Source: Corallococcus terminator
GTDB lineage: Bacteria > Myxococcota > Myxococcia > Myxococcales > Myxococcaceae
DNA length: 42,814 nt
Direction: 5' to 3'
NCBI RefSeq assembly: GCF_003611635.1
Contig: NZ_RAVZ01000035.1
Coordinates: forward strand, 1 to 42,814
The translations under genes and the position numbers were made by a program. Positions 1 to 42,814 of this stretch are shown piece by piece. The number at the start of each line of letters is the position of its first letter. Positions within the stretch are counted from its first letter, which is position 1. Under the pieces are notes generated by a model that made no database searches, was not told the DNA's origin, and worked only from the letters and a program-made list of their open reading frames with translations.

Positions 1-82
1 GGGTGGTGGACGTGGCGCAGCCGAGGGCGGCCACCAGCGGGAGGAAGCGCAGGCGCGAGACGCGCGAGGTAGGGGCGGGCAT
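1..82 (-). CDS. N-terminal fragment of a lipoprotein (cut by window edge)
   Basis: An ATG on the minus strand at 82 opens a frame that runs off the left edge after 27 codons. The translated start is Arg-rich, followed by a hydrophobic stretch ending Ala-Ala-Leu-Gly-Cys (Cys22), then Ala-Thr-Ser-Thr-Thr. This is the pattern of a type II (lipoprotein) signal peptide, although Leu at -2 is not the most common residue. Only the signal is visible, so the mature protein cannot be identified. The csp terminator at 94-130 lies directly upstream, so this gene is probably transcribed separately from the cold-shock genes. Confidence 0.5.
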   Translation of the reverse strand, partial: MPAPTSRVSRLRFLPLVAALGCATSTT

Positions 83-93
83 GCGGGCTCCGG

Positions 94-130
94 AAAATAC
101 AAAAGGCCCGACCCGGGAGGATCGGACCTT
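94..130 (-). terminator. Rho-independent terminator of the first csp gene
   Basis: Read on the minus strand, a 12-bp stem (arms 103-114 and 119-130, with G-U wobbles) closes a 4-nt loop and is followed by a T-rich run (TTTTGTATTTT, 94-104). It lies 43 bases past the csp stop codon. Confidence 0.8.
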
Positions 131-172
131 CTGTGGGTGCATCAGGACGTCGTCACGAAGACGACGACGCGC

Positions 173-376
173 TCAGATCGGGCGAACGTTCTGCGCCTGC
201 AGGCCCTTGGGGCCGCGGGCGACGTCGAACTCCACCTTCTGGCCTTCGGCCAGCGAGCGGAAGCCATCCGCCTGGATCGACGTGTGGTGGCAGAAGAGAT
301 CCTCGCCCCCGCCGTCCTGCGTGATGAAACCGAAGCCCTTCGCATCGTTGAACCACTTCACGGAACCGGTAGCCAT
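173..376 (-). CDS. Cold-shock protein (CspA family), copy 1
   Basis: A 67-residue single cold-shock domain, the usual length for CspA. It binds single-stranded RNA/DNA and acts as an RNA chaperone in the cytoplasm. RNP1 is visible as KGFGFITQ (residues 13-20). RNP2 is DLFCHHTSI, where most bacteria have a form like DVFVHFSAI, so a Cys-His-His replaces Val-His-Phe. The Phe and Trp residues that stack on bases (W8, F9, F15, F17, F28) are present. The ATG at 376 has an AAGG-type ribosome site. It matches copy 2 (567-770) at 59 of 67 residues and has its own terminator. The long conserved leader suggests post-transcriptional control, but temperature induction cannot be read from the sequence. Confidence 0.95.
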
Positions 377-492
377 TGCCTTGCTCTTCTTTCATCACGG
401 AGAGGCAGAGACGCCTTCCGGTCCTTACAGAGAATCAACCCTACAAGACGGGCGCACACTAAACACCGGTCCGGTCGGAAGTCCACCCCCCA

Positions 493-528
493 AAATACAG
501 AAGGCCCGACCCTGGGGGGACGGACCTT
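493..528 (-). terminator. Rho-independent terminator of the second csp gene
   Basis: On the minus strand the arms AAGGTCCGTCCC and GGGTCGGGCCTT (517-528 and 501-512) pair with one internal mismatch and are followed by a T-rich stretch. The stem sequence is nearly the same as at 103-130, so the terminator was duplicated with the gene. Confidence 0.7.
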
Positions 529-566
529 CTGGGGTGCTGCAAGAAGTCGTCAGGATGACGACAGGC

Positions 567-770
567 TCAGATCGCGCGAACGTTCTGCGCCTGCAGGCCC
601 TTCGGGCCCTTGGTCACTTCGAACTCCACCTTCTGGCCTTCGGCCAGCGAGCGGAAGCCGTCCGCGTTGATCGCGGTGTGGTGGCAGAACACGTCCTCGC
701 CGCCGCCGTCCTGGGTGATGAAGCCGAAGCCCTTCGCATCGTTGAACCACTTCACGGTACCGGTCGCCAT
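567..770 (-). CDS. Cold-shock protein (CspA family), copy 2
   Basis: A 67-residue cold-shock domain paralogous to the gene at 173-376, with eight substitutions, mostly conservative (Ser5Thr, Leu27Val, Ser33Ala, Gln35Asn, Asp51Glu and similar). RNP1 KGFGFITQ and the unusual RNP2 form DVFCHHTAI are kept, so both copies should bind nucleic acid in the same way. It is transcribed in the same direction, upstream of copy 1. A terminator lies between them, so each is probably its own unit. The remaining differences may reflect different expression rather than different binding. Confidence 0.95.
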
Positions 771-892
771 TGCCTTGTTCTTCTTTCATCTCGGACAGGG
801 AGAGTCGCCGTCCGGTCCCACAGAGAGTGATCCCTACAAGACAGCAGGCAGCCTAAACGTCCGTCCCGGAAGCTGTCTACTCCCTGTTCACG

Positions 893-2761
893 TCACCAGC
901 CGCACTTCTGGCCCTTGTTCTGTTCCTGGAGCCAGCGTCGCAGGGGAGCGAAGTATTCCAGCATGGGCGTGGCGTCCATCTGCCTGCCGCCCGTCATGGC
1001 GGCCAGCGCCTCCGGCCAGGGCTTGCTCGCGCCCAGCTCCAGCATCGCCTGGAGCCGCTGCCCCGCCGCCTTGTTGCCGTAGACGGAGCACTCGTTGAGG
1101 GGGCCCTGGATGCCGGCCGCTTCGCACAGCGACTTGTGGAACTGGAACTGGAGGATGCGCGCGAGGAAGTAGCGCGTGTACGGCACGTTCGCGGGCACGT
1201 GGTACTTGGCGCCCGGGTCGAAGTCCTGCTCCGTGCGGGCCGACGGCGCGCTCAGGCCCTGGTACTTCTGGCGCAGCGCCCACCACGTCTTGTTGTAGTC
1301 CGCCGGCTTCACCTTCCCGCTGAAAACATCCCAGCGCCACTGGTCCACCAGCAGACCGAAGGGCAGGAAGGCCACCTTCTCCAGAGCGTCCTTGAGCTGG
1401 AGGTTGATGACGTTCTTGTCGTTCTTTTCCACCGCGTTCAGCAGGCCCGCCTGCTGGAGGTAGGCCGGGGTGATGGAGAGCGTGAGCGCGTCGCCAATGG
1501 CCTCGTGGAAGCCGTCGTTCGCGCCAGCCTGAAAGAGGACGGGGAGCTTGTAGTAGTACGAGTAGTAGTAGTCGTGTCCCAGCTCGTGGTGGATGGTGAC
1601 CAGGTCCTCCTCGGTGGGCTTGATGCACATCTTGATGCGCACGTCGTTTTCGTACGTCACGTCCCAGGCGGAGGCGTGGCAGACGACGTCGCGGTCCTTC
1701 GGCTTGGTGAACTGCGAGCGCTCCCAGAAGGTCGGCGGCAGCGGCTTGAGGCCCAGCGAGGTGAAGAACTTCTCGCCCAGGCGCACCATCTTCTGCGCGT
1801 CATAGCCCTGCTTCACCAGCGCGGCGTCCACGTCCAGGCTGGCCTGCCCGGGGAACGGCTCCACCAGCGGGTAGATGTTGTTCCACTCCTGCGCCCACAT
1901 GTTGCCCAAGAGGTGCGCGGGGATGGGCTTGCCAGCGGGCACCTTCGCCTCGCCGTACTGCTTCGCGAGCCGGCCGCGCACGTAGCAGTGCAGCTCGTCG
2001 TACATGGGCTTGACCTGGCCCCAGAGGCGCTGGGCCTCCTTCTCGAAGTCGGCGGGCGGCATGTCGTACCCGGACCGCCACAGCGTGCCCAGGTCGTTGA
2101 AGCCGATGTCCTTCGCGCCCGCGTTGGAGAGGCTCACGAGCTGGGTGTAGAGCGGGCGCATGGGCCGGCTGATGGCGTGCCAGCCCTGCCACGCATCGAG
2201 CAGCGCGGCTTCGTCGCGGCTCTGGGCCATCACGTCGGACAGCTCGCCCAGGTCGCGGCACTTGCCCTTGCCGTCCTTGCCGCAGTACTTGCCCTTGCCG
2301 TACATGCCGTCCAGCTTCGCCGCGGTGGCGGCCAGCTCCGAACGCTGGGCGGCGTTCGCCGGGGCGGGCAGCGTCTGGGAGACGCGCAGCAGGTGCAGCA
2401 GGCGCGCCGTCTCCGGATCCAGCTTCAGTCCGTCGAAGCGGCGCGAGTCCTTGATGGCGCCGTTGACGTAGGCCATCACCTCTTCGTTGACGGAGGCCGC
2501 GTTCCGCTCCGTGTCGTCGGTGATGTACGTGGACTTGATCCACTCGGCGGTGGCCTGCCGGGTCCAGAGCCGCTTCAGGTCCGCGTTCAGCGTCTCGGTG
2601 AACTGCTTCGCCTCGGCGGCGGTGGCCTTGGTGGCCGGAGCGGGCGGGGCCGCCTTGGGGGCCGGCTGCGCGCCGGAGGTGGTGGCCGCGAGCGACACGG
2701 CGGCCAGGGCCGCGCGCATCAGGGGCTTCGGGAGGAAGGTCCGGGTCATGGGCGCGGACAC
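893..2761 (-). CDS. M2-family (ACE-like) dipeptidyl carboxypeptidase, secreted
   Basis: A 622-residue zinc metallopeptidase of family M2, the angiotensin-converting-enzyme fold, which removes C-terminal dipeptides. The zinc motif is H392-E393-L-G-H396, with the third ligand E420 in GFHEAIGDAL, 24 residues on, as in ACE. The N-terminus is a signal peptide (hydrophobic 17-27) followed by an Ala/Pro-rich spacer, so it acts in the periplasm or outside the cell. One-domain length of about 600 fits bacterial M2 enzymes. The listed start is GTG at 2761; ATG at 2749 (residue 5) is equally possible and neither has a strong ribosome site. It is divergent from the gene at 2946. A role in digesting prey peptides would suit a predatory myxobacterium, but this is inference. 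Confidence 0.93.
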   Translation of the reverse strand: MSAPMTRTFLPKPLMRAALAAVSLAATTSGAQPAPKAAPPAPATKATAAEAKQFTETLNADLKRLWTRQATAEWIKSTYITDDTERNAASVNEEVMAYVNGAIKDSRRFDGLKLDPETARLLHLLRVSQTLPAPANAAQRSELAATAAKLDGMYGKGKYCGKDGKGKCRDLGELSDVMAQSRDEAALLDAWQGWHAISRPMRPLYTQLVSLSNAGAKDIGFNDLGTLWRSGYDMPPADFEKEAQRLWGQVKPMYDELHCYVRGRLAKQYGEAKVPAGKPIPAHLLGNMWAQEWNNIYPLVEPFPGQASLDVDAALVKQGYDAQKMVRLGEKFFTSLGLKPLPPTFWERSQFTKPKDRDVVCHASAWDVTYENDVRIKMCIKPTEEDLVTIHHELGHDYYYSYYYKLPVLFQAGANDGFHEAIGDALTLSITPAYLQQAGLLNAVEKNDKNVINLQLKDALEKVAFLPFGLLVDQWRWDVFSGKVKPADYNKTWWALRQKYQGLSAPSARTEQDFDPGAKYHVPANVPYTRYFLARILQFQFHKSLCEAAGIQGPLNECSVYGNKAAGQRLQAMLELGASKPWPEALAAMTGGRQMDATPMLEYFAPLRRWLQEQNKGQKCGW

Positions 2762-2945
2762 TAGGGGAACTGGCGGGCCCTCGCACCCGTGAAGTCGGTT
2801 CGCCGCGCTGCGTCCATCCGGCGTGCCACGTTGTTTCCTCCTTGAGGGGAACGGCTCTGGAACACCCTCATGGGTCGACCGGAGGGCGACCAGCCGTGAC
2901 GAGCCGTCCCTGCCGCGCAGCTACAGGGAGTGACAGCTTTGCTTC

Positions 2946-4061
2946 ATGCTGCTCGGACACACCAGGGATGCCAGTTGGCCGGCGCCGGAGCCCGCGCTGG
3001 CGGAGGCCCGGCGGTTCCTGGAGGACTGCCGGGGCAAGCACGTGCTGGTCGTCCCGCACCCGACCGCGGATGGATTGGCCTCTGGGGTGTTGATGCTCCG
3101 GGCGCTCCAGTCCCTGGGGGCGCGCCCGACAGCCCGGCTGCCAGGCAAGGGAGAGGACCTGCACAGCGAGACCTTCCTGGAGCGCCTGGGCACGGCGCCG
3201 GCGGAGGCGCTGGTGGTGTTGGACATGGGCAGCCGCTGGGGTGGGCCGCTGCTGCCGGGGCTGCCCACGCTCGTCGTGGATCGCCATGACCGGCGGGGCG
3301 CGAACGGATTTCCCCCCGGGGTCCAGGTGCTGAGCGCGCACGGCCACGAGCCCGTCGCCAACACCAGCGTGCTCACCTACGTCCTGATGTCGCCGTTCGT
3401 CGTGCCCGGGCCCCTGGAGTGGCTGGCCGCGCTGGGCACCGTGGCGGCGCTGGGCCCGGATGCGCCGATGCCCTTCCTCAAGGACGCGCTGCGGCGGGCG
3501 AAGCGGACGGCGGTGGTGGAGACCGTCTCGCTTTTGAACGCGGCCACGCGTTCGCACCGCGTCGCAACGCCGCTGGCGATGCAGGTGTTGCTGCGCGCGG
3601 GGAGCGCGTCGGACATCCTGGAGAGCCGCGTGCTCGGCGTGGATGCGCTGCGCGACTGCCGGCTGGAGGTCCAGCGCGAGGTGGTCCGCTGCGCGAAGAC
3701 GCCGCCACGCTTCGCGGGCAAGGTGGCCCTGCTGCTGTTCAGCTCCGAGACCCAGGTGCATCCCCTGGTCGCGGTGCGCTGGGCCCAGCGGATGCCCGAC
3801 CATGTCGTCATCGCCGCGAACACCGGCTACGTGCCCGGCCGCGTGGACTTCACGCTGAGAAGCCGCGCGCCGGTGAACCTCACGGGACTGATAGGCAGCG
3901 GCGAGCGTGCGACGCTGGAAGAGACCTCCGAGGAAGGCGACGTCCGGCACGTGGCCAGTGGCCACCTGCCGCCCCCGGACTTCCTGCGCATGCTGGAGGG
4001 CATGGGCTTCCGGGGCCTGAACGACCGCGACGTGGAGCGCCGGGGTGTCGCTCCGGGCTGA
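2946..4061 (+). CDS. Degenerate DHH-family phosphoesterase-like protein
   Basis: A 371-residue protein with the layout of DHH/DHHA1 phosphoesterases (RecJ, NrnA and relatives). Motif I is H38-P-T-A-D42-G, which keeps the His and last Asp but has Thr40 where the family usually has Asp. Motif II is D93 in VVLDMG. Motif III is D112-R-H114, where the family has Asp-His-His. Near the C-terminus, GDVRHVASG (about 340-348) resembles the DHHA1 glycine-rich substrate loop. At least two metal ligands are changed, so activity may be altered or lost. The start ATG has an AGGGAG about 17 nt upstream. The DUF3105 lipoprotein gene begins 18 nt after the stop, suggesting co-transcription. The fold call is fairly sure; the substrate is unknown. 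Confidence 0.7.
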   Translation: MLLGHTRDASWPAPEPALAEARRFLEDCRGKHVLVVPHPTADGLASGVLMLRALQSLGARPTARLPGKGEDLHSETFLERLGTAPAEALVVLDMGSRWGGPLLPGLPTLVVDRHDRRGANGFPPGVQVLSAHGHEPVANTSVLTYVLMSPFVVPGPLEWLAALGTVAALGPDAPMPFLKDALRRAKRTAVVETVSLLNAATRSHRVATPLAMQVLLRAGSASDILESRVLGVDALRDCRLEVQREVVRCAKTPPRFAGKVALLLFSSETQVHPLVAVRWAQRMPDHVVIAANTGYVPGRVDFTLRSRAPVNLTGLIGSGERATLEETSEEGDVRHVASGHLPPPDFLRMLEGMGFRGLNDRDVERRGVAPG

Positions 4062-4079
4062 GCGGTGGATGATTGCGAT

Positions 4080-4631
4080 ATGACGGGGTGGATGCTTCGC
4101 GCCCTCCCTGCCCTCCTCCTCGCGTTGTGCCTCGCTTGCGACTCCACCTCCGACGACCCGACTCCGGGCGGTGAGGCCTGCGAGCGCTTCTCCTTCCCAC
4201 TGTCCGCGGTCACCGCGTCCAACCATGTGAGTTCGTGCGGGAGCACCGCGTGCGGCAACGCAGAGAACCCGCCCAACTCCGGCATGCACTGCCCCACGTG
4301 GTTGCCTTGCCAGAGCTACACCACGGAGCAGCCGCGCTGCTCATGGCTGCACAACCTGGAGCACGGGCACGCGGTGTTCCTCTACAACTGCCCGGAGGGT
4401 TGCGCCGACGAGGTCGCGAAGCTGGAGGCCGCGCAGGCCCGCGCCGCGCAGGGCAGCAACGGGGTGCGCCGCGCACTCGTCGCTCCCGACGCGCAGCTTC
4501 CCCAGCGCTTCGCCGCGATGCTGTGGCGCCGCACGTACCTGATGGATTCGGTGGATCCGGACGCCATCGCGTGCCTGCTGGCGTTGCAGGATCAAGACGC
4601 GCCCGAGCCCGGCCTGCTCTGCGCTCCCTGA
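4080..4631 (+). CDS. DUF3105 lipoprotein
   Basis: A 183-residue protein with a clear lipoprotein signal: hydrophobic core and Leu-Ala-Cys20. The mature part carries the DUF3105 hallmark WLHNLEHGHAVFLYNC, with His residues conserved in the family, and many Cys residues (S-C-G-S-T-A-C, H-C-P-T-W-L-P-C) that could form disulfides or bind metal. The function of DUF3105 is not established. The ATG at 4080 was chosen over the GTG at 4065 because it places the signal peptide directly at the N-terminus. It lies 18 nt after the DHH-like gene on the same strand. Asp21 after the lipid Cys would be an inner-membrane retention signal in E. coli; whether that rule holds in myxobacteria is uncertain. Confidence 0.82.
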   Translation: MTGWMLRALPALLLALCLACDSTSDDPTPGGEACERFSFPLSAVTASNHVSSCGSTACGNAENPPNSGMHCPTWLPCQSYTTEQPRCSWLHNLEHGHAVFLYNCPEGCADEVAKLEAAQARAAQGSNGVRRALVAPDAQLPQRFAAMLWRRTYLMDSVDPDAIACLLALQDQDAPEPGLLCAP

Positions 4632-4705
4632 AACAGCCGTAACGCAGGAATGACTTGCATGCGTGTGGGCATCCTCCCCGCCACGGTGGCGTGAGGCGCA
4701 CGACC

Positions 4706-4735
4706 TTGCGCGCCTTGCACCAACGTCTCTTTAAT
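4706..4735 (+). promoter_or_regulatory. Possible sigma-70-type promoter of the NRPS gene
   Basis: TTGCGC (4706-4711) and TTTAAT (4730-4735) are separated by 18 bp. They stand out as the most AT-rich spot in the 140-bp gap before the NRPS. The predicted start of transcription would fall near 4742, leaving a leader of about 80 nt to the ATG at 4825. This is a pattern match only. Confidence 0.3.
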
Positions 4736-4824
4736 TCGAGTCACGCGTCGCCCCTGTTTCATCCGCCTCCGTGTCTCACGCGGTGGCACTGGTCCCCCCA
4801 CCTCCTGGGGGCCGGCGCGACGAC

Positions 4825-7800
4825 ATGACCGATACCGTCGACGCCTCCCCGTCCCCCCGGGGTCTGTCTCCTCGAAACATCGCCGAGGCCTTCGGGACAC
4901 AGGTCGCCCTGCGGCCCCAGGCCGTCGCCGTCCGTTGTGACGGGCAGCAGCTCACGTACGCGGAGCTGGACGCGCGGGCGAACCGGCTCGCGAATGCGTT
5001 GAAGGCGCGGGGCGTGGGACGCGAACAGCCACGGGTGGGCGTGTGTCTGCCACGTTCGGTGGAGCTGCTCGTCGCGCTGCTGGGCATCCTCAAGGCGGGC
5101 GGTGCGTATGTCCCGCTGGATCCGGAGTACCCGGCGGAGCGGCTCGACTTCATGGCCACGGATTCGCGCGTGCGCATCATCGTCACGCACGCGGCGCTGG
5201 AGTCGCGAATGCCTGTCGGTGACTGGCACGCGCTCTGTCTGGATGCGCACGCGGACACCCTGGCGGCCTTCAGCGAGGCGGCCCCCGACTGCGACGCCGT
5301 CGCGGACGACCTGGCATACGTCGTCTTCACGTCGGGCTCCACGGGGCGGCCCAAGGGCGTCTGCGTGCCACACCGGGGCGTGCTGCGGCTGGTGCTGGAC
5401 GCGGACTACGTGCACCTGGGAGCGGACGAGGTGTTGTTGCAACTGGCGCCCGTCGCCTTCGACGCGTCCACGTTCGAGATCTGGGGCGCGCTGCTCAACG
5501 GTGGTCGCGTCGCGGTGTTCTCGCGGGGCGCGTCCGCGCTGGACGAACTGGGCGCCTTCCTGCGCACGGAGCGGGTGACGACGGCGTTCCTCACCACCGG
5601 CCTGTTCAACAACCTGGTGGACCTGGGCCTGCCGGGAACGGACACGCTGCGACAGCTCTTCACGGGCGGCGAGGTGATGTCGCTGCCCCACGCCCGGCGC
5701 GCCCTGGAGGCCCTGCCCCACACGCGCGTCATCAACTGCTACGGGCCTACCGAAAACACCACTTTCACGAGCTGCCAGCCCCTGCGCTCGCCGCTCGGCT
5801 CCGAGCCCGCGCCCATCGGTCACGCCATCTCCGGCACGCGGATGTACGTGCTGGACGACGCGGGCCGCGAGCTGTCCCCGGGCCTCGTGGGCGAGCTGTA
5901 CACGGGCGGCAGCGGCGTCGCGTGGGGCTACTGGGAGCGCCCCGACCTCACCGCGGAGCGGTTCCTGCCGGACCCCTACAGCACCGAACCGGGCGCGCGC
6001 ATGTACCGCTCGGGGGACCTCGCGCGGCGGCTCGCGGACGGCGCGGTGGACTTCGTGGGACGCAGCGACCATCAGGTGAAGGTGCGCGGCTTCCGCATCG
6101 AGCTGGGAGAGGTTGAAGCGGCGCTGCGGCTCCATGCCTCCGTGCAGGAGGCGGTCGCGCTCGTGCGGGAGGATGTGCCGGGAGACAAGCGGCTGGTCAC
6201 CTATGTCACGGCCAGCGAACCCCTGACGGCATCCCTGCTGCGGCTCCACCTGAAGGGCCACCTCCCCGCGCACATGCTGCCATCGGCGATCGTCGTGCTG
6301 GACGTGATGCCACTCGCCACCAACGGAAAGGTGGAGCGAAGGGCCCTGCCGGATCCCCGCGACTGCCCCGGCGCCGATGACGACTTCGTCGCGCCGGAGA
6401 CCGCGCTGGAGCGGGCCGTCGCCAGGGTCTGGGCGGACGTGCTGCGCGTGGACGCCGTCAGTGCCACCGCGGACTTCTTCGAGCTGGGCGGGCAGTCGCT
6501 CCTGGCCACGCGGGCCATCGCCCGATTGGGGAACCTGCTCCAGCGGCCCGTGGCCCTGCGCACGCTCTTCGAGCATCCCACCCTGCGCGACTTCGCCGCG
6601 GCCCTGGAGCGGATCCATCCGGCGTCCGGACACACCGGGGCGCCCATCCCTCCGTGCACGCAGGCGGAGCGGGAACAGCCTTCGTTCTCACAGCAGCGGC
6701 TGTGGTTCCTGGATCGCTGGATGCCAGGCTCGCCGCTGTACTCGCTGCCGATGGCGTTCCGGTTGGAAGGGGCACTGGACGTGTCCGTGCTGGAACAGGC
6801 CCTCCAGGCTGTCGTGGAGCGACACGAAGCACTGCGCACGACGTTTCCCGGTGACGGGGGCCCCGTGCAGCGTGTCGCTTCGCGCCTGGGTGTGACCCTG
6901 GAGTGCGTGGAGTCGCGCTCCGAGGAAGAGACCGCCGGGTGGATGCAGCGTGAGGCGGAGCGACCGTTCAATCTGGCGGAGGGCCCCCTCTTCCGCGCCC
7001 GGCTCATCCGGGAGGGGGAACGCCAGCAGGTGCTGGTGCTCAACCTGCATCACATCATCTCCGACGGGTGGTCCTTCGGCGTGTTGTACCGCGAGCTGTC
7101 GTCGGAGGTCCGGACGCGGAGCCAGGGGGAGGCCTCCGCGCTCGCGCCGCTGCCGCTCCAGTATCCCGACTACGCGGCGTGGCAGCGCCAGTGGCTCCAG
7201 GGCGACGTGCTCCAACGGCAGCTCGGGTTCTGGGAGCAGCAGCTCGCGGGCGTGTCCCACGTGCTGGAGGTGCCCACGGACCGTCCGCGTCCCGCCGTGC
7301 AGCGGTTCGAGGGGGCCACCCATCGCTTCAAGGTCCCCGGGGAGCTTCGCCACGCCCTGGACGGCGTGGCACGCCAGGAAGGTGCCACTCTGTTCATGGC
7401 CCTGCTCACCGGCTTCCAGGTGTTGCTGTCGCGCTACAGCGGTCAACGTGACTTCGTGGTGGGGACGCCCATCGCCAACCGCACGCGCGAAGAGCTGGAG
7501 GGGCTCATCGGCTTCTTCGTCAATACGCTGCCGCTGCGTGTCCGCTTCGAAGGCACGCCCTCCTTCCAGGACGTGCTGCATCAGGTGCGAGACCGCGCGC
7601 TGGGGGCCTATGCGCATCAGGACCTCCCGTTCGAGAAGCTGGTCGAAGCCCTCCAGGTCGAACGGGAACAGAGCCGCACGCCGCTCATCCAGGTGCTGTT
7701 CGCGCTCCAGAACGCCCCGGCCGGTCAGCTCCAGTTGCCGGGCGTGGCCGTCACCCCGCTGACGCTGGAGACCCGGACCTCCAAGTTCGAGCTGTTCCTG

Positions 7801-10800
7801 GCGATGGAGGAGGCCGGCGACGGACTCGTGGGGACGCTCGAATACGCCACGGCGCTCTTCGATGCGTCCACCCTCCATCGCCTGTCCGAGCATTACCTCC
7901 AGGTGCTGCGGCGCTTCGTGGAAGCCCCCTCCCGGGCCACGGCGGACGCGGTCTTCCTGTCGGAGGCGGAGCAGCGACAGGTGATCCGGGACTGGAACGC
8001 GACGGCGCGTCCCTACCCGTTGGACCTGTCCATCGTGGACGCCTTCGCGGCCCAGGTCGCCCTGCGCCCCCAGGCCGTCGCCGTGAGCCATGGCGCCACG
8101 ACGCTCACCTACGCGGAGCTGGATGCCCGTGCGAACCGGGTTGCCCTTCGGCTGCGCGCGCTCGGGGTCCACCGACGCAAGCCGCAGGTGGGCGTGTGCC
8201 TGCCTCGCTCCGTCGATCTCATCGTGTCGTTGCTGGCCATCCTCAAGGCCGGCGGCGCCTACGTCCCGCTGGATCCGGATCATCCGTCGGAGCGGCTCGC
8301 CTTCGTGGCCGGGGATGCGCGGCTCGTCGCCATCGTCACCCACGAGGCGCTGGCCTCACGGTTGCCCGGAGGAACCTGGACGCCGGTGTGCCTGGATGCT
8401 CCCGACGACACCGTGGAGGGACCGCCTGGATGGGAGGCGGTGTCGTCCGTGGATCTGGCGCACATCCTCTACACGTCAGGCTCCACGGGCCGGCCCAAGG
8501 GCGTGTGCATACCGCATCAGGGCGTGGTGCGCCTGGTGCTCAATCCCGACTACGTAAGGTTGGGCCCTGGCGACCGGATGGCGCAGTCCACCACCATCGC
8601 GTTCGACCTCTCCACGCTGGAGATCTGGGGCGCGCTGCTCAACGGGGCCACGCTGGTCCTGTTCTCCAGGGATGAGATCATCGACCCGGAGGTGCTGGCG
8701 CGCCGCCTCCTGGACGAGCGCATCACGCACATGGTGCTCGCCACGGCCCTGTTCAACCACGTGGCCCGCACGCGTCCGGAGGCCTTCCGGCACCTGACCT
8801 GGATGATCTTCGGCGGTGAGGCCGCGGACGTCTCCTGCGTCAACGCGGTGCTCGCGCACGGAGGCCCCGCCGCGCTGATCAACGGCTACGGTCCCACGGA
8901 GAACACGTCCTTCAGCACGTGGTTCCGGGTGCCGCATGCGGAAGCCACCTCCGTCCCCATCGGGGGGCCGCTCGCCAACAGCACCGCCTATGTGCTCGAC
9001 GCCCGACTCCAGGTGGTCCCGCCGGGGGTTGTCGGGGAGTTGTTCGTGGGGGGCGACGGACTGGCGCTCGGGTACTGGGATCGGTCCGCGCTCACCGCGG
9101 AGAAGTTCGTTCCCCATCCGTTCAGCGACGTTCGCGGCGCGAGGCTCTATCGCACCGGGGATCTGGTGCGACAGCGGACCGATGGCGTCCTGGAGTTCAT
9201 CGGGCGCCGCGATCATCAGGTGAAGCTGCGGGGCTTCCGCATCGAACTGGGCGAGGTGGAAGCAGCCCTGCGTCAGCATCCCGCCGTGCACGAAGCACTC
9301 GTCATGGTGCGCGAGGATGCTCCGGGCGATCGGCGGCTGGTCGCCTACGTCGCCTCCGCGGACCTCGCGGAGGCGGTGCTGCGAGAATACCTCCAGGCCC
9401 GGCTGCCAGAGCACATGGTGCCCGCCGCGTTCGTGGTGATGACGGCGCTGCCCCTGTCTCCCAACGGGAAGATCGATCGGCGGGCGCTGCCGGCACCCGA
9501 AACGTCCCCCTCCGTCACCGACGACTTCCTCGCGCCCCGCAGCCCGCTCGAAGCGCGGGTGGCGGACATCTGGGCGTCCGTGCTCGGCGGACGCGAGGTG
9601 GGAGCGCATTCCCACTTCTTCGACCTGGGGGGACATTCGCTGCTGGCCACGCAGGTGGTGTCACGCGTGCGCGATGCGCTGGGCGTGTCCCTTCCCGTGC
9701 GCGCGCTCTTCGAAGCCCCGCGCCTGGAGGCCTTCGTCCGCGGCGTGGCGCGACTGCTGGACACAGGAAGCCGCGACACCTCGCGCATCCCCCTGCTGCC
9801 TCGCGAGGCCGCCCTTCCCCTCTCCTTCGCGCAAGAGCGGTTGTGGTTCCTCGGTCGTCTTCATGAGGCACGGGGCGTCTACAACATGCCCATGGCCCTG
9901 CGCCTGGACGGCCCGCTGGACGTCCCCGTGCTGCGCGCCAGCCTTGAGGCCCTCATCCTCCGGCACGAATCCCTGCGCACCACGTTCCCTGAAGGGGACC
10001 ACCCCACACAGCGCATCCAGGCGGAGCCTGGGCTCGCGTTGGAAGTCCAGCGCATCCAGGCTCATGGACCGGACGATGCGCGGGTCCAGGACCGCCTGAG
10101 GCAGGAGGCGGCGGCTCCCTTCGACCTGGAGCACGGGCCGTTGTTCCGGGCGCTGCTGCTCCAGCTCGGAGGCACGTGCTCGGTGCTGGTGCTCAACCTC
10201 CATCACATCGTTTCCGACGGATGGTCCCTGGGCGTGCTGTTCCGGGAGCTGTCCGTGGAGTACCGGGCGCGCCTTCAAGGACCACGCACGCAACCGGCTT
10301 CGTTGCCCTTGCAGTACGCGGACTACGCGGCATGGCAGCGGCAGTCCCTTCAGGGGGAAGGGCTCCAGCGGCAGCTCGACTTCTGGAAGCAGCAGGTCGC
10401 GGAGGCACCGCACGTCCTGGATTTGCCCACGGACCGTCCGCGTCCCGCCGTGCAACGGTTCGAAGGCGCGACCCTGCGCTTCACGTTGGCTTCCTCGCTC
10501 CGCCACGCACTGGAGAACGTGGCTCGACAGGAAGGCGCCACGCTGTTCATGACGCTGCTGGCGGGCTTCCAGGTGCTGCTGTCACGCTACAGCGGTCAGC
10601 GGGACTTCATCGTCGGCACGCCCATCGCCAACCGCACGCGGGAGGAGTTGGAGGGGCTCATCGGCTTCTTCGTCAACACGCTGCCGCTGCGCGCTCGGCT
10701 GGAAGGCTCACCCTCCTTCCGCGACGTGCTGCGTCAGGTGCGGGACCGGGCCCTGGGCGCCTACGCACATCAAGAGCTGCCCTTCGAAAAGCTCGTGGAG

Positions 10801-13800
10801 GAGCTGCACGTCGAGCGGTCCCTGAGCCACGGCCCCCTGGTGCAGGTGATGTTCGCCCTGCAGAACGCGCCGGGCAGCCTGCCCCAGCTTCCAGGCCTCC
10901 AGGTGCAGGCCCTGGAGCTTCAAACCCATACATCCAAGTTCGACCTGAGCCTGATGCTGGAGGAGACAGACGACGGGTTCTCGGGCGCATTCGAATACGC
11001 GACCGCGCTCTTCGAGCCGCGCACCGTCGAGCGGATGGCCGACCACTTCCGCCGCCTGCTCGAAGGCGCGCTCCATCAACCCGATGCTTCCATCCACACC
11101 CTGCCCTGGCTCTCCAGGGAGGAGCACCACCGCGTCCTGGTGGAATGGAACACCACCGCCCGGCCCTATCCGCGCGACATGTCCCTCGCGCAGGCGTTCG
11201 AAGCGCAGGTGGCAGCGCGACCTGGGGCCATCGCCGTGCGTCACGGAGCGCAGGCCCTCACATACGCGGAGCTGGACGTGCGCGCCAACCAGCTTGCTTG
11301 GGCCCTCAAGGCGCAGGGCGTGGGGCGAGTGACGCCCAGGGTCGGCGTGTGCCTGCCCCGTGGCATCGACCTCGTCGTGTCGCTCGTCGCCATCCTCAAG
11401 GCGGGCGGCGCCTACGTGCCGCTGGATCCGGACTACCCCTCCGAGCGCCTCGCCTTCATGGCGGGTGATGCACGGCTCGTCACGGTCGTGACCCAGGCGT
11501 CACACGCGGACGTGGTGCCGGCCGGCGCGTGGTCCATCCTGTGCCTGGATGCACAGGCGGAGGCGTGGACCTCGCGCGACCGGCGCGCGCCTCCGGACGA
11601 AGGCTGCGCTGACGACCTGGCGCACATCCTCTACACGTCAGGCTCCACCGGCCAGCCCAAGGGCGTCTGCATCCCGCACCGAGGGGTCGCGCGACTGGTC
11701 CTCGACCCGGATTTCCTCCAGGTCCGTCCCGAGGACCGCGTCGCCCAGACCTCCACCGTCGCCTTCGACGCTTCGACCTTCGAGCTGTGGGGGGCCCTGC
11801 TCAATGGCGCCACGCTCGTCCTGCTGTCGAAGGAGGAGGTCATCGAGCCCTTGGTGCTCGCCAGGCGGATCCGAGATGAGGGCATCACCATCCTCTTCCT
11901 GACGACGGCCCTCCTCAACCACGTTGCTCGCACCGACGCGTCGCTGCTGAAGGGCCTCCGTGGGTTGCTCTTCGGCGGGGAGGCCGCGGATCCAACCTGC
12001 ATCCGCGCGGTGCTGGCCCACAGTGCTCCGGAGCACCTCGTGAATGCCTACGGGCCCACGGAGAACTCGGCGTACAGCACGTGGTTCTCACCGACTCGGA
12101 TCGAACCTGATGCGGTGTCCGTGCCCATTGGGCGCCCCGTCTCCAACAGCACCGCGTACGTCTTGGATGAGCACCGCCATCCCGTGGCGCCCGGTGTCGT
12201 CGGTGAGCTCTTTGTCGGTGGCGATGGACTGGCATGGGGTTACTGGGAGCGGCCCGAACTCACCGCTGACGCCTTCGTCCCCCACCCCTTCTCCTCCACT
12301 CCCGGCGCCCGGCTCTACCGGACGGGCGACCTCGTCCGGCAGCTCCACGATGGGGCATTCGTCTTCGTGGGCCGCCGCGATCACCAGGTGAAGGTGCGTG
12401 GCTTCCGCATCGAGCTGGGTGAAATCGAAGCCGTCCTGCGCCGGCACCCTTCCGTGAAGGAAGCCCTTGTCTTGATGCGGGAGGACGCGCCCGGGGACAA
12501 GCGGCTGGTTTCCTACGTCACCTTCCGCGAGGCACTGACGGCCAGCGACCTGCGCGCCCACGTCCAGGAACTGCTTCCCAGCCACATGGTCCCCTCGGCG
12601 TTCGTGCTGCTCGATGCGCTGCCGATGACGCCGAATGGAAAGGTGGATCGTCGCGCGCTGCCTGCGCCCGTTTCAGAGGAGGGCCCCACCGAAGCGCGGC
12701 CCCTGACCGCGCTGGAACAGACGCTGACCACCATCTGGTGCGCGGTGCTCCATCTGTCCCACGTCCGTGTTGACGCGAACTTCTTCGACCTTGGGGGCCA
12801 CTCGCTGTTGGCCACGCAGGTCGTCTCCCGAATCTCTCAGGCGCTGGGCCTTCCCGTTCCCGTCCGCACCCTCTTCGAGTTCCCCTCCATCGAAGCCCTG
12901 GCGAAAGCGTTGGAAACACACACGAAGGACACCGTCCTTCCCGGTCCCGCGATTCGGGCCCTGCACCATGAAGGACCGCCGCCGCTGTCCTTCGCGCAGG
13001 AACGCCTCTGGTTCCTGCACCAGTTCCACAACGACCGGGTCGCCTACAACATGCCCCTGGCGTTGCGGTTGGAAGGAGCGCTGGACGTGGCCGCGCTGGA
13101 GCACGGACTTCAGGCCCTCGTGGATCGGCATGAATCGCTGCGCACTTCGTTCCCGGGCGATGGCGTTCCAGCACAGCGAATCGCGCCCCGACTCTCGGTG
13201 TCGTTCCGTACGGTGGAGGCTCGCTCCGGGGAAGAGGCCGACACCCTCCTGAAGCAGGAAGCGGAGACGCCCTTCGACCTCGCGGAGGGCCCGCTGTTCC
13301 GAGCCATCCTGGTGCGCGAGGATGCGCGGCATCACGTGCTGCTGCTCAACCTGCACCACATCGTATCCGACGGATGGTCGCTCGGCGTTCTCTACAAGGA
13401 GCTGTCCTCCGAATACCAGGCGCGACAGGCGGGACGGCCTTCGGACCTCGCGCCCCTGCCCGTGCAGTACGCGGACTTCGCGGCATGGCAGCGGCAGTGG
13501 CTCCAGGGGGACGTGCTCCAGCGTCGGCTCGATTACTGGAAGCGGGAACTCGAGGACGCACCGAGGCTGCTGGAGCTGCCCACGGACCATCCGCGTCCCT
13601 CCGTGCAGCGATTCGCGGGAGCCACCCACGTCTTCAACCTCCCCCGCACCGTGCGCGAGCCCCTGGAGGGCCTGGGTCGCCAGGAGGGCGCCACACTGTT
13701 CATGACGCTGCTGGCGGGCTTCCAGGTGCTGCTGTCGCGCTACAGCGGCCAGCAGGACCTCATTGTCGGCACACCCATCGCCAACCGCACGCATGAGGAG

Positions 13801-16800
13801 TTGGAAGGGCTCATCGGATTCTTCGTCAACACACTGCCCCTGCGCGCCCGGATGGATGGCACCCCTTCCTTCCGCGAAGTCCTGCGCCAGGTGCGGGACC
13901 GGGCCCTCGGCGCCTACGCGCATCAGGAGCTGCCCTTCGAGAAGCTCGTGGAGGAGCTGCACGTCGAGCGTGCCCTGGACCACGGTCCCCTGGTGCAGGT
14001 GATGTTCACCCTCCAGAACACGCCCGGGACACCACCCCGGTTCCCCGGCCTCCAGGTCGAGGCGCTGGAACTCCAGACCCATACCTCGAAGTTCGACCTC
14101 ACCCTGGCCGTGACCGAAACACCCGAAGGTCTGAGCAGTGCGTTCGAATACGCGACCGCGCTCTTCGAACACCGCACCATCGAGCGGATGGCCGACCACT
14201 TCCGGCGGCTGCTCGAAAGCGCGCTCCATCAACCCGACGCTTCCATCCATGCACTGTCCTGGCTCTCCGAGGAGGAACGCCACCGCGTCCTCGTGGAATG
14301 GAACACCACCGCCCGTCCCTACCCACGCGACGCATCCCTCGCGCAGGTGTTCGAAGCGCAGGTGGCAGCGCGACCTGAGGCCATCGCCGTGCGTCACGGG
14401 GCCCAGGCCCTCACGTACGCGGAGCTGGATGTGCGCGCCAACCAGCTCGCGTGGGCCCTCAAGGGGCAGGGCGTTGGGCGTGAGACGCGCCAGGTCGGCG
14501 TGTGCCTGCCCCGTGGCATCGACCTCATCGTGTCGCTCGTCGCCATCCTCAAGGCGGGTGGCGCCTACGTGCCACTGGATCCGGACTACCCCTCTGAACG
14601 CCTCGCCTTCATGGCGGCCGACGCGCGACTGCACCGGATCATCACGGACACGACGCTTGCCCCCCGGATTCCCGCGGACGGTGTCGAAACCCTCCGTATC
14701 GACGCGCTGGAGCCCACTTCACACGCGGACTCACCCTTCGATGCTCGCGGTTTCCATCCCGCCGAACCCGCGTACGTCATCTATACGTCCGGATCCACGG
14801 GGCGCCCCAAGGGCGTCTGTGTTCCCCATCAGGCCGTGCTGCGACTGGTGATGGACGCGGACTACATCCCGTTCGGTCCGGACGACCGCGTGGCCCAGGC
14901 CGCGACGGTGTCCTTCGATGCGTCGACGTTCGAGCTGTGGGGCGCGCTGCTCAACGGCGCCACGCTCGTCCTGTTCTCGAAGGAGGAGATCATCGAGCCC
15001 GCGACGCTCGCCCGCGTCCTGCGCGACGAGCGCATCACCGCGCTGTTCCTGACCACGGCCCTCTTCAACCACGTCGCACGCATGGAGCCCACGGCCTTCA
15101 ATGACCTGTCCACGCTCCTCTTTGGCGGAGAGGCCGTGGATCCGGCCTGCGTCAACCGACTGCTCGCCCACGGTGGGCCTCGTCGGCTGTTGCACGTCTA
15201 CGGCCCCACGGAGAACACGACCTTCAGCACCTGGCATTCTGTGACAGGGCCCGTCACCGACACCGTGCCCATCGGTCGGCCCGTCTCCAACAGCACGGCG
15301 TACGTGCTGGATGCGCACCGCCATCCCGTGGCGCCCGGTGTCGTCGGCGAACTCTTCGTTGGCGGCGACGGCCTCGCCTGGGGCTACTGGGAACGGCCTG
15401 AACTCACCGCCGAAGCATTCATCCCCCACCCGTTCTCCACCTCCCCCGGCGCCCGCCTCTACCGCACGGGCGACCTCGTCCGGCAGCTCCACGATGGTGC
15501 CCTCGTCTTCGTGGGCCGCCGCGACCATCAGGTGAAGGTGCGTGGTTTCCGCATCGAGCCGGGCGAAATCGAAGCCGTCCTGCGCCAGCATCCTTCCGTG
15601 CGTGAAGTCATCGTCCTCGTTCGAGAGGACTCGCCCGGAGACAAGCGGCTGGTCGCCTACGTCACCTTCCGCGAGGCCCTGACCGCCAGCGATCTGCGCA
15701 CCCATGTGCAAGGGCTGCTTCCCAGCCACATGGTCCCCACCGCGTTCGTGCTGCTCGACTCGCTGCCGCTCAACGCGAACGGGAAGGTGGACCGACGCGC
15801 CCTGCCCCAACCCGAAGAGTCCACGCAGGCGGACGACACCGGCGTGGCACCTCGCACGCCCCTGGAGCAACAGGTGGCGGACCTGTGGGCACAGGTCCTC
15901 ACGCGCACGTCCATCAGCGTCACCGCGAGCTTCTTCGACCTGGGAGGACACTCCCTGCTCGCGGCGCAGCTCGTGTCGAAGCTGTCCGAACACTTCCAGC
16001 TCAAGGTCCCCCTCCAGGTCCTCTTCCAGAGCCCGACGGTCGCGGCGCTCGCGCAATGGCTCCAGTCGCGGCTCACACCTGACGCTCCCGGGACCCCGCA
16101 GGCCCACGCCCTTCCCGAGGGCGTCGTGCAGCTCCAGCAGGGCCGTGCGGACCTCCCGCCGCTGTGGTGCATGCACCCGGTGGGCGGCACGGTGTTCTGC
16201 TACCAGGACCTCGTGCGGGCGCTGGGACCCGAGCGCACCGTCTACGGTCTCCAGGCGCCGGGCGTGAACGGCGAATGCCCACCGCTGGGCAGCATCGAAG
16301 CACTCGCGTCGTACCACCTGAACGCGATGCTCCAGTGCCAGCCCAAGGGCCCGCACTACCTCGTGGGCCTCTCGATGGGCGGCACCATCGTCTACGAGAT
16401 GGCCCAGCGCATGCTGCGGCTGGGCATCCCTCCCGCGCTGCTCGTCTTCCTGGACACGCCCGGCCCCGGCCAGATGCCCACGCGCTTCGAGGACGACGCC
16501 GCGCTGCTCGCGGCCATGTTCGGAGATGACACACCGACGCTCGCGCAGCACCTGCGCACGCTGCCGCCGCACGAACAGATGCGCGAAGTCCTGCGGCAGG
16601 CCCGCGCGGGAGCGACCGTGCCGGACTCGTATTCGCTCCGGGACCTGGAGGTCTTCCTGGACGTCTGGAAGGCCCACATGCGGGCCCTCTTCAGCTACGA
16701 ACCGGTGGCCTACGCGGGATGCGCCACCTACCTCCGGGCCCAGGAGCACATCCCGCCCCACCCGCTCCATCCCGAACAACCCTGGCAGGTGCTCGTCCAG

Positions 16801-16947
16801 CACGGGCTGGAGGTGCTGCCCGTGCCCGGCAACCACCAGACGATGATCGAACCGCCCCACGTCGAAGCCATGGCGAAGCACCTGGCCGACTGCATGCGGC
16901 GCATCGAGGCCGGGCCCGCTTCAGCGCCGCGCACCTCCGCCGCGTAG
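4825..16947 (+). CDS. Four-module nonribosomal peptide synthetase with terminal thioesterase
   Basis: A 4040-residue megasynthetase that activates and joins four amino acids on phosphopantetheine arms and releases the peptide. Domain order by base position: A1 about 4900-6350, T1 (GGQSLL, about 6487); C2 about 6670-7970 (HHIISDGWS, 7048), A2 about 8030-9490, T2 (9619); C3 9808-11110 (HHIVSDGWS, 10201), A3 11180-12660, T3 (12781); C4 12976-14270 (13357), A4 14340-15810, T4 (15931); TE 16136-16900 with GLSMGG (16366) and GNHQT. No epimerisation, methylation or starter C domain is seen. Pocket codes I extracted by eye: A1 DAFFFGCTFK, A2 DLLVIGGSFK, A3 DAFFLGAAYK, A4 DAFFLGVTFK. A1, A3 and A4 resemble Ile/Val/Leu codes; A2 is unassigned. 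No MbtH, transporter or regulator gene is nearby. The start is ATG 4825; GTG 4771 would add 18 residues. Confidence 0.95.
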   Translation: MTDTVDASPSPRGLSPRNIAEAFGTQVALRPQAVAVRCDGQQLTYAELDARANRLANALKARGVGREQPRVGVCLPRSVELLVALLGILKAGGAYVPLDPEYPAERLDFMATDSRVRIIVTHAALESRMPVGDWHALCLDAHADTLAAFSEAAPDCDAVADDLAYVVFTSGSTGRPKGVCVPHRGVLRLVLDADYVHLGADEVLLQLAPVAFDASTFEIWGALLNGGRVAVFSRGASALDELGAFLRTERVTTAFLTTGLFNNLVDLGLPGTDTLRQLFTGGEVMSLPHARRALEALPHTRVINCYGPTENTTFTSCQPLRSPLGSEPAPIGHAISGTRMYVLDDAGRELSPGLVGELYTGGSGVAWGYWERPDLTAERFLPDPYSTEPGARMYRSGDLARRLADGAVDFVGRSDHQVKVRGFRIELGEVEAALRLHASVQEAVALVREDVPGDKRLVTYVTASEPLTASLLRLHLKGHLPAHMLPSAIVVLDVMPLATNGKVERRALPDPRDCPGADDDFVAPETALERAVARVWADVLRVDAVSATADFFELGGQSLLATRAIARLGNLLQRPVALRTLFEHPTLRDFAAALERIHPASGHTGAPIPPCTQAEREQPSFSQQRLWFLDRWMPGSPLYSLPMAFRLEGALDVSVLEQALQAVVERHEALRTTFPGDGGPVQRVASRLGVTLECVESRSEEETAGWMQREAERPFNLAEGPLFRARLIREGERQQVLVLNLHHIISDGWSFGVLYRELSSEVRTRSQGEASALAPLPLQYPDYAAWQRQWLQGDVLQRQLGFWEQQLAGVSHVLEVPTDRPRPAVQRFEGATHRFKVPGELRHALDGVARQEGATLFMALLTGFQVLLSRYSGQRDFVVGTPIANRTREELEGLIGFFVNTLPLRVRFEGTPSFQDVLHQVRDRALGAYAHQDLPFEKLVEALQVEREQSRTPLIQVLFALQNAPAGQLQLPGVAVTPLTLETRTSKFELFLAMEEAGDGLVGTLEYATALFDASTLHRLSEHYLQVLRRFVEAPSRATADAVFLSEAEQRQVIRDWNATARPYPLDLSIVDAFAAQVALRPQAVAVSHGATTLTYAELDARANRVALRLRALGVHRRKPQVGVCLPRSVDLIVSLLAILKAGGAYVPLDPDHPSERLAFVAGDARLVAIVTHEALASRLPGGTWTPVCLDAPDDTVEGPPGWEAVSSVDLAHILYTSGSTGRPKGVCIPHQGVVRLVLNPDYVRLGPGDRMAQSTTIAFDLSTLEIWGALLNGATLVLFSRDEIIDPEVLARRLLDERITHMVLATALFNHVARTRPEAFRHLTWMIFGGEAADVSCVNAVLAHGGPAALINGYGPTENTSFSTWFRVPHAEATSVPIGGPLANSTAYVLDARLQVVPPGVVGELFVGGDGLALGYWDRSALTAEKFVPHPFSDVRGARLYRTGDLVRQRTDGVLEFIGRRDHQVKLRGFRIELGEVEAALRQHPAVHEALVMVREDAPGDRRLVAYVASADLAEAVLREYLQARLPEHMVPAAFVVMTALPLSPNGKIDRRALPAPETSPSVTDDFLAPRSPLEARVADIWASVLGGREVGAHSHFFDLGGHSLLATQVVSRVRDALGVSLPVRALFEAPRLEAFVRGVARLLDTGSRDTSRIPLLPREAALPLSFAQERLWFLGRLHEARGVYNMPMALRLDGPLDVPVLRASLEALILRHESLRTTFPEGDHPTQRIQAEPGLALEVQRIQAHGPDDARVQDRLRQEAAAPFDLEHGPLFRALLLQLGGTCSVLVLNLHHIVSDGWSLGVLFRELSVEYRARLQGPRTQPASLPLQYADYAAWQRQSLQGEGLQRQLDFWKQQVAEAPHVLDLPTDRPRPAVQRFEGATLRFTLASSLRHALENVARQEGATLFMTLLAGFQVLLSRYSGQRDFIVGTPIANRTREELEGLIGFFVNTLPLRARLEGSPSFRDVLRQVRDRALGAYAHQELPFEKLVEELHVERSLSHGPLVQVMFALQNAPGSLPQLPGLQVQALELQTHTSKFDLSLMLEETDDGFSGAFEYATALFEPRTVERMADHFRRLLEGALHQPDASIHTLPWLSREEHHRVLVEWNTTARPYPRDMSLAQAFEAQVAARPGAIAVRHGAQALTYAELDVRANQLAWALKAQGVGRVTPRVGVCLPRGIDLVVSLVAILKAGGAYVPLDPDYPSERLAFMAGDARLVTVVTQASHADVVPAGAWSILCLDAQAEAWTSRDRRAPPDEGCADDLAHILYTSGSTGQPKGVCIPHRGVARLVLDPDFLQVRPEDRVAQTSTVAFDASTFELWGALLNGATLVLLSKEEVIEPLVLARRIRDEGITILFLTTALLNHVARTDASLLKGLRGLLFGGEAADPTCIRAVLAHSAPEHLVNAYGPTENSAYSTWFSPTRIEPDAVSVPIGRPVSNSTAYVLDEHRHPVAPGVVGELFVGGDGLAWGYWERPELTADAFVPHPFSSTPGARLYRTGDLVRQLHDGAFVFVGRRDHQVKVRGFRIELGEIEAVLRRHPSVKEALVLMREDAPGDKRLVSYVTFREALTASDLRAHVQELLPSHMVPSAFVLLDALPMTPNGKVDRRALPAPVSEEGPTEARPLTALEQTLTTIWCAVLHLSHVRVDANFFDLGGHSLLATQVVSRISQALGLPVPVRTLFEFPSIEALAKALETHTKDTVLPGPAIRALHHEGPPPLSFAQERLWFLHQFHNDRVAYNMPLALRLEGALDVAALEHGLQALVDRHESLRTSFPGDGVPAQRIAPRLSVSFRTVEARSGEEADTLLKQEAETPFDLAEGPLFRAILVREDARHHVLLLNLHHIVSDGWSLGVLYKELSSEYQARQAGRPSDLAPLPVQYADFAAWQRQWLQGDVLQRRLDYWKRELEDAPRLLELPTDHPRPSVQRFAGATHVFNLPRTVREPLEGLGRQEGATLFMTLLAGFQVLLSRYSGQQDLIVGTPIANRTHEELEGLIGFFVNTLPLRARMDGTPSFREVLRQVRDRALGAYAHQELPFEKLVEELHVERALDHGPLVQVMFTLQNTPGTPPRFPGLQVEALELQTHTSKFDLTLAVTETPEGLSSAFEYATALFEHRTIERMADHFRRLLESALHQPDASIHALSWLSEEERHRVLVEWNTTARPYPRDASLAQVFEAQVAARPEAIAVRHGAQALTYAELDVRANQLAWALKGQGVGRETRQVGVCLPRGIDLIVSLVAILKAGGAYVPLDPDYPSERLAFMAADARLHRIITDTTLAPRIPADGVETLRIDALEPTSHADSPFDARGFHPAEPAYVIYTSGSTGRPKGVCVPHQAVLRLVMDADYIPFGPDDRVAQAATVSFDASTFELWGALLNGATLVLFSKEEIIEPATLARVLRDERITALFLTTALFNHVARMEPTAFNDLSTLLFGGEAVDPACVNRLLAHGGPRRLLHVYGPTENTTFSTWHSVTGPVTDTVPIGRPVSNSTAYVLDAHRHPVAPGVVGELFVGGDGLAWGYWERPELTAEAFIPHPFSTSPGARLYRTGDLVRQLHDGALVFVGRRDHQVKVRGFRIEPGEIEAVLRQHPSVREVIVLVREDSPGDKRLVAYVTFREALTASDLRTHVQGLLPSHMVPTAFVLLDSLPLNANGKVDRRALPQPEESTQADDTGVAPRTPLEQQVADLWAQVLTRTSISVTASFFDLGGHSLLAAQLVSKLSEHFQLKVPLQVLFQSPTVAALAQWLQSRLTPDAPGTPQAHALPEGVVQLQQGRADLPPLWCMHPVGGTVFCYQDLVRALGPERTVYGLQAPGVNGECPPLGSIEALASYHLNAMLQCQPKGPHYLVGLSMGGTIVYEMAQRMLRLGIPPALLVFLDTPGPGQMPTRFEDDAALLAAMFGDDTPTLAQHLRTLPPHEQMREVLRQARAGATVPDSYSLRDLEVFLDVWKAHMRALFSYEPVAYAGCATYLRAQEHIPPHPLHPEQPWQVLVQHGLEVLPVPGNHQTMIEPPHVEAMAKHLADCMRRIEAGPASAPRTSAA
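10981..12660 (+). repeat. Intragenic NRPS repeat, first copy (end of C3, A3)
   Basis: This stretch aligns with 14134-15800 at an offset of 3153 bp falling to 3144 bp, with long identical runs at DNA level, such as 33 bp beginning at 12171 and at 15315. The order is collinear, so one C-A-T module was copied or homogenised by gene conversion. The region about 11470-11620 does not match the second copy. Confidence 0.7.
14134..15800 (+). repeat. Intragenic NRPS repeat, second copy (end of C4, A4)
   Basis: This is the partner of 10981-12660. Similarity is high through the end of the C domain, the A-domain entry and the A-domain C-terminal half. It breaks down between about 14630 and 14780, between core motifs A2 and A3, and then returns. 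Confidence 0.7.
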
Positions 16948-17048
16948 CGAACAAGCTCCAGGCGGTATGCCCGGAGACCTGCCGACCAGGGGTGCGAAGT
17001 GGGCCGCGCCGGAAGGGGACAGGGGGGGCGAAGCGTACTAGCGCTTCC

Positions 17049-18905
17049 ATGACCAACCCCATTCGACGCGCCCTCGCGGCGCTGCTGACGCTGACGTGTG
17101 TCGGGGCGCTTCCGGCCCTGGCCGCCACGGGTGTGCAGGGCCCCGTGCCGTCCGCCTTCCAGAACCGACTGATGGTGGGCCTCTTCGAGGAGGCCGGCCA
17201 GAACTGGATGCGCGACAGCAACGTCCCCTGGGACACGCGCTATCGCTACTTCACCAAGGGCTGGGCGGACAACTGGGGCTATGGCGCCCACGACGGAGCC
17301 TGGGCCGCCAGCTTCTTCACGGAGACGAAGGCGCAGGGCTACGTCCCCGTCGTCACCTACTACCAGCTCTTCGGTGAGCCGGGCGGCGGCGAGCAGGAGA
17401 CGCTGGCGAAGCTGAAGAACGCCAGCACCATGCGCAACTACTTCGAGGACGTGAAGCTGCTCCTCCAGCGCGCGAAGACCTTCGGTGGTCCCGTCTTCGT
17501 GCACGTGGAGCCGGACGCCGTCGGCTTCCTCCAGTTCCAGACGAACTCCAACCCCAACACCTACGCGGCCATCGCCGCCTCCGGGATGCCGGAGCTCGCG
17601 GGCGTGCCCAACACCGTCGCGGGCTGGAGCCTGGCGTTCCTCCAGTTGCGCAAGACAGTGGGCGCGAACAACGTCGTGCTCGGCCTGCACATCTCCGCGT
17701 GGGCCAGCGGCAAGGACATCGCGTTCAACTCGCTCACCGACCCGCTCCAGCCGGAGGTGGACAAGGTCGTCGCGTTCATCAACCCGGCGGGGCTCGCGTC
17801 CAACGTCACAGGCTCCACCTACGACGTGCTCGTGGGGGATCCACTGGACCGCGACGCGGACTTCTACCGGCTCACGCAGGGCGCGGACCACACCTGGGAC
17901 ATGAGCGACACGGCGTCCCTCACGTCCCGCTCCTACAACCGCTATGCGGAGTGGCTGCGACTCTTCAACCAGACCACCGGCAAGCGCTGGGTGCTGTGGC
18001 AGATTCCGCTGGGCAACTCCAACCACCTCAACGTCAACAACAGCGGCGGCGCGCGCCAGGGCTACAAGGACAACCGCACCGAGTACTTCTTCGGAACGAG
18101 CGGCGACGCGCACCGGCGCAAGTTCGCCAACGTGGGCGTCGTCGCCTTGATGTACGGCGCGGGCGCGGGCGGCCAGAGCTCCTACCAGAATGACATCGCC
18201 ACCGACGGGCAGCCCTACCTGAAGAAGCGCGCGGGCGCGTTCCTCCAGGCCGGTGGCCTCTCCCTCCCCGCGGCCGGCACCACCCTGCCGCCCCCGGGAG
18301 GCGGTTCAACCGACGCGGGCACGCCCCCCACCGATGGCGGCATGGACGCTGGCACCGATGGCGGCACCCAGTCGGATGGTGGCACGACGGACGGCGGCAC
18401 CCAGCCGGATGGAGGCACGACGGACGGCGGCACCGGAACGTCCGACGCGGGCTCGCCGGCCGACCCCTCGAAGTATGGCTTCGAGTCCAGCACGCAGGGA
18501 TGGAGCGCGACCGGCGCGGCCCTGTCCGCCGTCAGCACCAGCACCACGCAGGCCTACGCGGGCACCCGTTCGCTGGCGGTGACCTTCAATGGCACGTCTG
18601 GCAAGGGCACCGTGGCCGTGGCCAACGCGGCCGTGCCGGCGGGCAGGACGGTGACGTTCCGTTTCTGGCTCCCCACCGGCAGCAAGCTTGTCGGCGTGCA
18701 GCCCTATGCCCTGGAAGGCGCCGCCGCGAACTGGCGCTGGACGGGCACCTGGTACGCCGTGGGCAGCCTCAAGGCGGGCGCGTGGAACGCCATCACGGTG
18801 AAGCTGCCGTCGGGGTCCACCACACCCCTGTACCAGTTGGGCGTGGAGTTCCAGACGAGCGGAAGCTGGAAGGGCACGGCGTACGTCGACGCCGTCACCT
18901 GGTAG
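17049..18905 (+). CDS. Secreted glycosidase-like protein with Asp-Gly-Gly-Thr linker and C-terminal carbohydrate-binding domain
   Basis: A 618-residue secreted protein in three parts. Residues 1-25 are a signal peptide ending Ala-Leu-Ala-Ala. Residues about 30-410 look like a TIM-barrel glycoside-hydrolase catalytic domain: VPVVTYYQLFG strand, FVHVEPDAVGFLQ with a possible catalytic acid, VVLGLHISAW and WVLWQIPLGNS near the end. I cannot name the GH family. Residues about 415-472 are a low-complexity linker of TDGG and SDGG units, common in myxobacterial exoproteins. Residues about 475-618 are a beta-rich domain with FESSTQGW at the start, as in CBM4/9/11-type sugar-binding modules. The frame is open upstream to 16719 inside the NRPS end, but the ATG at 17049 starts exactly at the signal peptide. 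It is 101 bp after the NRPS and is probably unrelated to it. Confidence 0.85.
   Translation: MTNPIRRALAALLTLTCVGALPALAATGVQGPVPSAFQNRLMVGLFEEAGQNWMRDSNVPWDTRYRYFTKGWADNWGYGAHDGAWAASFFTETKAQGYVPVVTYYQLFGEPGGGEQETLAKLKNASTMRNYFEDVKLLLQRAKTFGGPVFVHVEPDAVGFLQFQTNSNPNTYAAIAASGMPELAGVPNTVAGWSLAFLQLRKTVGANNVVLGLHISAWASGKDIAFNSLTDPLQPEVDKVVAFINPAGLASNVTGSTYDVLVGDPLDRDADFYRLTQGADHTWDMSDTASLTSRSYNRYAEWLRLFNQTTGKRWVLWQIPLGNSNHLNVNNSGGARQGYKDNRTEYFFGTSGDAHRRKFANVGVVALMYGAGAGGQSSYQNDIATDGQPYLKKRAGAFLQAGGLSLPAAGTTLPPPGGGSTDAGTPPTDGGMDAGTDGGTQSDGGTTDGGTQPDGGTTDGGTGTSDAGSPADPSKYGFESSTQGWSATGAALSAVSTSTTQAYAGTRSLAVTFNGTSGKGTVAVANAAVPAGRTVTFRFWLPTGSKLVGVQPYALEGAAANWRWTGTWYAVGSLKAGAWNAITVKLPSGSTTPLYQLGVEFQTSGSWKGTAYVDAVTW
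18363..18428 (+). repeat. 33-bp tandem repeat encoding the DGGT linker
   Basis: Two 33-bp units (18363-18395 and 18396-18428) encode G-T-Q-S/P-D-G-G-T-T-D-G, with partial units on either side. They differ at few positions. They form the core of the linker in the glycosidase-like protein. Confidence 0.8.
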
Positions 18906-18919
18906 CGCCCTGAGAAGGC

Positions 18920-18955
18920 CGGTCCCGCGGGTGCGTGCAACCGCCCGCGGGACCG
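18920..18955. terminator. Perfect GC-rich hairpin after the glycosidase-like gene
   Basis: A 12-bp perfect stem (18920-18931 with 18944-18955, GGTCCCGCGGG core) encloses a 12-nt loop, 15 bp after the stop codon at 18905. No T run follows on either strand, so it may stop transcription weakly or act as an RNA end-stabiliser. The next gene starts at 18974. Confidence 0.5.
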
Positions 18956-18973
18956 ACATAGGGTAGCGGCGCC

Positions 18974-20095
18974 TTGAGCACCCTGCCCCTTCCGACCCCC
19001 GCCTCCCGCGAGCGCGTGCGCGCCATCGACTGGCTGCGCGGAATCTCCGTCCTCTTCATGATCCAGTGCCACGCGCTCGCGCTGCTCACCCCCGAGCTTC
19101 GCAAGAGCGTGTGGACCGGCTGGCTGCTGAAGCTCGACGGGCTGGTGGCCCCCGCGTTCATCTTCTCCGCCGGGTTCGCGCTCTCGCTCCTCATGGTGCG
19201 CAGCGCCGCGGGCGGCGTGCTGGGCGACCGCGTGCGCCGCAACCTCCGCCGCATCGCGGAGGTGTTCGCCGTCGCCGCGCTGGTCAACGCCGCGTGGTTC
19301 CCCGTGCTGAAGGAGCCCGTGTGGCTCTTGCGCCTGGACATCCTCCACTGCGTGGGCCTGTGCCTGCTGCTCACCCTGCCCCTGGCGGCGCTGCTGGCCC
19401 CGCGTCCACGCGTGCTGGCGGCCACGGCGTTCGTGCTGGCGATGGTCGCGTTCGCGCTCGCGCCCTTCACCGACAGCGCCGGCGAACCGTGGGCGTCGTT
19501 CCTGCGCAAGTCCTCCTGGTCCCCCTTCCCCCTGCTGCCGTGGATCGGCTTCGCGTGGCTGGGCGCCTTCTCTGGCACCATCGCGGGCGCGTGGGGCCGC
19601 GCGGGACTGGCCCGGGCCCTGGTGTTGCTCGTCGCGCTAGGGTTCGCCGGGACGGTGATGCCGCACCTGCTCAGCAGCCTCTATCCCCCGCACCGCTTCT
19701 ACGTCACCAACCCGTCCAACTCCGCCACCCGCTTCATGTGGGTCTGCGCGGTGCTGCTCGGGCTCTTGTGGGTGGAGGGCCGGATGGCGCCGGACGCGAA
19801 GCCCTCGCGGGCCCGGCGCTTCCTGGAGGTGTTCGGGACCGCGTCGCTGTCCGCGTACTTCTTCCACGAGATGCTGCTGTTCTACCGGACGTTTGGTTTC
19901 TCGTTCCAACGCTTCTGGGGCGACCGCAGCGGGTGGCTCCAGTACGCGGGCCTGCTCGTGCTGCTCATCGCGTGCACGTACCTGCTGTGCCTCGCGGTGG
20001 ATCCAGCGGAGCGCGCGCTCAAGAAGGGCTTCGCGCGCGTCCGCCAGCTTGTGCTCAGTGGCCCGTGGATGCGGCCTGTTCGAAGGCGCGGATGA
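18974..20095 (+). CDS. Membrane acyltransferase of the HGSNAT/DUF1624 type
   Basis: A 373-residue integral membrane protein with about ten hydrophobic helices. The N-terminal signature [20 protein letters not shown] matches the heparan-alpha-glucosaminide N-acetyltransferase/DUF1624 family, whose members move acyl groups across the membrane; His in the QCH motif is the family's candidate catalytic residue. Other features are [13 protein letters not shown] (about 119-131) and [16 protein letters not shown] near 295. The start is TTG at 18974; no better ATG precedes the family signature. The 3' end overlaps the convergent VOC gene by 41 bp. The substrate is unknown; a glycan of the envelope is plausible. 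Confidence 0.8.
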
Positions 20096-20543
20096 CGTCC
20101 GGCGGGGCCTGCACCAGTTCGATGAGCACACCCTCGCCGCTCAGCGGGAACTGATCGCTGGCCTTCGGGTGGATGAAGCACACGTCGAAGCCCGCCGCGC
20201 CCTTGCGGATGCCGCCGGGCGTAAAGCGCATGCCCTGCCCCTCCAGCCACTTCACCGCCGTGGCCAGGTCGTCCACCCACAGCCCCACGTGGTTGAGCGC
20301 CGGGTCGTGCACTTTCGGACGGCCGTCGGGATTGACGGGCTGCATCAGGTCCACCTCGACCTTGAAGGGGCCCGCGCCCGCCACGACGATGTCTTCGTCC
20401 ACGTTCTCCCGTTCGCTGCGGTAGGTGCCATGGGCCTGGAGGCCCAGGGTGTCCACCCACAGCCTGCGCAGGGCGCCCTTGTCGAGCCCCCCGATGGCGA
20501 TCTGCTGGATGCCCAGAATCCTGAACGGTCGTGTCGTCTCCAT
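20055..20543 (-). CDS. VOC superfamily (glyoxalase / methylmalonyl-CoA-epimerase-like) protein
   Basis: A 162-residue protein with two beta-alpha-beta-beta-beta halves. The second half shows [14 protein letters not shown] (H85) and [10 protein letters not shown] (E142), very like methylmalonyl-CoA epimerase, whose metal ligands are His/Gln-or-Glu/His/Glu. E63 in FKVEVDL can serve as the second ligand. The first ligand position is Gln13-Gln14 in GIQQIAIG, where the family normally has His, so metal binding may differ. The ATG at 20543 fits the start of the fold; the frame is open to 20627 but the extra residues are basic and not family-like. It is convergent with the acyltransferase, and their last 41 bp overlap. 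The exact substrate cannot be told. Confidence 0.85.
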
Positions 20544-20684
20544 GGGCGGGCACCGTCGCAAATGGGATTTCCCCACGCAAGGGCGGCCCACGCCCGGCGC
20601 CGGGAAAAATTCACCGGATAAACCCATTCCGGACGTCGGTCGTTTTGAAGGGCACGCCTTCTTCTTCCAGTCCGGGAGCCCTCA

Positions 20685-22514
20685 ATGTCCGCCTTCTTCT
20701 CCAAGCGCCGCGTGTCCTTCCTCAGTGGTGCCCTGCTCTCCGCCAGCCTCGTGGCCGCGTGCTCCACCTCGCAGGCTCCCGCGGGGCAGAACGGGCTGAC
20801 CCAGTACGAACCGCGCCCGTCCCGCGCCAACTACGCGCCCAGGGATGACGCCCCCGCCCCCACGACGCCCGCTCCCATGGAGCACGAGTCCGACGAAATC
20901 GCCCAAGCACTCTCCGCCCCGCCGCCCCCTGAGAGCGCCGCGCCGGAACCCATGCGCCGTGCTCAGCCGGCCCAGCAGCAGGCGATGGGCAAGATCATGG
21001 CGCCCGCCAAGCCGATGCCGTCCGGAGCGGCCGGGCTGGGCATCTCGGGCGTCGGCGCCGGGGGCGGAGGAGCGATGGCGGTTGCACCCGCCCCCATGGT
21101 GGAGAAGTCCAAGAAGGAGATGCAGGCGGAGGACAAGTCGCTGGCCGAGCCCGGCAACACCTTCGAGGCCTACAAGCCCAACGCCTTCACCGAGACGACG
21201 AAGGACGCGCTGTCCACCTTCGCGGCGGACGTGGACACGGCCTCCTACTCCATGGCGCGGCGCTACCTGCAGAACGGGCAGCTTCCCCCCACCCACGCGG
21301 TGCGCGTGGAGGAGTTCGTCAACTACTTCAAGTACCGCTACACCCCGCCGGAAGAAGGCGCCTTCACGGTGCACCTGGAGGGCGCGCCGTCGCCCTTCAA
21401 CGCGCGGCGCCACTTCGTGCGCGTGGGCGTGCAGGGCAAGGTCGTCTCCCGCTCGCAGCGCAAGCCCGCGCACCTGGTGTTCCTGGTGGACACCAGCGGC
21501 TCCATGGCGTCGTCGGACAAGCTGCCGCTGGCGCTGGAGTCCATCAAGGTCGCGGTGAAGAACCTCAATGAGAACGACACCGTGGCGCTCGTCACCTACG
21601 CGGGGTCCACGAAGGACGTGCTGGCGCCCACGCCGGCCACGGACGTGAAGAAGATCCACGCGGCGCTGGACACGCTGGCCGCGGGCGGCGGCACGGCCAT
21701 GGGCTCCGGCATGGAGACGGCCTACAAGCACGCGGTGAAGAAGGCGTCCGGCAGCGTGGTGTCCCGCGTGGTGGTGCTCACCGACGGGGATGCCAACATC
21801 GGCCCCAACCTGAGCGCCAAGGACATGCTCGCCAGCGTGCAGAAGTACGTGTCCGAAGGCGTGACGCTCACCACCGTGGGCTTCGGCATGGGCAACTACC
21901 ACGACTCGCTGATGGAGCAGTTGGCCGACAAGGGCAACGGCAACAGCTTCTACGTGGACAGCATGAAGGAGGCGCGCAAGGTGTTCGAGACGCAGCTCAC
22001 CGGCACGCTGGAAGTCATCGCCAAGGACGTGAAGTTCCAGGTGGAGTTCAACCCGAAGGCCGTCAACCGCTACCGCCTGATGGGCTACGAGAACCGCGAC
22101 ATCGCGGACAAGGACTTCCGCGACGACAAGGTGGACGCGGGTGAGATTGGCGCGGGCCACACCGTGACGGCGCTGTACGAGGTGGAGCTGACGGGCGAGT
22201 CGCAGGAGCTGGCCACGGTGCGCATCCGCGCCAAGGCGCCCAACGGCACGGAAGCCAAGGAGCAGGCCTTCCCGCTCACGAACGCCAACATGAAGGCGTC
22301 CCTGGAGGCCGCGTCGTCCGACTTCCGCTTCGCCGCCGCCGTCGCCGCCACCGCGGACATCCTCCGCGCCGCGCCCGCCGCCGAGGGCTGGAGCCTGGCC
22401 ACCGCGCAGAAGCTCGCGGAGAGCGCCGTGGGCAGCGACAGCGAGCGCACCGAGTTCGTGAAGCTGATTGGCCAGGCCCGCGCCCTCACCAGCGCGTCCG
22501 CCCGCGGCCGGTAA
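20685..22514 (+). CDS. VWA-domain lipoprotein (YfbK-like, DUF3520)
   Basis: A 609-residue lipoprotein. The signal ends Leu-Val-Ala-Ala-Cys26. Residues 27-158 are Pro/Ala-rich and probably disordered. Residues 159-225 (NTFEAYKPNAF ... EEFVNYFKY) match the domain that precedes VWA in this family. The VWA domain starts about 260 with a complete MIDAS: D269-T-S271-G-S273, the Thr of GGGTAMGSG, and the Asp of LTDGDAN. The C-terminal part (GAGHTVTALYEVEL onward) matches DUF3520. VWA domains bind partners through a metal ion; the partner is unknown. GGGAG lies about 7 nt before the ATG. A strong terminator follows, so the gene is transcribed alone. Confidence 0.92.
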   Translation: MSAFFSKRRVSFLSGALLSASLVAACSTSQAPAGQNGLTQYEPRPSRANYAPRDDAPAPTTPAPMEHESDEIAQALSAPPPPESAAPEPMRRAQPAQQQAMGKIMAPAKPMPSGAAGLGISGVGAGGGGAMAVAPAPMVEKSKKEMQAEDKSLAEPGNTFEAYKPNAFTETTKDALSTFAADVDTASYSMARRYLQNGQLPPTHAVRVEEFVNYFKYRYTPPEEGAFTVHLEGAPSPFNARRHFVRVGVQGKVVSRSQRKPAHLVFLVDTSGSMASSDKLPLALESIKVAVKNLNENDTVALVTYAGSTKDVLAPTPATDVKKIHAALDTLAAGGGTAMGSGMETAYKHAVKKASGSVVSRVVVLTDGDANIGPNLSAKDMLASVQKYVSEGVTLTTVGFGMGNYHDSLMEQLADKGNGNSFYVDSMKEARKVFETQLTGTLEVIAKDVKFQVEFNPKAVNRYRLMGYENRDIADKDFRDDKVDAGEIGAGHTVTALYEVELTGESQELATVRIRAKAPNGTEAKEQAFPLTNANMKASLEAASSDFRFAAAVAATADILRAAPAAEGWSLATAQKLAESAVGSDSERTEFVKLIGQARALTSASARGR

Positions 22515-22552
22515 TCCCCGGGGAGACAACCAGGGTCATGCAGCAAGGGGGT

Positions 22553-22597
22553 CCCCGCCCGTCACCGGAATGCCCCGGTGACGGGCGGGGTCTTTTT
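22553..22597 (+). terminator. Strong rho-independent terminator after the VWA gene
   Basis: A perfect 16-bp stem (22553-22568 with 22575-22590) and a 6-nt loop are followed by TCTTTTT. It is 39 bp after the stop codon and 11 bp before the end of the opposite lipoprotein gene. Confidence 0.95.
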
Positions 22598-22607
22598 CAG
22601 CGGTGGC

Positions 22608-23216
22608 TCAGTTGAAGGCGTAGAGGTTGGGCGGCGTGGTGCTGGTGAAGAAGTTCGTGAACGTGGCGCTGTAGTGGATGCCGCTCACGCCGTTGATGGT
22701 GCCGGACATGTTGCCCACCACATTCACCGTCGTGCCGTTGGTCTGGATGGACGGGTTGCCGGTGGTGATCTGCCCGTAGGGATAGTCCGCCTGGATGTCG
22801 GCGTCGCGCACCACGGCCAGCGTCGCGGGATCCACGTGCTTGAGGCCCAGCCGGATCGGCGACGAACCGCTGAAGGTCCCCTTGAAGACGAACGCCGGCA
22901 CCAGCCCCAGCGCGTTGCCCCGCATCTCCAGCTTGGGCTCGTAGCCGTTGGAGGTCCCGAGCACCACCGACTGACCGGCCGTGTAGGGGCACCCCGTGCC
23001 CCCGTTGCGCGTCAGGGTGATGTTCCAACTGGGCGGCGCGGTGGTGACCTGCGTCGCATTGAGCGTGAAGCTGCACCCCTGCGACGTCGCCGTCGAAGGG
23101 AAGATGAAGGCCGCCTCCTGCTGCGCCAGGTGCTCCTCCTCCACCCGCTCCGGCCCGCCACAGGCGGACACCACGAGAGCTGAACCCAGACACACCGCGC
23201 GCGTGAACTTGTTCAT
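22608..23216 (-). CDS. Lipoprotein of unknown function, paralogue A
   Basis: A 202-residue lipoprotein. The signal ends Val-Val-Ser-Ala-Cys19, followed by an acidic stretch and QQEAAF. I do not recognise a named domain. It is clearly paralogous to the protein at 24061-24657: shared features are TSQGC (C48), a second Cys 28 residues on (C76), LGLKHxxPxTLAxVR, TTVxVxGxxSGTxxG and FFTSTTxP at the C-terminus. The two Cys may form a disulfide. The predicted fold is beta-rich. The ATG at 23216 is preferred over TTG 23222 because AGAGG lies at a good distance. It is divergent from the expansin gene at 23335. Confidence 0.8.
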   Translation of the reverse strand: MNKFTRAVCLGSALVVSACGGPERVEEEHLAQQEAAFIFPSTATSQGCSFTLNATQVTTAPPSWNITLTRNGGTGCPYTAGQSVVLGTSNGYEPKLEMRGNALGLVPAFVFKGTFSGSSPIRLGLKHVDPATLAVVRDADIQADYPYGQITTGNPSIQTNGTTVNVVGNMSGTINGVSGIHYSATFTNFFTSTTPPNLYAFN

Positions 23217-23246
23217 TGGCAAAACACCTCTGCACTTCGGGGAAGG

Positions 23247-23264
23247 GTTTGCATCCTAGCAAAC
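23247..23264. promoter_or_regulatory. Palindrome between the divergent lipoprotein A and expansin genes
   Basis: GTTTGC (23247-23252) and GCAAAC (23259-23264) form a perfect inverted repeat around six bases. It overlaps the promoter-like 15-mer of the minus-strand gene, so a repressor bound here could control that gene and perhaps the expansin gene. Confidence 0.4.
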
Positions 23265-23268
23265 ACAA
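23254..23268 (-). promoter_or_regulatory. Promoter-like 15-mer upstream of lipoprotein A
   Basis: The minus-strand sequence TTGTGTTTGCTAGGA matches TTGGCTTCGCTAGGA upstream of paralogue B (24692-24706) at 12 of 15 positions. It lies 37 nt before the ATG, against 34 nt for B. TAGGAT/TAGGAC could serve as a -10 element. Confidence 0.4.
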
Positions 23269-23281
23269 TCACCGTCGCCAG

Positions 23282-23315
23282 GGGCAGGCGGATGTCTGCC
23301 CTTGACGCAGGGCAG
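23282..23315 (+). promoter_or_regulatory. Triple GGGCAG / CTGCCC / GGGCAG element before the expansin gene
   Basis: GGGCAG (23282-23287), CTGCCC (23296-23301) and GGGCAG (23310-23315) are each separated by exactly eight bases. The middle element can pair with either neighbour. It ends 19 nt before the ATG at 23335, and TTGACG (23302-23307) lies in the second spacer. It could be a double operator or two exclusive RNA hairpins. Confidence 0.4.
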
Positions 23316-23334
23316 CGCGTGTATGCTGGCCGGT

Positions 23335-24030
23335 ATGAACCGACCGTCCTTCTGGAATCCTTCGCTGTTGGTGGCCGTGGTCTCGTTCGCCTGTGGAGGC
23401 TGTGGCGATTCCGCCTCCGGAGGCGGCGTGACGCTGGGCGAGGAGCAGAAGGGGATCGCGACCTACTACGACGCCAACGGAAGCGGCAATTGCAGCTACG
23501 ACAAGGGCGGCGACCTGATGGTGGCGGCGATGAACGCCGACCAGTACGACAACAGCGCCGCCTGCGGCCAGTGCGTGGACATCGTCGGCCCCAAGGGGAA
23601 CCTGCGCGTGCGCATCGTGGACCAGTGCCCCGACTGCGAGAAGGGCCACCTGGACCTGAGCAGCGAAGCCTTCGAGAAGATCGCGGAGATGAAGGACGGC
23701 CGGGTGGACATCACCTGGACGCCGGTGTCCTGCGACGTCGCCGGCCCCCTGAAGTACCACTTCAAGGAAGGCAGCAACCCGTGGTGGACCGCCATCCAGG
23801 TGCGCAACCACCGGCTGCCCATCAAGAAGCTGGAGTGGAAGCGCGGCGGTGACTGGAAGAGCCTGCGGCGCGAGAGCTACAACTACTTCGTCACCGACGA
23901 TGGCGTGGGCGAAGGCAGCTTCCAACTGCGCGTCACCGCCAGCGACGGCCAGCAGCTCACCGACACGCTGGACAAGGTGCTGGACGACGAGTCCGTGGAC
24001 GGGGCGGAGCAGTTCGCGCCCCAGAAGTAG
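23335..24030 (+). CDS. Cysteine-rich bacterial expansin with lipoprotein signal
   Basis: A 231-residue protein of the expansin family, the same length as Bacillus YoaJ (EXLX1). Expansins loosen cellulose and wall-polymer contacts without hydrolysis. D1 (about 38-135) shows ATYYDANG, D96 and D107 (HLDLS), which match the two key Asp residues of EXLX1. D2 (CBM63, about 138-230) keeps W150-W151 and Y182, the flat cellulose-binding aromatics, in NPWWTAIQVRNH and SYNYF. D1 has six Cys (53, 77, 80, 98, 101, 133), including CGQC as in plant expansins, and Cys98 replaces the Tyr next to the first Asp. The signal ends Ser-Phe-Ala-Cys20, so it may be membrane-anchored. The ATG at 23335 fits the signal peptide. 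It lies between two paralogous lipoprotein genes. Confidence 0.9.
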   Translation: MNRPSFWNPSLLVAVVSFACGGCGDSASGGGVTLGEEQKGIATYYDANGSGNCSYDKGGDLMVAAMNADQYDNSAACGQCVDIVGPKGNLRVRIVDQCPDCEKGHLDLSSEAFEKIAEMKDGRVDITWTPVSCDVAGPLKYHFKEGSNPWWTAIQVRNHRLPIKKLEWKRGGDWKSLRRESYNYFVTDDGVGEGSFQLRVTASDGQQLTDTLDKVLDDESVDGAEQFAPQK

Positions 24031-24060
24031 GCACGCCCCACCCGCCCTGTCCGTCCCGGA

Positions 24061-24657
24061 TCAGAACGTCGCGATGGACGGGGACGTGGTGCTCGTGAAG
24101 AAGTCCGGGTAGGTGGCGACGTAGTTGCTGCCGCTGCCCGTCTGCCCGGACAGCGTGCCGCTCTTGGTGCCCGACACCGTCAGCGTCGTCCCGTCCGCAG
24201 CGATGGACAGGTTGCCGGAGTTGACGTTGCCCTGGCCCAGGAAGATGGACAGGCCCGTGGAGCGGACGGTGGCCAGGGTGTCCGGAGCCAGGTGCTTGAG
24301 CCCCAGGGACCGGGGCGCGCTGCCGCTGACGCTCGTCTTGTAGGTGTAACCCACCGCCACGCCCAGGTCGTTGGCGGCCAGCGACAGCGTGGGCGCCGTG
24401 CCGGTGGATGAGCCCACCACGACGCTGCCCGCCCCGAAGGCACACGTGACGTCCGCCGCGCGGGAGACCGTCACGTCATAGATGGGAGGCAGGGTGCCCG
24501 GCCGCGCCGCGTACGACACGGTGAAGGTGCACCCCTGGGAGGTCCCCGTCACCAGGGCCGCCTCCTGGGTGGCGAGCTCATCCTCCCCCTCCAGGCCACC
24601 GCACGCCGTGAGGGCCAGGACCGCGCAAAGAGCGACGACAGGCTTCAGCTTCCACAT
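24061..24657 (-). CDS. Lipoprotein of unknown function, paralogue B
   Basis: A 198-residue lipoprotein paralogous to 22608-23216. The signal ends Ala-Leu-Thr-Ala-Cys19, then Gly-Gly, acidic residues and ATQEAAL. It shares TSQGC (C43), a second Cys 29 residues later (C72), LGLKHxxPxTLAxVR and a C-terminal FFTSTT. I recognise no characterised domain. GGGAG lies about 9 nt before the ATG at 24657. It is convergent with the expansin gene, with only 30 bp between the stops and no terminator there. The same promoter-like 15-mer as paralogue A lies upstream, so the two are probably expressed together. Confidence 0.8.
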   Translation of the reverse strand: MWKLKPVVALCAVLALTACGGLEGEDELATQEAALVTGTSQGCTFTVSYAARPGTLPPIYDVTVSRAADVTCAFGAGSVVVGSSTGTAPTLSLAANDLGVAVGYTYKTSVSGSAPRSLGLKHLAPDTLATVRSTGLSIFLGQGNVNSGNLSIAADGTTLTVSGTKSGTLSGQTGSGSNYVATYPDFFTSTTSPSIATF

Positions 24658-24691
24658 GGCATTGCACTCCCGTGTTGGAGACAGTGCCCTG

Positions 24692-24706
24692 TCCTAGCGA
24701 AGCCAA
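24692..24706 (-). promoter_or_regulatory. Promoter-like 15-mer upstream of lipoprotein B
   Basis: The minus-strand sequence TTGGCTTCGCTAGGA lies 34 nt before the ATG. It matches the element upstream of paralogue A at 12 of 15 bases. Confidence 0.4.
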
Positions 24707-24748
24707 GCCCAGACATGAAAGTCTTTTCGGCAATCATTGGCACCCGAG

Positions 24749-24776
24749 CGCCATGGGTGGGGTAACACCCATGGCG
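24749..24776 (-). terminator. Hairpin terminator after the giant AAA ATPase gene
   Basis: A perfect 11-bp stem (CGCCATGGGTG, 24749-24759, with 24766-24776) and a 6-nt loop lie 14 bp past the stop codon of the 24790-30321 gene. There is no T run. It probably ends the YqiJ-flotillin-AAA transcript. Confidence 0.55.
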
Positions 24777-24789
24777 TTCGAAGCCCGCG

Positions 24790-27700
24790 CTAACGCCGCA
24801 GCATGCCGCGCAGCAGCTCCAGCGCTTCGGTGATGCCCTGCCAGACCTGGAGGGCCTTGATGCCCTCCCCTTCGCCCTGCACGTTGCGGCGGGCGGCGCG
24901 CTCCAGCGGCAGGAGCGCCCCTTCCACCAGCTCAATCTGCCGGCTGAGCTCCGCCGGAGACGGACCGCTCGCCGCGCGCTGGAGCGACTCCGCCGCGGAC
25001 GGCGTCGGCATGGACACGGACACCGGCCGGTCCGCCAGGGCGGTGATGGCGTGGGAGAGCTGCGCCAGGTACGGCCCGAAGTCGGGGGCCGGCGCGGCCA
25101 GCGGCACATTGCGCAGGGTGGGCGCCTCGGATGCGGTCGCCACGCGTTCCGTGAGGGCCTTGAGCAACTGGGCCAGGTGCTTGAGGTACGGCGCCAGGTC
25201 CGTCGCCGGAGCGGCCGGGGCCACGACAGGCGCCGGCAGGGGCGGCGGCTTCGCGGCCGTCTCACGACCGACGCGGGCCACCTCCAGGACAGCTTCGCGC
25301 AGGGCCTCCAGGTGCGGGGCCACCTCCACCATGGGGTCCACGTCCGGAGCGCTGCCCGCTTGAGCTGCGGCCTGGACCACGGCGTCGCGCACCGCGCCCA
25401 ACTGCTCCTCGATGGCGCCCAGTTGGCCGGTGACGCGCGCGACGGGGTCGTCCTCCTTGCCCCCCATGCGTTTCACGCGGGCGAAGCCCTGCTTGATCTC
25501 CTCCCAGCGCTTCGCCTTCTCCGGCGTCAGGCGCCCACGCATCTCCGCCAGCTTGAGCAGGTTCTGCTCCGCGGCGGTGGTGAGCGTCTGGGATTCACCC
25601 TGGTAGTGGTCGTCGATGCGGCGCTCCAGCTCGTCGTCCGTCATCGCGGAGACGACCTTCTCCGCCATCTTGCCCATGTTGCGGTAGCTGCCCTGCAACT
25701 TGAACGGCGGCTCCGTGCGGAAGCGCTCGTCCTGCGCGGCGGAGGCGATGTACTGGAGGTTCACCTTGAGCAGCACCTGCTGCACCCGGAACAGCCGCTG
25801 GAGGACAGCGATGATCTCCTGGAGCTCCGCCGCCGCGTAGCCGTGCTTCAGCTCGCCGGAAGGGACTTCCTCCCCCTTCGCCATCCGGATGAGGCGGTGC
25901 ACGTCCTGCGGGTCGCGCGTGGCCAGCGGCGCCAGCACCGGGTTGGAGGTGAGCGCGTTCTCCAGGTAGCTGAGCGCGAACAGCTCTTCCTTGCCATCCA
26001 GGATGTCGCCCAGGTTGTACGTGTCCGCGCGGTTGGCGAGCATGTCCGGGATGCGGAAGCGCTCACCCGTCTCCGTGTACGGGTTGCCCGCCATCACCAC
26101 GCAGAACTTCTTGCCGCGCAGATCGTACGTGCGCGTCTGGCCATTCCAGACGCCCTCCACGCGGCGCTGGCCGTCGCACAGGGAGATGAACTTCTGGAGC
26201 AGCTCCGGATCCGTGTGCTGGATGTCGTCGAGGTAGAGCATCACGTTGTTGCCCATCTCGAAAGACAGGTTGATGCGCTCCACCTCCTGCCGCGACGTGG
26301 CGTTGGGCGCCTCCGCCGGATCCAACGACTTCACCGAGTGGCCCAGCGCGGGACCGTTCACCTTCACGAAGGTGAGGCCCAGGCGGCTGGCCACGTACTC
26401 CATCAGCGTCGTCTTGCCGTAGCCCGGAGGCGACATGAGCAGCAGCATGCCCATGCGGTCCGTGCGCTTGCCCTCGCCCGCCGCGCCCAACTGCTTGGCC
26501 AGGTTGGCGCCGATGAGCGGCAGGTACACCTCGTCGATGAGCCGGTTGCGCACGAAGCTCGTGAGCACCTTGGGCGTCAGCTCCTCCAGCCGCAGCTTGC
26601 GCCGCTCCTTGTCCAGCAGGTCGCGCAGGTACGCGCGGTAGGCCGTGTACGCGGGCACGCGCACCTGACGGAACTCGCCCAGCCGGGACAGGAACTCATC
26701 CAGGCGCAGCGGCAGCTTGCGGTCCTGCACGCGCGGGTGGCTGCCCAGCAGGCCCGTGGCCTCCGAGGACGTGATGGCGCCCGCCGTCTCGCGGTCCAGC
26801 TTGCGCTCGGTGATGAGCACCACCGCCGTCTCCAGCGAAACGTAGGCCGCGTCGCCCGCGCCCCCCTCGCGCTTCGCGAGGAACGCGTCCACCCAGGCCC
26901 GCGCGATGCGCAGGCGCTCCGGCAGGTTCTTCTCCAGGCCGCGCAGGTCCTCGTCGAACGCGGTGCGCGAACCGTGCCGGTCCAGGTGCGCGAGGAAGGC
27001 CTCCTGCACCGCCAGCGCCTCGCGGCTGGTGGTGAAGCGGGGGTTCGCCACCGCCAGCTCCTCCACGAGGTAGCGGCCCGCCTGACGTCCTTCCGCGGGC
27101 GACGCCGCGAGCCCGTGCCCCTTGAGGAACGCGAGCACCTGCTCACCCAGCTCATCGCCCAGCGCCACCAGGTCCGACGACGTATCGAACGCCTGGCGCA
27201 GCCGCGCGAGGCTCTGCGCGCGACGGTGGAACACGCCCCGGAGCGTGTCGTCCGTGTCGAACGCCCAGTAGAGCGCGGCCCAGGCGCGGGGCACCGGGGC
27301 GAAGCGCAAGAGGCCCGCGCCCTGGTGCAGCGCGAGCAGCTTCTCCAGGAGGCTCACCGCGTCCGCGTCGTGCACGCCGCGCTCGTAGCCCTCATCGAAG
27401 CGGTCCGCCGAGTACGCCCGGACGCGCTCCAGCAGGGTGCCCTGCGCGCCGGCCTCGTACAGCGCCGCGAGCGTCAGTCCGCCCCTGCCCTCCTCCGCGT
27501 CCATCAGCAGGGCCGCGGCCAGGTACTCCGCGCGGTAGACGTCGCGCGTCTCGGAGACGAGGTGCTGCTCCCACAGCTCCCGGTACTTGAGCAGCTCCGG
27601 GTCCTCCAGCTTCTGCGTGTAGTCGGAGCCGGTGAGCTGGAGGTACAGCGCGCCGTCGCGCGGCACCAGCGTCAGGTCCAGGGGCTGGGTGTTGACGTGG

Positions 27701-30321
27701 AAGCGGTAGGGCCCCAGCTTGATGAGCCCCTCGCCGCCCTCGAACAGGTCCTGCCGGTCGCGCAGCGCGCGCAGGGCGTCCTGCTTCGAGGACTTCACCC
27801 GCGACATCACCTCGTCCGAGCGCACGCTGTCCTGCAGCGCCAGGAGCTGCTCGGCCAACTGCCGCAGCTTGAGGATCATCGCGTCGGACGCGAAGTAGGC
27901 GTTGAGCTCGTCGTCCGCCTTGAACGCCTTCGCCCGGCGCTGCACGCCCTGGAGGATGCGCTCCGCGGCGCTGAAGAGGCCGGACGCGCGGCGCTGGCGC
28001 TCGTCCACCAGCGACTGCTTGCGCGCGCCGAAGGCCTCCAGCAGCTCCTCGCGCTTCTGGGTGATCTGCCCCAAGAACTCGTCGAACTCGCCGAAGCGGC
28101 CCTCCAGCTCCTCCAGCATCACCGTGAGCCGCGACAGCGCCTCGTCGCACTTCTCCGGCGCATCCGACTGGGACAGCGCGTTCTCGATGCTCTGGCCTAG
28201 CAGCTTGAACTGCGCGCCGAACTCCGCGCGCTTCTCCCGGCTGCTCAGCTCCTTGCGCCGCGCCTGGAGTCCCGCGCGCACGCGGTTCAGGCGGCTGAAC
28301 AGTTCGGAGATGCCCTCCAGGATGCGGGCGCGCGCCAGTGGGTCGCCCACCTGGAGGCCACCCACGACCTCGCCCAGCACCTCCAGGCCCTGGCCGGTGC
28401 GCTCCACGTCCTCCACCAGCGGCGCCAGCTCCGCCGTCGTGGTGACAGGCTCCAGCCGCTCCAGCAGGCCGTCCAGCCGGGTGGCCAGCGGTTGGAGGGC
28501 CTCGCCCTTCTGGAGGAAGTCCACACACGCGGTGCTGACGGCGTCGGACGCGGCCACCACCGCCTGCTCCAGGGCGTCCACGCGCCCCAGGTCCATGTAG
28601 CGGATGTCCTTCAGGGTGATGAGGTGCCCGCGGTGCCGGCGCAGGTCCGCCAGCGCCCGCATGAAGCCCTCCGCGTCCGTGAGCCCCTCCGGCTGCGACT
28701 GGAGCAGGAGCGTGTCCTGCGCCGTCACCGCCTGCGCGAGCGCCTCCTCCGCGCGCTTGCGCATCGCGAGGACCTTCTCGAACTCATCGATGATGAGCTC
28801 GGAGGTGCGCCGCAGGAGTTCAATGGGCGCCTGGAGCCCGACCTCCGCGTGGTTCAGCCAGTAGTACGCGTCCAGCGCCCGCGTGGCCGCGGACACCAGG
28901 TCCTCATAGGTGCGGCGGGTGGGCTTGTCCGTCTTCGCCACGCGCGGCAGCGTCAGCGCATCGCTGATGCCGCGCACCAGCTCCGCGTTGCCCACCTTGC
29001 CCAGGTAGCCCGGCGCGGGGGGAAGCTGCGCCGCGTGCTCGTCGGAGACGAACGGCGTCTGCCACACCTGCATGGGGTGCACGCGCGTGGGCTCCTGCGA
29101 CGTGGCGCGGAACACCACCAGCCCGCCGTCCGCGAAGATGCTCATGCCGTTGGCCAGCAGCGGCGTCTGCACCTCCTTGCGCACCAGGTTGTACGGGAAC
29201 AGCACGTAGCTGCCCTCGTCCCGGCGGTGGAAGACGTAGAGCACGTCCTCCCCGTTGGGCGAGCGCACCGCGTGGTGGAACTCCATCTGCTCCGACGCGC
29301 CGTCGAAGACCTTGTAGTCGCCCGTCTGGAGGTAGTAGCCGCCCGGGAAGACGATGCCCTGGTCCTCCGGCAGCCGCACGCAGGACTGCCCGATGGCGTC
29401 GATGCGCACCACGTGCTGGGTGCGCGCGTTGAAGACGAGGTAGCGGTGCGCCTTCTCCCGGAACGGGAGCACGCGCAGCAGGATGAGGCCGCCCACCTGC
29501 GTCCAGGCGAACTCCGCGTCGTCCAGCGACTGATCCGGGTCGTCCACCGGCTCGCTGTAGATGCCCAGGCCCGTGGAGGTGTTGTCCTCCACCTTGATGG
29601 TGAGGTCGCCCTTCACCGTCTCCACGAACACCTGATCCAACACGTTGACGTGCGGGTGCTGGCCCAGCACGTACTGCTCGCGCGTGGCCACCGTCCACTC
29701 GAAGTCGTGCGACGCCGGATAGACGTGGTCGCGCTCGCCCTGGTTGTCGACGTAGGTGGCGCGGCCCTCCACGTCCACGTTGAAGCGGAAGACCTTGAGG
29801 TCGCGCGCGGACTGGCCCGTCTGGAACACCGCCAGCAGGCGCGAATCCCGCCGGCGCAACTGCAACAGCTTCGCGTCCTTGTAGTACTTGTACAGCTCTC
29901 CGAAGTCCTTCACGAACCGGGGGTCCGCGAGGAAGCCGCCGGCCTCCGTGGGAGGCACGGCGGACAAGTCGAAGCCCTCGGCCGTCTTCTCGAAGCGGTG
30001 CAGCGAGAAGACGTCCGAGACGACCGTCTCCTTCTTCAGGCCGATGAAGACGTTGTAGCCGAAGAGGAGGTACTTCCCGACGCTGACGATGTCGCGCGGG
30101 ACGCAGTTGTTCTCCGTGCGCACCCGCTCGTTGCCGATGACGGTGAGTTCCGTGCCACCGAACAGCGCCTTGCGCCGCCCGTTGAGGTCGTTCGCCTGGG
30201 TCGCCAGCGCGTCCGCCTGGGAGTGGAGGCGCGCACGGATGACCTCGTAGCTGCCGCCCTCCAGCGTCGCCTCGCCCCCGGGCACAGGGGTGCCCGGGGT
30301 CTTGCCGCTGTCAGTTGCCAT
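24790..30321 (-). CDS. Giant AAA ATPase with DUF3686 ('DNA repair ATPase'), flotillin-associated
   Basis: An 1843-residue cytoplasmic ATPase. Residues about 40-450 match DUF3686, a domain found only with this ATPase type. Residues about 490-900 are rich in predicted coiled coil. The AAA module is near 1290-1480: Walker A PPGYGKTT (about 1297), Walker B MLYLDDIQHTD (about 1360) and VVMAGNPYTETGERFRIP as sensor region, which is MoxR-like. The C-terminus (about 1620-1843) has Ala/Pro linkers and short helices. The 'DNA repair' name is inherited annotation; I see no nuclease or DNA-binding motif. It is the last gene of the operon with flotillin and YqiJ-like protein, 57 bp after flotillin. The likely role is ATP-driven remodelling at a flotillin membrane patch (inference). 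Confidence 0.88.
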   Translation of the reverse strand: MATDSGKTPGTPVPGGEATLEGGSYEVIRARLHSQADALATQANDLNGRRKALFGGTELTVIGNERVRTENNCVPRDIVSVGKYLLFGYNVFIGLKKETVVSDVFSLHRFEKTAEGFDLSAVPPTEAGGFLADPRFVKDFGELYKYYKDAKLLQLRRRDSRLLAVFQTGQSARDLKVFRFNVDVEGRATYVDNQGERDHVYPASHDFEWTVATREQYVLGQHPHVNVLDQVFVETVKGDLTIKVEDNTSTGLGIYSEPVDDPDQSLDDAEFAWTQVGGLILLRVLPFREKAHRYLVFNARTQHVVRIDAIGQSCVRLPEDQGIVFPGGYYLQTGDYKVFDGASEQMEFHHAVRSPNGEDVLYVFHRRDEGSYVLFPYNLVRKEVQTPLLANGMSIFADGGLVVFRATSQEPTRVHPMQVWQTPFVSDEHAAQLPPAPGYLGKVGNAELVRGISDALTLPRVAKTDKPTRRTYEDLVSAATRALDAYYWLNHAEVGLQAPIELLRRTSELIIDEFEKVLAMRKRAEEALAQAVTAQDTLLLQSQPEGLTDAEGFMRALADLRRHRGHLITLKDIRYMDLGRVDALEQAVVAASDAVSTACVDFLQKGEALQPLATRLDGLLERLEPVTTTAELAPLVEDVERTGQGLEVLGEVVGGLQVGDPLARARILEGISELFSRLNRVRAGLQARRKELSSREKRAEFGAQFKLLGQSIENALSQSDAPEKCDEALSRLTVMLEELEGRFGEFDEFLGQITQKREELLEAFGARKQSLVDERQRRASGLFSAAERILQGVQRRAKAFKADDELNAYFASDAMILKLRQLAEQLLALQDSVRSDEVMSRVKSSKQDALRALRDRQDLFEGGEGLIKLGPYRFHVNTQPLDLTLVPRDGALYLQLTGSDYTQKLEDPELLKYRELWEQHLVSETRDVYRAEYLAAALLMDAEEGRGGLTLAALYEAGAQGTLLERVRAYSADRFDEGYERGVHDADAVSLLEKLLALHQGAGLLRFAPVPRAWAALYWAFDTDDTLRGVFHRRAQSLARLRQAFDTSSDLVALGDELGEQVLAFLKGHGLAASPAEGRQAGRYLVEELAVANPRFTTSREALAVQEAFLAHLDRHGSRTAFDEDLRGLEKNLPERLRIARAWVDAFLAKREGGAGDAAYVSLETAVVLITERKLDRETAGAITSSEATGLLGSHPRVQDRKLPLRLDEFLSRLGEFRQVRVPAYTAYRAYLRDLLDKERRKLRLEELTPKVLTSFVRNRLIDEVYLPLIGANLAKQLGAAGEGKRTDRMGMLLLMSPPGYGKTTLMEYVASRLGLTFVKVNGPALGHSVKSLDPAEAPNATSRQEVERINLSFEMGNNVMLYLDDIQHTDPELLQKFISLCDGQRRVEGVWNGQTRTYDLRGKKFCVVMAGNPYTETGERFRIPDMLANRADTYNLGDILDGKEELFALSYLENALTSNPVLAPLATRDPQDVHRLIRMAKGEEVPSGELKHGYAAAELQEIIAVLQRLFRVQQVLLKVNLQYIASAAQDERFRTEPPFKLQGSYRNMGKMAEKVVSAMTDDELERRIDDHYQGESQTLTTAAEQNLLKLAEMRGRLTPEKAKRWEEIKQGFARVKRMGGKEDDPVARVTGQLGAIEEQLGAVRDAVVQAAAQAGSAPDVDPMVEVAPHLEALREAVLEVARVGRETAAKPPPLPAPVVAPAAPATDLAPYLKHLAQLLKALTERVATASEAPTLRNVPLAAPAPDFGPYLAQLSHAITALADRPVSVSMPTPSAAESLQRAASGPSPAELSRQIELVEGALLPLERAARRNVQGEGEGIKALQVWQGITEALELLRGMLRR

Positions 30322-30378
30322 GGATGTTCACCGAAAAGGGATGCGGTTCGCGGATGCGCCGGAGGACGACCCCTGCGC

Positions 30379-32538
30379 CTAGCCCTGCTTCTCGAGGAGG
30401 GCCGAGGCCTCCGTCTGCACGAGCGCCTTGATGCCGGCGGCGGTGGAGGCGGTGGGGCTGATGGACATCCGGTTGAGCAGCGCGGCGACAGCCAGGTTCT
30501 GCGCGTCGTTGCTGAGGCCCGGCTTGGAGAGGATCTCCTTCAGGTCCGCCGGCAGGTCCTTCTCACCGTTCAGGTAGCCGCCGAGCGTCTTCTTCAGGGT
30601 CTCGCTGTGGTCCAGCGCGCCGTCCACCGAGTTGCCGAAGGACACGGCCTTGATGAAGTTCTCGAAGAACTTCCCGTCGCCGCCGACGATCTGGAACTTC
30701 GCGTTGCCGAAGGCCTGACCCAGCACCTGGGCCTGCGCCTGGGCGATGTCCTTGCGCACGTTGATGGCCGCCAGCTCCACGTCGCGCTCCTTGTTGAGGC
30801 GCAGGCGGTACTCCTCGTGCTCGCGACCCACGCCGTCCAGGGCCTTCATCGCGGTGGCCTTCTCCGACAGGCCCCGCGCCTCGGCCATCAGCTTCTCCTG
30901 GATGGCCGCGGCCTCGGCGAGCAGCTTCTCGCGCATGGCGAACGCCTCGGCCTCGCCGCGCTTGTGGATGGCGCCGGCTTCCGCTTCCTGCACGCGGGCG
31001 TGGGCCATGCCCTTCTCCTCCAGACCGGAGGCCTCGGCGAGCAGCTTCTCGCGCGTGGCGGAGGCCTGCGCCTGGCCCTGCTTCTGGATGACGGAGGCCT
31101 CGGCCTCCTTCACACGCACCTGCGCCATGCCCAGCTTCTCCGTGGCGACGGCGTCGGCTTCACGCACACGCACACTGGCGAGGCCCGCGGCGGCGGCCTC
31201 GGCCTGGATGCCTTCGGCCAGCCGGATCTTCGCCTTGGCCGACTTGTCCGCGGCCTCCAGGTCCGCCTCCGCCAGGGTCAGCTTCTCCTTGGCGAGGAAG
31301 ACAGCGATCTTCGCGCTCGCGTCCGCGGCCTGGATGTCCTTGACGGACGCCTCTTCCGCGTGGCCCTGGGCGGCGATGATGAGCGCGTCCTTGTTGCGCT
31401 TGGCCTCCGACGTCACGCGCAGGTCCTTGATGTTCTCCTCTTCCTGGGCGACGGTCTTCTCCACCGCGATGCGGGCGCGCACCACGTCGGCGATGGCCTT
31501 CTTCTCGCCTTCGAGCGCCTTCTCCTTGGAGATGCGCTGCAGCTCCGTCTCGCGCTCGCGGTTGATGGCTTCCAGGGCGCGGTCCTTCTCCACGCGCTCG
31601 GTCTCCACGCCCACCACGCGCTCGCGGTTCTTCTGCGCCACCTGCACCTGGCGCGTCTTGTTCTCCTCGTTGATGGCGATCTCTTCTTCCGCCTTGATGC
31701 GCGCGAGCTGCGCCTTGGCGAACTCCTCGCTCTTCACGCGGTCGGCCTCGGCCGTCTCACGCGCCTGGATGCTGTCGATCTCCCGGCGCTGCTTGGCGGA
31801 CGCCTCTTCGCGCTGACGCTGCAGGGCGAAGATGGCCTCGTCGGCTTCCACGTCGCGCTTCGTCACGGCCATGCGCTCGGACTGGCGCAGCTCGTTGGTG
31901 AAGACGTTCTGCTCGGTGGTGAGCTGGGTGATCTTCCGGATGCCCTGGGCGTCCAGGATGTTGTCCTTGTCGAGCATCTCCACCGGGGTCTGCTCGAGGA
32001 AGTCGATGGCGCAGTCCTCCAGCATGTAGCCGTTGAGGTCGCGGCCGATGGTGCCGACCACCTTGTCCTTGATCTCATCGCGCTTGGTGTAGAGCTCCTC
32101 GAAATCGAAGCTCTTGCCGACCGTCTTGAGGGCTTCGGAGAACTTGGCCTCGAAGAGGTTCTCCAGCGTCTCCTGATCACTGGCGCGCACACAGCCGATG
32201 GACTGGGCGACCTTGAGCACGTCCTCGCGGGTCTTGTTCACGCGCACGAAGAAGGTGACCTTGATGTCCGCCCGGATGTTGTCCTGGCAGATGAGGCCTT
32301 CCTTGCCACGGCGATCGATTTCGACCGTCTTCAGCGAGATGTCCATCACCTCCGCCCGGTGGACGATGGGGAGGACGACGGCGCCGGTGAACGTCACCGT
32401 GGGCTCCGTCTTCATCGTGTTGACGATGAGCACCTTGCCCTGATCCACCTGGCGGTAGAACTTCGCCACGCTGACGAAGATGCCGAAGAGGATGATGATG
32501 CCGCCGCCGATGATTGCTGCCAGGCTGATGGGATCCAT
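30379..32538 (-). CDS. Flotillin (YqiK-like SPFH/band-7 protein)
   Basis: A 719-residue flotillin that scaffolds ordered membrane patches. Residues 6-27 are one transmembrane helix (GGGIIILFGIF), residues about 35-230 the SPFH domain (QGKVLIVNTM onward, then CAIDFLEQTP), and about 230-620 a long charged coiled coil of Ala/Glu-rich repeats. The C-terminal 100 residues end in helices. The length exceeds the roughly 550 of E. coli YqiK; a tandem 40-residue repeat at 30892-31131 explains part of this. The ATG at 32538 has AGGA 6 nt upstream and opens at the membrane helix. The frame is open to 32649, but that extension has no family match. It lies 114 bp after the YqiJ-like gene and 57 bp before the AAA gene, all on one strand. 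Confidence 0.93.
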   Translation of the reverse strand: MDPISLAAIIGGGIIILFGIFVSVAKFYRQVDQGKVLIVNTMKTEPTVTFTGAVVLPIVHRAEVMDISLKTVEIDRRGKEGLICQDNIRADIKVTFFVRVNKTREDVLKVAQSIGCVRASDQETLENLFEAKFSEALKTVGKSFDFEELYTKRDEIKDKVVGTIGRDLNGYMLEDCAIDFLEQTPVEMLDKDNILDAQGIRKITQLTTEQNVFTNELRQSERMAVTKRDVEADEAIFALQRQREEASAKQRREIDSIQARETAEADRVKSEEFAKAQLARIKAEEEIAINEENKTRQVQVAQKNRERVVGVETERVEKDRALEAINRERETELQRISKEKALEGEKKAIADVVRARIAVEKTVAQEEENIKDLRVTSEAKRNKDALIIAAQGHAEEASVKDIQAADASAKIAVFLAKEKLTLAEADLEAADKSAKAKIRLAEGIQAEAAAAGLASVRVREADAVATEKLGMAQVRVKEAEASVIQKQGQAQASATREKLLAEASGLEEKGMAHARVQEAEAGAIHKRGEAEAFAMREKLLAEAAAIQEKLMAEARGLSEKATAMKALDGVGREHEEYRLRLNKERDVELAAINVRKDIAQAQAQVLGQAFGNAKFQIVGGDGKFFENFIKAVSFGNSVDGALDHSETLKKTLGGYLNGEKDLPADLKEILSKPGLSNDAQNLAVAALLNRMSISPTASTAAGIKALVQTEASALLEKQG
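30892..31131 (-). repeat. Two 120-bp tandem repeats in the flotillin coiled coil
   Basis: Units 31012-31131 and 30892-31011 encode two 40-residue segments that begin Gly-Met-Ala and contain REKLLAEA at the same place. They share most positions, with identical DNA runs such as the bases at 30911 and 31031. The repeat lengthens the flotillin coiled coil by one unit. Confidence 0.75.
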
Positions 32539-32652
32539 GGCCTTCCTGTAAGTCGATTGGGCGGGCCTTGTTCCAAGCACTCGGGGTCCCCCGCGAAAGC
32601 CACCCGGTGCCGATTGTCGCGCCCGTCCGGAAGGCCCGGAGGACGCCAATGT

Positions 32653-33498
32653 TCATCGCTGCGAGCGGGCCCTCGCGACAGCCGCTGCCTTGAGCGGATC
32701 GCGAAGCTGCTCCATTTCCTGGGGCAGGAGCCAGTCCACCGGCTCCACCTCGTACACGCCGCGCTCGGCATCGTAGCCGAGGATCAACGCCGGCTCACCG
32801 CGCCGGAGCTGGTTGGGCTTTTCACAGACGACGTTGAGGATGAGGCCCGCGGCCCCGTCGTTGAAGGTCGCGTGGCCGTCGCGCGCCGTCACGCTGCCAC
32901 TGGAGATGTTGCACACGCGGCCCATCAGGGCCTCGCGGCCCGGGGCGCGCTTGGCGATGAAGATGGGCCGCAGGGGGCGCACCGCGAGTCCGGCCACCAC
33001 CGTACCCACCGCGAAGCAGCCCAGGCCCAGGCCGGTGCTGATGAGCCACGAGGGCAGCATGGAGAGCGCGCCGTGCGCCATCTGGCCGGTCAGCAGCGAC
33101 AGCGACCAGGACAGGAAGACCACCAGGCTCACGGACACCGTGAGGGGGATGCCGCCGAAGCCCAGCGCCGCGAGCAATCCGGTGGCGGCCTCCGCGTCGT
33201 GCAGGTGCGAGTGCCCGGCGTGGCCATGCCCCGCGACGGCCTTCGCGCCGCCCTCCAGCAGCCCCGAGGTGGCCTTCGCCCCGCCCTCGAACGCGCCACT
33301 CACCGCCTTGGCGCCGCCCTCGAACGCGCCGCCCACCGCCTTGGCGCCGCTCTCCAGGTCGAAGTGGGCATCGCCGTCCAGCATGTCGATGCCCGCCGCG
33401 CCGATGATCACGCAGAGCCAATAGGCCAGCACCACCCCGAGCAGGGCGGTGAAGATCGCGGTCGGAAACGCCACCAGGGCGTCGAGGAAGGTCGTCAT
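32653..33498 (-). CDS. YqiJ-like membrane protein with NfeD-type OB fold
   Basis: A 281-residue membrane protein. Helices are at about 9-36, 107-135 and 151-173. The C-terminal 90 residues, with REALMGRVCNISSGSVTARDG and EPALILGYD, form the soluble OB fold typical of YqiJ/NfeD partners of flotillin. Between the first and second helices is an extra segment: four 11-residue units (GAKAVxGAFE, 50-90) and a His-rich tail HGHAGHSHLH. E. coli YqiJ (about 209 residues) lacks this as far as I recall. The ATG at 33498 has GAGG close upstream; the frame is open far beyond 34800 but that part is antisense to the topoisomerase gene. It is the first gene of the operon. Confidence 0.85.
   Translation of the reverse strand: MTTFLDALVAFPTAIFTALLGVVLAYWLCVIIGAAGIDMLDGDAHFDLESGAKAVGGAFEGGAKAVSGAFEGGAKATSGLLEGGAKAVAGHGHAGHSHLHDAEAATGLLAALGFGGIPLTVSVSLVVFLSWSLSLLTGQMAHGALSMLPSWLISTGLGLGCFAVGTVVAGLAVRPLRPIFIAKRAPGREALMGRVCNISSGSVTARDGHATFNDGAAGLILNVVCEKPNQLRRGEPALILGYDAERGVYEVEPVDWLLPQEMEQLRDPLKAAAVARARSQR
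33229..33351 (-). repeat. 33-bp tandem repeats in the YqiJ-like gene
   Basis: Three full 33-bp units and one partial encode SGAKAVGGAFE, GGAKAVSGAFE, GGAKATSGLLE and GGAKAVAG. The first two units are nearly identical at the DNA level. The 11-residue period fits an amphipathic helix that could lie on a membrane. Confidence 0.8.
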
Positions 33499-33524
33499 GC
33501 CTCGGAAAAAACGTTGGAGTTTGG

Positions 33525-33548
33525 AGTCGCAAGGGAGTGTAAGCGACT
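33525..33548. promoter_or_regulatory. Inverted repeat upstream of the YqiJ-flotillin-AAA operon
   Basis: AGTCGC (33525-33530) and GCGACT (33543-33548) enclose 12 bases, 27 bp before the ATG at 33498. A tandem 7-mer (TTGGAGT twice, 33514-33527) abuts it. It could be an operator or the promoter region of the operon. Confidence 0.3.
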
Positions 33549-33696
33549 GCACCCCCATCCGAAAATGCCACCCAGGGCTTTTCGACCTGCCTGAAGGGCA
33601 TGCAGCCAGGGGGCGGTCGGGATTGCCGGCCCGCAGCAGGCTGCGCACTACAGGGTGAGCCCGAGCCTCCAGGCGTCCTGGACCTCCGGCCCCTGG

Positions 33697-34821
33697 ATGG
33701 TCGCGATGCGCTCCAACCTCGCAGTCTTGGAAACAGAGCGGAACCGTCGTGCCTCTCAAGGCCTGACGCAGTTGGAGCTCCTGCGCCGTGAGGGGCTGCG
33801 CCGGGTGGGGACGATGAAGCAGGGCTTCCGCTACGTGGACGCGAACGGCCGCGCGGTGTCCCAGAAGGAGCGCGAGCGCATCGAGGCGTTGAAGCTGCCG
33901 CCCGCGTGGACGGAGGTGGCCATCGCGACGAAGGCGTCCGCGCGGCTCCAGGCGGTGGGGCGGGATGGCGCGGGCCGCTGGCAGTACCGCTACAGCGAGG
34001 CGCATACGCAGCGCCAGCAGTCGGTGAAGTTCCAGCGCATCGTGGGCTTCGCGAAGGCGCTGCCGAAGATGCGGCGGCAGGTGAACGTGGATCTGCGCAA
34101 GCGGGGGCTGAGCCGGGACCGGGTGCTCGCGGGGATGCTGCGCATCCTGGGCACGTGCTTCATCCGCCCGGGCAGCCAGCGCTACGCGGAGGAGCACGGC
34201 AGCTTCGGGCTCGCCACGTTGAGGGCGCGCCACGTGAAGGTGACGGGCGACAAGGTGGTGTTCGACTACCCGGGCAAGTCGGGCGTGCGCCAGCACCGGG
34301 AGCTCAAGGATCGGCGCGTGGCCACGCTCGTGCGGCAGTTGCTCAAGGTGCGCGGGCGCGACGTGTTCAAGTTCGTGCTGGATGACGGCGCGGTGGTGGA
34401 CGTGCGGCGCCGGCACATCAACGAATACATCCAGCAGGTGATGGGGCCTGGCTACAGCGCGAAGGACTTCCGCACCTGGGCCGGCACGCTCATCTGTGCG
34501 TGCGCGCTCGCCCGGGCCCGCGCTCACGTGAAGCGTGAAGGCGACACGGGGCTCGTGAAGAAGCACGTCATCAAGAAGAGCATGGTGGCCGCGGTCCGCG
34601 AGGCGTCCGAACACCTGGGCAACACGCCCGCAGTGGCCCGAGCGTCGTACATCTACCCGTCGGTGCTCGCCCTCTTCGAGCGCGGCCAGGTGGTGGATCG
34701 CTACTTCAAGTCCGTGGACGAGCTGGCGGCGCACGCGGGCGGAGGCATGCACTGTTCGGAGAAGGCGCTGCTCCACATGCTGGGACGGTCGAAGGAGTTC
34801 GTGAAGCAGGGGGCCCTGTAG
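33697..34821 (+). CDS. DNA topoisomerase IB (poxvirus-type)
   Basis: A 374-residue topoisomerase that relaxes supercoiled DNA through a 3'-phosphotyrosine link. Catalytic-core signatures are IRPGSQRYAEEHGSFGLATL (Arg and surrounding residues), GKSGVRQH (the Lys), KDFRTWAGT (Arg) and LGNTPAVARASYIYP with the active Tyr in the SYIYP form of bacterial enzymes; Asn replaces the His of the viral enzyme, as is common in bacteria. The N-terminal domain starts QLELLRREGLRRVG. The ATG at 33697 was chosen; GTG 33655 would add 14 residues and ATG 33706 would remove three. It is divergent from the YqiJ-flotillin operon and ends 98 bp before the next gene. Confidence 0.92.
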   Translation: MVAMRSNLAVLETERNRRASQGLTQLELLRREGLRRVGTMKQGFRYVDANGRAVSQKERERIEALKLPPAWTEVAIATKASARLQAVGRDGAGRWQYRYSEAHTQRQQSVKFQRIVGFAKALPKMRRQVNVDLRKRGLSRDRVLAGMLRILGTCFIRPGSQRYAEEHGSFGLATLRARHVKVTGDKVVFDYPGKSGVRQHRELKDRRVATLVRQLLKVRGRDVFKFVLDDGAVVDVRRRHINEYIQQVMGPGYSAKDFRTWAGTLICACALARARAHVKREGDTGLVKKHVIKKSMVAAVREASEHLGNTPAVARASYIYPSVLALFERGQVVDRYFKSVDELAAHAGGGMHCSEKALLHMLGRSKEFVKQGAL

Positions 34822-34830
34822 CGGCGGGGA

Positions 34831-34854
34831 GCGGGCTCCGAAGCCGGGGCCCGC
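34831..34854 (+). terminator. Hairpin after the topoisomerase IB gene
   Basis: A 10-bp stem (34831-34840 with 34845-34854, one G-U pair) and AAGC loop start 10 bp after the stop codon. No T run follows, so termination is uncertain. Confidence 0.35.
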
Positions 34855-34919
34855 CCGGAAGGGAGGCGACCCGGAAGTGGCCATTCTCGTGGACCCGGGA
34901 AGGCGTTAGCGTTCCGCCC

Positions 34920-35654
34920 GTGCCCGAGTACGTCACCCACCGCGACGCCCTGCCCCGCGCCGAACTGGAGTCCCTGGGCGACGCCCTGCTCGGCTCACGC
35001 TTCGTCGCGCGCAGTCCGCTGATGGGCACCTTCCGCGCGAGCCGGGGCTTCTCGTTCATCTTCACGCAGGCCGGCCGCGCGACGCTGGAAGAGCGCTTCC
35101 CGTTCCTGTCCGCGTACCTGCGCTGCATCCTCGATGGCGACAGCGCCCGGGAGCTGGCGCCGCGGAAGCGGTGGCGCTGGTTCGGCACCCGCGACTCCGG
35201 GCTCCGTCCCAATGCCTTCTACCTGAACCTGTTGCTGCTGGACGCGGGGACGCCCGTGGGACGCCACATCGACGCGACGTTGCAGGAGCCCAGTGGCCTG
35301 CGGCACGCGACGCCCGCGCACGTGAGCGTGCTCTACCTGCGCGTGCCCCCCGAAGCACGAGGCGGAGCGCTGCGACTGTTTCGCGACAACGAGCCCCAGG
35401 GTGACGTGGCGCCCGAGCCGGGCATGCTGGTCCACTTCCGGGGCGACCTCGCGCACGAGGTGCAACCCTTTACGGGGGGCACGGAGGGCGCACTGCGGGC
35501 AAGCCTCGTGTGTGAGCAGTACGCGTTCACGAACAGGGTCCTCGCGCGCATCCCCGAGTTCCGCATCCAGTCCAAGGCGGGCTTCTCCGCCTACCTGTCG
35601 GCCCAGCGGGAGCGCGAAGGGGCCTCCCCTTCCGTGGGGACGTTGGAGGAGTGA
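34920..35654 (+). CDS. 2OG-Fe(II) oxygenase-like protein
   Basis: A 244-residue protein with the jelly-roll ligand set of 2-oxoglutarate, iron(II)-dependent oxygenases: H116-x-D118 (GRHIDA), H179 in DLAHEVQPF and R193 in ALRASLV as the likely 2-oxoglutarate contact. YLNLLLLDAGTPVGRH and GALRLF are strand segments of the fold. No signal peptide is seen, so it should act in the cytoplasm on a protein, nucleic acid or small molecule; the substrate is unknown. The start is GTG at 34920, directly at the conserved N-terminus. It is on the same strand as its neighbours and 122 bp before the small acidic gene. Confidence 0.8.
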   Translation: MPEYVTHRDALPRAELESLGDALLGSRFVARSPLMGTFRASRGFSFIFTQAGRATLEERFPFLSAYLRCILDGDSARELAPRKRWRWFGTRDSGLRPNAFYLNLLLLDAGTPVGRHIDATLQEPSGLRHATPAHVSVLYLRVPPEARGGALRLFRDNEPQGDVAPEPGMLVHFRGDLAHEVQPFTGGTEGALRASLVCEQYAFTNRVLARIPEFRIQSKAGFSAYLSAQREREGASPSVGTLEE

Positions 35655-35776
35655 GGGGGCGCGGCGGGCCCGGAGCCCCGTCCTGGGGGCATCCAAGCAT
35701 TCGAGCAGGGCTCCGCTTGCGCCCGCCATGGGCCGTAACGACTGTTCCTGTTCACCCCTTGCGAGGGAGCACGGAC

Positions 35777-35977
35777 ATGGCTGGAAAGAAGCTGCAGGAG
35801 GGCTACGGCGGCACCAGCGAGCAGCGCCAGCGTCACCTCGAGAACGACAACTTTTCCGAACGCGCACCCCGGAGTCCGGAGGAACTGGAAGAGGTCCGCA
35901 GTGAACCGGAAGAAGACGGCCACCGGGTGGTGACGCTCAACCCGCTGGAGTCAGAGCCGCCTGACGGGAAGCAATAG
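35777..35977 (+). CDS. Small acidic protein of unknown function
   Basis: A 66-residue hydrophilic protein starting MAGKKLQEGYGGTSEQRQ, rich in Glu, Ser and Pro and probably disordered. GAGGGAG lies 8 nt before the ATG, a good ribosome site, which is the main support for it being a gene. The stop is 36 bp before the patatin-like gene, so they may be in one operon. I know no family for it; no Cys, metal motif or hydrophobic segment is present. Confidence 0.6.
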   Translation: MAGKKLQEGYGGTSEQRQRHLENDNFSERAPRSPEELEEVRSEPEEDGHRVVTLNPLESEPPDGKQ

Positions 35978-36013
35978 TCCCCGGGCCCGGGCCTGCTAGG
36001 TTCCGCGCCCGCG

Positions 36014-37081
36014 ATGAGCCAAAGCCTCACCCTGCTGGCCGGTCCCGACGCCTTGCGCATCCTTCGTGAACGCGGGCTGCGCGCGGAGGACGTGGACATC
36101 CTTCCCGGTGCTTCGGGGGGACCGAAGTGGTTGGCTCTGGAAGGCATCGACCGGGTGCTGTTTGGAGAACTCCTCCAGCAGCCGCGCACCCGGCCCCTGC
36201 ATCTCATTGGCAGCTCCATCGGGAGCTGGCGGCTGGCGTGCTTGGCGCAGAAGGATCCGGTGGCCGCGCTGAAGCGGTTCGCGGACGCCTATCTGGATCA
36301 GCGCTATCCACCCAAGCCCCCGCCGTCGCTCGTCAGTCAGACGAGCGCCCAGGTCCTTGAAGGGCTCCTGGGTCCAGACGGTGCGGAGGAGATCCTCACG
36401 CACCCGTGGGCCAGGCTCCATGTGGTGACGACACGGTGCAAGGGATTGCTGGCCGTGGAGCAGGCAGGGGCACAGCTCGCGGGCTTCGTGCTCGGGGCCC
36501 TGGCGAACGCGGTGAGCCGCCGGACGCTCGGGCTCCAGATGCAGCGCGTGTTGTTCCACACGGCGGGAGACACCAGTCCGTTCGCGGGGCTCAAGGACCT
36601 GCCGTCCATCCACTGCGCGCTGACACGCGACAACCTGCGCCCTGCCCTGCTGGCCTCCGGCTCCATCCCCCTGGTGATCGCGGGGGTCCATGACATCCCT
36701 GGGGCGCCTTCGGGGACGTACCGGGATGGAGGCGTCGTCGACTACCACCTGGACGTGGACTACGGCGCGGGCGACGGGCTGGTGCTCTACCCGCACTTCT
36801 ATCCGTACGTGGTGCCCGGCTGGTTCGACAAGTCACTGAAGTGGCGCCGCGCGGGGCCGCTCAACTTCCGTCGTGCGCTGATCATCGCGCCCTCGCCCGC
36901 GCACCTGGAGCGACTGCCCGACAAGCGCATCCCCGACCGCGTCGACTTCACCCGGATGAAGGACGATGAGCGCATCCGCGCATGGAAGCAGGTGCTGACG
37001 GAAGGCGAGCGCATGGGTGATGAGCTGCGCGAGCTCATCGCCAGCGGTCGCATCGCGGATCACGTCCAGCCGCTGGTGTAG
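36014..37081 (+). CDS. Patatin-like phospholipase
   Basis: A 355-residue lipid acyl hydrolase of the patatin type. The Ser-Asp dyad is visible: G66-S-S68-I-G70 as nucleophile elbow and D238-G-G in YRDGGVVDYHLD. An oxyanion loop is likely at PGASGGPKW (31-39). There is no signal peptide, so it acts inside the cell or is exported by another route. The start ATG at 36014 fits the beginning of the fold. It ends 4 bp before the stop of the convergent hydrolase gene. Substrates of this subgroup are unknown. Confidence 0.88.
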   Translation: MSQSLTLLAGPDALRILRERGLRAEDVDILPGASGGPKWLALEGIDRVLFGELLQQPRTRPLHLIGSSIGSWRLACLAQKDPVAALKRFADAYLDQRYPPKPPPSLVSQTSAQVLEGLLGPDGAEEILTHPWARLHVVTTRCKGLLAVEQAGAQLAGFVLGALANAVSRRTLGLQMQRVLFHTAGDTSPFAGLKDLPSIHCALTRDNLRPALLASGSIPLVIAGVHDIPGAPSGTYRDGGVVDYHLDVDYGAGDGLVLYPHFYPYVVPGWFDKSLKWRRAGPLNFRRALIIAPSPAHLERLPDKRIPDRVDFTRMKDDERIRAWKQVLTEGERMGDELRELIASGRIADHVQPLV

Positions 37082-37085
37082 GCGC

Positions 37086-38300
37086 TCAGGACGACAGCCA
37101 CGTGCGGAGCGTGTCGTAGACCTCCGGGTGGTTGAGCAGGTCCAGGTGGTTCGCGCGCAGGATGATCCGCTGATTCGCTTCGGGGAACCGCAGCGTCAGC
37201 TCCGGCTGGAGGTGCCGCCCGAGCGCACTGGCCACCGGAACCAGCCCGTCGCCGGGAAGCCGCTCCGCCCAAGCCTGCGCGGAGGTCGCGGCGATCGCGT
37301 AGCAGTCCACCCCGTCGGGCAGGGCGAGCTTGCGACGGACATCACCGCCCCATCCGAAGCGCTCCCGCCCTTCCCAGTGTTCGTCCAGCACGTTGCCGAA
37401 GCGCAAGTCCGTGACACCCGCCCCCCGGATCCGCCCGAGCCGCGCGAACGGCGCGCTGTAGGGACTGATGCCGAGCAGCACATCGATCCAGCTCCCACCG
37501 CGCTCCAGCGGCGAGCCATGGTGCGGGGTGCCAAGACAGACGAGCTTGCGCAGCCGGTGCCGCCAGCCATGCCCCCGCGCTTCCGCGTCAAGGCACGCAC
37601 TCCGCGACACAAGGCCCCCCATGCTGTGGCCGACGAGCGTCAGCTCCTCCAGCGGCACGGGCCACGCGGCCACGAGCTGCTCCAGCAACTCCGAGAACGC
37701 TCGGCCGTTGCGGGAGACGTGCAGCCCGCTGTTGTAGTGGAGGTAGAGCGGCGTGTACCCGAGGTCCCGCGCCAGCGCCGCGCCATGGTCGTGCCCGAGC
37801 CGGTTCCACTGCAGATCGTTCATCGACGAGCCGTGCACCAACACGATCACCCGACTCCCGGCTCCCGGAAGCGCGGCACGCAAGGCGGCGGGCTCCAGGG
37901 ACAGCGGCTGCCCATGGATCCGGAACGCCATCGGGATGGCGAGCGGATTGCCCCCCTCGTCGAGCGCATCCCCCAGCACCCCATTCAGCGCGGCGACCAC
38001 CGCCTCTCGCTGCGGCCCGGGAAGGCTGTCCCCCAGCCAGGGAGCAAGCTGCGCGAGGACCGCGTCGAGGCCCGCGCCGACCTGCTGCGTGACGCCCTCA
38101 AGCGTCCCGTAGACCAGCCCCGTCAGGGCGCGCACGGGCCGCGACAGGGGACTGCCAAGAATCGCGGGGCCACTGGCGATGGTGCAGTGCATCTCCCGCA
38201 CGATTCCAATCACACCCTGGGTGGCCTGCACCGCGAGCCGGCTGGCACCGCGCAAGGCATCCGCGTTCTTCAGCGCACCGCGAAGGGACTGGCTCGTCAT
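37086..38300 (-). CDS. Alpha/beta hydrolase (triacylglycerol-lipase/PGAP1-like)
   Basis: A 404-residue hydrolase with a helical N-terminal part (1-145) followed by the alpha/beta core. The nucleophile is S226 in VGHSMGG, the oxyanion loop VHGSS (155-159), the acid Asp in GDGLVPVASA and the His in ANHLDLLNHPE. This is the order of lipases and PGAP1-like esterases that act on ester-linked lipids. No signal peptide is seen. The ATG at 38300 is used; GTG 38315 would add five residues. A palindrome (38350-38367) lies 50 bp upstream, suggesting control by a TetR-type repressor. It faces the patatin-like gene, and the stops are 4 bp apart. Confidence 0.88.
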   Translation of the reverse strand: MTSQSLRGALKNADALRGASRLAVQATQGVIGIVREMHCTIASGPAILGSPLSRPVRALTGLVYGTLEGVTQQVGAGLDAVLAQLAPWLGDSLPGPQREAVVAALNGVLGDALDEGGNPLAIPMAFRIHGQPLSLEPAALRAALPGAGSRVIVLVHGSSMNDLQWNRLGHDHGAALARDLGYTPLYLHYNSGLHVSRNGRAFSELLEQLVAAWPVPLEELTLVGHSMGGLVSRSACLDAEARGHGWRHRLRKLVCLGTPHHGSPLERGGSWIDVLLGISPYSAPFARLGRIRGAGVTDLRFGNVLDEHWEGRERFGWGGDVRRKLALPDGVDCYAIAATSAQAWAERLPGDGLVPVASALGRHLQPELTLRFPEANQRIILRANHLDLLNHPEVYDTLRTWLSS

Positions 38301-38349
38301 GGCTTCACACCCCACGGAATACGGGCCCGCAACAACCTACCCGACCGTA

Positions 38350-38367
38350 ACCTACCGGTGAGTAGGT
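38350..38367. promoter_or_regulatory. TetR-type operator candidate upstream of the hydrolase
   Basis: ACCTAC (38350-38355) and GTAGGT (38362-38367) form a perfect inverted repeat around CGGTGA. A further ACCTAC at 38335-38340 repeats the half-site. Such 6-6-6 palindromes are typical TetR-family operators. No TetR gene is in the window. Confidence 0.5.
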
Positions 38368-38520
38368 CGCACGTCAATGCGGGCCCCGGCGTGCAAGCGC
38401 CCACAAGCGGACGCATGGCCGTGCCCACGGAGGTTCGCGGATCAGCGAGGTGAAGGAAGCGCGGCCAGGAACCTGGAGGCTCACCGGCAAGCGGGCGCAC
38501 GCATGAAACCCAGACGCTGA

Positions 38521-38558
38521 AAACAGAAAGGGCCCCAGTCTTTCGACTGGGGCCCTTT
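38521..38558 (-). terminator. Rho-independent terminator of the tRNA-fMet pair
   Basis: A perfect 14-bp stem (38527-38540 with 38545-38558) has a 4-nt loop. On the minus strand the stem ends in TTT and continues with CTGTTT. It lies just past the 3' end of the downstream tRNA gene. Confidence 0.9.
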
Positions 38559-38563
38559 CCAGA

Positions 38564-38638
<75 letters not shown>

Positions 38639-38673
38639 TCACCGTGCTGCGCTTTTGCTTCTGAGACTGAACA

Positions 38674-38710
38674 CCAGGGGTCTGGTCTTTCATTTCAACC
38701 AGACCCCTGG
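38674..38710 (-). terminator. Hairpin between the two tRNA-fMet genes
   Basis: A perfect 13-bp stem (38674-38686 with 38698-38710) and an 11-nt loop. There is only a weak T-rich tail on the minus strand (TGTTC). It may end the first tRNA transcript or be a processing signal. Confidence 0.5.
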
Positions 38711-38718
38711 CTTTTCAA

Positions 38719-38793
<75 letters not shown>

Positions 38794-38895
38794 GCGAGAA
38801 CGAGAGGGTAAGTACATCCGCCTCTCGCGACCGTCAACTCTATTCTCGGCGCCCCTCCGCATTGTCGCGAGGGAGCGCCGAGAGCGAGTGACGCA

Positions 38896-40911
38896 CTACT
38901 TGCCCATCTTGCTCAGCAGATCCGCGAAGGTGCCGAAACCCTTCTTGCCCGAGCCCACCGGCTTCTGCGTCTTCTGCCACGCCTCGACCTCGGCGCGCTC
39001 CTCGGCGCGGATGGCGCCAGGGATGGACAGGCGGATCTTCCCGGCGGGATCCATGTCGATGATCGCCACCTTCAGTTCCTGCCCGATGGAGAAGTGCTTG
39101 CGCATGTCCGTGCCGCGGTCGGTGCCCGTCTCGCTGGCCGGGATGAGACCCTTGCCGCCCGGGAACGCGAGGAACACGCCGTAGGGCTCCAGCCGATCCA
39201 CCTTGCCGGTGACGACGTCGCCCACCTTGGGACGCGGCGCCGCGGCCTGCGCGGGTTTGGCTTCCGAAGCGGCCTTCGCCGGACGCTCCTCGGGAGGACG
39301 CTGCGCCTCCTCCTCGGAGATGCGACGCAGGCCGATGCGCTTGTCGTTGGGGTCGATCTTCTCGATGGACACCCAGATGACTTCGCCTTCCTTCACCGCG
39401 TCACGCGGGTGCGCGATGCGACGGTCGCTCAGCGCGGAGATGTGCACGAGGCCATCCACGCCCGGGCGCAGCTCCACGAACGCACCGAACGGCTGCAGCC
39501 GGACGACCTTGCCCTGCAGGCGGTCGCCTTCGTGCAGCTCCTCCAGCGCCTTCTTGAACGGATCCTCCTGGCTGGAGCGAAGCGAGAGCGTGATGCGCTC
39601 CTTCTGCTTCGCCTTGTCGGAGGAGTTCGGCTGGCCCTCCTCCATGCGGAGGATCTCCACCTCCACGTCGTCGCCCTGCTTCACGACCTCGCTGGGGTGA
39701 CCCACGCGCGTGTAGGAAAGCTCGGAGACGGGGATCATGCCCTCGACGCCGCCCAGGTCCACGAACACGCCGAAGTCGCGCACGCCGGAGACCTTGCCCT
39801 TGACCGTCTTGCCCACGGCCAGGTTCTTGCGCGTCTCCGTCGCCAGTTTGCGCTGCTCGTCTTCCAGCAGCGACCGGCGCGACAGCACCACGTTGCGGTC
39901 CCGGACCTCGGTGACGCGGAACTGGAGCTTCTCGCCAATGAACTGATCCGGCTTCTCCACGAAGCGGATGTCCAACTGGCTGATGGGGCAGAAGGCGCGC
40001 ATGTCGCCGATGGCGACTTCCACGCCGCCCTTGTTCACGCTGAGCACCATGCCCTCGACAGGCATGCCGGAGGCACGCGCCTCGGCCAGCATCGCCATGG
40101 ACGCGTTGCCCTTGGCGAGCGCGCGGCTGAGCAGGATGCCGCGGGCACCCATCTCCACCACGTGCGCGTCCAGGCGGTCACCCACGCCGAAGCGCAGGAT
40201 GCCCTCGTCGTCCTTGAGCTCGCGCAGCTCGATCATCGCCTCGGACTTGCCGGAGCCGTCCAGCGACACGAACGCGGTGTCCGCGCCCAACTGGAAGATG
40301 GTGCCGGAGACCTTCTCGCCCAGGCGCACGCCGCGCCGGCCGGGAGCCCCGCCGTCCTTGACCTGCGCCTCGAACATGTCGGCGAAGGACTCGGACTCCT
40401 GGACCTCCTCGTAGAGGGGGCTGGAGGGCGTCGGAGCCACCGGACGCGGCGTCGGGGTGGGCGTCGGCGTGGCCGCGGAGGCCTGCGCTTCAGCACCCGT
40501 CTGCTCCGCCGTCGCGGTCGCGTCGGTGGGCTTGTCACCCTCCAGCGCGCGCGTCTCAATGGAGCCGGAGGCCCGCTTCACGACCACCATGGGACCGGAC
40601 GGACGGCGCTCACCGCCGCCACCTCCCCGTCCCGCACCGCCGCCGCCACCACCGCCGGGGCGTCCACCACGAGGTGCACCCGCATCGCCGCCCTGGGGAC
40701 GAGGCTGCGGCGACTGTGCATCGCGCGCCCCACGCTCCCGTCCCGGACCGCGCTGCTCGTCACGGCCTCCGCCGCCACGGCCACCGCCGCGCTCGTTGCC
40801 CTGGCCCCCCGAAGGGATGCCCAGCATCACGTCGCCAAACGTGGCCTTCGGCTTCTTGGGACCGAAACCGCCAGGACCGCCCGAATTACCGCCGCTCTTC
40901 TCGTCGCTCAC
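38896..40911 (-). CDS. S1-domain RNA-binding protein with RGG-rich N-terminus
   Basis: A 671-residue protein related to ribosomal protein bS1. Five S1 domains are visible at about 197-265, 283-346, 366-445, 461-532 and 563-632; domains 3 and 4 (GKVSGVRDFGVFVDL, GKVVRLQPFGAFVEL) fit the RNA-binding consensus best. Residues 1-110 are Gly/Arg-rich with many RGG and GRG units and are likely disordered and RNA-binding, which ordinary bS1 lacks. Residues 110-195 are Ala/Pro/Thr-rich. bS1 helps ribosomes bind mRNA; this one may be a relative with a different role because another bS1 is likely elsewhere in the genome (inference). The start is GTG at 40911. The tRNA-fMet pair lies just downstream. Confidence 0.88.
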   Translation of the reverse strand: MSDEKSGGNSGGPGGFGPKKPKATFGDVMLGIPSGGQGNERGGGRGGGGRDEQRGPGRERGARDAQSPQPRPQGGDAGAPRGGRPGGGGGGGAGRGGGGGERRPSGPMVVVKRASGSIETRALEGDKPTDATATAEQTGAEAQASAATPTPTPTPRPVAPTPSSPLYEEVQESESFADMFEAQVKDGGAPGRRGVRLGEKVSGTIFQLGADTAFVSLDGSGKSEAMIELRELKDDEGILRFGVGDRLDAHVVEMGARGILLSRALAKGNASMAMLAEARASGMPVEGMVLSVNKGGVEVAIGDMRAFCPISQLDIRFVEKPDQFIGEKLQFRVTEVRDRNVVLSRRSLLEDEQRKLATETRKNLAVGKTVKGKVSGVRDFGVFVDLGGVEGMIPVSELSYTRVGHPSEVVKQGDDVEVEILRMEEGQPNSSDKAKQKERITLSLRSSQEDPFKKALEELHEGDRLQGKVVRLQPFGAFVELRPGVDGLVHISALSDRRIAHPRDAVKEGEVIWVSIEKIDPNDKRIGLRRISEEEAQRPPEERPAKAASEAKPAQAAAPRPKVGDVVTGKVDRLEPYGVFLAFPGGKGLIPASETGTDRGTDMRKHFSIGQELKVAIIDMDPAGKIRLSIPGAIRAEERAEVEAWQKTQKPVGSGKKGFGTFADLLSKMGK

Positions 40912-40970
40912 TGCCGAGACCTTCCGTTGACGATTTCGACCCCGGACTCCCGTGAAGTCAGGGCCTTTTG

Positions 40971-40999
40971 AAAAAGGCGGCGCACATTACACGTGCGCC
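40971..40999 (-). terminator. Terminator or attenuator between murJ and the S1 gene
   Basis: On the minus strand GGCGCAC and GTGCGCC (arms 40993-40999 and 40979-40985) form a 7-bp stem with a 7-nt loop, then GCC and TTTTT (40971-40975). It lies 140 bp past the murJ stop and 60 bp before the S1 start, so it either ends murJ transcripts or controls the S1 leader. Confidence 0.5.
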
Positions 41000-41138
41000 A
41001 TGTCGGGAGGAAGCCGCATACCGACCTCCCCCTCACAATCGGCCTCCTATCGCAACCGAAAGGGGCCTGTCCTGCATTCCGTTGGCTTTCCCAAGCATCG
41101 CCTGGAGGGCTGCCGTCCCACCGGGCGCCGCGCCGCGT

Positions 41139-42814
41139 CTAGCGGATGATTCTCAGCCTCCGTCCCACCTTGCGGAAGACGGCGCTCGCCTCGGGGACGC
41201 CCAGCGCGGCGGACACCGCGAAGTAGACGAGTCCAAAGGGAACCGCCACCGCCACCAGCCCCACGACGGGGTGAAGGTGCGGCGGCACGAGCACCGTGCC
41301 TCCCCACTGCGCGTCCACCCCGGGCATGGGGCCCAGGAGGGAGGTCAGGCCCTGTTTGACGCCCAGCGCCACGAGCCCGCCCACGGCCGCAGCGGCCCAC
41401 AACCGGCCCAGCAGCCCCCCGGGCAGGCCCACCGGCCCCACGCGCTGCTTCAGCTTGCGGCGCAGGAGCGTGGTCTCCACCCAGGCCACGATGCCGCTCG
41501 ACAGGGTGAGGAAGGCCGCGCCGAGCTCCCGGGGCAGGCCCAGCCGCTCCGGCAGCCACAGCGCCAGGAAGTACGCCTTCACGGTGCCCAGGCTCACGCG
41601 CACCACGGCGTAGCGCAGGGGCGTCTTCGGATCCTTCAGCGCGTAGAAGGCGGAGGCGTAGAGGCGGCCCACGGTGGAGGCCACCAGCCCCACCGCCGCG
41701 CCCATCAGCAGGTACCAGAGGTAGCGCGAGTCCGCCGCGCCGAAGCGGCCCGTCTGGAGCAGCGCGCCGCTCACGAGGTCGCCCAGGAAGAGCAGCGCCG
41801 CCGCGGACGGCACCACCCAGAAGGCGATCCGCCGCGAGCCCGCGTCGATGCGGCTTCTCAGCTTCGCGTGCGCGTCCGCCTCCCCTTCCCCCGTGGCTCG
41901 CGCCATCTCCGGAAGTTCAGCGGCCGACACCGCCATGCCGAAGAGGCTCACCGGGATGAGGTAGATGGTCTGCGCGTAGAGGAGCGAGGACAGCGCGCGG
42001 CTGGAGATGAGGGATGCGAACGCGGTGTCCACCCAGGCGCTGAACTGCACCACGCCGCGCCCCAGCACCACCGGGCCGAAGTTCTTCAGCACCTGGCGCA
42101 CGGAGGCGCTCGCCAGGGACAGCGCCGGACGGAAGCGCCCCAGCAGGCGCAACACCGTGGGCACCTGCACCGCGAACTGGAGGAAGCTGCCCGCCACCAC
42201 GCCGTAGGCCAGCCACTCCGTCAGCGCCTCTTCCGCGACGCGGCCCCCTTGCGTGTACCGGCCGCCCACCGCCAGCAGCGTGGCGATGATGACGACGTTC
42301 CACACCACGGGCGCCAGGTACGACAGGAGGAAGCGCCGGTGGCTGTTGAGGATGCCCAGGCACCACGCGCTCAGCACCAGGAAGCCCGTGCCGGGGAACA
42401 GGATGCGGACCAGCCGCACCGCCAGGTCGCGATCGCCTCCCTCGAAGCCCGGGGCGATGAGGTCCACGAACAGGGGGGTGGCGAGCATGCCCAGCGCCAC
42501 CATCACGCAGGTCGCCAGCGCCAGCAGGCCGAACACCGCGCCCGCCACCCGGTCCGACTCCTCGGCGTCCTTCTTGCCCAGCAACTGGGCGTACACCGGG
42601 ATGAAGGAGCCCGACAGGACGCCTTCTCCGAAGAGGTTCTGCAGGAAGTTGGGGATGCGAAGCGCGGCCTTGAAGACGGCGGCGGCGTCCGCGTTGCCCA
42701 GGTAGTGCGCGAAGACCCGCTCCCGCACGAGCCCCATCAGCCTCGATGCCAGGATGCCGATGCCCACCAGCATCGCGCCCCGCCCTCCCGGACGCTCGGG
42801 GGTGGCTGGAGGGG
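41139..42814 (-). CDS. murJ: Lipid II flippase MurJ (MviN); 5' end probably outside the window
   Basis: A multi-pass membrane protein of the MurJ/MviN family that flips lipid II across the membrane for peptidoglycan synthesis. The family start is LASRLMGLVRERVFAHYLG, with RIPNFLQNLFGEGVLSGSFIPVYA next. Arg and Glu residues of the central cavity (for example RIPN, FGEG) are present. About 14 hydrophobic helices fill the 544 residues from ATG 42773. That ATG has GGAGG about 11 nt upstream, but the frame stays open to the right edge with P-E-R-P-G-G-R-G-A before it, as in many MurJ N-termini, so the gene may start beyond the window. It is transcribed toward the S1 gene, with a hairpin between them. 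Confidence 0.93.
   Translation of the reverse strand, partial: PPATPERPGGRGAMLVGIGILASRLMGLVRERVFAHYLGNADAAAVFKAALRIPNFLQNLFGEGVLSGSFIPVYAQLLGKKDAEESDRVAGAVFGLLALATCVMVALGMLATPLFVDLIAPGFEGGDRDLAVRLVRILFPGTGFLVLSAWCLGILNSHRRFLLSYLAPVVWNVVIIATLLAVGGRYTQGGRVAEEALTEWLAYGVVAGSFLQFAVQVPTVLRLLGRFRPALSLASASVRQVLKNFGPVVLGRGVVQFSAWVDTAFASLISSRALSSLLYAQTIYLIPVSLFGMAVSAAELPEMARATGEGEADAHAKLRSRIDAGSRRIAFWVVPSAAALLFLGDLVSGALLQTGRFGAADSRYLWYLLMGAAVGLVASTVGRLYASAFYALKDPKTPLRYAVVRVSLGTVKAYFLALWLPERLGLPRELGAAFLTLSSGIVAWVETTLLRRKLKQRVGPVGLPGGLLGRLWAAAAVGGLVALGVKQGLTSLLGPMPGVDAQWGGTVLVPPHLHPVVGLVAVAVPFGLVYFAVSAALGVPEASAVFRKVGRRLRIIR

Follow-up and report, generated by a model that had tools for sequence, protein, structure and literature searches.

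A single gene with four modules

What does a large NRPS gene make when none of its neighbours seems to take part, and could it act alone? The question is raised by a gene in a stretch of 42,814 nucleotides of the predatory soil bacterium Corallococcus terminator (the window, whose positions are used throughout). The gene occupies 4825-16947 of the forward strand (12.1 kb) and encodes 4040 amino acids from an ATG; the open frame extends from 4771 to 16947 with an alternative GTG, and the ATG at 4825 is kept in all ten Corallococcus carriers when these are aligned. A Pfam scan of the whole 4040 residues returned four AMP-binding, four AMP-binding_C, four PP-binding, three Condensation and one Thioesterase match and no further family, and with 16 domain matches in a protein of this length chance is no concern. 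The order of the A and C matches, together with that of the C, T and TE motifs, gives A-T-C-A-T-C-A-T-C-A-T-TE, i.e., the A-T-(C-A-T)x3-TE layout that the first-pass annotation had proposed. As expected of a type-A NRPS, there is one A and one T domain per module, with a C domain between modules, all in order, and the catalytic motifs of C, T and TE are intact in 10/10 Corallococcus proteins, each with three HHxxxDGxS, four LGG[HQ]S and one GLSMGG. They are also intact in both Myxococcus proteins scanned, one of which was run against Pfam. Matches of the whole protein to the NCBIfam models of aureusimine AusA and of EntF were rejected as an identity, as they reflect the summed generic NRPS domains over four modules.

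All domains lie on the forward strand, those of the A and T type being placed by Pfam with alignment or motif scan, and their ends, except for T3, are approximate (for A1 they were estimated from motif spacing). The protein starts with A1 (4897-6354) and T1 (6415-6612, FFELGGQSL), which are followed by C1 (6682-7980, HHIISDGWS), A2 (8044-9501) and T2 (9556-9753, FFDLGGHSL), then by C2 (9811-11130, HHIVSDGWS), A3 (11206-12663) and T3 (12718-12912, FFDLGGHSL), and finally by C3 (12982-14283, HHIVSDGWS), A4 (14356-15813), T4 (15871-16068, FFDLGGHSL) and a type I thioesterase (16159-16887) with its serine in GLSMGG, which was recognised by Pfam, structure match and motif scan. The intergenic stretch upstream (4632-4824, forward strand) holds a block, CCTTGCGCG...TCTCTTTAATTCGA..CACGCG, that is largely conserved in the alignment of the ten carriers and the deletion scar of C. 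interemptor (see below), and it is probably the gene's own promoter region; a sigma-70 consensus scan of this stretch found no match.

Substrates of the adenylation domains

The pocket codes were taken by alignment of the A domains, since an insertion in these domains shifts the fourth code position; what we take to be the GrsA code positions were anchored on motifs. The resulting codes, DAFFFGCTFK (A1), DLLVIGGSFK (A2), DAFFLGAAYK (A3) and DAFFLGVTFK (A4), are identical to those that had been read by eye in the first-pass annotation, and its description of the pockets as hydrophobic-looking holds. Such A domains may be promiscuous. The A4 code is described for Ile (also Val) in the part of a study that deals with cyanopeptolins (PMC2533009), and for Ile where suomilide and aeruginosin-type protease inhibitors are treated (PMC13122637). 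A1 equals this code at 8/10 positions and A3 at 7/10 (hand count), so that, of the three Ile/Val/Leu codes claimed earlier, A4 gains a published Ile/Val assignment, and A1 and A3 are only near it. The code nearest to A2 is the Val-type DALWIGGTFK (7/10 positions), which is listed as one of the commonest codes of the Leu/Ile/Val group, there among the Val-activating domains, in the pertinent section of PMC12283262. A literature search by code string found DAFFLGVTFK alone among the window's codes and no match for those of A1, A2 and A3. Probably, A1 and A3 take Ile/Val/Leu-like residues and A2 an aliphatic one.

Among the relatives, whose codes were read over 15 complete proteins and one partial protein, A4 is DAFFLGVTFK in 15/16 domains and A2 follows DLLVxGGxxK in 14/15, whereas A1 and A3 are variable in the alignment. 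In one genome (G095, locus L150) A1 itself is DAFFLGVTFK, and in another (G010) the A4 code differs (DAFFVGGTFK). No polar-looking pocket was seen by eye in any of these proteins.

Condensation domains and configuration of the product

A tree was computed for 85 C/E domains of the organism's own genome, drawn from 12 contigs (11 with other NRPS genes, and the window); in it the three C domains of the NRPS form a private clade with 100% SH-aLRT. Four C domains stand after an E-like match; they fall in a group of six (96% SH-aLRT), two members of which are not labelled as standing after E, the labels being rough and the E-like matches short, and the window's three lie outside this group. Compared with solved structures, C1-C3 score 270-294 bits with TycC6, which we take to be LCL, versus 108-137 with TycB1 and SrfA-C, presumably DCL; their best structural matches, which tell against a firm assignment, are the C domains of teixobactin Txo1/Txo2. 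The motif LPxDxxRP marks LCL domains and HH[I/L]xxxxGD dual E/C domains, according to the motif descriptions of Rausch et al. (PMC1894796). The former is found after C4 as LPTDxPRP in C2 and C3, and as VPTDRPRP, with V for L, in C1. The dual motif, searched as HH[ILV]xxxxGD, is absent from 10/10 proteins in a scan that had no positive control, the other C domains scanned in the genome being matchless as well. By their position outside the DCL clade and by the LPxDxxRP motif, C1-C3 are classed as LCL-type, and because this subtype is combined with the absence of an E domain, an all-L product is the best guess. The earlier suggestion of a chain without epimerase and perhaps all-L thus survives as such a guess, supported by the tree, the structure scores, the LCL motif and the lack of the dual E/C motif.

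Chain release by the thioesterase

The solved relatives nearest to the TE by sequence are ABBFA_003403, presumably an Acinetobacter protein, and then EntF. Neither the TE sequence nor these relatives discriminate between hydrolysis and cyclisation, and the fold does not tell TE hydrolases from cyclases. An unassisted all-L cyclic tetrapeptide is strained. We therefore rank a linear acid above a dimer ring and put a four-residue ring last, the acid leading because an all-L aliphatic tetrapeptide closes poorly as a matter of general chemistry. The first-pass annotation had left the choice between a free acid and a ring; the strain of the all-L four-residue ring makes the latter weaker than it was stated. 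The dimer ring recalls the gramicidin S synthetases, in which the TE joins two hydrophobic half-peptides. The likeness lies in a TE that can join such halves, the difference in the halves themselves, which there have five residues with D-Phe and Pro and are made by two genes.

The TE, which has the usual serine motif, might instead close the chain head to tail to give a cyclic hydrophobic tetrapeptide resembling the xenotetrapeptide. One fungal four-module NRPS reportedly leads to hydrophobic cyclic tetrapeptides (PMC4041764), and XtpS of Xenorhabdus nematophila is, like the gene studied here, a single four-module gene. XtpS makes cyclo(vLvV), which shares the four aliphatic residues, but that product is cyclic with D residues (D-Val), and C/E domains appear in the figure legends of the source (PMC10443035), whereas the NRPS of the window has only LCL-type C domains, and the dual C/E feature of XtpS was found in 0/10 proteins by the same motif scan, again with no positive control. 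The 12-membered ring is further disfavoured on general chemical grounds because the chain should be all-L, and we regard head-to-tail closure as unlikely.

A gene without recognised partners

On its 5′ side the NRPS gene is accompanied by genes for a peptidase M2, a protein without Pfam match (2946-4061), which we take to be a DHH protein, and a DUF3105 protein, and on its 3′ side by genes for a protein with a weak carbohydrate-binding match, an HGSNAT-like acyltransferase, a glyoxalase-like protein and a vWA protein. No transporter, regulator, MbtH or tailoring family was found among the six of these seven nearest neighbours that have a Pfam match, the seventh being the matchless 2946-4061. 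Farther off in the window follow a DUF3686 ATPase, an SPFH protein, topoisomerase IB, an S1 protein and MurJ. Judged by these families, none of the neighbouring genes points to a peptide pathway, and Pfam searches of the NRPS and its neighbours agree with the first-pass annotation in that no epimerase, starter C domain, MbtH, transporter or regulator is recognised nearby. Elsewhere in the genome (10.35 Mb) there are three PPTase-family matches and one MbtH gene, and Condensation-family matches number 111, three of them in the NRPS gene. One more orphan NRPS is unsurprising in this genus, since an average Corallococcus genome is credited with 55 predicted clusters, 21 of them NRPS, in the genus-wide figures of PMC6306037.

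A self-sufficient NRPS has a parallel in the same genus. The corA gene of C. exiguus alone suffices for coralinone production in an E. coli host whose only other addition is a PPTase and, as far as the account of strain SDU70 in PMC10979478 goes, it is likewise a single autonomous gene that begins with A-T and activates Leu, Ile and Val. The difference is that CorA is A-T-C-A-T-KS-AT-ACP-TE and joins a dipeptide to a ketide, whereas here there are four amino-acid modules; the KS-AT-ACP part of the cor-like pyrazinone synthetases is absent from the NRPS by Pfam. A gene on another contig of the organism's own genome (C122, L149 3003-11129, reverse strand), considered as a corA that could serve as an Ile/Val reference, was rejected, as it has no TE and different pockets. 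By motifs and translation it reads A-T-C-A-T-KS-AT-ACP, a shape like that of cor-like pyrazinone synthetases with a separate TE. Described myxobacterial tetrapeptides do exist, namely the chloromyxamides (known here from a title cited in PMC10435759). Compared by compound name only, they differ in a chloromethyl-methoxypipecolic acid unit that should need tailoring enzymes, and clustered tailoring genes of the sort expected from that name were not recognised at the window or at the Myxococcus loci. No description of the NRPS gene or its product was recognised in the literature searched, which lay outside subscription journals.

Distribution and empty sites

The named relatives of the TE at 83-93% are those of Corallococcus praedator, C. 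exercitus, Corallococcus sp. AS-1-6 and a Myxococcaceae MAG; three Myxococcus follow at 72-73%, and C. interemptor has a short TE remnant (57% over the last 54 residues). With the TE as a probe, four-module orthologs were found in 9/15 other Corallococcus genomes (TE identity 83-93%). Family-wide, at E of at most 1e-80, 17/96 genomes match, the window's own included: 10/16 in Corallococcus and 7/27 in the genus that holds Myxococcus qinghaiensis, the latter identified through matching contig coordinates, while the other 53 genomes, from 24 genera, have none.

In all ten Corallococcus carriers the NRPS gene lies between the genes for the DUF3105 and the carbohydrate-binding protein. In Myxococcus, a TPR gene stands 3′ of it in 7/7 carriers and a lactonase-like gene 5′ of it in four of the five loci covered on that side (the exception being L150), and since these flanks differ from those in Corallococcus, each genus has its own NRPS site. 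Pfam was run on thirteen Myxococcus frames, of which one is the NRPS and seven lack any family match (among them several that are probably not real genes); the five others match TPR, CinA-like, thymidylate kinase or lactonase families, and none of them a tailoring family. The same two neighbours in 10/10 carriers, together with another site in Myxococcus without recognised tailoring genes, argue for the autonomy of the NRPS.

In all six non-carrier Corallococcus genomes both flanks are on a single contig, separated by 664-1017 bases versus 12,984 in the window. In one of them (G014) similarity on the left runs precisely up to the stop codon of DUF3105 and, on the right, begins again with the 7th base past that of the NRPS. 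C. interemptor, equated with G008 through shared contig coordinates, has a deletion scar (L088, around 6678-7025), in which the 5′ leader of the NRPS runs straight into the final portion of the TE. At the corresponding place in three of the seven Myxococcus carriers, the DUF3105 gene directly adjoins the downstream one with no NRPS between them, a count that leaves out G022, G026 and G030, where the DUF3105 gene was not found in the stretch compared, and G032, where the downstream protein is unmatched. Fixed non-biosynthetic flanks in carriers and adjoining flanks in non-carriers make this a solitary gene and a one-gene presence/absence trait.

The NRPS might nevertheless be part of a longer pathway, its product being tailored or extended by enzymes encoded elsewhere, and the 111 Condensation-family matches mean that partners in trans would be available. 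This is set against a protein with a starting A-T and a TE of its own, C domains that keep to a private clade among the 85 compared, and a Corallococcus site at which the NRPS is present or absent alone, and we think a longer pathway distinctly improbable.

Proposed mechanism

We give a probability of roughly 70% to the reading that this is a self-sufficient type-A NRPS, which joins four aliphatic L-residues from a free amino start and releases them through its TE as a linear acid or a dimeric ring. Transferases encoded in the genome would load phosphopantetheine on the four T domains, and A1, with no starter C domain before it, would load a residue resembling Ile/Val/Leu whose amino group is free. 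The three LCL C domains would then add the A2 residue, probably aliphatic, an Ile/Val/Leu-like residue (A3) and Ile/Val (A4), all of them L if the C subtype and the lack of an E domain are a guide. The TE serine would take the chain, and hydrolysis would most likely release it as a linear tetrapeptide acid; alternatively, two chains would be joined into an eight-residue ring. The product would presumably need no tailoring.

Arrival, loss and selection

A tree of four flanking proteins (16 rows, three of them, G003, G007 and G013, incomplete) needs at least three changes of NRPS state. The NRPS tree, for which module 1, most of C1 and the TE were used so as to leave out a recombined tract, splits the same two Corallococcus clades by long branches. 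Four-fold-site divergence of the NRPS is 0.33-0.38 to the other Corallococcus clade versus 0.22-0.26 within the window's clade, and the resulting between-/within-clade ratio of about 1.5 lies near the lowest of the values for the five flanking genes (means of about 1.4 for the M2 peptidase and 1.8-2.2 for the other four). The long-branch split and the larger between-clade divergence led us to reject a recent transfer from the other Corallococcus clade; an ancient exchange by recombination keeps some small probability. From the split, the divergence, the empty sites and the scar, we read this as one old arrival in Corallococcus followed by several losses, at least one of which is proved by the scar.

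Such losses raise the possibility of a gene that is decaying or silent, as it is absent from 6/15 other Corallococcus genomes, one of them with the deletion scar. In the carriers themselves, though, frame and scanned motifs are intact (10/10), and between the window and the nine others the four-fold-site difference of 22-38% exceeds the amino-acid difference of 10-24%, which points to purifying selection and makes decay very improbable.

A natural module exchange

In one Corallococcus carrier (G010, locus L074), A2 is 92% identical to its own A3, compared with 62-64% in the other nine genomes. By DNA identity, its own module 3 overtakes the orthologous module 2 between residues 987 and 1017 (the range may also be given as about 990-1016), close to the end of C1, judging from how the Pfam hits are spaced in the window. 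At the right edge identity falls from 97% to 73% at about residue 1786, the HHxxxDG motif of C2 being at residue 1784; this edge rests on residues 1786-1899, as C2 and C3 are alike from about 1899 onwards (84-94% to both). From this switch in identity over about 990-1785 we conclude that A2 and T2, with the last stretch of C1 and roughly the N-terminal half of C2, were exchanged as a block for a copy of the corresponding part around module 3.

Significance

The enzyme is of an ordinary kind and its product may be modest. Few natural-product loci are easier to test in a foreign host than a single gene for which no partners are evident, and the orthologs form a series of the same architecture, in which A4 is conserved, A1 and A3 differ, and a module has been exchanged naturally in one case. 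Such natural pairs make rules of NRPS recombination and A-domain specificity testable: the block copy in G010 is the kind of exchange that is sought by engineers, and the related pair G010/G006 would be a direct natural test. It is a speculative and rather doubtful extension that the NRPS represents a one-gene trait of two myxobacterial genera, giving a family of all-L aliphatic tetrapeptides whose sequence evolves by block swaps inside the gene, and that it is costly or frequency-dependent. If this were true, the repeated loss of the NRPS would mark such a trait, e.g., a signal or a protease inhibitor in predation.

Other features of the window

Two homologous lipoprotein-like proteins (43% identity, no Pfam match) are encoded on the reverse strand at 22608-23222 and 24061-24657, and between their genes, on the forward strand, lies that of an expansin/barwin-like protein (23302-24030). 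At 24790-34884 an 1843-aa DUF3686 AAA ATPase adjoins an SPFH/Band 7 protein and topoisomerase IB, and two tandem tRNA-Met genes (cat) occupy 38564-38793 on the reverse strand.
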